Below, piece after piece: positions 1-64,000 of a stretch of 64,000 nt of DNA. The position numbers and the translations under genes are program-made. This DNA is from Tetrahymena thermophila SB210. Its lineage: Eukaryota > Ciliophora > Oligohymenophorea > Hymenostomatida > Tetrahymenidae. Where the stretch lies: positions 124,001-188,000 of the forward strand of contig NW_002476570.1 in assembly GCF_000189635.1 (NCBI RefSeq), given 5' to 3'. The stretch's first letter is position 1. Each line of letters starts with the position of its first letter. The notes beneath the pieces were generated by a model. That model saw only the letters and a list, made by a program, of their open reading frames with translations, was not told the origin of the DNA and made no database searches.

Positions 1-284
1 ATATTATGTTTATAAAATAAAAATTATTATAGAATACCAGTTAAAATATTTAAAAATTTTGATTATACTAATACTATTTATTATGAGTTGGTGAGTTAGT
101 AACCCTAAAAAAAGTTAAGTGATATATCTAAACACTTAACAATATTGAATTTGTTTTTAAAGAGATTAAGAGCTTTATAACCATAAAAAATTCACTCAGT
201 TAATCAAATAATTATTTAAATAAAATATTGGAATCTAAAAACATAACAAAATAAATAAGTTAATAAGTAAATAATTGTTGACAA

Positions 285-389
285 ATGGAACCTAATCCTT
301 CTGCCGTTGTCTTAATTATTGGAGCTGTACTAATGACTCTTACTGCTTTCTTATTATTGAGAGTTCCTGTTCTTCCTGAATCAGAATGA
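285..389 (+). CDS. 34-residue single-pass membrane microprotein
   Basis: A complete tiny frame runs from ATG at 285 to TGA at 387. It starts MEPNPSAVV, continues with a hydrophobic stretch of about 20 residues (roughly 8-27, rich in Leu, Ile, Val, Ala) and ends in a short tail with PVLPESE. Codon choice (GCC, GTC, TTC, CCT) is more gene-like than the flanking DNA, and no TAA/TAG glutamine is needed. The size and single helix recall small subunits of membrane complexes, but I see no clear match to Ost4, Tom or respiratory-chain microproteins. No neighbouring exon with matching phase was found. A chance ORF is possible in such AT-rich DNA, though the codon use argues against it. Confidence 0.5.
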   Translation: MEPNPSAVVLIIGAVLMTLTAFLLLRVPVLPESE

Positions 390-1582
390 TTATATTTAAA
401 TATAAATACCAAACATATTATGTACATTTTACTTAACAAAAAAGTTCTGTAAAATTTACCATCATCATTAAGATTGAATGCATAACAAATAATAAATCAG
501 ACTATATATATATAAGTAACATAAAAAAGTTTATTAAAATTAAATGAACTCTTGTGTTTTGCATGTGATAGTTTTATAAATTTTCATTAATTTTGTAACA
601 AATTCTATTTTAGCAAAATATTGAGTGGACTGACATAGTTTATTATCAAAAATTTACTAATTTCTTCTCTACTTTTTGTTCAAAAATAAAATTTCTTTCC
701 TTTATGTTTTTAATAAGATTGCCTAATTAAAAGTAAAGCAATTTAAGATTATAATTATTAAAAAATAGTAATCCATAAATGAATAAATTGAGAAAACACA
801 AATTAATTCGTATTTATTTAGAATTAACATTTATTAAATATGTATTTTCACAAAAGATTTAATAGTAAAATGAAATTTTCTAGATATTTGCTAAATAATA
901 ATTAAAAAGTGAATAGCATTAACATTTCTATTTTATTTAAATATTCTCCTTATAAAAATAGCATATATTCTTATGATTATAATTTAGTATGTATTTATTA
1001 TTTGATTTATAAAAAATGTTAATTATTTGTTCTTGTATTTTTGATAATAATTTGATCTAAATAAGCTAAGAATAATATAAATCTTTTTATGAAAGAAGTA
1101 TTTCTTATTGATAGAAAAAATTTAATAAATTCCCTGCTTGTTTGTGTAAATCATTTAAGGTATACAAATTTTAATTCTGAGTTAGGTTACATCATTAAAT
1201 TTAGATTTTAGATAATTAATAGCAAAATGAAAATCTATCTTTTTTATACGAAATTAAGATTTATATAGATTTAATTTACAAAACAATTTTTTACTTTTGA
1301 AAGTGTTAACTTTTTTTTTACCATATTTGATAAAATATTAGAGCTAATATTTAAAATAAAAAAATAAATTACTAATTTTAATAAGATAAAAAATTAATCT
1401 ATTTCTAAGTAATTAAGAAAATAAACAAGTAACTAATATTTATAAGCTGTATTCAAATATCTATGCTTTCTTTGTTGTTTAATTTTTGATTTCTATAAAC
1501 AAGACAAATTCTGCGAAAATATATCTTTAAAACATATTTTAATTAAAAGAAAAATAGTGTATCTTTATTTGTATTTTTAGAT
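390..1582. other. gene-free AT-rich stretch
   Basis: I see no coding frame, RNA gene or repeat family here. It holds homopolymer A/T runs and presumably the 3' flank of the microprotein and the promoter of the dehydrogenase gene. Confidence 0.6.
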
Positions 1583-2686
1583 ATGGATATTGTTAGGTAA
1601 ATTATAAACAACGAAGGAACAAGTAAAGTAAAGCTCTTTATATACTTGGTTGGTTTGTTGTATGTTTTAAATAAATCCAAGTAGTTGACTCTCTTTCTCT
1701 TCAAAGTTTTCTTAAGAAAACAAAAAAATTTTGCTAAGAGATATGGAGAAGGTTCTTATGCTTTTATTACTGGATCATCCGATGGTAAATATTATTTATT
1801 GATTGGACTTTTACTATTTTTAAAATGAGATTAAAAAGTTACAGTTGAAAATGGAATATTTTTTCAAGTACATTTGTACAACAAAGTTAACATAACTTTT
1901 ATTTTTTGAAAAGGTATTGGCAAATAATTTGCAATTGAGATGATTAAGAATAATATGGGCGTTGTCCTTGTAGCAAGAAACAAAGAAAAATTAGAATCTG
2001 TTAAGGAAGAATTACTTGCAATTAAATCAGATGCTAAAATTCATATTGTAGTTGCTGACTTTAAAAATTCTAACAATCCTGAATTTTTTAAGAGTATTAT
2101 GGATTAAGTTAAGGGTTTAGATATCTCAATTTTAATAAATAATGTTGGTATGGATTATTTCAATCATTTTGATAAAATTGATGATACAACTATCCTTGAT
2201 CACATTAAAGTTAACTGCTTACCTATGACTTTCTTGTGTCGCCATTTTATTCCTCTATTTAAGGAGCGTTTGGCAAAGCAAAAAAAGAAATCAGCAATTT
2301 TAAATGTTGGTTCCTTCGCTGGCGTTTTACCATGTATTTACTTCAATGTCTATGGAGCAACAAAAGCTTATGTAAATGTCTTTACTCGCACATTAGTTTC
2401 TGAATTCCCTGAAATAGATATTATGTGCTTAAATCCTAGTGAAGTTAGCACTCCTATGATTGGTAACAGACCTCCTGATGTTATGACTATCACTAGTAAC
2501 TCTTGTGCTAGATGGGCCCTCAAAGATCTTGGATATGAAAGTGTTACTGCTGGACACTGGAATCACAAAATCTAAACTGAGCTTTACCTTTCAATCCCTT
2601 ATTTTATTTACAACTATATTAACAAAAACTTTGTTGCTCCTGAATGGTTCAAAGAAAGAGAACAATTCTACAATAAAAGAAAGTGA
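1583..2686 (+). CDS. short-chain dehydrogenase, 3-ketoacyl-CoA reductase (KAR / HSD17B12) type
   Basis: Two exons, 1583-1784 and 1914-2686, joined by a 129-base GT-AG intron, give 324 residues. What is seen: an N-terminal hydrophobic segment (about 17-45), the Rossmann dinucleotide-binding motif TGSSDGIG at about 63-70, the NNVG motif near 143, a catalytic Ser in GSFAG near 200, and the YxxxK pair in YGATK (Tyr about 214, Lys about 218). Established family knowledge: membrane-anchored SDRs of this length include very-long-chain 3-oxoacyl-CoA reductases of the ER fatty-acid elongation cycle (NADPH-dependent) and 17-beta-hydroxysteroid dehydrogenases. The C-terminus ends KREQFYNKRK-like and basic, which could act as an ER-retention signal. 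Assignment to SDR is firm; the substrate is inferred. Confidence 0.88.
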
Positions 2687-3146
2687 ATAAAATAAATTTT
2701 AAATATTTAATATTTCATTCATTACATAAATAAGTAGTTTTCATATCAAATAAAAAGTAATATAAATAAACAAGTAATCAATCAAATAATAATTAATTTT
2801 AAAAATTGATTTATTTTATTAATTTATTTATTTATTATTCATAAATATATATAATAGATTACATTTTCTTTAATATTTTAATCTAATAAAATTATGAACA
2901 TTTTTCACTAACAAAATTTTAAAGAAATTTTTCTTAGTTTGATTAAAATATATTTTATTAATTTTGAAATTTACATTTATTAATATATTAAAAATATACT
3001 TTAATGTAAAAATGAAATCTGTTTATTAAAATAAATTAGTTTCAAAATTTTTTAACTAAGATGGAAATATTAGATTTATATACAGGACAGGCTACATATT
3101 ATTGATAATTACAAGTAAAATTTTATATGCATTTTAAATGTTTTAT
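2687..3146. other. gene-free spacer between convergent genes
   Basis: This is AT-rich DNA between the 3' end of the dehydrogenase and the 3' end of the minus-strand Asn/Gln-rich gene. No frame or structured element is seen beyond A/T runs. Confidence 0.6.
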
Positions 3147-6100
3147 TCATTATTATTGCTGGAATGTATCATATGCTATTTCATCAGATTAAGAGTTTAT
3201 CCTTTCGTAAAGGAGCTTGATTACACTCTTCTTTTATGGTGACTCTTGAATACTTTTTGATATTTGTTTTTGGTTATTTTAAAGTATATCACTGCTACTA
3301 TTAGAGTATAGATGATTCTATTAGCTACTATTATGAGAATTAAGCTAATTGAGCTATCCAATAATATTACTTTTTTACTAATCTTATTAATAAATATTTT
3401 AATTCTAAATGCTTGCAGATGTTCCGTTTACTGAGAGCCATACATTTTAAATCTAATTCGATTAATTATTTACAATATAACTATTATTGTTGCTATTGTT
3501 GGTTTTGTTAATCACATTTACCTGTCTGATAGGTCTTTTTCTGAGCTCAGAAGATGCACGAATATATTTTTTCAGAGTGGATTTTGAATTATTGTCAAGT
3601 TTTAAAGTATTTAAATTATTTTTTAATACATATGAGTTTTATTATGAGTTATTATTAGCAATAGTGTAATTATTATTCACATTTAATGTAGATATATAAT
3701 TTTAGCTACCATTAGTATTTTCAAATAAGCTAGAATTTCTGCTAAAATGAGGTCCTTTACTTTTTTAATTTAGGCTTGTTGCTTTTTTATAGTTAGATTT
3801 CCTGCTTGGTCTAGTTGAGTTACAGGCATTTTAGTAGCTATTAAAATTAACTTGGTTGAACTAATGGGATTAATGAGGTAAATATTGAGGATTCTATATT
3901 TAAATTTGACTTTATTTACAATCAGCTAAAGATATAGCACTTGGGAGAGTTTTTAATGTATATTAAGTTTCTTCGTTATTTATATTTCTACTTACTTTAG
4001 AATTAAGTAAGCTATTTTATTGGTGATAATATTGAACAGCACTACCAACTTATTACGATGAAGTGATTTAGTTTGAAAGTCCATTCGCTGTGTAATGCTA
4101 ATTTTAATATGAAGCACTTGGTATGTGGCTATAAGTTTATGGATAACAATTAATTTAATTAGTATAACCTATTCCTATTACTGAATCATTATTATTAAAA
4201 GAGGATTGAATATTTGATTAATTGTAATTATTAAAAGAATTTTAAGTTTTTTATTAGTTAAAGCTGAGATTATTTGCAGTATTCTGATTGTTCAGTGCTT
4301 AATAAATAGATGTAGTATTATTTCCAAGGTATATTTAGGTTGTTTTTTTTAATTTTTCATTTATTTTTGAGTTATTTTAGTTGTTATTATTGAGTTATCT
4401 TTTTAAAATATCCTTAACAATTTACCTTGTATTAGAGGAAGAGGAAGTCGAAGATTAGGCATTAGGGTAATCTATTGAGTATCTTTTAGGTGAATAGATT
4501 AAACTACTTTTATTAAGTGTCTTATAATAGAAACTACCATAAATATCAAGAGCAGACTGGTCTTATCCATTACTATTAGCTTAAATTAAATTGAAGTTAT
4601 TAATTTAATTTGTTGAGGGTTGTATAGTAACCGCATTTTCTATACTATTGCATTCTTACACTTACTAGGTGTAAAGTTAGCTCTTACTTCTAGAATTAGA
4701 TCTTTAATGAAGCTTTGGTGAAATCGATTAATTAGTATTTAGAACTGATTGCTGCTAACCTGTAAAAATTACTTAACTAGGGTGGTTAATTGTTTAGTTT
4801 TAACTCACTTTAATATATTAATTTTAGCTAGACTATTGATTTTAAATTATAATACCATTTTCGTTTGTTTGCTTTCCTCCTATAAAATTTTATGGGGGAA
4901 AGTTACAATTTTAATTATTGCTAGGAGTTAATGTATTTGATGCACCCATAAGGAGGATACTTGGTTGATTAATAATGGAGTTATTATAAATCTAAAGATT
5001 CTAATTGTTATGAAAAATACTGTTATTATTGGTATTATTTTGGTTGCTACTTGTATGCTACGAAACACTTGATGAAGTGCATATGTTACTACCAATACTA
5101 AGTTTATTTTAAGGTCTTTAACAAGGATTCGTTAAAGTAGCTTGCTATGAAGTAAAATTGTACCCTTAAAGTTTTTATTAATTATACTACTTTTAGTTAT
5201 TTGGGGATATATTGTTACTTCCTTTATTGTTGATTTAGTTATAATTTGTATGTGGATTTTGCTATGAACTATTGTGGCTAACTGTAAAATTGACATTTTG
5301 TTTTGAGAAAATATTACTGTTTGGAGACGCAATTCTTCTTTTGTTATTTACTTTCCTGATAAGTGAAGAATTAAGGCTAGAAACTTTGACTTATTACTGT
5401 GCAGCCTAAACGCTTCTGTTAGTTTATTGGTTATGAATATTTGTAAATTGCTGCTGTTTCAGTTTAATAGAGTTACTATTAATTTATAATTATTTTGTGT
5501 TAGGCTAGTGTTGCTATTTATTGTAACTAGATAAAACAGTATTTTAGGAGCTTTAAATTTAATTAGATTAAGCAGAGCTATTGTTTTAGTAAGTATGAAG
5601 AATAGGGTTTAAAATTGGGCTTGGATTAGTGTAAGTGTTAAATCCATTGTTATAGCTGTTGTTACATATATGACTATTATTTATTGTATTTACGTTTGTA
5701 GTGATTTGTGTAGAGTTTTGAACACTTTAAATATCACTTTTATTTTAAATATGTTAAGTGTTTTATTCTGAACATAAATAATTTTATTGGCTTTGAATGC
5801 TACTTTAGAAGATGTTTCCCTTAACGCCTTATATTTTCTTAATATTTTCTTAGATATGCTAAGTTTAACACATGCGTGACCTTATAGAAGGGCTTTCAGA
5901 AAAATTTATAGGAGATCTACCACTAATACAATTTTCATGATTCACACTTTAAAATTACTTTAGATTTGCATTATTATTTTATGATATGTTGGAGTTATTT
6001 TCCTCAGTATTTTTCTTAGCACTATTTACTCCAGTTGTATGGTTAATACTAGTCTTCCTAATGGATTTTATTGATTAATTTGAACCCTGTCTTATGATGA

Positions 6101-8201
6101 ATCTATTGCTTTCGTTTTGTATGCTGTTTTCAATAAATTAATCACTATTCTAAATCACTTAATCACTTTTGTAGTAGTTCACAATTGTATCTCTTTTAGT
6201 ATTAATCTATTCCTTATTAAATGCTGATGAACCAGAAGAAGGTTATGGTGAATGATGAGATTAGTGCTATTGATTTGTTAAAATTCTTTTTTTAAAAGAA
6301 ACAGGATTATTAATTTAATTCTAATTTTGAGTTGACTTTTTTATTTAAGAGCTACTGCTCAAATCGTTATTGATGGTGTCGCTGATTGTGTTAGGTATTT
6401 CATCCCCAACTGAATGTATAGAAAAGCACTAATTTAATTTATTGCCTTATTCAATAGAGTGTTAGCTAAGCTCTGAAGATAATATCTTATTATTCTGAAT
6501 ATTGAAAATATTATTTTTTTACTGCTTCTTTTTTGATTTGAGTATTTACTACTCTCTTTCTGTAATATCCAAAGGATTTCTATACGAATGAAATATACCT
6601 CTACCAGATTTTCCAAAAGGAAATCCAGAAGCAATAAGAGATGAATTGTTCTTTTCATTGCTAGCAAAGGGAGAATTTGCTTTTTCTTCACTTCTTACTC
6701 TCTCTTAATTTTACTTATTTAACTATAAAAAATCATTTCCAACATTTTCAGTATTTCTTTTTAGAGTTGATCTGTCAGAATTTCCATTTAAATCATCATT
6801 GTATGCACTAACACCTCCTTAAGATGATGAAAACAAATGCATGCTTCCTACTTTATAAGCTTGAGGTTTTCTATCATTTATTTGTTCATATAAGCTCATA
6901 CTCCCCTCACTCATCAAATCCATTTTTTAATTGATATCTCCTTTAGAATTAAGCTTTCTTATTATGAATTTTAGATTTTCCTTTTCACTATCATCAATAG
7001 ATTATTTTTAATTGATTTAGGTATAATCATCAGTGTTTTGTTAACCTTCCTTTTCTTTTGATATATTTTCATAATTTTATACAGTACCATTTTAAGAAGA
7101 GCTTTTGAAACTAAACTATCTTTCTATGTTACATATTCCCATATCTCCTTGTTAATGATCCTATAAGCTAACAACCTCTAATACCTTAGACTCTTCTTAG
7201 CATTATGGATTAAGTTAAGGAGTGAGAACTTATGAATCTGAATCTATCCTAGATTCCTTTGTATTTTCTATCTGATCACTTTAGCAATCAAGTTATCCAT
7301 ATTTTTTAGCAAAAGAATTTGCTGGTATTTATATTATTTCAGGACTCATTCTAAAGTAGTTATTGTTTTTTTTATAATACTTTTTGCCACCTTCGCTTTC
7401 TTCATCTTCTTCATCTTCAATATCTTCTTCTTCAACCTTTCTAATTGTTGCGCTTTAAAGCTCTTTCGACTTTCCTTTAATAAAAACCGTGCCTGAAGAA
7501 ATCCTTTTAGATTAATTTTCACAATCTTCCTCATAATCTTCTTCATTAGCCTGTGTTTTTCTAAATTCTATAACTTTTTCATCTATTAAACTATCACTAG
7601 AATTTTCATCTTCGTAAATATACTAGCAAGTATTTTAAGACAATGAAGATAATTTTTCAGACAATTGATCTTGATTTAAAATATCTTCTTCACAATGATG
7701 AACATTACCTTATAATTCAGAATTTGAAAATTTTTAATTATCAACCGCTTATTTTTCGTTTTACTAATTAGTTTCATTCAATTGCTCAGAGATATTTTAG
7801 TCACTTGATATAATATTTAGCTCTTATTGATCGATACTTTTACTATTTTAGTTACTAAACAAATATTTTGTATTGTTTTATAATTCATCAGTAATCTACT
7901 AATCTTTTTATTCGGTATTGATTTCTATAACACTATCAACTTGCTTGAGCATGCTCTCTTGTTTATAAGCTTATAGAATAGGATATATTCTTTTGCTTGA
8001 AGCAAGATCCTCACCTTCCTTTTCTCCTGATCTACTCAATTTAGATAGGAATATATCTGAAACCTATGAGTTATATCCTAATTTTTCTGAATTTTTTATT
8101 GTCTTTTCATCATTGGGATCAGCTTCTTATATCAAATCTAATTCGCAGTAATTGAGCTGATTTTAGTTTAAATAATAGCCATCAGCTATCGTATTTTTCA
8201 T
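3147..8201 (-). CDS. very long Asn/Gln/Ser-rich protein of unknown function
   Basis: One uninterrupted minus-strand frame of 1684 codons plus TGA (stop 3147-3149) opens at the ATG at 8199-8201. A very large number of TAA/TAG codons are read as Gln. The first 300 residues are charged, with an acidic Glu/Asp tract at roughly 250-285. The remaining 1300 residues are low complexity, dominated by Asn, Ser, Gln, Lys and Thr, with short Asn runs and no membrane segment or recognised domain. The frame stays open and protein-like upstream of the chosen Met (codons for KLERQISQLNQTLKS at about 8240-8285) up to a TGA near 8405 with no other ATG. A small 5' exon is therefore likely; a candidate ATG cluster at 8499-8505 followed by a GTAAGT donor fits. 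Function cannot be inferred; prion-like regulatory or scaffold proteins often look like this. Confidence 0.85.
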
Positions 8202-9174
8202 ATAAAATGACCCTTAATCTTGGTTTGAATAAACTAGGATTACTAATGATTTCAACGTTTAATTTAATTGGCTAATTTATCTTTCTAATTTCTCAAAAAG
8301 AAATAAGTAACACTATATATATTGGTTTTGGATCAATTGAATGTATATAATTTATTTATTAATTAATTGTAAAGGAACAAACAATTAATTATTGATCAAA
8401 TTTCAAAGCTGGATTTAATTATTTATTATAATTATCCCTAAAGTACAATAAATAGAACTTACTAGTCAAATAATAATTAAAAATACTTAAAATCTACATC
8501 ATCATTAATAATTTTGTTATTTTTTATCTAAATGAAAAAAAAAATTATCTAATTCGTAAATATCTTATAAAGGCTTAATAATTAAATTTTAATTATTTTT
8601 TGGCTATAAATTAAAGACTTCAGATAGATCAATCATCTCCTCAATTCATTTTAGATTTTAATTTATGGCTAGGAATAAACAAATAACAGAATTTTCATTT
8701 TAAATAGAATATAAGAAGAATCTAATTTTAAACTTAACTCTATAAATAAAAATAAATTCAAAATCCAAATAAATAAATTTATTTATTCTCATAAAGTTAA
8801 TTATTTAAATATTGCTTTTAAATTTTATTTGCTTTACTTTTCAACTTTTATTTTTTTTTTTTTCTGTGAGATTGTTTTATATGATTGCACTATAATCATA
8901 CCAAAATATTTATACAACCCAATTAATTTTTTGTTTTGTATTTCAATAATCTGTTCTGTTTATCTTACAATTCTTAGATAATATTCATCCAAAAATTTGA
9001 TAAATTTTCCTAAGGGACTAAAGAGTAAATTAATCTTTTTTCAGTGATGCATATTTTATTTAATTTTTCTCAATTTTGAATAAAAAAATTAAAATTAGTA
9101 AATTTTAACAATAACAGATATATTTAAATGAGTATGGACTATATAAATTTATATATTGAACTTAAAATATCAAA
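8202..9174. other. spacer with possible 5' exon of the preceding gene
   Basis: The 3'-most 90 bases probably still code for the Asn/Gln-rich protein. A candidate first exon lies near 8460-8505. The rest is AT-rich, with a long T run near 8850-8865, and shows no other gene. Confidence 0.45.
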
Positions 9175-12100
9175 TCAAATTATTAATTTTGATTTAGCAG
9201 AATCTTTGTTTTTAATATCATCAGCTTTTTATTTTTTCTTTGTAAGTTCTCTCTGCTGTTCATCATACATAAACTTAATGTATACTTACATAGGCCTAAC
9301 TAATTTAAGTACATGCACAGGAACTGCAGTGAGTAGAGACTGTGTCCTCCATATATCTTCAGTTAAACTATCAGCTATGGGCCACCAAAAAACAAGATAC
9401 ATCAAGAAAATCATGGCAATAAATATTAAGAAAAGTATAAATTTAATAGTTTGTATTTATTCCAAATTATTTTAAATAGAACTTTAAAAAGACGAAACTA
9501 AATATCTAACAGAGAATTTGATGTAATTTCTTTGCATATCTCTAATCTCCTAAGCAACAGGAAGACGAAGTAAATTAATAATAGAGTTCAATGTTTAATT
9601 ATTTAATCCAAGATTAACTTCAGTAAAACCTTTTAAATTTAAATTTTTATAAAACATATCACTCAAATTATAAAATTACATAAAAGTTAATTTTATTTGC
9701 AAAAAAAGACTTTTCAATTTAAAAAAAAATTGAACAATTAATTAATTGGCAATTTATTTATAGAATTATTACCTGGTTGAACATTATCCCATGTAAAGAC
9801 ACCTTCTAATATTTATTACTAATATGTTAAGAGTTACCTTATGTTTTCAAAATATCTAGTAAATGCAGCAGTCATCCCTGATTATACTGCACCATTAGCA
9901 AATTAATTACATTAATCTATTGTAGAAACTATTTTATTATTTAAAAAAATTTAGCAAGGATCCTATGTTATGATTTGAATGAAATCGTTTTTATATGAAT
10001 TAGAAACAATTTATATATTTTAAGAATGCTCATATAAGATATTAGAGTCAAGCTCAAACATGTCATTAATATCACTAAGGCAAACCACTTTTTAATCTTA
10101 CTAATATAAAAAATAAAATATATTGATAGTTAAAAACAATAAATTAGATACATTAAAAATCTTATAGGTAGGATTGATGAAATAATTTCTTTAAGCATTA
10201 TCAGAAAAAATATAAAGCGACTCAGAATAAGCAGTATAATTAAACTCTGGAAGCAAAGTTTCTATATTATTCAAAAGATTATTCCCTAAAAAATATGATG
10301 CAATAAAGTAGGCCTCTAAAACCAAAACACCAAAAAGCATTTTGGAAATAATGGTCACTATGTTGTTATCAATCTAATTTAATCATAAATATGTAAATTA
10401 ACTATAAATAAATTATTGATTAAATAATTATAATCAGATATTTTTTGTATATTTTAAATTATCATGCAGTTTAATTTATTTATTTTAAAAATTTAAACAT
10501 ATTTCTTTATTATTGATAAATAATTTGTTTGCCATTTAGTTGTTTTTTAGGCAATTACTATTTGATTTTAATGATAAATTAAACAAATTACTTAATTCAC
10601 GTATTTCTTTTTCTTTCTCTTCATTATTTCTTCTTCTCCTTATTCTCCATTTTATCCTCCAAACCCTTAGTTATCGTCATCTCTGTCCAAATCATTTACA
10701 GATTATGTATCATCTTCATCTGCTCTAAGCTGTGAGACAAAATTTTGGCATTAAGTGTGCAATTGCTATCATAATATTGGAAAATTGTAGAAAAATAAAT
10801 TTATAAAGAAAACATTTTTACTTATACGTATTTGTTTGGCACGTGTAAAAACAAATTTATAACCTTGCCACTTGATTTATTTACAAAGTTTAAAACTGGA
10901 TATAATAAACTCATGAAAAGGCAAATTATAATTGGTGATATCAGCAGAAGAACAAAGAAAAGTGTAGATTGGTTATTAGTTTCAGATTTTAAATCCTGTA
11001 AATAGAGTGTGTTAGTAGTTCTGAGGTAAGATTAATAGTCATTCATTATATTCAAATAAAAGTTTTATACATCATTATTATTTCTATTAATACTACTGAC
11101 TCCTGAATTAATAATTGATAAAGCTTTTGATATCATCTAAGAAGTAACTTAATTAAATGAGTAGTATTAAGATGAGCCTCCATCTAAAATAACTTTCACT
11201 TAGCTGTTGGTAAGCATGTTACTCAATGTTGAAGATGGTCTATTAGTATTCAAAAGCAGATAGTTAGAGATTATATCAGTATCACTTATGACAGCCTATT
11301 TAATAAATTAATAAAGATATTATTAATTAATAATTATTCTTAAATTACAAATTAATGAATAATTTTTTATTAGATATATTTGTTGATAATTTATTTTTAG
11401 TTAAAATTTGTATAAATAAATGAAAATAGTAGCTAAGTTATTAGAATAAATTCAAATTTTTAAGATTTACTTTCGTATCTGTTATAAGGTTATTTATGTC
11501 TGATGAGCTAAAGGTGTATAATTTATCGTTATTCAACTATAAATCGCGAATATTTGCAAGAATATATTAGAAATTAGCAATTCTTTAGCAGGAATATGTT
11601 ATAAGTTAAATATCAGATTTGATATTTCCAAAGACTGAAACACCAACAAAGTATTCAACAAAAGATATAACTGTAAGTAGTAAAAGGAATATTTTTACAA
11701 ATGCGTTTAACACTCTAATTTCTTATGGCACAATTTTAGCATTAATGACTGAATTTAGAGCTTTTCTGCTAGTGAACGTATCATTAAAATTGTGATTTAA
11801 CTTAGTACTTTCCTCGCCTCCATCATCTAAATTTTATCTAAAGATACTGTCTTCCAAATCTTCTTCTTCTTTTTCTGAATCTTAAGAATCTTCTTCTTTG
11901 AAATCGTGCATCTCATGGATTTTGCTTTTGAAAAGTCTTACTGTTTTGATTCCTTACTCGTAATTAGTTGTCATCTGTACTTCATTTTTGAGCACTTTAT
12001 TATAGTTTAATTTATAAAAAAAGTCAAAAAAACTAATTAAACTTACTATTATCTTAGTACAAAGTGTTTTTTATATAACGATTTTGGTTCCAATCTTTGT

Positions 12101-15100
12101 TTCCTTCTGTTTGGAGAGTATGCTTTTGCTACTCATTATCTTCTATTTCTTCGTTATCATCATGTTCTCTTTCATTTTCTTTTATTTCATTAATATGATT
12201 ATCTGGTGAATTATTAAATTTTTTTTATTCTGCAGAGTTCAAAGTAGGTTAAGTTAAGTTAGATGCAGGAGCTTGCCTTGAAGGACTTTAGAAGTTATTT
12301 GGTTATTTTAAAATTTGATCACTGCTTAAATTAGATTTTTTTGGAATGTTAGTGAGACTCTATTAATTGGATTTATTTTTTTATTTTTGAAGCTTAGACT
12401 AATTCTGATTGTAAGATTGATTATCATTTAAAGAAGAAATTGAATTATTTAAGTTTTGCTCATGAGATTGACTGTCTGCTTCACTTCCTGGGATAAATCC
12501 ATATTCTCCAAGAAAACCTTTTGTTTGCTATTAAATTTTTAAATTTTGTTATCAAATTCTAGTTATTTCTAAAATTAAATAAATCAAAACAACAAAAAAA
12601 AAAAGTTTACTTTTTCATAAGTAAATTAAAATGTGGATAAACTAGGGTTAGGTCTAAGCCTTGAATTTTATGCAATATCTGAGACTTTATCTATTTTGAT
12701 TATGTAACCTACAAATTCATCGTTTGAGAAACAAATCTCACTTATTTATATTTTAAGGCTTATGCTTTTCATTTTTGGTTTTGTTTTAAGAGAATCAATA
12801 TCTCTAATAGATCCACCAGCACTTGAAGGAAATTAGTACTAATAGATTTAACCTTGCTTGTTCATGTAATTGTCTCTTTCTTCCATAAGTTAAGGGAAAA
12901 ATTGGTCTATTTTCTTTTCCTTTGAACTTACCAATTTGTAGTCTATTTTTAGCATTGAAATACATGTTGAAGATATGGAATTAATTTATCCCTCTACATT
13001 AATTAAAATGTAAGCTTGATTCCTGAATTATTTATCATACCTAATATTGCCAATTAGCTATAAGCCATGCATTAGAGTATCGAATGATTTTACTCTGAGA
13101 TAAATTGGAATAATATAGGAGCTTTTATCTATATATTTTAATATTAATTTAAAATTTGAAAAACAAAGAGATAAAAATTTTTACGTGTTATAAATAAATG
13201 CCTTTCTTCTTTAAAATAATTGAATTCATTTCTATTTAAGTAGTTTTCTAAAAATTGATCATGATTTTATCCATAAAGATTAGGCATAAGCTTATTTATA
13301 TTGTTATTTATTAATTCAGTTTTACTGCTACCAATTAAAATAGTTGCTGCTAGATTTAAGTGTTATATCTAGCCTAATTTATCAGACTCAGCAGAAATAA
13401 TAATACAAGGTTAAGAATCAGTGTCTTACTCCATATCTGAGTCTCCTTTTGTCCTATTTTAGTACTTTTTGCCATTATTTTACAAAAAATTGGCCTAAGT
13501 GTGAAGCTATTGTCCCGTCTTTTGGTCTTAAATAATTTCTATGATGTAACTAGCATAAAATCTGTAAGCTTTTGGTCTTTTATCACAAATTCTAGTCAGA
13601 CGTTACCAGTCATTCTCAACTTTAGCTTTAGTTCTGTAAATATGACGACCAAACTAATGAATTTTTTTCATATCTGGTGTCTCTTCTGATAACTGCTACC
13701 AAAAATCCATATGAGCTTCGCTGCTCAATTCAATATCAGCCCTTAATTATTTAAATATCTCTTAATATCTAATCTCACTAATTATATCAAGTACACCTAA
13801 CTCTTCATCTATATTTCCACCTATTTTCATTTTATTTTACTTATTTTCGTTCTATATTTCCTCTTCTATAATTTTTTTAAGTCTAAATATGGTAAATTAT
13901 ATATCAAAAGGTGGGAAATTCTCTTCAGCAATAGTTAATTCTTATAAAGCTGTTTATTTAAACTTCATCTTTTCAATTAAGAACGATGCATAATTTATTC
14001 TCAAGTTAGTGTGATTTGGGAATCTTTTAGTGCCTTCATAAAACATTTAGTACACAACCTGAATAATCTTAGAATGTTTTTCGTTATCTATTTCAGGGTT
14101 ATTTGCTTTTATCTACTTTAATATTCTGTTAATCTTCTAATTATTCTTTGCAACAAGTGAGCAATCTTGCTTATTACAAAGCTATTTGTGGATTTCTATA
14201 TAACTAAATTTAAATAAAGCATTTTGAATTAATAATTATTTATCTATCTATTTTTATTAAAAAATAAATAATTAAAATTACCCATCCAATGTGATGTGAA
14301 TCTACTAATCTTATTTATACATTTATAATAAATTTATTAAGACTCTACTCTATTTATAATAAAAACTATTAATTTAGATAATTTAAAAAGGTTTGTGGCA
14401 TAATTGCATATTTTATTAATTCATAATAATCAGAAAGATTTTATTTTTATTATTAATTTATTTTACCTATTGAATAATTTCTTCTCCGTTAGCAAATTTA
14501 TTCACATTTTAGAATAGTCCATCAACTTTTTCATCTCTGGAAAGCAAAACAAATAATACTAGAAGTGGCGATCCAATTATCCATATAACTATGGTACCAG
14601 TATAAAAATTGTTTTCTAGTAAAATAGCTGAAGCCAAACATGCCGAAGTCCAAAGTTACCATGTTGCCAAAACATCATGCAATAAAAAGAAAGATCTGTT
14701 GTAAAAGGGTGAGTTAAAGTGAGTTCTTTAGAAAATAATTATTGAACCACCAAGAATCATACCTAAAATGAGATAAATAAACTAACTGGTACTCATGAAA
14801 ACAAACATGACGACAAGTACTAATTTATAAATGTTGAATGTATAAGTAATATGCCCATTAGCTCGAGCTGCTGTATCTTAAGAGCTCATTTTACTATCAA
14901 AAAAGGTCTAGGACTTTTTATATTAAATATAAATTTAATACTTAATAAAATTGAACTAACTTAGTGAAAACAGATTTTATTATTTTTCTATCTATATTTC
15001 AATTTATTTCTTTACAATTATTTTGCAAAGTAGTTTTAAAATATTTTATGTCTCTAATGTATTTAATAATGAACAATTGTATATTTATCTCAATCTTTCA

Positions 15101-15979
15101 CATATCAACATGAGAGAGGTTAATAAATATATTTTATACTTTTCTTGTAATTTATTACAAAATCTTCAATTAAATTATCTTTGTAAAACAAATTATTCTA
15201 AGTAGTAAATAAATAATAAATAAATTTTCAAGAAAAATTATTTTTTTTATGGAAATTAATTTTATTATAATAAAATAAATCAAAAGTATTCTCAATTTAA
15301 TAATATAGAGCGACATAGCTTTAATCATTTTAATAAATATTTAAAAACTTACTAAGAATAGAACTAAGAAGGTGAGAGCGCCAATGAAGATGAATGCTAC
15401 AAAACAGTGAAGAATATGAATACCTGTCCAGCATTATACATCATTAAAATCAGAAAGTACAGTTTTTGAAACACCGTTTACAGTGATACTGGTACATCCA
15501 AAAATATTACTAAATAAATCTATGAAGGCCAAATAAAAGATATGCATAGTGAAGACTACTAGATACTTTGAGATGGTAATTGGCCAATTAAATGGTAACT
15601 TATACTAAGAGTACATACTCACGTAAAGCAAAAAGAGCAAAATAACTACAATGATAATCACGCACATATAAAAAACAGCTATGTATGTTGAAGATGTAGA
15701 ATATTTCACTATATTAGGATATATCATAAAAAATGAAAGAAATGTTTCAATTCCTTTCTAAGTGTTACTAGAGTTCCAATATGTGGCATTTATATCAGTA
15801 AATGAGAAAAAAATTATTTAAAAGAATTCTATAATTGTTAGAACAGCATTAAAAAAAAATGAATTTTCTTCTAATCTAAGTAGCTGATAGACAACTTCAA
15901 ATGCTCTGAACTTTACCTACTCTTAAATCTTTGAGTAAAATGATTTGTCTGTTTCTTGCTTTCTATTTCTATTTAACAT
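9175..15979 (-). CDS. TmcB/TmcC-like multi-pass membrane protein with TPR-like repeats and PAS region
   Basis: Twelve exons: 15979-15353, 14913-14467, 14365-14282, 14247-13185, 13128-12611, 12527-12047, 11994-11471, 11295-10822, 10729-10592, 10373-10152, 10100-9773, 9629-9175. All use GT-AG and compatible phases, giving 1786 residues. Seen in order: hydrophilic start (MLNRNRKQET), a cluster of membrane helices (about 50-345), helical repeat-like region with paired motifs such as NLRINYASFLIE and RPKAYRFYASYI (about 400-620), a PAS-like region (about 660-790), an Asn/Ser/acidic linker (about 915-1130), then two pairs of membrane helices each enclosing an extracytosolic loop (about 1140-1390 and 1460-1690), and a charged tail. 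This order matches ciliate proteins related to Dictyostelium tiny-macrocysts protein B. Role is unknown; sensing by the PAS region is inferred. The exon junction at 10152/10100 could instead be read through, adding 17 hydrophobic residues. Confidence 0.85.
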
Positions 15980-16888
15980 TTCTACCTGTCCGTCCAAATT
16001 CTATTAGGAGCAATTAACTTATTAAATTAAATAGTAAATATAATAATTAGAATGTTTGATTATTCAAATACTAACTTAATACAATTATTGCAGAATTATT
16101 TATGCTTATGATGTTCTATTTCTATGAAAAACTTTCACTTTAAACGTTCTTTTTTTATATTTTAACAATTATTTAATAACCTTTTCAGTTTAACTCAATT
16201 TTTATCAAAATAATTTTAAATTTAAAACTTTAATTTTTCTTGCATCATGAATAAAAAAAATGTATTTAAAAAATTTTTAATTTTAATAGATAAAACTGTT
16301 TTCTTTTTATAAACATCTTATTTTAATACATTCGTTTAAGTAAAATATAAAAAATATTCAAGTAAGTAAGTAAATAGATTAATTAATAAAAATATAAAAA
16401 ATATTTTCAACTCAATAAATATTTTGATTTTATCTTTAATTTTTATTACAGAGAAAATCAAATAAATAAAAATAATAAATTAAAAAAAAATATTTAATTG
16501 ACTTTAATCAATATTAAATTAATTAGTTATTACATTAAAAACATTTTAGATCAAAATATAAAAGGTAAAATAAAAATATTATCTTTAATAAAACTGAAAC
16601 AGTTTGGTTTAAATTTTTTCATTTAAAATACTTATTTTATTCAAGATCTAATTTGAAATTGATTGTAAAATTTTAGAAGAATGCAATTTTTTACTTTTAT
16701 ATCCTATAATTAGTTTAGTAGATTAAGCTTTTATTATTAATCACATCGATACATAATAATTTAAATTAATTTCTACTAATTTAAAATTGTATCTATTTTT
16801 GCATATTATGATTCATATTTACTTTCGAGAATCAACTGATTTTTATTCAAATATTTTTTTATTTAATTAAAATTAAGTTGTAATCAAA
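15980..16888. other. divergent promoter region
   Basis: This AT-rich stretch lies between two divergently transcribed genes (TmcB-like, minus; TTLL, plus), so it should hold both promoters. No defined motif could be assigned. An in-frame upstream ATG at 16808 could extend the TTLL protein by 27 residues, but that stretch reads like leader DNA. Confidence 0.55.
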
Positions 16889-19800
16889 ATGAATTATATG
16901 CAAGTTTGTTAATAGGCTTAAGAAACCAACAAAAATGCAATATATTAAAATACTAATCCTGTTCTGAGATACTCTGCTAATGTTAACGAAATAGAGAATT
17001 ATAGATAAGCAGAGAGGAGGAATCTTCATAATTATTCTATAAAAAATAGAATATCCAGTAAGTATGTTTATCTTAAAATATAAGTTAATCACATGTTTCA
17101 ACTTTGAAAAAATTTAATTATTCAATATTGTAAATGTTAAAATATACAAATAAATACTAATATTCTACTATAAACATAAACAGAATCCCCTCCTTTCCAA
17201 AAAGAAAGAGATGATCAAAATTCGCTTAAAAAAAATATGATTATGAAGCTGAATGTATCAATTTAATTGATGGTAATAAATAAAATCTAATTTTTTTTTT
17301 AACAGGAGTAATAAAATAGTGAATAAGAAGAAGAAAATAAATACTTTTAACAAACCAATAGTAATTTTTAAACTAGTTTATTTATTAATTTTGCTAATAA
17401 TTTGAATTTTTTTGCTTCAAAATTCATTTATATTTGATCGTTTTTTTATATTTTAGGAATTTTTAAATTACCATTAATGGATAAGTGCAATAATAATAGG
17501 CCTTTTAGTTATTCAAAAATATCTCCAAAATTTCATAAGAAGAATAAGGATATATAATTATAAACTTTAACTGATAGGAGATAAAGTAATCAAGATGTTT
17601 AATAAATGGCAGAACCTCTAACTCAAATAATAAATAGCAATTAATTAATTTTTAAGGTAGCTTTAGGGAAGTAGAACTTTGAGAAAATAAAATCTTTAGA
17701 AAGGTAGAGCTTAGTATAGCAGTAAGATCAAAGGAGTGGCTCAAAAAATTAAGAAAATAAAAAATCAGCTTGTACATAACAATAAAACCAAGAATTTCCC
17801 TCTGACTTGATCAGATTATAATTAACTATGAATCCATCCAACTCTTAATCTTCTAAAATTTTTTTTATGCAAAATAATGGATAAGTATCACTTTAATAGC
17901 TAACTAGAAACTCTTAATAAAATCAAATAAAGACTTTTTAAAAGATAAAAACATTTTATGAAGGCAAGTAATCTTACTCACCTAAAAGAGGAACTTTAAA
18001 TTATTCAGAAAATGGCATACAAGGAGTTAAAATCACTTAATAGCTTCCAGTTTATAGCACTAAATTTTAAAATAATAAAAACTAAAAATTTCAAAGTCAC
18101 TTTCGAACTCCAAAAAACGATGAATATTCTGAAAATTTATAAGAAGAAATACTTAAAAAGTAATCAGCTTCCATGAACCAAACATAACTTTAAGTAAATT
18201 AAAATAGCATGAATAAACTATTCATTGAAGATTAGATACAAAATTTTCATAGTACTGTGAAGGCAAAAATAAAAAATTAAAACAATTTTAATGGAGAAAT
18301 TTCATCTAATTAATAATTTTAGAAAAAGAAAAAATCGTTTTAGCAGACAGTGGAAAATTATAACTCTTAAAATCTTATTTAGAGAATATATTCAACAAGT
18401 ATATTTGAAGAGACCTACCTAAAAGTTTTTATTGGAGCAGGGAATAACAGTTCTCTAATTAAATATATTTCAGGGTAGAGATGGTGGTTTGAAATATATG
18501 ATATGAATGATAAAATAAATCCCTCTATATTTAGTGCAGATTCTTCTGTCTATTCAGATTAGGTTAAGAAGGACAGCAGGAGTCATTCATTTTCAAGATA
18601 TTTAGGTGAGCTCATATGGACACAAATTAAATAGAATGATATCATAAATGACATGCCTACATTATCAGAGTTAAAATAATTGAAAAATGAATAAATTTAA
18701 TGTAAAAAGTAACAAACACTTGATTCAACTTAGTCAACATCATGTTAAACAGTTGATTAAAAATCACTTTCTTAAATAGAAATGAAAGATTCAAAAGAAA
18801 ATAAATCAGTAACTAAAACATATGAAAACCTTTCAAGTGAAGCAAAAGATATTGAATCAATATAATTGAAAGGTTAAAATGATTAGAAGGATAGATAAAT
18901 ATTCAAAATGTTAAATACACCTTCAATAAGGATTTATAATCACTTTGAATGTAACTATCAGATCTGTAATAAAAAAAATATGTATTACAACCTAAAAGAG
19001 CTGTATGAAAAGAGGGGAGAAAATTTATTATTTGAAAGAATCCCATACACATTTCATGTTAAAAAAGCCTCAATGAAAGACTCAGCCTTTGCTTAGTTCT
19101 CTAAATATTATAACAAAATTTAAAATGGAATATAGCTATAATAGAAGAAAAATTCAGAAAAATGCTGCAAGAATATTTGGATAGTAAAGCCTGCTGAAAA
19201 CACAAATAGAGGTACAGGGATATTTGTAAGCAGAGAAATAGCTGAAATTAAGCAATTTATTAGCTAAAACACTAGAACTTAATCAGCACATCATGGTTCT
19301 GCTAATGAAAGGAAGGGAAGCCCAAAATTAAAAAATAAATAAGTTAAGCATACATATATAATATAAAAATATATCGAAAATCCTCTACTTTATTAGAAAA
19401 GAAAGATAGATATAAGATGTTATATTCTTCTAACTAATTACAATGGAATAATCAAAGCATATTGGTATAAAGAAGGCTACATAAGAACATCTTCAAAGGA
19501 GTTCACAACAAAAAACCTTAAAAATAATTTTATACACTTAACAAATGATGCAATTTAAAAGCAATAAGAAGATTATGGTAGGTATGAATTAGGGAATAAA
19601 ATATCATACAAAGAATTTCAAAGATATTTAGACTCTTAAACTGAATATAAAATTAATTTTATGTAGATGATAATCCCCCAAATGAAGGTAAAATTTAATT
19701 CAATAGTTCAAATCAATTTGCAAAATTTAATTGAATAGCTCAAATAAATTTGCAAAATTTTACTTTTTTTCTTTGAAATTAAATATTCTAATTTCTGAAA

Positions 19801-20427
19801 TAAAATTAAATAGCACTTTTCTATATTACCTTACTGTCAAAATCTAATTTACAATATTTTTAAATTAAAGTCATATGCATTAGACTGTGTCAGAAGCATT
19901 TTTACTAAAATTGACCCAAATAGGAGACAATTTAGCTTTGAAGTAATTTTTAATTTTTTTTTAGATGTTAAAATTTCTTATTCATATATTTATACATAGT
20001 TGTTTGGATTGGATTTTATGATAGATGATGATTTGAAAGTTTGGTTAATTGAAGTGAATGCTAATCCTTGTTTGGAATAATCATGTCCACTACTCACAAA
20101 GATAATTCCTCCTCTGATTCACAATACTTTAAAGTAAATTCCCTTTTAATTTCTTATAATTTAACTCTTTTAATTTTGCTTAAAATCAAAGTTAATTTTA
20201 TAAAAAATTCATAAAAAACATTTTTAAAGTTTGATTAATAATTTATTAAAATTTTTTTATTTAGGATAGCAGTTGACCCTTTAAGTTAAGGGCTAAGCAT
20301 AGATAACTGGAACTTAGATAAAATTGAGCATTTTAGTAAGTATTACCAAAACGAAACAGATAAATTTGAATGTATTTTTGATGAACTCAAAGATGGGGAA
20401 GAAATTTATAAATTATATGAAAACTGA
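16889..20427 (+). CDS. tubulin-tyrosine-ligase-like (TTLL) protein
   Basis: Seven exons, 16889-17057, 17184-17272, 17306-17360, 17457-19687, 19871-19942, 20000-20133 and 20265-20427, with matching phases, give 970 residues. The first 560 or so residues are a Gln/Asn/Ser/Lys-rich, low-complexity extension. The TTL domain follows, an ATP-grasp fold: KNIWIVKPAE then RGTGI (about 677-693, nucleotide-binding Lys and Gly-rich loop), DIRCYILL (about 765), FIHLTND (about 805), FGLDFMIDDDLKVW and LIEVNANPCLE near 885-905 (Mg/ATP-binding Glu and Asn), and VDPL after the last junction. TTLL enzymes ligate Glu or Gly, or restore Tyr, on tubulin tails, typically in cilia and basal bodies. The subtype cannot be settled by eye; the NANPCLE and DPL features recall polymodification branches rather than TTL itself. 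Exon 3 is preceded by a 33-base, in-frame intron that could also be retained. Confidence 0.9.
19690..19765 (+). repeat. imperfect direct repeat inside a TTLL intron
   Basis: A unit of about 37 bases (AAATTTAATTCAATAGTTCA followed by an AATTTGCAA segment) occurs twice in tandem with a few changes, within the 183-base intron 19688-19870. It is probably a simple local duplication. Each copy carries a potential TAG acceptor, so it may offer alternative 3' splice sites. Confidence 0.6.
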
Positions 20428-20980
20428 TTTCATGTTTTCAATATAAAATAGAATAAATCAACAAAATTTTTTTAATTAATAATTAATTTCTATGATTATT
20501 GATTAGTTTTCATTACTTTTATAAATATATTAACAATAATAAATTCTAATTACAATCAATTTTAAATAACTAATTTATTTGTTAAATTCATATTAGATAA
20601 ATGTACATATTAGGTTATTAAAAAATAAAATTTTCCATAAATATATGAAAAATAAATTAGTGTCATTAAACTATTATAAAATCACAATTTATATAGTTTG
20701 AAGTAATTTGTATCTATAAAGTACGTAAGAATTATTTTTTAAAGGAGTTATTAAATTTTTTCATATTTTTAAAAAATTATAACAAAATTATTTTGGAATC
20801 ATCTAGATTTAGAACAATTCAATATTTTTGTGGAACAAATATCAACTTTAATAAATTTATAATTCTCTTTTTGCTATAAAATCATAAAAAACACAAAAAT
20901 GTTTTTACTAAATTTATATCAGTACAAAATTTTCGAACTCATTGAGCTTAATCTAAGGTATCATTTTGTGATTTTGTATA
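20428..20980. other. gene-free stretch downstream of the TTLL gene
   Basis: AT-rich DNA in which no convincing frame was found. It may contain the missing 5' exon of the small ORF that follows. Confidence 0.5.
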
Positions 20981-20981
20981 G

Positions 20982-21331
20982 CGTCTACTAAAAATGACAT
21001 AGAAAGTGAAAAAGAAAAAATTAAATTTGAAGCTAACCAAATAATTTAATAAGTAATAGAAACTATTTATAAAGACTTGGTACTTTTTAATAGAAGAATT
21101 CTTTCTTCTAGAATATTAACTCTTTGTATAATGAAATAATCTTACAACTATATGGGCTTATTTTTTAAAATTAAAGCACAAATAGCTTTTATGCTATAGG
21201 CAATTTAAAGTATGTAATATTTCATGAAATAGAGTAGCAGCAGTTAAACGCTTGCTGTTTTATTATGTAAGTTAAATTTATATTATTTAAAGGAAAATGA
21301 AAAGCATTTTAATGAATATAGTAAAAAGTGA
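20982..21331 (+). pseudogene. possible orphan exon or decayed gene, 116 codons
   Basis: A frame that reads STKNDIESEKEKIKFEANQ and continues to TGA at 21329 looks more protein-like than its surroundings: charged start, long amphipathic helices, KDLVLFNRR, MLQAIQSMQYFMKQSSSS. It lacks an ATG. It starts directly after a good acceptor (TTGTATAG) and an in-frame TGA lies just upstream, so it would have to be an internal or last exon. No upstream exon with compatible phase was found. The helical pattern is faintly reminiscent of ESCRT-III (CHMP2-like) proteins, but I would not assign it. It could be a degraded gene copy or an expressed short gene with a missed first exon. Confidence 0.3.
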
Positions 21332-22170
21332 AAAGAAGATGAGAAGGTTGATAGAGATAAGTTAATTTAATTGTATTTTATGTATAATATATAATAAAAA
21401 ATATATTTATATATAGTTGTTTATATAATCATAATCAGCTTGGTCGTCTTGTTAAATCAAATTATATAATATAAGATAATTTCTTTGCTTGAATCTAAGT
21501 TTTTAAATTATAGATGCTGAGAAGAATAATTTATATATGCATTTGTTTATATATATAAAATAGTATTAAGTGTTTTAAGTAGAAATTTATTATGATATTA
21601 AATTATGTTAATTGTTTATATATTTTTTATATCTTTTAATAGTCAGTTCTATTACTTTATCCATCTTCCATCTTCTTCTTTGATTAATACACAAAAACTA
21701 ACTTGGAGCAAAATCAATTTTAATTTTGATTTTTTTGAAAAGATTATTCTCAATTTTTCTATTTCACAATAGAGCCATGAAAATAAATAAATTAATTAGT
21801 TAGTATGCCTGCCTGTACGAATGAATGAATGAACGAAATTGATCTAATTATATGAATGATAAATCTTCTATTTTAGGTTAACAAGCAGAAGCAGTTTCTG
21901 TTTGTAAGTGATTTTGATCTATCTTCAAATGAGATAAATGTGTTAAGTTAAAAGAGTTAAGTAAATTTAGAGGAAGTGTTTATATATAATTAAATAGAGG
22001 TCTTTTTTTGAAGGAAGAATGGGAGAGGCCTATTGATAGATAAATAGTTAGTTATTTAGTTAGTTAGATGGTTAGATAGATGGTTAAATAGGGAGTTAAT
22101 TTCTTTATAATTTGTTGTTAATATAATTATAATTGAAATAAAAATATTTTTTTGCTACTCAATCAATTAA
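21332..22170. other. AT-rich spacer with short tandem repeats
   Basis: No gene seen. It contains TGAATGAATGAA-type repeats near 21820-21835 and a GTTA/GATA/GATGGTTA mixture at 22035-22090. Confidence 0.55.
22035..22090 (+). repeat. degenerate tetranucleotide repeat (GTTA/GATA)
   Basis: Runs of GTTA, TTAG and GATA units with a few interruptions. This is a simple-sequence repeat just downstream of the minus-strand helix-turn-helix gene. Confidence 0.7.
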
Positions 22171-23943
22171 TCAATCCTCTTGCAATTTCTATCCCATTTC
22201 ATTTTCGTCGTTAAGGAAATCGCAATATTCTTCATCATGTGGAGAAGCTCCATTTATATTGTTTAAATGTTCGAAAGATTTGTTTATATATTCCTATTTC
22301 ACATTGCTATGCTAGTAAAATTCGTTATTGAAGCTTCCAAAGTTAATACTAGGATTTTTATTTAAATTCAATTCAGCCCCGTTCATATCAAAGCTATTAT
22401 TTAACTGATTTTCATAGTATTCATATTAATGCATATAGTTCATATAGTTATTTTATTATTGGGGGCATTTTTCAATATCCATAGCATTTTGGGCGGAAGC
22501 GTCAGCTCCTCCGTTGTAATGGTTGTATTCTTCTTCATTGTAATAAGCATTGGTGTTTCTGTATTAATCATCCTCATACCCTTGTGGTACTTCTCTTCTC
22601 TCTTATTCATTTTAGCTATGGTTGTAATTATTACTATTGTTGTTTACTTAATTAGCGACAGTGTTTCTCATTCTGATTTCTTGTTCTTAACAGTTTTAGT
22701 ACATATTTTAATTTTTGTATTTATTGTAAATAATTTCTTCTTCTTGTGAATATGGGGGAGGAGGAGGTAAGTTATTTACTTGATTTGAAGTAGTTAAAGG
22801 GGTTTATGATGAGTTTTTATTATGGGTATTGCGTGTGTCTTCTATTTCTAATTCAATTTAGTTGACAACAGCCTTAGCGGTAGTGGTTGTAGCAGTAGTA
22901 TTAGAGATTTCTCCTGCTTCATCATGTCTACTTTAGGTTTCTCTATTATCATCGTCTACTTAGACATCATCGTCATCTGCTTTATTGGAGCGTTTTTGTC
23001 TGTCACGAACGAAATTTCTCAGGACTCCTATCTTTTCTTCAGAGCGTCCTTTAAAGTCAAAGTTATAAGTCTCTGCTTTGCGGATATACTTGTAGTAGTC
23101 ATCCAAAGTTTTACGAGAGAGACCAACCATGGAAGCAGCTACATCAAGATTAACTTTTATGAGACGACCTTGTTCGTTTTAAAATCCTGTTTCGTAATAT
23201 TTTCTCCATTCCATAACGCGATCGTAAACATATCCAATCTTTCTTTCCTTGACACGCTTTTCACGTGGAATAGCTTTGGTGCTGATATCGAAATTATTAT
23301 CTTCTTCCTCGCCTCCCATCATTGTGTTAGCTTGATTAGCAGTAGTGTTATTAATATTGCTGACTTAAGTATTCTAAGAGCTGCTTGGGAGATATTACTA
23401 GCAGTTATTTCTCATGAAATTTCCTTCAAACATTGAACGTTGCTTACTGGAAAAGAAAGTATCTTGGCAGGCACTATTTTAGGCAATGTTGGAAGGATAC
23501 TGTTATGAAGGCATTCTAAATTGGGAGATATTGCTATTTTCGCAAGGATTAGACATGGGATAGTAAGATTGTTAAATAGGGCGGTATTTTATGGTAATCT
23601 ATTCACTATTAAATTTCTACAAGGGGATCATAGTATTAGCAGTGATAGGTTCAGTTCCTTGATGTACAAAAACTTTACGCTGTTCATCATAGAAGAAGAT
23701 GCTGGAACCAGGCTATATAAGATTCTATTCACGCAAATAAATAATTAAATCTCTAAAGTAAACATTATCCTGAATATCAACAGCGATAGGAGCTCTTTCA
23801 GTAAGGATTCTATCCTCATTTTTATCATTAATTACCAAAATGTTGCGATTTATGATACGACGGTTTTGAAGTCCTTCCTGTACATAAGATTTGTACTATG
23901 ATTCTGGAGGCATTTCGTCTGTATTTTCTTGCTTGAAAGGCAT
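22171..23943 (-). CDS. putative DNA-binding protein with ciliate helix-turn-helix-like domain
   Basis: A single exon of 590 codons plus TGA (22171-22173), opening at ATG 23941-23943 (MPFKQENTDEMPPES). Residues about 60-120 form a compact N-terminal region (FRDLIIYLREQNLIQPGS). A Gln/Asn/Ser linker follows. Residues about 223-313 are the most conserved-looking part: REKRVKERKIGYVYDRVMEW, then VNLDVAASMVGLSRKTLDDY and IGVLRNFVRDR. The AASMVGLSRKTLDDYYKYIR segment has the spacing of a helix-turn-helix, and basic residues precede it. Beyond come an acidic run (ADDDDVQVDDD), a Pro run and an Asn/Gln/Tyr-rich C-terminal half with acidic patches, typical of activation domains. Similar domains occur in ciliate proteins as I recall. 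A role in transcription or chromatin is inferred. G+C and codon use are higher than in neighbouring genes. Confidence 0.85.
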
Positions 23944-26900
23944 TATTTGTTGAAATACTACTTAGAGTCTTGTCTATTTGTTTATTTTTTAATTGTTTTT
24001 TACTAATGAATTAGTCTATTTTCAAATTATAACAAAAGCACCAAATATTATTTATTCTTCTTTAATATATCGCTTGCTTTCTTGTTTTTGATAAATACGG
24101 GGAATTCTATGAGGAAAGTATTTTTTTTGTATTTTTTTCTCTTCTTATTGTTTATAAATAATTTGTATATTTAAATTACTGAAATAATATATAGCAACTA
24201 GTTTTTAATAAACTTAGATGGTTAGTTAGTTAGATAGATAGATAGAAAGATAGGTGTCAATAATTGGTTAGCAAGTAGATGTCTTTATTTATTTTTTAAA
24301 GAAAAATTTGATTTTCTTTTTATTTGTTTTTATTTGAAAATAATTATAGTTAAATTTCATCTTTTTAGCTCTTATTTCATTTAAATATTTTTTTGTTAGA
24401 TTATATCAATTAGGTGATTCATTCATTCATTTATTATAAACATATATATATATATATTCTTTCATTTAGTTATATATGTAGAATAAACACCTTTCTCTAA
24501 TTATTTCTAAATATCTTTCTCATTCTTTCACATTTTTTCTTTTTTAAATTTCTCATTGAAATTTAAATATCACATAAATCAACATTTTACTATCTATATT
24601 CATATATTTACAAATAAAAGGGATTTATTTTTCATTTATCTATTATTACTGCATTTATTCTTTGATTTTTCTTATTTTTTTCTGCTCAATATTTAAAAAA
24701 TTATTTAAAAATAAACAAAAGAGAAGCGGAATACAATATAAAAAACATAATTATAATTTATATATCTGCATTTACTCATACATATTAACAGTTTCTGTGT
24801 AAGTCATTTATTTTTTTTAATTTCTTTAAAAATTGAGTTTCATCAAAAATTGTAGGCAATAAAATCTGAAGAATCTGTTCTGAATTTTTATATATTAGCC
24901 GCTAATAGCAAGTGTTTTATAGGTGACACTAAAAAAGTGACAAATTAAAAGAAGAGATTCTTAGGAAATAAAATAATTGAGATAATAACCTTTTTTAACA
25001 AATATTTCTCTGCAATACTTTTTTTAAAAAGAATATGCAATATTTCTGTTACTTCATTTAAAAATTTATCTACTTAAGTTGAATAATCTCTAAACAAGTT
25101 ATTCACTTTAAAATTAGCCCTAACATTAAAAAAAACCATCTTCAAAGAATTTTATCATTCAAATTTACTAAGCTTAATTGTTTCTAAAGCGATTAAACTG
25201 AAATCTTAGAGACATACTTTTAGTTAAATATTAAAAAAAATCGTTTAAATTTTTAAATATTTTATGAATATTTTTAAAAATGGGCTATAGAGTTTTTTGT
25301 ATCTCTTCAAAAGGCTTTTAGATTTTAATTGAAGACAATAAAAATGATCTTTCCAAATTATTTTAAAATAAAAATATTTTCTCAAGAATAAATTTTTTTT
25401 ATTTATGAAACTTAAATAGTAATAAAATATTTAAAAATATTTATTTAGGTTTAATTTTTATATAGAAAAATTTCTTTCAATTTTGTATTAAATTTTCTAA
25501 TCATCTTAATGATGCAATTAATTGCTTGAGGTTCGAAATTTATTTGTTATTTTAAGTTTCGAAAATTATAAAATTTAAAATATAAATAAAGCAATATAAA
25601 ATGTTGCCTACCTCATATAGGCGTTAACCTTACTGGTATTTTTAATATGTTACTTAAATTAAATGGCTCCAAAAGATAAAATGATATATTTCTAATTATA
25701 CTTATAACTTTTTTAAATCAATTTAATGCTCATTTAAATCAAATCAAAATATATACTCTCGAACACTTTTATTTTCTTAGTTTAATGATGATATATTAAA
25801 AAATATTCACTTGAATCCAAACAATAAGAAAGAAAAAAAACCAAACTATTTTTTCACTTGTAATTATTGAACGATTAGAATACGTCTTCAGCCTATTTAA
25901 ATAATTTATGATTTGAAAAATATCAAAATACCTGATTTTTTTCCCTTTTTTCTTCTTCATTTTGAATCACTATTGTTGCTATAATCAACTTTCAATAATA
26001 GCCTTTGGTTTAAATAAAATCTAAAAGTTGATATCAATTTAAAATTTTCTAAGGTAATTATTAAAAATATACTTTTTTAAATGTAATTGTCAGCTGCTTA
26101 TTTTTGGCACTTGCACCCATATATTCAATTGAAGAAAATATTTAAATTACAAATTTTTTGATCCACTTTTAAAATCTGAATTTGTCAGATAGTAGTATGA
26201 TGGCACTTTAGTGCTTAAAATTGTATTTTAAACGAAAGAATAAACAGAGAATTAAATAATTTACTGTAAGTTAGACTTAACTTTTTAAAAAAATAGGTTT
26301 TTCTTAATTCAAAATATTAAAATTTTGAAACTACAAATTAATATATGCTATGACGTTAAGAAAGAATTAATTAATTAATTAATAACTCTTTTTATTTTTT
26401 AAATATTTAATCAGTACAGAAATTTAAATTTACTTCAAAAGTTCTTCATGATAGATTTGATATAGTTTTCCTTCCCTTCAAATTATTTTTAAATATTAAA
26501 AATAGATGATTATTTAAAATAAATATTTAGTTCATTTACTTAATGTATATATGCTATAAATTTCCAATCTTTTCTACTATTTTATTTACTGAAGATCTTC
26601 TAAGCTCGAAAGTTTATAAAAGTATTTAATAAAAAAAAATAGTTTGATTTCTGCTACAATTAATAAAACAAAGCTGTAATTTACTTCAAAATTTGAAAAC
26701 ATTTTAATAAAATTCTATAAACATAATTTAATTTTATAAATTTTTTACATTTTTGAATTTTTGTAACAAATATCTAATAAATTTATTTACAGTGTCAATC
26801 CAATATGATTGCAAAAATAATAAGTTAACAAGAAATGATTTATTTATAAATTTACTATTATTATTAAGTTTAATATATTTACATTAATAAGTTATATGTA

Positions 26901-29039
26901 TTTTAGATATATAATTTAAAGTAAGTTAAAAAATTTACTGTATATCTTCATGTAGTAAAGTTCCTCTTGCCTTATAGACCTTGATACAAAAATTTTATTT
27001 ACCTTTAATTAAAACATTTTTGAAATAAATTTTTTAAAATAAAAAATCTTAACATCTGCAGTATTTTAATCATTTGGATTGAATAATTTAATAAATATGA
27101 ATTAATACATGATGACAATATAGAAAACATTTTTAAAAAAATAAAATCTTTATTATAATTCTAATTTTATTATTATTTTATGATTAGCTTTGCATTTTTT
27201 TATTGAAAAAATTCTATAAATTGGATTTAAAATCAATTTTATAGATAAAAGAGAGAATTTGAATCAAAAGCAGAAGGATTTTGTGATAATTAATTTTAAA
27301 ATTTATTATTTATTAATTGTGTAAAGAAAGTATTTTTAGATTTTCTATTTATTTTGGATAACAACTACAAAATTAAATTAAAAATAATACATATTATAAA
27401 CTAAAATTAATTCAAAAACTATTTAATATAAAATTAATCCTCATAAAATTTATTTAATACAAATATTATTATTTCAAGATTAAGTTAAAATATAATAATA
27501 AAGCAATTTAATCAAAAAATTTTGCGGATTAAAGATGAAATTTTCAAAAAATGATTCATATTCAAACAAAATATTCTATTGAAAGAAAAAAGATAAGTTA
27601 ATTAAATAAAATACAAATAACGAAACAATAATAAATGCTTTATCTAATTATGAATAAGTAATTTAATTTTTTATTGTGTGATTTTAAAGTTTTGCAGTTT
27701 TATGAATTGAGAAAATTATGAAATGATAAATATTAATCAAATTAGCATGGATAGAAATAAATATATAATAATTTACTTTTTAAATTGTTTTAACAAAAAA
27801 GCTTTTTTAAACACCATTTTACCATTTGAGAAGAGCAAATATTTTAAGCATCAAGTATATTTCTTATCAATTAGAAATTGGAAATCTTATATTTATTTTT
27901 ATAAAATAAGCTTTATTTAAATATCTCTTTTTAGATAAAATTAATCAAAAAGAATTTATTTTAGTTTTGATTTCAAACTCTCCTATAAAAAAACATATAT
28001 AAATAAAGTACTTGCTCCAAGCAGAATTAGATAATCAAAAATAATTCATATAATACTCATTTTTTTTTGAATATTAGAATTGTTTGTTTTACCAAAAAAA
28101 AAGATTTGATCAAACTCTGCTTATTATATAAATAAACAAATAATTAATTCGTTGCTTTTTTGCTAACTAGCTAAATTCTACTTATTTTTAATATTTATAA
28201 ATTAAAAAAATAATTTAAAAGTAAAATATTTACTGCCCTAATAACAATTTATTTTTTTAGTTGCTGATTTTATATTTTTGGCATATAAAATTGTATATAA
28301 AAAAGTAATTGTAAAAAAGACGAATATCAAAAATTTCTTTATAACCATGAGTTTTTATTTGGTTACTTTATGCAATACAAATTTATAATAAAATTAGATT
28401 AATTTGATAATAAGTTTTCTTTCTTCATTTAAAAAGATGTAAACCATCCATCCATAATAAAATAATCAAAGTTTGAAGTATGATTATATCATTTTCATGC
28501 TTTTTAAAGGTTGCAAACAAACAAAAATCAAATCAATTATTTACTTAAAAATATAAAATTGTAATCTCAAAATTCTTAATAGATTTAAACTATTTTTCGG
28601 GTATTCAGTATTCAAAATATATTTATTCATGGCTCAGTATATTATACTGCATATATTTAGCATGGTAGGTTAAAAATAGATTATTATAAATTTGAAAAAT
28701 AAATAAACTAATTATGCCCCAATTATGAAATATTTTTTGGTTTTTGTTTGAAAATGTCATTATACTCTGACCAAATAATACCAAAGATAAAAACTTTGTA
28801 ATAATTAATAGTTAATTTGTCTAGTTTTAATCCTTTTTGATATTTACACTGATTGATGTTAATTTCTTTTATCAAATTTGATAGCTATGCTTACAATAGA
28901 ATAATGGACATAAGATTGTATTTTTTACCATAAAAAACGAGATTGAGGAAATAATTAAATTTGGAATGAGTATCCTCACTATATCTTAGAAATTATTAAT
29001 TAATCAAAACAAAAATATTGCTTCAATAATTTTAGAAAA
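23944..29039. other. 5.1-kb gene-free region
   Basis: Both strands were read with the ciliate code; no frame with protein-like composition, no paralogue remnant and no RNA gene was recognised. It holds simple repeats near 24221-24254 (GTTA/GATA) and 24440-24459 (AT), A/T homopolymers, and AATT repeats near 26365-26382. The last few hundred bases presumably include the promoter of the first cysteine-rich paralogue. Confidence 0.55.
24221..24254 (+). repeat. GTTA/GATA microsatellite
   Basis: Three GTTA units pass into five GATA-type units. It resembles the repeat at 22035-22090, on the other side of the same gene. Confidence 0.75.
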
Positions 29040-29477
29040 ATGAACAAATCTTTAATTGCTATTCCTATTATTGCCCTTCTTGCATTAGGAGCTGTCTTCA
29101 TTTTAAATAAATAAGAATCCTCCAGCTTCTTATCTAACAGCTCTAACACCACTACTTTCACCTAATTAAGAACTTGTATTTAAAAAACTGACTTAATTAT
29201 CTGCGATTAAATTTAGGATGATGCTGAAAAATCTCTCTGTTATGCTGCTTCCTACGCTGTCTCTAGATTAACTTTCCCTGATGGAGATTTAATCACCGAA
29301 GCTTGCAAAAATTTCCATAACTATGAAGCCACTGCCAATGCTAATCAAATGATCAATTATTAGAATTACTATTTCAGCTGTTATCTTAGTGCTGATGTTT
29401 TAAGAGAAGCCTACAAATGTGCTAGCTTTTATGAAAAGATCTACACACCCCAATTTATCACTTGCGCTGGTTACTGA
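29040..29477 (+). CDS. small secreted cysteine-rich paralogue A (145 aa)
   Basis: Single exon, ATG 29040 to TGA 29475. Seen: MNKSLIAIPIIALLALGAVF signal or anchor helix (1-21), a short Ser/Asn/Thr spacer, then the family core: Cys before a CDQ motif, SLCYAASYAVSRLTF, EACKNF, YYFSCYL, an extra Cys in EAYKCASFY, EKIYTPQFITCAGY at the very end. It has seven cysteines in total. The usual FxxWxxC start of the core is FTQLRTC here, so the Trp is lost. First of nine paralogues in the region and 2.2 kb from the next. No homologue outside this cluster is recognised. It is probably exported; whether the N-terminal helix is cleaved cannot be told. Confidence 0.85.
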
Positions 29478-31668
29478 AAAGCTTCTAGAAATAAAATAAT
29501 ATTAGAGCTTCTGAAATCTAATAATTATATAAATATATCTTTTTATAAATATTTTAAAATTTTGTATGTTCTAAAACTCTAAAACAAATACATAATAAAA
29601 GCTTTTTTACAAAATCAATCTCAATTTTTTAATGAATTTTGTTTGATATTCCAATAAATTTCCCTATATATTTTGAATCCTATTTAATACTAATTAGGAC
29701 ATCTAGTTAATAATTCAACCAAAAAAAATTGTTTCCAATTACTAGAAATATCTAATTAAATATAATTGTTATTTTGAGAGCGAATTGGGAATCTCTCTTC
29801 TTAAATCTTAACTTTTTTTAGATTACACAAGTAAAAAAAAGTTTTAACAAAAATAAATTGAAACGAATACAATTTTAAATGTCTATAGAAACTAAATGCT
29901 TAGTGTAAAGTATTTTAAGACTACATAAAAATTGTTTAGTTATTTTTTATTCTTCATATTTTGGAAAATTTTAAATAATTTAATATTAATGCATTTTTTA
30001 TAATTTAAACTTAATGTAGAATCAATTAAATTTAATTAAATTTGACTCAAAAATTATGGAAATAAAAATATATTTCAAAATCTTATTTATTAATACTTTG
30101 AATTGATTGTATTTATGCTAATACGTGATAGATATTAAGTTAAATGCTATTTAAAATATATTTTCAATTTATTTTTTTATCAGGGTACTGAATTTAGCAA
30201 AAGGATACATTAAACTTTTTAAAGAGTAAAAAAATTTATTAAAATTATTAATAGAAAAAAATATTATTTTTCTAGAGGATAAAAATTGTTTCAATAAAAA
30301 TCAATTTATTTAAAGTAAATCTTTATTATAAAATTAATTTTAACTAAATTTGTCAAATATTTTCAAAAAAAATAAAAGAGATTATGATAAATATTTTTAA
30401 ATGCTACTAGCCACTTGACTTTGAAAAGTTATTTCTTTATATTTTTCTACACAATCAAAGGTGAGGTTAATTTGAAGTATTTAAATAATTTAAATTATTA
30501 TAAATTTGATAATCTATTTTAATTTTTCTAGCATATTATTAATTCCTAATTAGATTTCATTTTAATTATTGTTAAAATTTAATGAATAATAGTAAAAACT
30601 AAATTGATTTGCAAAAATGAATAAATTACAATAAAATTTATTTTTTGTTTATAAAATCTACTCTATAAAATTAAAAATTAAATTAATTTCTATTTTTTCA
30701 ATTTTAAAAGGGAAATAAAAACATAAACGTAATTATTGGTTTGCTTATAAAGAGTATAAAAATTTTATTTATTTTGAAAATTATCAGCAATTTGAAAGTA
30801 TGAAGATAATAAAAAAAAGATTAAAGTAAAATAAGCTAATAACTTTAGCTTTGTGTTCAATTTTTTGCATTTTATATATTTAATTTAAAAGTATGACTAA
30901 AAACAATATAGAGTTTATTTTAGATACATCAGACTGTCTAAATAAATTGATATTTTTAATGTAATTGAATTATCACTAACTTTACAACAATAAAAATCAC
31001 ATATTACTTTTATTTTAAAAAATTAAGGATCTTGCTAAAATTTATCATCCTGCTTGTTAATATTTTCCATACAAAAATTCATAAATTAAACTAATAGGTA
31101 TGTAAGCAAATATACCTTTTAAGTTCTATTCTTGTTATTTACTTTGGATATTATTGAAATTTTCACACAAAGTTCTTAATGTAAAGTATTTAAATGAAAA
31201 CTGAGAAAAAATTAAAGTCAAATCATATTGCATGCAATTTAAAAATGATAACAAAATTATTTTATATTTGAACTAATTTATTCTAAGCCTTTCAAAACAA
31301 GTACTTTTAATAAAATGTTTAGCATTACTTTAGATAAAGATATAATAGGTCTAAAATTGTATTTTGATAGTCATATTATTAAATATTTTCTATTGGTTGC
31401 AACTTTAATAATGTTAATCTTAATTGAAAAAAATTATGATGACGACAACTAATCAATTTGTCATTCAATTTTGAATGTAATATTAAAAATAATCTATAAT
31501 TCAAAGTATTCAAATTGATAAATGATAAATTTATAGAATCAATCTATCGTACTTTTCATGGTACTTAAATTTCTATGTAAAACATTACTTTATAAGCAGA
31601 TTAGCACTTTTGAAATTCAAAACAAATATTAAATTAAAAAAATAAAAAAAAACAATAAAAATATAAAA
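29478..31668. other. gene-free spacer between paralogues A and B
   Basis: AT-rich DNA with no paralogue remnant or other frame detected. Confidence 0.55.
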
Positions 31669-32109
31669 ATGAGCAACTCTAATATTCCTATCATCTTATC
31701 TTTGACATTAATATCTCTTGTCATTTTTGGTCTATTTGTTGGATCTGATAAGAATGCACTCACTAACTCCACCAACACTACTACATTCTCTTAGTGGGCT
31801 TCATGCTACACCAAATTGAACTCTACAACCTGTGATGACATTAAAAATAATAGCACTGAGCAGAATTTATGTTACTAGTCTTCTTTCTAAGTAGGTCAAC
31901 TTACATATGATGACTCTAACTTCACAACAACTGAATGCCATAACTTCCATTAGTTCTTTAAAACTGCAAAAAGTTCAGATATGATTAATACTGGTGATCA
32001 TTACTTCTATTGTTATATGAGTAGAGAAGTCTAAAATGCAGCTTACTAAAGCTAATACTATTACAATAAAATTTATAGACCAATCTACATAAGTTGTGCT
32101 GGTTATTGA
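31669..32109 (+). CDS. small secreted cysteine-rich paralogue B (146 aa)
   Basis: Single exon, ATG 31669 to TGA 32107. N-terminal hydrophobic helix (MSNSNIPIILSLTLISLVIF), a short Asn/Thr spacer with several Asn-X-Ser/Thr glycosylation sequons, then FSQWASCYTKLN, TTCDDIKNNS, NLCYQSSFQVGQLTYD, TECHNFHQFF, DHYFYCYM, YYYNKIYRPIYISCAGY. It has exactly the six core cysteines. It is closest to paralogue E, sharing NNSTE, QLTYDxSN and GDHYF, so B and E look like a recent pair. Codons are A/T-ending, unlike paralogues D, F and G. Confidence 0.88.
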
Positions 32110-32958
32110 TTTAAATTAAAAATATAATCTTTATATAAAAATAATAATTTATTTTCGTGAATAAAACTTTTTATTATAAAGTTAGTACCTTGAATGAATT
32201 GTTATATTAAAAATTAAAAAAAAATTAATTCCAAAACCAAAATATGAAATAATATTTTATTTAAAGAACTTTTTATTTTCTTTAAAAAATTACTTTTTCT
32301 CAATAAGATTTTGTTTGTGATATTCTATATAATATTTAAATAAAAATTGAAATAAAAGATATTCTATATTAATCAAAGTACCTAATTTAGTTTGTTTTAC
32401 ATGTGCAATTTTACAATTGAAATCTATTGAATGTAACTTAGCTATTCTAATTAATGTAATTTGTTGATATCAATTATGATATTCCAAATTTTAACATTTT
32501 TTATTGATAATCTACATATTTTAATAAATTCATCCAAGCAAGAAGTTTTTTGTATTGAAGTTTAGGCAAAAATGTCATTACTCTTTATTTGAAATTTAGG
32601 CTTTTAGATCATAAAAAGTAATAAATACAATTTTAGGATATTCGATACTAAAAATAAAACAAAAAATTTTAATAATTGAAAATGAAGTAATTTGTATGAT
32701 CAAAAATTTTATCAGAAATAACAATAGTAATATAAACAAAAAATAAATTATTAATCTAAAATTAATGGCAAAAATAGAACAAATTTATGGTTTTAACAAA
32801 AAAAGCATGCTCACCAGAAAATTGAGTTTTAATTTTATGTATGAATGTGAGATGGTAATAGCATAATTATTTAAACAAATTTTTTGATATCTGATTTTTA
32901 ATAAATACATTTGTTTGTTTGTTTTAATATAGTTAATAAAAAGAAGAATCTAAAAAAA
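32110..32958. other. gene-free spacer between paralogues B and C
   Basis: Shortest spacer of the array. It contains AAAATGTCATTACTCT near 32571, close to AAAATGTCATTATACTCT near 28753 upstream of paralogue A; this is a possible shared element but may be chance. Confidence 0.45.
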
Positions 32959-33390
32959 ATGAATTCAAAATTATTGATAGCACTTTCTTTGATCTCAATT
33001 ATTTCAATTGGAGCTTTTGCAGTTTACTCTTTTAACGGAGATTTAGAAATGGGTAGAAATCAAACTACAGTTTTCTAATGGTTCTCTTGCTTTACTAAAA
33101 ACACATAAGCTTAGTGTGATGATTTAAAAGATGAATTAGAAAAGACTCTTTGTTTTGCCGCTGCTCACGCTATTGGTGACTTCACCTATGAAGGTTCTCC
33201 CCTTGCAATCGAACCATGCTAATAGTTCCACAAATTCCTTAACCAAGCAAATACCACTGATGTCCTCAATACTGGAAATTACTATTAGAACTGCTACATG
33301 AATGTCACTATTCTTAAGGCTGCCTATTAAAGTTATTACTTTAACAACACTATTTACTATCCTTAATACATTCGTTGTGCCGGGTTTTGA
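32959..33390 (+). CDS. small secreted cysteine-rich paralogue C (143 aa)
   Basis: Single exon, ATG 32959 to TGA 33388. MNSKLLIALSLISIISIGAF helix, short spacer, then VFQWFSCFTKN, AQCDDLKDELEKTLCFAAAH, GDFTYEG, EPCQQFHKFL, YYQNCYM, AYQSYYFNNTIYYPQYIRCA and a terminal Gly-Phe. It has the six core cysteines and no extras. The Glu/Lys-rich CDDL helix is shared with D. It is the smallest member, with almost no spacer between anchor and core. Confidence 0.88.
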
Positions 33391-34324
33391 TTGAATAAAT
33401 AATAAATCTTAGATGAAAATTTAATAAATTTGATTGTATGAAAAAAATATATAAAATTATATGTTTAACAAAAATTTTAAAAAAGTCTATTTTGTTAAAA
33501 TTAAACAAATTTTGCTTTTAAAAAAAAATTAAAATATTTTCTTTTTTTATTTGAAAGAAATTTTCTCAATTTCATTTTAAAAATTATGAGTCTAAAATTT
33601 TGATTTCAACATTAAAAAAAGCACTTTCTATTTTAATTTTTATTAGTGTAAATAAAATAAGCTTTTTCTGATAATATGCTCTTTATATATTGTTTATTTC
33701 ACCATAATTTGACTCGATCGCTTAACTTTACTAAAAATATTAAGTATTATTGATAGACGCTGTGTGTGAATCAGATTAATCAATAAGAATCTCTCAAATT
33801 AGTTTTCTTCAAAAATATAGTAATATCATTTTGCTCATTATATTATAGTGATTTATACCGTCACTATTGATTCAAACAAGGATAAAATGCACTCAGAAAT
33901 GTCTCAATATAAATTATTCAATTGAAAAAAGATCTTAAATTTACACAAAATGAGTTAGATGGGTAAATAAATACCAATCTCTCAAGCTCTTTTTTGATTT
34001 TTGAGATTAAATAGCTAGATCAAAAATCTTTTTATTTTGAGTGTGTTTGTAATTAGTTTCTTTAGAATATCTATTTTGTGGTAAAAAATTATATTTTATT
34101 AAATTATTTTTTCTCAACTTAATTCATGGTAAAATGAACATCTTTCACCATTATTTTAAGATCAAAAATAAAAAAATAGAGCTAATAATTTAATGACGTA
34201 TATTACATTAAATTTAAGGTGTTTTATCCTTTATATCACAATATAAGTGAGCAGTAATTGTTAAAATAATACAATTATAATTAATTTAAAAAAAAAAAAT
34301 AAGCTTAAACCTAAAAAATTAAAA
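33391..34324. other. gene-free spacer between paralogues C and D
   Basis: AT-rich; no frame seen. TATCACAATATAA near 34235 also occurs as ATCACAATATAA near 35758, upstream of paralogue E. Confidence 0.45.
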
Positions 34325-34765
34325 ATGAATAAAATTTTGGCAATTACTATCCCCTTGGCTTTACTCGCTATTGCTGCTACTGTTGGTGGTATCATCATTT
34401 TTAACAAGCACCACACTCCTAAGCCTATTGTAAACCACACTACCATTTTCGACTGGTATGCTTGCTCCAATGGTCTTGAACACGCCTAATGTGATGATTT
34501 GAGTGATGAAACTAAAAAGTCAGTTTGCTACAATGCCTCAAATATCGTTAGTGAACTCACCTACAGTGACTCTGAACACGTATTAGAAGCTTGTGCTAAA
34601 TTTGCTGCCTACCTTAAAACTGCTTCTGCCTAAGATGAACTCAACTCAGGATCATTCTATGAAAACTGTTATCTTAACAAGCAAGTTACTAAAAACGCTG
34701 CTACCTGCTCTTACTACAACGAAAAGATCTACACTCCTTTCTATGTTAAGTGTGCTGGTTTCTGA
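34325..34765 (+). CDS. small secreted cysteine-rich paralogue D (146 aa)
   Basis: Single exon, ATG 34325 to TGA 34763. MNKILAITIPLALLAIAATV helix, spacer with HHTPKP, then IFDWYACSNGLEHAQCDDLS, KKSVCYNASNIVSELTYSD, EACAKFAAYL, FYENCYL, an extra Cys in AATCSYYNEKIYTPFYVKCA and a terminal Gly-Phe. The extra Cys sits in the same place as in A (between core cysteines 5 and 6), making seven. Codons are strongly C-ending (TAC, AAC, TTC, GCC), which in Tetrahymena marks highly expressed genes (inference). Confidence 0.88.
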
Positions 34766-36010
34766 GCATTAAAAAATATTAAAATACATTGATTATTGAT
34801 ACTATTTTTTAGCATTTATTATGCATAAAATTATATATCTAGATACCAGATTGAACCCCATTAAATATTACTACATAAAACATAAATACTTTAACCGAAA
34901 AGTGTTTCTCAAATTTTTGTTTGGTAGTAAAAAATGAGGTTGAATCAGGTATCCTACTATCTAATATATTATAAATTAGTATTTTACATATATATTTTTT
35001 TTTGAAATTTAATTCAAATTAATGAACAAAATCAATTAGTGGCATATATTTATTTATATTATTTACCAAAATTTAATCAAAAATATAATTTTATGATAAT
35101 AAATCAAAGTTAGAGTAAATAATATTGAATTTACATGATTACAATGCTAATATAATTTAGAATATTATTTAGTGAGGATTCTAAAGTCAAACTTAATAAA
35201 TTAATATAAAAAATAAACAATTTAAGAAAATAAGATTTTTTTTTTTAAACTTATGAAAATAAAAAGAATTATTTTAAAACAATAAAAAGTATTATTAAAA
35301 ATATAATGACTTATAGTATGAATTACAAAAAAAAGTAAAGTTCCTTAAATATTTAAAGAAATAATGTAATTTGCGGTTTAATAAATATTTTGTAAGCTGT
35401 AAAATATCTTATTCAACAAACAAATAAAATTTTTACATTTTAAATAAATGATATTCCATTTAATCTAATTAAAGAGATTGAAATTTTAGTTAATGTAATT
35501 GACAAATGAATTTGAATAATCAAATTTGAACAACTATCAATCATCGGTATATCTTAGATGCTTATTTAAGAGAAATTATTATAAAAATAAAATTGTTGTT
35601 ATCAAAACATAATTATTTATTTAGAATACCTATCAAAAAATTTCTTATTCCTTAATTGTAAATATCAATTTTATTTTAGATATGACTTAGAGAATCTTGT
35701 AAACAAAACTATTTTGATGCTTGCAAATCGCTTGATAAAGAGTAAGGATGATAGTATCATCACAATATAATTCTGAAATCAAAATTTAGAATATTTTTTA
35801 CCCATAAATTATTATATACTATTCCAATTTTAAGATTATTTAGATTCAATTATTCTTTGAATAGATAAGTAGGTATTTGTGTATTTATGATGGAAAATTC
35901 AAATAATATCTTTGCATACAAAAGCTATAAAAACTATCTGATTAAATTGAAATATAAAAAATAAATTAAATTAAAAAAAAAAAATCGTATAAAAGAAAGA
36001 ACTTTTTAGA
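34766..36010. other. gene-free spacer between paralogues D and E
   Basis: No frame or paralogue remnant detected; AT-rich. Confidence 0.55.
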
Positions 36011-36457
36011 ATGGCTAATTACAAATTATCAGCATTTTTATCTGTTGCTTTAATATCCTTGGCAGTATTTGGTAGCTATTTAGCTATTAATGGAAGAAAC
36101 TAGATGTTAGAAAACTCAAGCAATACCACTACATTCTCTAAGTGGGCTTAATGTTATACCAACCTAAATGCTACCAGCTGTGAAGATGTTAAGAATAACA
36201 GCACTGAATTAGCTTTATGTTACAGTGCTTCATATGGTGTTGGCTAACTCACTTATGATGGATCAAACCAAACTACTAGTGAATGTCATAATTTCCGTCA
36301 ATACTTCAATAATGCTACAAGCACTGATTATATCAACTTAGGAGATCACTACTTTAACTGCTTCTTAAGTGGAGATATTTTGAAAATTGCATATGAAAGT
36401 TAATATTATTATAACTAGGTCTATACTCCTATTTATATTACCTGTGCAGGATATTGA
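36011..36457 (+). CDS. small secreted cysteine-rich paralogue E (148 aa)
   Basis: Single exon, ATG 36011 to TGA 36455. MANYKLSAFLSVALISLAVF helix, Asn/Ser/Thr spacer with sequons, then FSKWAQCYTNLN, TSCEDVKNNSTE, ALCYSASYGVGQLTYDGSN, SECHNFRQYF, GDHYFNCFL, YYYNQVYTPIYITCAGY. It has six core cysteines and is nearest to paralogue B. Several Asn-X-Ser/Thr sites cluster in the spacer and first loop, as expected for an exported glycoprotein. Confidence 0.88.
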
Positions 36458-37951
36458 AAGAATAGAAGATTATTAAATTCAATTTTATCAATCAATCTGC
36501 AAAATGATAATTGATTTAAAAAAAATAAATAAATACCTTATATAAATAAATATATATTTTGAAGATTTTATATATCAATTGAATGTGTTTTTTTCGCAAA
36601 TCAATTTTACTATCAATCAATATTTTTTAGATTATTCATTTTTATTTATTTTTCAAAACTAAATGAATATTTTTCTGATCAGGCAACACTTTTAAATCAA
36701 TGAAATAATTAATAGAGATTAAATTGATTATCAATAATTGAAAGTGTTACCTCAAAATATAACTTTTAAAATTTAAATTAATTTAATAGCAAAATAAATT
36801 CTTTAAATATGCTTAATAAATAATATTTTTTATAAAAAAAATACTTGAAATCACAACAATATTTTTATAAATTAATAAATGTCTTAGTAAAATTTTCATC
36901 ATTTTAATGTAAGGAGCTGTCTTTAAATTAAAAAAAGTCATCAAAATTCAAATTTTAAAATTTAAATATTATTTAGAGGATAATTGAATAAACACAATTC
37001 TTTTATTCATTTGCATATTTTTAATATTTAACTAACTTTCAAATAATGTAAACAGAGTAAAACTTATGAAACATAAAGTCATTAAGCTACTGGTTAATAA
37101 ATTCATAATAATTTATAACCATTTTAATACAAAAATAATTATTATCATAGATTAAATAATTATTTAAAAGCAAAACATTATTCAATCCTTAAAAAAAATT
37201 AGAATTATTTATTTCTTAAAAATATTGAGGAAGATAATTTTTTACTTTACTTGAAACAATCTCTCATAGAGTATTATTTTAATTTAGTAAGTAATAAAAA
37301 ATACATAAGAGCTAGTACTCACTTATTTTGTTGTCAATTAAAGTAAGTTAGCAAGCAATATAAAATAAAAAATTGTGACTTTTGTCTTTATGTTTTTTCT
37401 TTTATTTAATTTTGCTCAAAGTAATCTATTTCAGAGGAAATTTGTTTATTTATTTATTTTTACAATATATCTTTAAAATATGTATGTATGTATTTATATA
37501 TTTATTTATGTTTATATTCTTTGTTTATTTGTTTGCAAGAAAGATTTTGGCAAAAAGAAGATTGGGATGACTGTATTAAATTTAGATTGAAAATACATGT
37601 ATATGTATTTAGTAATATAAGCGGATGGAATATCCAAATCATTCATTCACATATAATTCATTCATTTATTCATGCATATAAAAATATTTGTAAAATAAAT
37701 CAAATCATGTATTTTAATTTACTTATTTATTCATTCATTTATTGATTAATTTTTTAATCATCAAGTAATTGATAAATAATTTAATTAATTAATTGTAAAA
37801 CAAAAAAGACTAAAACTTTATTTTCGTTTTCCTTTCCATTAAAAAATGTGGAGACTAACAAAAAATTCATGAACATAATTATATAATAGTATTTATATAC
37901 TTTTAATTTGTTATGATTTTAGTTAAAATTTCAGATTCGAAACTTCAAAAC
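36458..37951. other. gene-free spacer between paralogues E and F
   Basis: AT-rich, with TTTA/CATT-type simple sequence near 37440-37745 that creates spurious open frames. No gene seen. Confidence 0.55.
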
Positions 37952-38386
37952 TCAAGCAGAGAGCTTAGCGCAAATGAGGTATTGGGGAGCGAAGATCTTA
38001 TCGTAGAAGAAAGTAGATTGCTTAGCAGCGGCAATGACGTAGGAGTTGGTGTAACAGCTAACGTAGAAACCATTGTTGTTGATTAAATCTTCAGCCTTGT
38101 GGGGATTGTAGATCTTGTTGTAGAAGTCAGAGCAGGGTTGGATTTAAGAGGTACCTTGGGTCAAGTTACCAACATCAGTGGAGGCTTTTCTGCAAGCAGA
38201 AATGTTATCAGCATCCTTGCAGGAAATGGGAGTACCAGTGGTACCAGAGCAAGATTACCATTAGGAGAAGCTAACGTTGTCAACGGCATTGGAAGCCTTC
38301 AAACCCTTTTATTAGGCTAAGAAGAAGACAGCACCGAAGGTGGCGAGGGCCAAAATGGGGAGAGCAATGAGTAACTTTTTGTTCAT
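37952..38386 (-). CDS. small secreted cysteine-rich paralogue F (144 aa)
   Basis: Single exon on the minus strand, ATG 38384-38386 to TGA 37952-37954. MNKKLLIALPILALATFGAV helix, spacer, then FSQWQSCSGTTG, ISCKDADNISACRKASTDVG, QPCSDFYNKIY, GFYVSCY, FFYDKIFAPQYLICA, ending KLSA instead of Gly-Phe/Tyr. It has six cysteines but diverged around cysteines 2 and 3 (CKD, ACR in place of CDD, CY). Codon use is the most biased of all nine, with nearly all TTC, TAC, AAC, CCC and GCC, so it may be the most highly expressed member. Confidence 0.88.
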
Positions 38387-41300
38387 TTTTATTATCTGCT
38401 TTTTTTAATGATTTTTTAATCTTTTAGGATTTTTGATATTATTTAATAATCTGAAGGAATAAAATGAAAATTTAAAAAGAAGAAACTCCACCAAATCCAA
38501 ATTCTTTCATTTTCTCAAGATACATTAACTTTCTTTTATTTACCATTCAATCAATATTTAAAGCTCATACTTAACAAAAATTAATAATACTAAATTAACA
38601 CTATTAATGTGAATGAATGAATGAATAATTGATCATGTAAAATAATCAAAAACCACCAAGATTCGCTATCAAATAATTAATTTATTATCTCAAAACAATC
38701 ACACAAATAGAAATTATCATATAGTAAAAACCTCTCCCTTTTTTGCTTCATTTATTTTTTTATATCATCAATACAAAATTGGTAGCCATTTTACCTCTCA
38801 AACATTAATTTAATTTAGAAGGTTTAATTATTTTCGATCAGAAAAATTTACTTTTCTATACTAAAAATATTTAATTTATCTATCTATCTAAATTTACAAA
38901 AAGGAAGCTCTTCTGAATATTTAAAGTTTCTCATTATTTTTTTCGATTCATCAGCAAGGAATTGCTTTATTAATTTATGCCGTAAAAGTGTTTTTTTTGT
39001 TAAACATTTTAGTTAAATTCCATTAAAAAACTGTCAAATGACAGGAAATAACAATAATTTAAATATTTTCAAAAGAATAGGGAATCTAAAATTGCTTAAT
39101 TTAAATTTAATTTGCATGATAATTAATAAACTTGATAAAATTAGTTTCATTACTTTCTCTTTTTTTTATCTTTCGCTTACAACTTAAATTAAAGCTCTTA
39201 AGATGGGTTTTTTGATTTATGGTTGAAATAAATTTCAAAATGCGCTATATTCGTTATATATGCACTCAATTTAATATAAAATGACGATATTTATTATGGT
39301 TTTTAAGAACTTCAAAATTCATCTATTAGATCAGAAAATAGTTCAAAATTATTTTTTCAACTTCTGCGCATTTAATTTTGTAGAAAATTAAAATCGCTTG
39401 CACTATGAAATAAATTTGTACTTTTGTTTATGGTTATAATATTAAATAAACAAATTAGGCTATATTTATTTAATTAACAAATTAGACACTTTATTGATTG
39501 ATTATATGAATGCTTAATGAAATAGAAAATTGAAAATTTTATTCTCACTTTTATATCAAAACTTCAAATATATAAAAATAAATAAGTGGATCTGACTAAA
39601 GTAGGTGGAACCAAGATAATGTTTTGAAGGGAAAAATAAAAAATAAGATTGAGGTAATGAGAAGTTTTATTTATAGTACGTAATGATTTAGTATTATTAA
39701 ATTTAATTGTCCAAGATCTAATTGATTAATCAATTATCAGTATAGGTCAAATAAATAAAAGGTTTATTCTCATTTCCAATATGCCTTTGATTTCATGTAC
39801 TAAATTTACATTAATTCAATGATTGCAAAGTAAAACTCATAATTAACTTTTTAATTACATATCAAGAAAAATACCTTTGCCATTATTTTTTAAAACAAAT
39901 TCAAAGCAAACAAACTTTGAATGATAAAAGTGCGTATAAAGAGAAATTTCATTTGAATTTTGTCAACATTATCAAACATGTAAGTTGCTTATAAATCCAA
40001 AATAAAAAGTTTGGTAAATAAGAACATTTTAAAACTAAACAATGTATTTTTAAAATAAATGAATATAATCCATTATTAGATAATAGTTCGACAATTTTAG
40101 TTTATTAGTATTTTTAAGTTGTTTGTAAATATCATTTTCAAAATAAAAAATTTCATTTGTACTATAAAGCGAGTTTATTCAAAAGAATTTACTGTAATCT
40201 ATCGGACTAAATATTGAAATCAAAAATTTACTCAGTTGTTGATTGTAAAGTATAAAAAAACAATATCAGAGATATAAAAGCCATTTATTTAAGTAGAATA
40301 TTTATATATTTAAAACCAAATTCCTATATTTGAATCAAAGATAAGATTTTATTGTAATAGGATTGAAAATCAATAATTAAACAAGCTTTCAATCCTCTTT
40401 AATTTATTGTAATTAAGGCAGGTTTTTTGTTTTAAATAAAATTTATATCACTCAAGGACAAAAATTTTATTTTATTTTGAAACTGAGTTCAATTTATGTA
40501 ATTTTTTACTCAAGCTTTCAATAAAATTTAAAACAATTTTAATAAAATTTTATATTTCTTACAAAATTTTGAAATTATTGAGACAAAAATGTTTTAGTTT
40601 TAAAATTGATGCAATTATTTTTTAAAAGGATTAATAATCAACTCACTTAAAAATTTATAAATTTTTTAGCATTAAAAATCATTTATAATAGCTTTTTAAT
40701 AGTGATTATTAATAATCTAGATAATGATAAACATAGAGCTAAAATTAATATTAAAATATATTCCATTATTAAATATTAAATTCATTGTAATTGGTAAATA
40801 AAAATAATCTCTTCTTTTATATAAATAATCTTCAAATTTATAAATTTAGTCAATTTTATTTTTATGAACAAAAAAATAGCTTATAAAATGATTTGACTTT
40901 TTTTGATAACAAATAAAATAATTGATCTAAATTTATTAATTTTTTACATTTTGTTGAATTTAATTAAGATAAAATCATTTCAAACAAATAATTTATTTTC
41001 AAAGCATAAAACTGAATCTAGCAATTATTTTACGAATAAATTTTTATTATAATTTCTAAATATAAATTACTTTATATATGATTAATCATTAAATTTTATT
41101 AAAAAATATTTTATTTTATCTATTAATTTAAATAATAATTTCACATTCTAAAGAAATCTTTATTTTTTAAGTTATAAATATATTGAAATATTCAAATTTT
41201 TAATAAGTCCCAAAAGAGTAGTAAAAATAGTAAAAATGTTTTATTTTTTAAACCATACTTTTATACTTAAATTAACTAATTTTTAGTAAGAAATGTTTTA

Positions 41301-42554
41301 AAATAGAGCATTTTAATAAGACACATAATCCATTATTTATTCTCATCATTTTAAAATATTAAAAAATAGTAAATTAAATTAGTTAAAAGAGAAATCATAT
41401 ATCTTTAAATTCAGATGTCAAATCTAATTTATATTATATTTTATATAAAATTTAATCATCAAATCATAAAAAAATATATTTTTTTGAATATTTATTTGAA
41501 AAACTTAAATAAAAAACAATAAATTTAAAGATAAATTAATAAAAAAATCTTAAATTTTACATTTATCAGTTAATTAAATTATCTGATCCATCTTTTTGAT
41601 AAGTTCCTATAATCAGTAAAGAATCATTTTTACAAAAAAAGATTAAAAGTCTTTTGTATTAGTATAAATAATAAATTATTACTTATTTACTAAATTATGA
41701 ATTCAAATTTTAGAAAAATAAATAAAATAAAACTAGAATTGTTTTTAATTTTATATAAATTCAACCAAATTGTTTAAATATTTTCATTCACTTATGTTTT
41801 TAAAAAAGTTTCCAGAAATATCTTTTTAAAAATATGTCAAACTTCTTAATATTTTTAAGTTAAACTTTTCGCATAATATTATTCATTTATTTATTTGCTG
41901 CATAATTTTAACAAATAAAAAAGATATTCTCAAAACTACTCAACTAAGAGGATTTTATTAGTAAATGAATATGTATATTATTTTATTGATTGAATAAAAT
42001 TTAGCTATTTTAAATATGTAGTAAGCAAAAATTTATCCCCAATATTTATCAAATAAATAGCTAAAATTGCAATTGTGCCTTCCAAACATTATTCTAAGTT
42101 TTGTATTTTAAAGTAAGGATATTAATTTAGATTATTAATTGTATATATTTATCTGTTTTACACTCAACTAAAATTTTTTGCTCAAAAATTAAATTGGATG
42201 ATCAGAAAAATAGATATTGCAATCAGAAGATTTTTTTTGAAGCAAATTTTGTTAAGAATGATGTGATTAAGTAAGTAATTGTAAATTTAATATTATCATC
42301 AAAGCTTATAAATTTTTTAATTGTTTTTTGTACACTTTTTTATTATTTGATATGATATTTTCTCTATTTGTTTAATACCTTTAAAAGTGTTTTTTTTTTT
42401 TGTATGAATTTGACGATTTTCGCTTTGTCTTACTTCAAAAAAAATAATAGAAGAAAAGTAAATTATATCAATTTCAAATACTTTATTTTCTAAAGCAATT
42501 TATTATTATTAATAATTAAGAAAAAAATTAAATATTGACAAAATATCAAAAAAA
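38387..42554. other. 4.2-kb gene-free region between paralogues F and G
   Basis: This is the divergent intergenic region of F (minus) and G (plus). No gene recognised. A GAAT tetranucleotide repeat lies at 38611-38627. Confidence 0.55.
38611..38627 (+). repeat. GAAT microsatellite
   Basis: Four tandem GAAT units, about 225 bases upstream of paralogue F. Confidence 0.7.
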
Positions 42555-43064
42555 ATGAACACTAAGTTATTAATTGCTCTTCCTATCTTGGCTCTCTTAT
42601 CTATTGGTGCTGTCTTTTTGATTGCCCACAAGAAGGCTCACGTTGTTGATAATATTCCTGTTGTTGATGGTACTACCGTTGATGAAACCCCTAAGGACAA
42701 CAACACCACTGTTGACCCTATTACTCCTAAGAACACTGTTGATATTGATGACTGGTAGAGATGTTTCCAAAAATTACCAGTTAAAATGTGCGATGACTTA
42801 ACTACTGAAGCCGATAGATCTGACTGTTACTCAGCTTCTTACTAAGCCTCTCAATTAGTCTTCCCTGACACTACTAAGGAACTCCCCTCTTGTGTTTCTT
42901 TCTACTAATACTAAAAGGCTTCCTAAACTGATGCTCCTGTCAACTATAACAAGTACTACTAAGACTGTTTCCTTAACGCTGACGCCGTTAAAGCTGCTAA
43001 GACCTCTGCTTACTATTACAACAGTATTTATGCTCCCAAATACATCACCTGCGCTGGTTTCTGA
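42555..43064 (+). CDS. cysteine-rich paralogue G with long spacer (169 aa)
   Basis: Single exon, ATG 42555 to TGA 43062. MNTKLLIALPILALLSIGAV helix, nearly identical to F. The spacer is expanded to about 40 residues, Val/Asp/Pro/Thr-rich, with two related units (PVVDGTTVDETP and NTTVDPITPKNTVD). Then the core: DDWQRCFQKL, VKMCDDLTTEADRSDCYSAS, LPSCVSFYQYQ, YYQDCFL, YYYNSIYAPKYITCA and terminal Gly-Phe. It has six core cysteines. Codons are C-ending. The spacer looks like an extended stalk that would hold the core away from the membrane if the helix is an anchor. Confidence 0.88.
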
Positions 43065-45965
43065 GTTGATTTATTAAAAACTAAAATGAATTATAAACAC
43101 AGAGTTATTTTATATAATATATATCGAAATAAGCTATGAAGTATTTTTTCACAAAAATTAAATAAAAATGATCATTCTATATTCATTTTAGTTATTTCTT
43201 TCAAACTTTTATTCTGCATTTATTCCTTTTAAACTATAAAAATATTTTAATCAATTTAATAAAGAAATGTTTTGATATAATTTTCTTATTTTAATATCCT
43301 TATTTTAAGCAGTATTCCAGCTAATATTCTATTTGTAATACTTTAGTAAAAAGAAAATACTTTTTGTTTGTTTTTAGAAAGCAATAATAGTATAAGACAC
43401 TAATAGAGTAATCTAAATTTCTAACATTTGTATGATTAAATAAATAAAATTAAAGTTACTAACTAAATAAAAAAGAACATTAATCATATCTCAAAAAAGA
43501 TTACAGTATTTCTTTTAAAATAAAATTTCTTCCTAGCTTTTAACTCTATAACTCATTAATCAAAAGCAAATTTTACCTCAATAAAAATTGCACTTCTTAT
43601 TAAGTAAATATGTTAAGAAAAGTAATAAAAAAAATATTAGTTAATTAGTTTTACAGATTTAATGTAATCAATAATGTATTAAAAAATTTTAATAATTTTA
43701 ATTTTAATATGATAAAAAATTATGATTATTTGACACAATTAATTTATGAGTTTTTTTATTTATTGAAGATCATTCATTCATTCTTTAATTTTGGATATAA
43801 TTTTTTCATGATTATTGCAATTTAAAACAAACTTTATTTATGAGTAAATATTCTTAATAAAATACTTTTCTTGTATCAAATCTATTTTTTATTGGTTAAA
43901 ATAAAAATTAAATTCTTATTTTTATTTTTAAATGACTAATAAAATCAAAAATTTTATTTTTAAACAGGGTTTAAAATCTAAAAAATTTTTAGGATAAACA
44001 GATTGATTTAAAAAATCATAAATTGCTTAAATTATTATTTGATATTAAATTATTAATAATTTAGAAAATTTAATTAAAATTAATCATCTTAATTTTTTTA
44101 AAACCCTATTGAAAATAGTTATTTTTAGAAATTTTTGTTATAATTTGTTTATTTATTAGTTTTAATTTTTGCTTTTTTAAAATAATAATTTTTTTTATTT
44201 GTTTTCTATTTTATTTTTTCTACTCCAATTTTTTTTGATAATAATTATTCTACCAAATGGAAATTCTATTAAAACTTAGAAAAGATTTTTCAAGCCTGTC
44301 TATAAAATTAAACTTAAAATAAAAATAATTTTATTTGGCAACAGTCAGTAATATAAAAGTTTGATGAAAAAATAATGGCTAAATCAATAAATGGTAATAA
44401 AAGTATCTGCAATAATGTATTTTTGGCAATTAAGCCAACAAATTTCTCCTATTTAATTCCTTATTTAATAAAAAATTAATTTAAAAGTATAAATATTTTA
44501 ATAATATTGCAATCTGTATTATTACGGTTGGTGATATTTTAAATTCAAGATTCACTGTTTTTTTATTATTTCAATTTATTTTTATAATTTCTACTATAAT
44601 TACTTTAATTTGAATTTAATTGTAGGTTTTATAAAAAATATAATGATTATTTTGGTAAATTTAAGTTGCAATAACATTAAAGGATTAATTTATACCTATC
44701 ATTTATTAATAACCTGTAAATAGAATGATTTTAATTTATTAAATATAAAAATGTTATTTTACTAACTACTGGTAGAAATTAAATTTATCTTTCATAGCTA
44801 AGAATCTTTTATAGCATAGTTAGTTATCTTTATAAATTTATATATTGCAAGTCACAAATTGAGACGCTACTATTTAGATATTGATGAAACTATTGCTGAT
44901 TGTTATGTAATAAAAATAATTTTTTTATGATTCACTAAATTGAATAATCTAAAATTTGGTAAATAATTATTTTGAATTATGTTTATTACTTGACCTACTT
45001 ACTTTTATTTTAGAGATTCAAATCTGTAATATTGCTTTAATTCAAAACAAAATAATTTTTCTATTTAAAATATCTTTTATTCTAATCATTTTTTATTTAC
45101 TTTAATTAATATGTAAGAGTTTGGCTTAAAGTATTTATAAAATTTATTTTCTATAATTTCACCTAATGAAACTGAATATTTTGATTAATTGATAGCTATT
45201 ACTTTAATTTTTACTCAATTAATTAGATTATTGTACTGATATTTTTATGATACTATTAACTAGCATTTGATTTTTATCATTGATTAAACTCAATAAATAA
45301 ATATTCTGTTAGCTTTTAAGTGTAATAACTTAATCAACCTTCTTTTTATTATTTTTGTTGCATATTTCTTAAAAATATTTTAGACATAATATTTATTAAA
45401 AAAGCTTAAACTTAAAGTAAGAATTATATTAATTGTTTTATGAAATATCATTTTTTAATATTTGAAAAAGCTTTGTAATAAAAATACTAATTATTATTAT
45501 TTTTTAATATATCATCACTGAACCATAATAATCTTTTACACTAAACTCAATCATAGACTATTAAAAAATTACTCATTTTTATCTAAGGGTTAAATTTATC
45601 ATGAATAAAATATAGCATTTTACTTCATAACCTGTGTCTTTTTTATTTTGAGATTTATCATTTTTTTCTTAGTTTTAAATTTATCATAAGTAAATAATGC
45701 TATTTTATTTCATAGCCAATATTCTTTTAACCTAGAGGACACTTACTCATTTTGCTTTTAATATTGATTTGATTAGACAAAGATATTTCGTAATAAATTA
45801 GTTATAATTTTGAAAGAATTACATTTATATTTATTAATAATAAGATCTGCCTTCTTTTTTAAATAAATAAAATGAATAGTTATTAGTAATTTAGCCAAGT
45901 TATATATTATATTCTAAAAAATACACTCTCTAAAAAACAAATAAAAACAAAGATAATTATTTTTT
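43065..45965. other. 2.9-kb gene-free region between convergent paralogues G and H
   Basis: AT-rich; no frame, repeat family or paralogue remnant recognised. Confidence 0.55.
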
Positions 45966-46436
45966 TCAATATGATCTTAATCCAGCACATGTCAAATACT
46001 GAGGTGCGAATATTCTGGTATAGTAGAATTTGTCAGATTTGGCACCAGCAATTAAAGTACTCTTGCTGAAACATCTATGGTAGCTTCCATCAAAATCGAT
46101 ATAATCATTGGCATTTGCCCTTTCAAAGTTCTTCCAGAACTAGGTGCAAGCACAAGTTGCAGTAGGAACAGAAGGCCACATTTACTTAGTGGCGAGGTAG
46201 CTTGCATTATAGCATGATGATCTTTAGTTTTCAGGTAAATCGTCACATTTAGGAATTCTTGCATTATAAATACAAGTCTTCCATTAGGTGTAGGTAACTC
46301 TAGCACAGCCTGGATTAGTATCAGGTTCTAGGTAGCTTTCATCATCAGTAGAATCCATAAGTAATGCATCACTTCTGAATACATAGTAAGTACTTGCCAA
46401 GAGAAGGAAAGGAATGACTAAGAGTAATTTATTCAT
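45966..46436 (-). CDS. divergent cysteine-rich paralogue H (156 aa)
   Basis: Single exon on the minus strand, ATG 46434-46436 to TGA 45966-45968. Short helix MNKLLLVIPFLLLASTYYVF, an acidic spacer (MDSTDDESYLEPDTN) with an extra Cys (PGCA), then YTQWKTCIYNA, PKCDDLPENQRSSCYNAS, a double Cys in ATCACTQFWKNF, SYHRCFS, FYYTRIFAPQYLTCAGL ending RSY. It has eight cysteines, two more than the core, which would allow one further disulphide (inference). The LTY segment of the others is replaced by MWPSVP. Confidence 0.87.
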
Positions 46437-49400
46437 TTTTTTTTTTTACTTCTTTTTTAATTTTATTTGTTTGTTTTATTTTTTTATAATTTATCATACA
46501 TAATCCTTTTTGATCTGAGTATTTAAACAAATTTGTCAACATATATTTACAATAAAAACTCAATTAATTACATTTAATACTAATAAATAAATTAAAATTA
46601 GCTTGAATATCAGGCAGAGTGAGTACATTACTACTATTATAACATTTAATAAAAATGCTTGTTATAATAAAATAAAAAGTATAAAAATAATAGAGAGAAT
46701 AAATACATTTTTTAATTTTTAAAAAACAAAATAGAAAAATGAATAAAAATGGTTAATCATATATAAAAATGCAAACACTGAAAAATAGAAAAATATTAAT
46801 AAGGATTTGCAATTTTATTTAATAAGATTTATCTCAAAGTATATATTAAAAAAATACCTAGGGGTTCCTTAGTTTTTGATATCCTTATAAGAGAATACTG
46901 AAATTAATTAATCACTTTTATTATAAAACTTGCAAAGAGTGACGGCAATTAAAATTAATCTGATAAAAATACTAATTTCATTCCGTTGATTCCAGTAAAG
47001 ATTTATAAATTAGAAACGAATGGCAATCATACAATACATTTTTTTAAAATATTTATTTTTGTATTCTTCATATAAATTTGAAGAATAAATTAAAAAATTT
47101 CTAAAATATTTTAATACTTGATATTGAAAATTTATTTTTTTAAAAATGTTAAGTATTCTATCTATCCTAAAATAAAAATGTTAATATCTCATTTTTATTT
47201 AATCTTAGATCTTTTGTTTTATCTATTTAAGCTAGAAATTAGTTAATAAAAGTTAAGCAAATCAATAAAAAAAACAATTCACTTAATAGATAAATTGATT
47301 AACAAAATATGACTCTTCAATAATTTTAAGGATAGCATTTATTTGTAAAAATATGAATCTATAATCAAAATTCTAATCATCAGCTAAATATCCATTTCAC
47401 AAAGAAAAGAAAAGTGATGAGTGATCATTTTAGTAAATTTTTAGAATGTATACAATACTTTTCTATAAAATGCATTCATTTAATAAATAATCCAAAATTT
47501 AAATATTTCTTTACTTTTTTCTTAAAAAATGTCATTACTAAATTTATATAAAGAATCTTATATATAAATAACTATGTTTAAGTAAATTTTATGTCTTTTT
47601 TGATAAGAAAGATTGAAAAGTGGGTTATCATTTACTTTTAAAAGTAATGTAATGAGAGAGAGATAGAAATAAATCTTTAAAATGATATTATTCTATCAAA
47701 AAATAAAAAAACTCGTACAAATTTAAATAAAATAAATTGAAGATATGGGATTTTAGAAACGGAAAAAATCTAAATCCAATTTTAATTTCCTATTGCATTT
47801 CATAAATAAATAAAATTTATGTTAAGGTTTTTAATTAATTAAAAATCAAAAATAGACTAACCAGAAATTAATACGAGAAATTTGACTATTAAAAAAAGGG
47901 ATTTATTTGCTTTTACTTAAAATAGAAATGATAGATATTAGCTTCCTATTCAGAAATATATTTATTTTTTCATAAATCTATCTTATTTTATAATATAAAT
48001 ACATTTTTTAAGAAAAAAAATTTCAAAAAGTAGTACTTCTTTTTTTGTTTATTGCTTCTATAGTAAATATATAAAATTCTAATTTAAAATTATTAATCAA
48101 TGCATTTTAAAAAGATAGCTATTTTTATTTTGAATCATGTATTTGATAAATAGCAGCAGCTTAGTTTTTATTAAAAGCAAGCACTAAAAAAGGAAAAGAT
48201 AATAAATAATGTATCAATCCCCTATTTAAATTTAATGGTGAAACATCAACTCAAATTATTCTTATCATGCTTATTCCTACCACAACTAAGAATAACATTT
48301 TTTTATAAGTCTTTCATAATTGTCTATAATAAAATTTAGAATTTAATATGAAAGGAATATATTGTCAAAATAGTCTGGAAAAACTATTAATGTGTATATT
48401 ACTATCTTTTTTTATTTTCATTGTATTCACTAGTGTCCTCTTTATTTTTTCTTAACTATTTTTGATCAAATTATGATTGAAATATGTAACATTTTGGGAA
48501 TACATAAAGAAATACATATTTTATGGCAAAAAGAAAAAAAGACTAATAAATTTTAAAATAATTGTAAAATCTAACAATTAGATAATTGAATTATTCATTA
48601 GCTTTAAGGATTTTAGGATAAATATAAATCTATTATATATAAGAGAATTTTAAATATTTTACTCTACCTTCAATCTATTATTATTTTTTACATTTGGTTT
48701 TTAAATATATAAAAATCTTACCCCAAAAGAATTGTAGATAGACAGATATTATTATTTAAAATCTATAAGAATTGATTAGTTTAAATTAATCTTTTTTATT
48801 TATTATGGTTTTTAATTACCAAGTCAAGCTTTTTAATAATTAGATCCACACCACATTTTAGACTATTCGAAACACATTTTTCATATAAACTATCACTTTT
48901 ATTTACAGCCAACTAAATAACTAACCACCCCTTCCATTTTTAAACAAGCCAAACTAATTATAATACAACTTTTACAATGACTATTAGAAATATTCTATGA
49001 TTCTAATTTATCAAATTATGCTTACTATATTTAGATATTTATTTTTCAATTAAAAACTATTAGTCAGATAGTCATTATTTTCTTCGAAAATGTTTCAATA
49101 ATAATTTTTGAAATAAATTAAATTTATTTTATTCAACTATTTTTTTTATGGAAATTGAATATTTTTATGCTTATTTTCAATAGAATTTTTTGCTTTTATT
49201 TTATTTTAAGTTAGGAGATGTTATGAAAATTTTTAATCTCGTATATAGATATCAGATATATGGATTATATTTAAAAAATAGGTGAATAAATACACAAAAT
49301 ATTCATTTAATTTAGAATAAAAGCTAACTCGTTAACATAAAATTCGTTAAATAGTCTACTGAGTAAGTACTTCTCTAATCTCTTAAAACCCAATAAAACT

Positions 49401-51918
49401 TTCATATTTACATATTCTTTTATTGTTTAGAGCTAACGGTTTTTACGTATTAAGCTAAAAATTTAAAATTAAGGTAGCATTAAGTTTAAAAATTATTTTT
49501 ATTGTTTGTTTGTATCATAGGGATTAACTATAATTATTGATTTAGATTAAATTTATTTAAAAACTCTTATAAATTTATTAGACAGACAAACAATTATTTA
49601 TTTGGGGACAAATTTTTATTTTAAAATTCTAACCATCAAATTTATTTGGATTTTTTACTGGTAATGTTATGAAAATTAATTTTTAACACTCTTATAAATT
49701 TATATATTATATAGTTTTTTTAAATATAGTTTTACAAATATGAATAAGAAGACATTGACGTAAACTGAATTATGTATCCATTTCTAATTATTATCTTTTT
49801 GCTAGTTTTATCTTATTAGCAAAAGGCCATTTGTAAACATTTAAACATAAAAATTAGATTATTATAAATAAAAGAAATAAAGAATAGTCATTATTTATAT
49901 ATCCTTAACTAAATAAATGCTATTAAAGTGCAATTGTTTCCACAAAAATTAAAGTAGTGTTTGTCATTGATGAATTTGTAAAACATAATAGAATTGTAAT
50001 TATGTATTTTTATTTTAAAAATTGCTTACTAACTCCCTTTCTTCCTTCTTCCTTCCATAAATTATTACCTTAGGGGTTCAGTATTTATTTTGAGATATCA
50101 AATATTATAATCACACCTAATTTGATAAATTATGACAGAGAAAAACACAATTTTAAATAAAACAAGTAAAATAACACAAAGAGGATTTAAATTTTGACAT
50201 TATATTATAATGATATTTATTACCATCACTCATTATGTATATTATAAAATTTTTCCATTTTTGTGTTTTAATAAAATACATATAAAAGAATTTTGTATAA
50301 AAAACTATTTCAAATAACAAGAAATTATATTTTAAATATTTTTTATAAAATTAAATATAAACAATAAATTAATAGCACTTGCTAGAGCTTAAAAAATAAT
50401 AAAAGTAGAAATAAAGATCTATCAATAATAATTTTAAAGAGAACATTTTATTTTTATGATACAATTGCAGTTTAATAGTTTTATGATTTGTAGTCTTTTT
50501 AGATAACTAAATAATAATAGATAGTTAAGCGAATTTATTTAAACAATATTTATAAAAGATTTAACAAATCTGATCTATTTATCAACTAGATTAGCTTGCT
50601 TAAGATAAGGTTTTAATTAGATTGATTGATAACCACCTAATAAACAAACTATTTTTATTGATTTTTTTGCTATAAAATATGTTTAGTAATATCTTATAAA
50701 GAGTAGAAAATATTTTAATGCATAACTAATATATGTGATAACATAATAGCCTAGATATAGTTATATTATTTGATAATTAAAAAGCTTAAAAACCTTATAG
50801 AAAAGATTTAATTAAATTTATAAAGTAATTCAGATTTTTTAGTATATTTCTTTTATAGATAAATAGGAGAGAATAAGATTTACTGATTTGTTCCTATTTA
50901 TTTTTATTTATTACTGCTAAATAAAATAAGATATTAGAAGACGATCTAAAAAAGCAGCTTATTAATATTTACACTTTATTTTTAATTGTGCTTAATAAAC
51001 TCAATTTATTCAAATTGAGTAATATGAAAGCCGATACATATATATATATCCTATTTTTCCATAAAATTGTGTTTTTAAAATAAAGATTTAGCTCGCTTAA
51101 ACACAATTTTGAAAGAATATTTTCATGAAAATTTTATTTAAAATAAAAGTTTATGTTAGTTTAAGTTTTGCTTATATTAATTAGCACTTCAATATGTATG
51201 TATTAAATAAATCAATATTATACTATTAGCTCTAAGGAGGAGATATTTCTGAAAAGATATTCAATAAAATATTTATTTACTCATCGAAATGTTGTAAAAT
51301 AAATAGGAGCTAGCATATGAAAGCCAAGTTATATAATCAAAAATAATTCATTTCCAATAAACATATTATTTTAATTAATATTAAAAAGATAGTTTTTAGG
51401 GATATTGAAAGCAACAAAAATAGTAAATCAAAACTTTTATTAAATTAAAACATAATTATCTCAGTAAAAAGTATAATAAAAAAATAATTTCCTCTTACAA
51501 TTCAATACAAATTAATAAAGCTAATATATTCAAAAAACAATATAATATTTTCATTATATTTATTAAATATTTATTTTTTCATAATAGAGCTATGACTGAC
51601 TGACTGACTTATTTTTCAAAATATTTAATTAATTAACTTACCTCTTTTATAAAAAGATTATTTTTTACATCTATAAATATTTAAATTATTTATATAAATA
51701 TTTATTTATAGATAGATAGATATGTAGTGATTCATTTTAAAAATATTTTAGTTTAGAAAAATAGTAATAGAGAAAATCATATTTAAAAATCAGTTCAAAC
51801 TTTTATAATGAATGCAATTTCACATATAACAGAAACTACAATTTATAATATATTATAACTTTTTATTATTATTTTAGTTTCGAGCAAAAAGCGAAAGACC
51901 AGTATAACCAATCTATGC
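46437..51918. other. 5.5-kb gene-free region between paralogues H and I
   Basis: Largest gap in the array. Both strands were read; no gene or clear paralogue remnant found. It holds a TGAC repeat at 51593-51608, a GATA run near 51706-51722 and many A/T runs. Confidence 0.5.
51593..51608 (+). repeat. TGAC microsatellite
   Basis: Four tandem TGAC units, about 310 bases downstream of paralogue I. Confidence 0.75.
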
Positions 51919-52558
51919 TCAATAATTGATATTACCACATTCAAGATAAAGCTTTTTGAAAATTCTGTTGTAGTAAAAATTAGATTTTTAAGCCAAGCTT
52001 AAAACTCTGGAGTCAGCAAAGCAGCATTCAAACCATCTATTTTTATTCAACTTAGCATCAGCAGTTGTGTTTTCAAAGTATTTATACCAGTTCTTGCAGG
52101 CATTTAACTCATGTTTGGCAGAAGGGTATACCAAATCAGCAACAGCTGAGGCATACTTATAACAGGTTTATCTTTCACTAGCAGGGCTATCATCACAAGT
52201 AGGAACACTGTACTTGTAGCAAGTAGCCCATTAGAAAATAGAATAGTTATCACAAGGACAAGTATCAGCTCTTGCAAAACATTTATTGCAAGTCAAATCA
52301 TTTTCATCATGGTTAGGATCTACACTAACAATTACATCAAGGTAATCAGCAGGGTTTTCAGCAAGAGGAGTACCTTAGTTCAGATAGAATGCTGCTCCAA
52401 TCAAAGCAGTAGTAAGGGTTAAACCAATAACTATTATAAAATAATATATATTATTTTACATAAATAAATCTTAAAAATAATATTGCCATAATAGTTAAAA
52501 TAATTGATTTTTTATTTATTGACAAATATTTCTTACTTAAAAATTTGGAGGTGTTCAT
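51919..52558 (-). CDS. most divergent cysteine-rich paralogue I, two exons (177 aa)
   Basis: Exons 52558-52537 and 52430-51919 (minus strand), joined by a 106-base GT-AG intron that splits the eighth codon. This is the only intron in the family. MNTSKFLIIGLTLTTALIGA helix, an acidic 25-residue spacer, then an inserted cysteine module (LTCNKCFARADTCPCDN, four Cys), followed by the core: IFQWATCYKYS, PTCDDSPASERQTCYKYAS, LNACKNWYKYF, WFECCFADS, FYYNRIFKKLYLECGNINY. It has eleven cysteines; the last motif is ECGN rather than CAG. This is probably the oldest or fastest-changing member. The start is fixed by the first exon, since the second alone has no suitable Met. Confidence 0.85.
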
Positions 52559-54669
52559 CTCGGTAAGTCAATAAGGATTGTCTTTTTTTTTTTGATTTTT
52601 ATTCTAAGCTTATTTTTTTTTCTTTATTATTTTATATATTAGATTATCAAAAATTTTGCTAGTATTTAAAGAGTTTGTTAGAAATGAATAGATGGATTGA
52701 TTGGTTGATTTATGTTTGAAAATTTTTAAAATAGATAGATAGATAAATAAATAAATAGAATCGAAATAATGGATAATATAATTGCACAAATAAAATCTAT
52801 GATTAGAAATAATTTATGATTTAAAATTGTTAAAATTATACGAGTATAGTTTGTAAGATTTTAATGGGAGATGAAATAAATAATTAGTCTGATCTTTAAA
52901 GTGTTTCCATTTTAGAAAGTAAGAATTTTATCAAATTAATTTTTGAAATTGCTACCTACCTACCCCTTATAAATTAATTTTTAGATTTGATTAAAAACCA
53001 GAATTTATTTGATGATGTGGGAATTTAATTTTGTAATAACTTAAATATTTATGATGTAATATTCATGATTAAATGACAAAATCAATGTCACTCAGAATTT
53101 AAAACATAAATAAATACTTAAGCGAGAAAATAACCTTTTTTGAATCTTCTTCATCAGGATGAAAATAAAAGTGTATATTTGTATTTTATTAGCTCTGTCT
53201 ATACATTTTATTTAGAGGGAATAGCATCATATTTAAAATTAATTTAGAAACTATTTTCTTTGATTTCTAAAAGACCCTAAAAAATAAATGTTTCAGATCA
53301 GATGTTTTTAACATTGTTTGTTATTGATTTCAATATTTTTTTATGTTTTTAATTAATCACAAATAAACAAAAATCCTCTATACTATAAAATTATTTAAAT
53401 TTTATTTTTTACTCACATATAATATAACATGTACAAATTTTTTTAAAACACACGATATTTCTTTAAAATGTCAATTATATTTATATTAAACATAACTTAA
53501 AAATTAAATGTACTAAGCACATATACTGCTATTATTTTAAATTTATATGATTTTGTTATTAATAACTTATTTGCCTTATTTTAAAATAGAAGAATTTATT
53601 TAATGTTATTTTGGTATATTCTCTTATAATTAAGCTGAGAAATTAATAAATATCTCAATTACAAGCTCAGTCAATCTTTTTACTAAAAGATGAATTACAT
53701 GTTCTAAAAATATTATAATTCAAATTTATTCATATTCTTTTTAAAATAGCAAGTAAAGTCTAGTTATAAAATATTTAAAATAAATTCATCAATCTGAATA
53801 AATATTTTTTTTTGCAATCAATGAAAAAAATAATACAATTTTTTCCATTTTTTAGTATAAATATCCTATAGAATATTAATATTTTAACAAAAGATTGTCC
53901 TAAACACAAAAAAGTAAATAGGCCTAAAAAATATATTTTTTTATCACTTTTATGCTAAAAAGATATTTATTTTGCTTATGAAAATATCAACAAGACAATA
54001 GATGTATAAAAAAATTCATTAACTCTATAGTTTTAAATATTAATATATTAAACTCATTCATAAATTATTTAGTTTATTTTCATTAAAATTTAATGTATAT
54101 TTTTTTTTTAATAGAATGATTTTAATTCAATTTATAAAAATGAATTTTAAGGAAACCTTTATTGTTTCTATAAAAATAAAAATGACAAAAAGTCATAAAA
54201 TTTTTTTTTGAGTAGTTAATCGTGTAGATAAAATAGTAAGAGCAAAGGCAAAGTATAAATCTTGATAATTATCTAAATATTAAAAATTAATTATTTTAAA
54301 ATTGGAACATTTTTATTATTTGTACCAAAAAAATTTTTTAAAAATATTTATTTATAAAATAATATTTTAAGGATATCTTGATTTTTTAGGCATTTTATTA
54401 TTTTAATGGAAAATTATTATTTTATATAAAATTAATTTTATATAATTTTATTGAATTTCAAATTAAGCTTCAGAATTATAAATTAGAAAGCAAAAAGAAT
54501 AAATATTTTATAATAAAATCACTAAAAACTAAAAAAAATATAAAAGAAATTAATTTGTTTTTATAAAAATTTAATTGTTTAAAAATTATTTTAACAATAT
54601 TTATTAAATATATTTTTTAAACAAAATTAGCAAAAAATTAGGGAAAATACAAGCAATTAATTGAAAAAA
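52559..54669. other. gene-free region
   Basis: No frame recognised. It holds GATA/AATA simple sequence at 52731-52759. Confidence 0.5.
52731..52759 (+). repeat. GATA/AATA microsatellite
   Basis: GATA units run into AATA units about 170 bases upstream of paralogue I's start. Confidence 0.7.
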
Positions 54670-55835
54670 ATGAATGACGTTTAAGATTTAGTTATTAAAG
54701 AAATAATGTAAAAATAAACTATTTATTTAATTTTGAAAAGAAAATATTTTGTTTTTTTTTTGCCAATTGTTAAATAAAAAGATAATAAAATGATTATTTA
54801 GTTGAATTTTAAGAATAGCATAGTCTATTTGAAAGTATATCAAATATCAAATTTGATTTTAGGTAAAATTAAAATTAAAATTTTATAGAGAATAAATAAT
54901 ATTTTAATTAACAGCAAAATATTAGCTAAAAAAAAAGTACTTCTCAATTAACTTCTTGAAGTTTTAATGAATACTACCAATTTAAAAATATTTTCAATCA
55001 TTATTTAGTAATTTTTATCTAATAAAAGACTTTTTTAAGAAATGAATTTATTATAAAAAGATCACTTTAAATAAAGCCTTTAGAAATGCTTAGCTTATGT
55101 AATTTTTTACAATCAAAAAATTAGATGCTTGAACTTGAGCTTTAACTAGAGTAAATTTGTTTTTTAATTTTATTATTAATCTCAGTAATTTAAAAAATTT
55201 TTTAATTTAATCAATCATTTATTTTTTCCATTTTTATTTATTTAGAAACTCATTTTAAATAAATTTCTTTTTTGCTAATTTATTATTAATGTAGGGATTG
55301 TAATTTAAATTTTAATTAAATATAAAACTTGTCAAATTCTTTATCTGGATTTAATTAATTGAAAAAGTTAATATTAGATGTAAGGTAATCAATTATTAAA
55401 ATTTAATAGATGAGTAAATATTAATATTAGTAATTGAAAAAAATATAAATTTTACTGTTATTGAATAAAATAATAATAATTTTTTTATTATAGTGAATCT
55501 TTTATACAATCTAAAGGATTGATCTATATTGGAAAAGCAATTTAAAATTTGCCTTAGTTATTACACTTAACTTTAAAAGTCTGGTAATAATATTTATCTA
55601 TTGATTTTTGTTAGTATTAGTATGATAAAAAATTACTTAAATTAGGTATTGCTAGATAGAATTGGAAGGTTTTATTGATTTTGCATTAAAATTGTTTGAA
55701 GTAAAATCACTTAGAGTGTTAAATTTTGATTTTGGGTATATTACTCAAAATAATTTTTATTATATTTCATATTTTAATATAAAAGATGGAATTTGTATGA
55801 CAACACTTAATAACAGCTTGTAAAAAATCTATTGA
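54670..55835 (+). CDS. leucine-rich-repeat protein gene in small exons (5' part uncertain)
   Basis: Three exons are supported by matched phase and repeat periodicity: 55295-55384, 55494-55583 and 55646-55835. Joined, they read NQIQNLSNSLSGFNQLKKLI, then SKGLIYIGKAIQNLPQLLHL, then EGFIDFALKLFEVKSLRVLN followed by FDFGY. Leu, Ile and Gly recur at the spacing of the ciliate leucine-rich repeats of about 27 residues (NxIxxxGxxxLxxxLxxxxxLxxLxLxx). The 5' part is not resolved; an open frame from ATG 54670 with NQLLEVLMNTTNLKIF suggests further exons. The C-terminus may end at TGA 55833 or splice onward. Such proteins usually bind other proteins; no specific role is inferred. Decay into a pseudogene is not excluded. 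Confidence 0.5.
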
Positions 55836-56852
55836 AAAAATAAAGGAGATTAGTAAATTGTGCTTACTGAAGAATTCAATTGTTAAGTAATTCAATCAAT
55901 CAATTAATATATATTTGATCTCTTTTAGCTTGCTAAAATAAAATAAAATTTTTATTTTTATCACCAATATGAGAATAGTTAGAAGAAAAAGTTGACTCTT
56001 GATTAGATATAATATTTCTTTGATTCATTATAAATTTAAAAAAATTTATGAGTGATGATTTAAATGTTTGATGCTTTTAATTACAAATAATATTTACTGT
56101 TTTTATGTGTAATCAAATATAATATTTACTGTTTTTATGTGTAAGCGAATAGAAGATTTTTATGAATTTTTCAATTTTTAAATGAGAAGCCTTACTTTAT
56201 AGTTTATCCTGAGTTCTTTAATTTTTAGGTAACTTAAATAAAACTAAAAAATATTTTTTGTTAAAAGTAAATCATCATTTATTCTTTGAATGTTTAAATT
56301 TTTATTGATAAAAAATTGTTCAAAATTCTTAGCAAATATTAATTTTTTTCTATAAAAGTTGTTGCTCATAAACCATTAAAGGATGAAAATATAAAATAAT
56401 TTCTGATAAAGAATGATTTTATACATATCCAATATTTAATTAGTAATTGTGAAGCAAAATATATTATTTTATTACTTAAATAAAAATGAAGATTTTAAAG
56501 AACAAATAATTGCAAAGCTGAATTCAAAATTCTTTATTTGAAAAAGTTGTAAACTAAAAAAAATTGTGATAAAAAAACATAAATTTAGTTTTAATTAATT
56601 GGCTGATTCATCATCATAAATTAAATTATCTGTTAAATTCGAATATGCACACTAAACATTGCATTATAATATTAGTGAATTGTAAAGCACATTGAAGTGT
56701 AATTATACAAAATAAGTCAATATTGCGATAAAGTTATATGATTAAAATGAAGTATTAGGCTTTAGAAACATTAAAAAAAACAAAAAAAAACAAAATAGAA
56801 CAAATAATAAATAATAAATAAATATATTTATATATTTTTTTATTTAATGTAA
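55836..56852. other. spacer before the lectin-like gene
   Basis: AT-rich, with a short tandem duplication at 56084-56143 and A-rich runs just before the lectin-like gene. No gene seen. Confidence 0.55.
56084..56143 (+). repeat. tandem duplication of a 30-base unit
   Basis: The segment AATATTTACTGTTTTTATGT plus flanking bases occurs twice head to tail, almost without change. This points to a recent local duplication. Confidence 0.8.
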
Positions 56853-59492
56853 ATGCGTGTCTTTATATAATTTTTCTTAATCTTCTTATAAGTAGAGAGG
56901 CTTATAAATGCGCTACCTTCCTATATCCCTAGTAAACAAGTTTAAATAAATCAAGTATATGTTGTGTAATATGGTGATGGTTAGTTAAGTGCTGATACTG
57001 ACTAAAATATTGTCACTTAAGTTACGTTTCCTAAGCTATTTAATAGAGTGCCTTAAGTTTTATTAGCAACTTTTGACTTGGACCTAGATGGAACAAAAAT
57101 TTTGAACTCTAACTGGTAACTTACAACACAAGGTATATCTAAAACGGGTTTCTCATCAAAACTAATTAAAAAGGGTCTGTAGCATATTTATACTTTGGGA
57201 TATTATTATTTAGCAATAGACAGCGATGATGTTTATATATTTAGTAACTAAGTTGCATTTTTCAAAGCAAATGCTATAGTTGTTAATGGAAAACTTGTTT
57301 AAACCTTTACTATTTCATATTAAAGAGTCATAGACACTACTAAAACAAAACGAATAATGACTGCGTTTTATACTGGTTATGACTAAACAACTACTGATAA
57401 CTCTCAAGCAAAGCTTAGTATATTTTTAGAAATAATTTAGCTTTAAGATTATGCTTAGTTAATAATAACATCTGAATAAACTAATAATTATATGGATCTT
57501 GTATTCTATAATTATATGGAATACTATGAAGACATAGACTAGAATTTCCTTGTTTTGGAATCCTTTGAAGAAAGGGTATTTTAAGCCGTTCCTGTTAATT
57601 CATCATTGAATAGTAATAAAATAGATAGATTGTAGTCTGTTTCTCCTTTTTATACTAATATAGGTAGCATTCAAGGTATTTTATGTGGTTTAAGTGGCTT
57701 ATAAATTCCACCAAAAAATGAAGTTCTAAGATTAACTATATAAAACATAAATTTTTTAAATAATTACCTAAATTATCAGTATGAAACATGGCAAGACACT
57801 GTAATATAAGGAGTTACATCTAATGTTCTTGTGTTTAAACAGTTAGATTGCAATATTTATTTTAACTTTTAATGTGTTAACTCTTGTCCTTCTCATTACT
57901 TTATGTATTATGATCAAGTTAAAGCTGTTAATTTATGCTAGAAATGCTATACCCTTTGCAGTGAATGCTTAGGCTAATTAGCTAGATAATGTACTAAGTG
58001 TTTTCCTGGGTTTATATTATCAAATGGTAGTTGTATCTGTCCTGAAAATTAGCTGCTCTTATCTGATAACACTTGTGGGTGTTCTGAGAATTATGAATTG
58101 GTATAAGGAAAATGCTAAGAAAAAACATATTTTAGTGGAAAAACAGTAGAATTGCTAAATAAGAGTGCTGATGTGATGAGTAAAACAGCTATAACCGTTA
58201 CAGGAATCCTTACAGGTATTTCTAGTTTTACAAAAAGTGGTAACTCAGTTATAGTTTATCTATTCTCTGTCTAAAAAGTTTTATACCTACTACTTATAAA
58301 TATTGGAATTCCAAAATTTTTCTAAGTCTTTCTTGAAATTCTAACTTGTAAAATTTATCTTCTTAAATATTTTATAAATTAATAAATTTTTATTAATAAA
58401 TAAGAAAACAGAATATTTGATAAATTTAATAAATTTAATCCTTTTTAATCTCTAGGAGATGAAAAATAGCTGTATATTTATGTATCTAAATTTGAGTAGG
58501 AAAACATCCAATCCAGCATATTGATTAACTGTGGTGGAGTAATAGTCGCCTTTATATTTACATTGGTATTGAATAAAGCTTTTTAATTGTCTTAAAAGCT
58601 TAATAAAAGATAAATTTTCTTATCAATTTATGAGAAAGCTATTGTTTCTTTTATTGCCACAAATTTGATTCTTTTCGTTCCTATATTCTCCTTCAGCTTA
58701 TATTTGTAAATGTCTCACTTCTTTGATTTTGGATATTCAAGATTGTATTATCTCAAAATCTTCCTTGTGTTAATTACTCATGGTTTAATTGTTTTCTTAC
58801 TTCATTACATAATGAAATATTTGAGCTCTCCTGATCACACTTTTTGCTTTTAAATCGAATCGTGTCCCCATATATTTGCCAACATCTTAAGAGAAAAGCT
58901 TCAAAATGGCTGTATTAGGAGTTGCTCTTACAGAAAAGTCTACATGGAAATATATATTATATTTGAAGGCTATATTTTTCCTTTAGCAGCAATAGCTGGT
59001 AGAACTAACTTTTAGTCATAAATAATAACATTTATAATTATTTAGATAATAGAAACAATTATCACAACAATTTTAAGACCTTTTTAAAATAAAATTGATA
59101 ATATTTAGTATTGTTTAGAGCAAATGCTTTGGAGCTTAGTCTTCATTTTATATATTATTTTAACTTTTTAATTGAATAGCACAACTCTGGATGTAGTGTA
59201 TTTAAATAGTTCTATTAATTCAATCATATTAGCTATAGTTATCTTAATATTTATAATTATTGGAATGAATCCTTTAATCACTTTAATTAAATTTGGATTT
59301 TTTGCAAAGTAACGCTACAAAGAATATTAAGCTTAAAAATAAAAATAAACATCTGTTTTGAGTTAAAATACTTCAATAACTATAGAAATGCTCTAAAAAA
59401 GCTTCAAAAATTTAAAAAAAACAAAGAGTATAATCTAACAAAATTCAGAAAATTAATAACAATAATAAGTTAAACAACAAATAATAAATTGA
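56853..59492 (+). CDS. surface protein: H-type-lectin-like head, cysteine-rich block, multi-pass membrane domain
   Basis: One exon of 879 codons plus TGA (59490). MRVFIQFFLIFLQVERLINA is a signal peptide. Residues about 35-130 resemble an H-type lectin domain: QVTFPKLFNRVPQVLLATFD, then GISKTGFSSKL and IYTLGYYYLAI. A long beta-rich region follows. Residues about 330-425 are cysteine-rich, furin/GFR-like (CVNSCPSHYF, CQKCYTLCSECLG, CTKCFPGFIL, CICPENQ, CGCSENYELVQGKC). From about 460 to 830 come seven or eight membrane helices, and the tail is Gln/Lys-rich. This layout is common among ciliate surface proteins. Adhesion or sensing at the cell surface is inferred; the sugar ligand is unknown. 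No intron is needed: the region 58340-58455 stays in frame. Confidence 0.85.
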
Positions 59493-60067
59493 AAAATGGA
59501 TTATATATAAGTACTAAAAAATAAAAATATTTCATCAAAATTTACTTACTTACATACATACATACTGTTATAATTAAAATATATTTAATTTATATTATAT
59601 TTCTAGTTATTGTCAACTATTTATTTTTACATAATCAATCTTTTATTATGGTTATTTTTAATTAAATTTTTAACTTTCAATTAAAAATAAAAGTAAGTAT
59701 TTAAATTAAAGTTAAGTGTTAATTCAAAAACTATCTTATTGCTTAAATCTATGAGGATCTATATTATAAAGTTTTCGATTGTTAATCTTTTACTTTAAAA
59801 ATTTTTTATATTTTTTATTTTAACTTTAAACTAAAATTATATTTGAGTACAAAAACTTCAATAACTAAATAGATGCTCTAAGAAATCACCAAAAATATAA
59901 AAAAATATTAACTTATATAACAAATAAATAGAATAAAAAAAGTATTACAGAATAAAATACTCATAAAATATTAATTTTTATAAATATATTTAAAATAAAT
60001 TTAATTTTTCATTCTTAATCTTTAATAATTATTCTTCTTAATTTAATTTGATTTTTTAGTTTTTGAT
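59493..60067. other. spacer between convergent genes, with a duplicated gene scrap
   Basis: Contains a degenerate copy of the preceding gene's 3' coding end (see 59843-59930) and a CATA repeat near 59550-59565; otherwise AT-rich. Confidence 0.6.
59843..59930 (+). pseudogene. decayed copy of the lectin-like gene's 3' end
   Basis: The stretch TTGAGTACAAAAACTTCAAT and the following 65 bases align base for base, with scattered changes, to 59358-59443, which encodes the C-terminal VLSQNTSITIEMLQKSFKN. It is a fragment of a former tandem paralogue or a local duplication. No upstream coding remnant is obvious. Confidence 0.6.
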
Positions 60068-63000
60068 TCACATTCTATGTAACTATCTTATCATATGAAG
60101 AGTTGCTTCTTCTTATAATTTTTCTTCAGGTATCATAGTAAGCAATAAATTCATCATTTAAATCCTTGAAAAAAATAATTTCCAACTAATGTATTCACTT
60201 ATAATTATAGCTAAGGTAATAAAAATGCAACCAATAATTAAATAATTTTATATAAACTATTAAATTGACAATGATACCTATGTTATACTCTAATTAATAA
60301 AAGAACTATATATGTCGTATATTTCATCTTATTCTCTAAAACTGAATAGTATTGTACTTTTATAAGCATATCCATTAAAGTACTCTATTAGCTAATTGTA
60401 ATCAGATTTTTAAACATTCAATATATTTGGGTACTCGCTCAAAAATTTTTAGTTGTTTGCATTTATTAATGTTAAACCCAAAACTTCTTATGGTTAGCAT
60501 TAGTAAACTTGTAAATACTAGCAACCCTTTCCCTCTTATATATCTTTAAGCTACTAAACAGTAAGACTAGAAAAAGGATTTTTACCATAAATAAGTGATG
60601 TAATACTTTGCATTATAGCTTAAACTTGATTGAAGCTACTACCCATTTAATTTTAATACTCTTGAAGATCTTTGATTGAATAATTTGACCACAATTCATC
60701 TTAAATATACTGGTCAAACGAAAGTAATGAAACAGCTATTTTAAAATTAGTTTGTAATGCGTGTAGCTTGATGCTATTCTAATTCATTTAAACAGGAATT
60801 TTAATTTGATCATCGCTCTAATTTAAGTAGATGATAATGCAAATATAGTAAATACAAATTATAAAAGCTAAAATGAAAAACGTTAAGAATCGCCTGAAAA
60901 TTCCTAATTTTTAATTTTGTATTCTAGCCTGTAAGATTTGATTACTTTAAGAGCGATGGTTTGTATTCGATGAAATATTTTATTTTTTCAACTTTTGTTT
61001 AGAAGAAACAGCATTTGAGCTAATTATATTTTCTGATTGTATAACATTTTTAGTATCTTAGTTTTGAGAGTTTATTTGATGTTTAACATTTTAGTTTAAA
61101 GTTAGTTAAGACTCTTATGCCTATTTAAGATTAAAGATGCTGCTTTTTTAAAATATGTTTGACTATTCTTAAGATATTTGCTTATTACTGACTTTTGATT
61201 TTGGAAGTTTCTTAATTTCTTTTCTTTCTTTTAAACCATTATTCTTTGAATTAGAACTATGCCTGTTAGTTTGATTAGTGTTATCACCATTTTTACAACT
61301 TAAACTAAAGATATCAAAATAGTTATAGCTCATCCATTCAACTAATTCTATATTTATAAGCTACTTGCATATTGTATACTTTGTTTTTTCTACTTCTGAT
61401 TATTCAAAATTTATACGAGTGAGTATCATCACAATTTTTTCCTCGTAAAAGTTAATTTATCTAATAATTGGCAATGAAGTCAAAGCAATAACTACAATTA
61501 AAATAATTGCTATTATATTAATAACTTAGAATTTAAAAATTAAGCTATTAGAAGCATCAATTGTATCATTTATTAATAAATCAACCTAATCAATAATATT
61601 TTAACTAAATGAAAAGTAATTTTATCTTAAATACAGAAATGAATCTGTTCTTTGCATTTAACTTTTTTCATTAATTAAAATTAGTAAATAGTACAAGTGT
61701 TAGGGATACATGAGAGATTTCGTAATATTAAATATAGCTTACTCTCTATTTTTAAATAAATAGTATGTCTACAATTGTTGTTCCTAATTTTATATCTACT
61801 CTTCAACCAATTTTGTTAATTATGTTGAATAGCTATCTGATAGTTATTTATATTCCTAAACTCCTCTTAAAATGTAATCATCTGTAAGGCTCATATATTA
61901 CTGATCAGAGGTATCTTTGAGAAATCCTAATTGTATTTATATCTAAATATAGTATCCGAAAAATGCTTTACCATAAGCTCTTAAAAATTTTCTTGGATAT
62001 TTCAGTATTTATACATTTTCAGAAAATACCTAAATATTTAAAAAATAATTACTTTAAACTAAAAGATTTTTTTTTAATTACTTCAATATCACCCTATATG
62101 ACTACTAAATTTGTTATATTTAAAGCAAGAAAAACTAATAAAAATAAAATTAGTAGAAATCTATAGTTCTTTGCAGCTTGAGGTACTTTTGATCTCACGA
62201 TAATATCTATTTTAAATCAATTTAAAAAATTAATATTTTATTATTTATTTAAATAATTTCTTATTAAAAAAATAACTAATAAACAAAAAAGCAATTAATT
62301 TTCTTTAATTCTTAAGAATTACTAATTTTATTAAAAGAATTTAATAAATGTTATTTTACCTTTAAGAAAGAAACCTGCATAACTACTAGAAGATCTTGAA
62401 GAATGAACACTTGTTTATATACTGTTTTTACCATTAGCAATCATCCCTTTTTTGTTCAGTATATTAGCAATTATTTTTTCTTAAATTACTTCTTGATTGT
62501 TAGAGTTATCCTAAATATCTTATCTATCAGAAGAGTTTCTAAGACTAATTTTTTAATATTCTATATTGTCTGTGCTGGGTATCTATTGCTTATAAACATC
62601 TATCTAAGAAGCAGTAGTTATCAATTTATTTTACTTTACTGCACTTGATTGGTTTGGTAAGATTAAATTTTCTTGATTATTTTTATTAGAATAATCTTCT
62701 AAATATTTTACTCCATTTAAATAAATTTGAGTGTTATTAATAACTTAGTCTGTTTGTATCTAGTTTATGCTTCTATAGGACTAATCTAAAATAGGTCTTG
62801 CTGATATGTTTAGAAAATTCTAATCATTTTAATGCTAATTAGGATCTTTATATTTTTATTTTGAAATGAAAAGCGATGTGTTAGCATTGTCTTATTAATG
62901 GTTATCTATAAAATTAACTCTATTAGAAAAGTCTATTTCATTATAGTTGTTTTCTACAATTTAAGAGTGAATATTAGATTAATCAAGGTTTTAATAACTT

Positions 63001-64000
63001 ATATTGTATAAATTATTATTTATTTATATGTTATAAGTTGGTTCTAACTTTTATCTTATATTTTATGGAGTTTTTTCAAAGCTTAATTCCATTTCTTATT
63101 ACTCAAAACCTTATCTAAATGTAACTGGCTAATAAGTTTCAATCTCATTATTGTTTGTATGATAATAATTTATTTTATTTTCAGCTTAATATTACTATTT
63201 TTCTAATTATTTTTAAATTAATGCCTCTGAAACAGCTACCTCGAGAGCTTTACCAAAACTAGAGGATAAAGATCTATTTTGTAATATTTTTTTAATTTAA
63301 GTATTTTTATCAATTAATGTTAACTAACTTTTTTAAAAAGAGTATTTTTAAAACAATTCATCTAATTCTGGAAAAGAATCATCTATATCTCCTGAAAAAT
63401 TAGTTTTATTCTTAATCAAGCTTTAGATTTATTTATTTATTTCATCTTATTAAAAGCCTTAGACTTAATAACTCTCATCAGTATTAAACGAAACATTTAA
63501 GCTTGATTACAAATTTGAAGATAAGTTATCATCTTAAAATTAATCATCAGTATCTCCTACATTTTTTTAGTCTTTTTGTTACTGATTATTGTTCTTTTCT
63601 GTTAATTTTTAAAAATGAATTAAATTTAGATTTTATTAAATTAAAAAATTCAGAATTTTCTTTCAAGTTTTTTGTATTAAAAAATTTTTTTTAAAATAAT
63701 ATTTACGATGAATGGATTTTAAGAATTTCTTTATCATTTTATTTTAAGTAAAACTTAAGCCAGTCTCATTTTACTTTTATTAATTGGGAGACATGCAGTC
63801 AATGATTTGAGTAGATAAATTGGTTATCTTTTAGTTTAATGGTGAATCACTTTATTATTCTATAATCAAAGATTGTTGGTTTGGAGAAAACTTGATACCT
63901 TTAATACTATTTGAGAGAGGAATAATAGAAGTAGTAGAATATAAGTATTCATATATATTCGATAAGAATTTATTTTTATTTTAAACCTTTTGCTTTTGAT
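60068..64000 (-). CDS. C-terminal part of a large multi-pass membrane protein, TmcB-like layout (5' end outside the window)
   Basis: Exons on the minus strand: beyond 64000 to 63707, 63598-62360, 62206-62082 and 62029-60068 (TGA 60068-60070). All junctions are GT-AG with matching phase. About 1200 residues are visible. First comes an Asn/Gln/Asp-rich linker of about 500 residues, then FFLKDIIVRSKVPQAAKNY leading into a membrane helix (FLLILFLLVFLALNI), an extracytosolic loop, a helix (IIAIILIVVIALTSLPII), a second low-complexity linker, a helix (FFILAFIICIYYICIII), a second loop and a last helix followed by MMNLLLTMIPEEKLQEEA. Two helix-loop-helix pairs separated by a disordered linker, plus a conserved tail after the last helix, is the same plan as in the 9175-15979 gene. 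TPR-like and PAS parts would be expected beyond 64000 (inference). Confidence 0.8.

Follow-up and report, generated by a model that had tools for sequence, protein, structure and literature searches.

A family of at least 36 small cysteine-rich proteins with two cysteine frameworks in Tetrahymena thermophila

What is the function of nine small, related genes that share 23 kb of ciliate DNA with, apparently, nothing else? The question is raised by a window of 64,000 nucleotides (positions 124001-188000 of the Tetrahymena thermophila macronuclear contig termed C10 here), for which an initial annotation made from the sequence described an array encoding an unrecognised family of secreted cysteine proteins.

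The nine-gene array

All nine open reading frames were confirmed under ciliate code 6, each as one open frame without need of an intron, with TGA as stop in 9/9 and in-frame TAA/TAG in use in 9/9. They are listed here by position in the window, with the framework of cysteines, defined below, to which each belongs.

Gene A, 29040..29477, + strand: 145 aa; framework I with an extra Cys near the C5′ site (7 Cys); Trp replaced by Leu.
Gene B, 31669..32109, + strand: 146 aa; framework I; 6 sequons.
Gene C, 32959..33390, + strand: 143 aa; framework I.
Gene D, 34325..34765, + strand: 146 aa; framework I with an extra Cys near the C5′ site (7 Cys).
Gene E, 36011..36457, + strand: 148 aa; framework I; 7 sequons; sister of B (dN 0.30, dS saturated).
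Gene F, 37952..38386, - strand: 144 aa; framework I; histone-like codon usage (77/117 favoured codons).
Gene G, 42555..43064, + strand: 169 aa; framework I; long linker.
Gene H, 45966..46436, - strand: 156 aa; framework I with two further Cys (8).
Gene I, 51919..52461, - strand: 180 aa; framework I with five further Cys (11).

The end coordinate originally given for the array, 52558, lies 97 bases past the ATG of gene I. With gene A as query against the genome, the other eight array genes are matched at E 1.1e-5 to 1.5e-28, so the likeness is not due to chance, and the fixed plan that had been claimed for the nine is borne out in detail by their alignment. Six cysteines are invariant in 9/9; the CDD noted earlier is found in six (B, C, D, G, H and I), the third cysteine, described as usually CY, is followed by Tyr in seven, the fifth is followed by Tyr or Phe in all, and just 3-6 residues follow the last, which had been placed at the extreme C-terminus. 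Loss of the tryptophan is, as reported, seen in gene A alone among the nine.

Together the nine frames take up ~4.2 of 23.4 kb, and their GC content is 32-45% versus 17-19% between genes (that of T. thermophila is given as 22.3% in PMC10868616, and that of the window is mostly 16-27% per 2 kb). The proposal that nothing else is encoded in the 23 kb is supported by GC windows and by codon scoring. Each 200-bp window of GC ≥27% between 28 and 54 kb overlaps an array gene or its edge, except a marginal one at 33700, and only weak intergenic stretches are among the 75 best codon-scored stretches of the window; the codon model leans towards the family since it was partly trained on it, while the GC result is independent. 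A search for relic copies between the nine, with composition correction off, yielded none (best match inside the array, E 0.006; best match outside the nine genes, E 0.001 at 3.2-3.5 kb, outside the array). Upstream of the array genes the only common motifs were A/T-rich words of doubtful weight.

Extent of the family

The array is thus real, but its description as a nine-gene family understates the size of the whole, for which own-genome searches yielded, with duplicates removed, at least 36 genes with 37 domains on 17 contigs. The genome searched comprised 101 Mb of macronuclear sequence in 445 contigs and the queries were A, G, H, F, C172, C248a, C262a, C51 and C179, the counts being lower bounds. 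Part of its telomerase gene is identical in sequence, through long runs of exon, to the T. thermophila TERT chain of PDB 6d6v. Of 40 distinct open reading frames, 34 were kept in the main collection, with C265 and C179b added later; the six dropped comprised four copies, cut at an end, of genes already in the collection, a frame that overlaps gene C in the wrong register, and a piece from the N-terminus of the broken C73b. At most 35 of the 37 domains enter the analyses below of codons, sequons, N-termini, conservation and dN/dS, favoured codons having been added for C265 and C179b.

As read, the genes are single-exon, mostly of 132-180 aa, and have one domain, apart from C22 where two stand in tandem. 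Several are clustered: four in C73 (one with a broken frame), three in C114, two each in C422, C262 and C179, and three in C248, all within the last 6.4 kb before a telomere, the contig ending in (GGGGTT)n. A further member is present on C10 itself, ~51 kb past the window's end. On the tree the window nine are not joined in a single clade (7 label changes), and so the array is not the result of one recent burst.

Searches for known relatives

The statement that the proteins could not be placed in a known family has stood up, with no convincing match, and no strong profile match, in Pfam, NCBIfam or PDB sequences. In Pfam-A scans with 9 and 23 members (13 of the 36 genes being outside these scans or present only as near copies) the best E was 0.024 and no family was hit by more than one member, among the matches listed. 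NCBIfam gave a weak best E of 0.0088 for one member. Against PDB sequences, profiles of 9 and 23 members gave, at E up to 10, one chance-level match each, the best at E 1.1, and a limited fold comparison with 16 chains gave none. With the gene G ectodomain as query, 6 pattern matches in viral contigs and 32 in prokaryote genomes included no relative. Among the literature matches listed, none was on the family by title or abstract start, in a search that had no gene identifiers and would miss locus-tag annotation. If the membrane-anchored reading proposed below is right, at least 36 anchored disulfide proteins of a model ciliate would make up an uncatalogued family.

Two cysteine frameworks

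Cysteines C1, C2, C4 and C5 are present in 37/37 domains of the 37-row alignment and C6, the C-terminal one, in 36/37, the remaining domain being a fragment that ends before it. The sixth cysteine is C3 in 20 domains (framework I) and C5′ in the other 17 (framework II), never both and never neither. An extra pair, C3b and C5b, is present in the same six members. Both the exclusivity and the co-occurrence are as disulfides would predict. The chance of perfect exclusivity, 6e-11, is a naive figure in which relatedness is ignored, and 37/37 does not amount to 37 independent observations because the pattern may rest on one to three evolutionary events. On a tree from which the columns around C3 and C5′ had been removed, the framework swap takes 3 changes and the C3b/C5b pair 2; framework II may have arisen once, as the test does not reject this (p-AU 0.465 with 37 rows, 0.399 with 35).

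A point against the arrangement proposed below is the odd number of cysteines after residue 28 in 6/37 domains (A, D, I, C10_239k, C442 and C179b). In C442 there is a cysteine near, rather than in, the C3b column and none at C5b. Genes A and D have C3 together with a cysteine two residues before the C5′ site, counted from a conserved proline, and may be living intermediates of the swap.

Predicted fold and topology

The structure prediction of the core that had been suggested as a check was done with AlphaFold for one member, gene A, from the nine-row alignment, and yielded a high-confidence, all-helical ectodomain with a core of six helices (pLDDT ≥90 at 106/145 residues, pTM 0.72). Across the family the ectodomain is of ~100 residues. 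Where a residue other than cysteine is in the majority at an ectodomain position (35 rows), it is aromatic, aliphatic, Ala, Asn, Gln, Thr, Pro or Gly. At no ectodomain column examined across both frameworks in these rows is there an acidic, basic or His majority, which argues for a structural or binding role rather than catalysis. A tentative further suggestion, less probable than its competitors taken together, is that the PDB has no example of this fold, in which a compact ectodomain of six helices would keep five cysteines in place while the sixth is ‘migrating’, giving two alternative disulfide frameworks in one genome. If the arrangement proposed below is right, the two frameworks would offer a natural example, open to test, of a disulfide that has moved within one fold.

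In a survey of 33 N-termini, covering the family other than C265, C179b and the broken C73b, an uncharged stretch of 16-23 residues was present in 32; the exception, C114a, has one of 13 residues, broken by Gln. Ahead of the stretch the net charge is +1 to +3, with the amino end counted. In wD, C335, C114b and C248c the charge does not fall from the N-terminal to the C-terminal side of the segment, and for these the positive-inside rule accordingly does not settle topology. To the eye, the hydrophobic stretch mostly ends in bulky residues with no AxA-like site, and it resembles an anchor that stays in place more than a signal peptide that is cut off. The N-terminus of C265, also by eye, could be cleaved.

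N-glycosylation sequons are enriched in the window nine (29 versus 15.5 expected, with 0/2000 shuffles as high); repeats such as NSSNTTT may inflate the count there. In the 26 domains outside the window there are 29 versus 33.1 expected, with no enrichment, and over all 35 domains 58 versus 48.7 (p 0.07). Because the enrichment holds for the window nine only, it was rejected as proof that the whole family passes through the ER.

A proposed arrangement and its competitors

We put at about 0.5 the probability that these proteins are anchored in the membrane in type II orientation, have three disulfides and belong to the cell surface or the secretory pathway, serving as scaffold or binder rather than enzyme. 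We infer anchor, ectodomain and disulfides from sequence plus the one model, and location and role are a step further removed. On this proposal MNK, or a like start, together with ~19 uncharged residues would act as an uncleaved signal anchor, putting the compact domain outside the cell or inside a secretory compartment. The helical domain, as predicted for one member, would be stapled by three disulfides, to judge from the co-variation of cysteines. With five cysteines fixed, the sixth of framework I, C3, would be placed in helix 2, and that of framework II, C5′, would, when aligned to gene A, mark the beginning of helix 6. C3 and C5′ would probably bind the same partner cysteine, with C3b-C5b forming a putative fourth bridge in six members. 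Candidate roles would be surface coat, adhesion or ligand capture.

Two other possibilities, each with perhaps less than half the weight of that arrangement, are pertinent. One is that the N-terminus is cleaved and the domain released as a soluble pheromone-, growth-factor- or defence-like protein. The proteins are small, acidic (33/37), Cys-rich and, in one model, all-helical, which is the physical class described for Euplotes pheromones (PMC10393739, PMC9229436); however, neither of the chance-level PDB profile matches is named a pheromone, the genes occupy 36 loci and are not alleles at a single mat locus, and the bulky residues that mostly end the hydrophobic stretch speak against cleavage. 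The other, of similar standing, would make them cargo in the lumen of a secretory organelle (mucocyst, food vacuole or ER), for example small ligand or lipid carriers, rather than surface proteins: the same topology would serve, conserved aromatic positions could line a pocket, and one gene has two tandem domains.

Codon usage and selection between paralogues

For the membrane-anchored reading, codon usage gives a hint as to which members matter most in quantity. Favoured codons were defined, without use of the family, from three histone H3 genes versus seven background frames (six in the window and one TERT stretch); five histone-domain stretches had been fetched, of which the three recognised as H3 passed a motif filter and two were unused. 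The favoured-codon fraction is 0.736 for C51, 0.658 for F, 0.439 for G and 0.411 for D, with other family domains at 0.14-0.43 (C265 0.261, C179b 0.276), most at background level. Reference values are 0.65-0.74 for the H3 genes and 0.17-0.31 for background frames, these figures, unlike those of the family, being partly fitted to themselves. Such codon choice suggests high expression of F and C51, and with bias so different among paralogues these two would be made in abundance, the others in minor amounts or under certain conditions. If correct, two family genes with the codon usage of histone genes encode an abundant surface or secretory component that was not found in the literature matches listed.

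The initial annotation saw in the variable spacers, with core cysteines kept, the pattern of diversifying selection. Spacer variability alone is no proof of positive selection, and the claim finds no support here: dN/dS is 0.30-0.43 in the five closest paralogue pairs that are usable and 0.24-0.51 in the eight closest, and no close pair exceeds 1. Examples are C248b/c (0.32), C422a/b (0.30) and C228/C172 (0.35). Within C73 values are higher in part (C73c/C73b 0.43, C73c/C73a 0.42, C73c/C73d 0.70, C73b/C73d 0.86). For the closest window pair, B/E, dS is saturated. Of the 595 pairs among 35 rows, 459 have a usable dS; their median dN/dS is 0.56, and some deep pairs lie above 1, the highest at 1.47. 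These are not read as positive selection, because such pairs differ at about half of all sites, cannot be aligned with certainty and have a dS depressed by A+T-rich codon usage, though single sites may still be under positive selection.

A rapidly diversifying antigen or self/non-self recognition family is consequently improbable, even though the family is multicopy with several clusters (C248, C114, C73, C422, C262 and C179), one of them next to a telomere, dN/dS among intact C73 genes reaches 0.62-0.70 (0.86 with the broken copy), and ‘extracellular’ genes of T. thermophila have, as reported in PMC10868616, the top median pN/pS (0.19) among cellular-component GO terms. Besides the low values for close pairs, the dispersal of the window nine on the tree counts against it.

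Comparison with known systems

Several known systems resemble the proposed anchored, disulfide-stapled family in part. Oomycete elicitins have a ~100-residue, three-disulfide, helical extracellular domain with the last cysteine near the C-terminus, as the family would, and a different cysteine spacing; there was no elicitin match among those listed in the Pfam scans with 9 and 23 members. CHCH, or twin CX9C, proteins are likewise helical, disulfide-braced and sometimes equipped with one membrane segment. Two CX9C motifs are, however, present in none of the nine. A residence in the mitochondrial intermembrane space as single-pass proteins with disulfides, to which the single N-terminal hydrophobic segment, the helical Cys-rich domain and a chance-level COX6B match of one member (Pfam E 0.21) could point, is very improbable given that the alignment has no CX9C pair in the nine (C1-C2 is CX7-9C and C2-C3 CX8-12C), that no PDB chain matches although T. 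thermophila respiratory complexes have been solved (PMC10227065), and that sequons are enriched in the window nine.

Closer to home are the expanded, species-specific families of Tetrahymena (LRR, GFR cysteine-rich and others; PMC6564038), which are also multigene, in the same genus, often tandem and in some cases near chromosome ends. The present family differs in that none of the seven domain classes given there is among its Pfam matches as listed, and in being single-exon as read, mostly of 132-180 aa and of one domain (two in one gene).

The analogy with ciliate pheromones that was drawn at the outset is half sustained: sequence and genetics do not fit, and the physical class may. Euplotes pheromones are presumably represented in the PDB, where no sequence match to the family was found. 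They are proteins of 37-105 aa, secreted and encoded by alleles at one mat locus (PMC9229436), whereas the family has 36 loci on 17 contigs and an apparent N-terminal anchor. What the two may have in common is that they are small, acidic, cysteine-rich, helical ciliate proteins with variable segments between fixed cysteines; for the family the acidity is counted in its domains, the helices come from one model and the disulfides are those that the cysteine pattern suggests.

Neighbouring genes and open frames

Outside the nine-gene array the window holds three stretches with a Pfam assignment, of which the one with the H-type lectin domain lies on the right side of the array. It also holds two long open frames, an Asn/Gln-rich one and a longer one, neither of which matched any Pfam family at an E of 0.001.

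1931-2671, plus: short-chain dehydrogenase, PF00106 (Pfam E 5.1e-28)
3489-8186, minus: 1566-codon open frame, strong coding score
13222-14181, minus: TPR_TmcB domain, PF25474 (Pfam E 2.2e-23)
22174-23943, minus: Asn/Gln-rich open frame, about 590 codons, high coding score and raised GC
56973-58286, plus: H-type lectin domain, PF09458 (Pfam E 2.5e-15)

Paralogues on other contigs

On C73, the contig with a four-member cluster, one paralogue (L075, about 479-978) has its N-terminus and its domain in different frames, and is either a pseudogene or the product of a sequencing error. On contig C22, one gene (L021, C22:730039-733389) has two tandem family domains, both preceded by a single N-terminal hydrophobic segment. 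Contig C248 terminates in a (GGGGTT)n run, and a family member there (L054, C248:429235-431791) ends some 660 bases short of the contig end.
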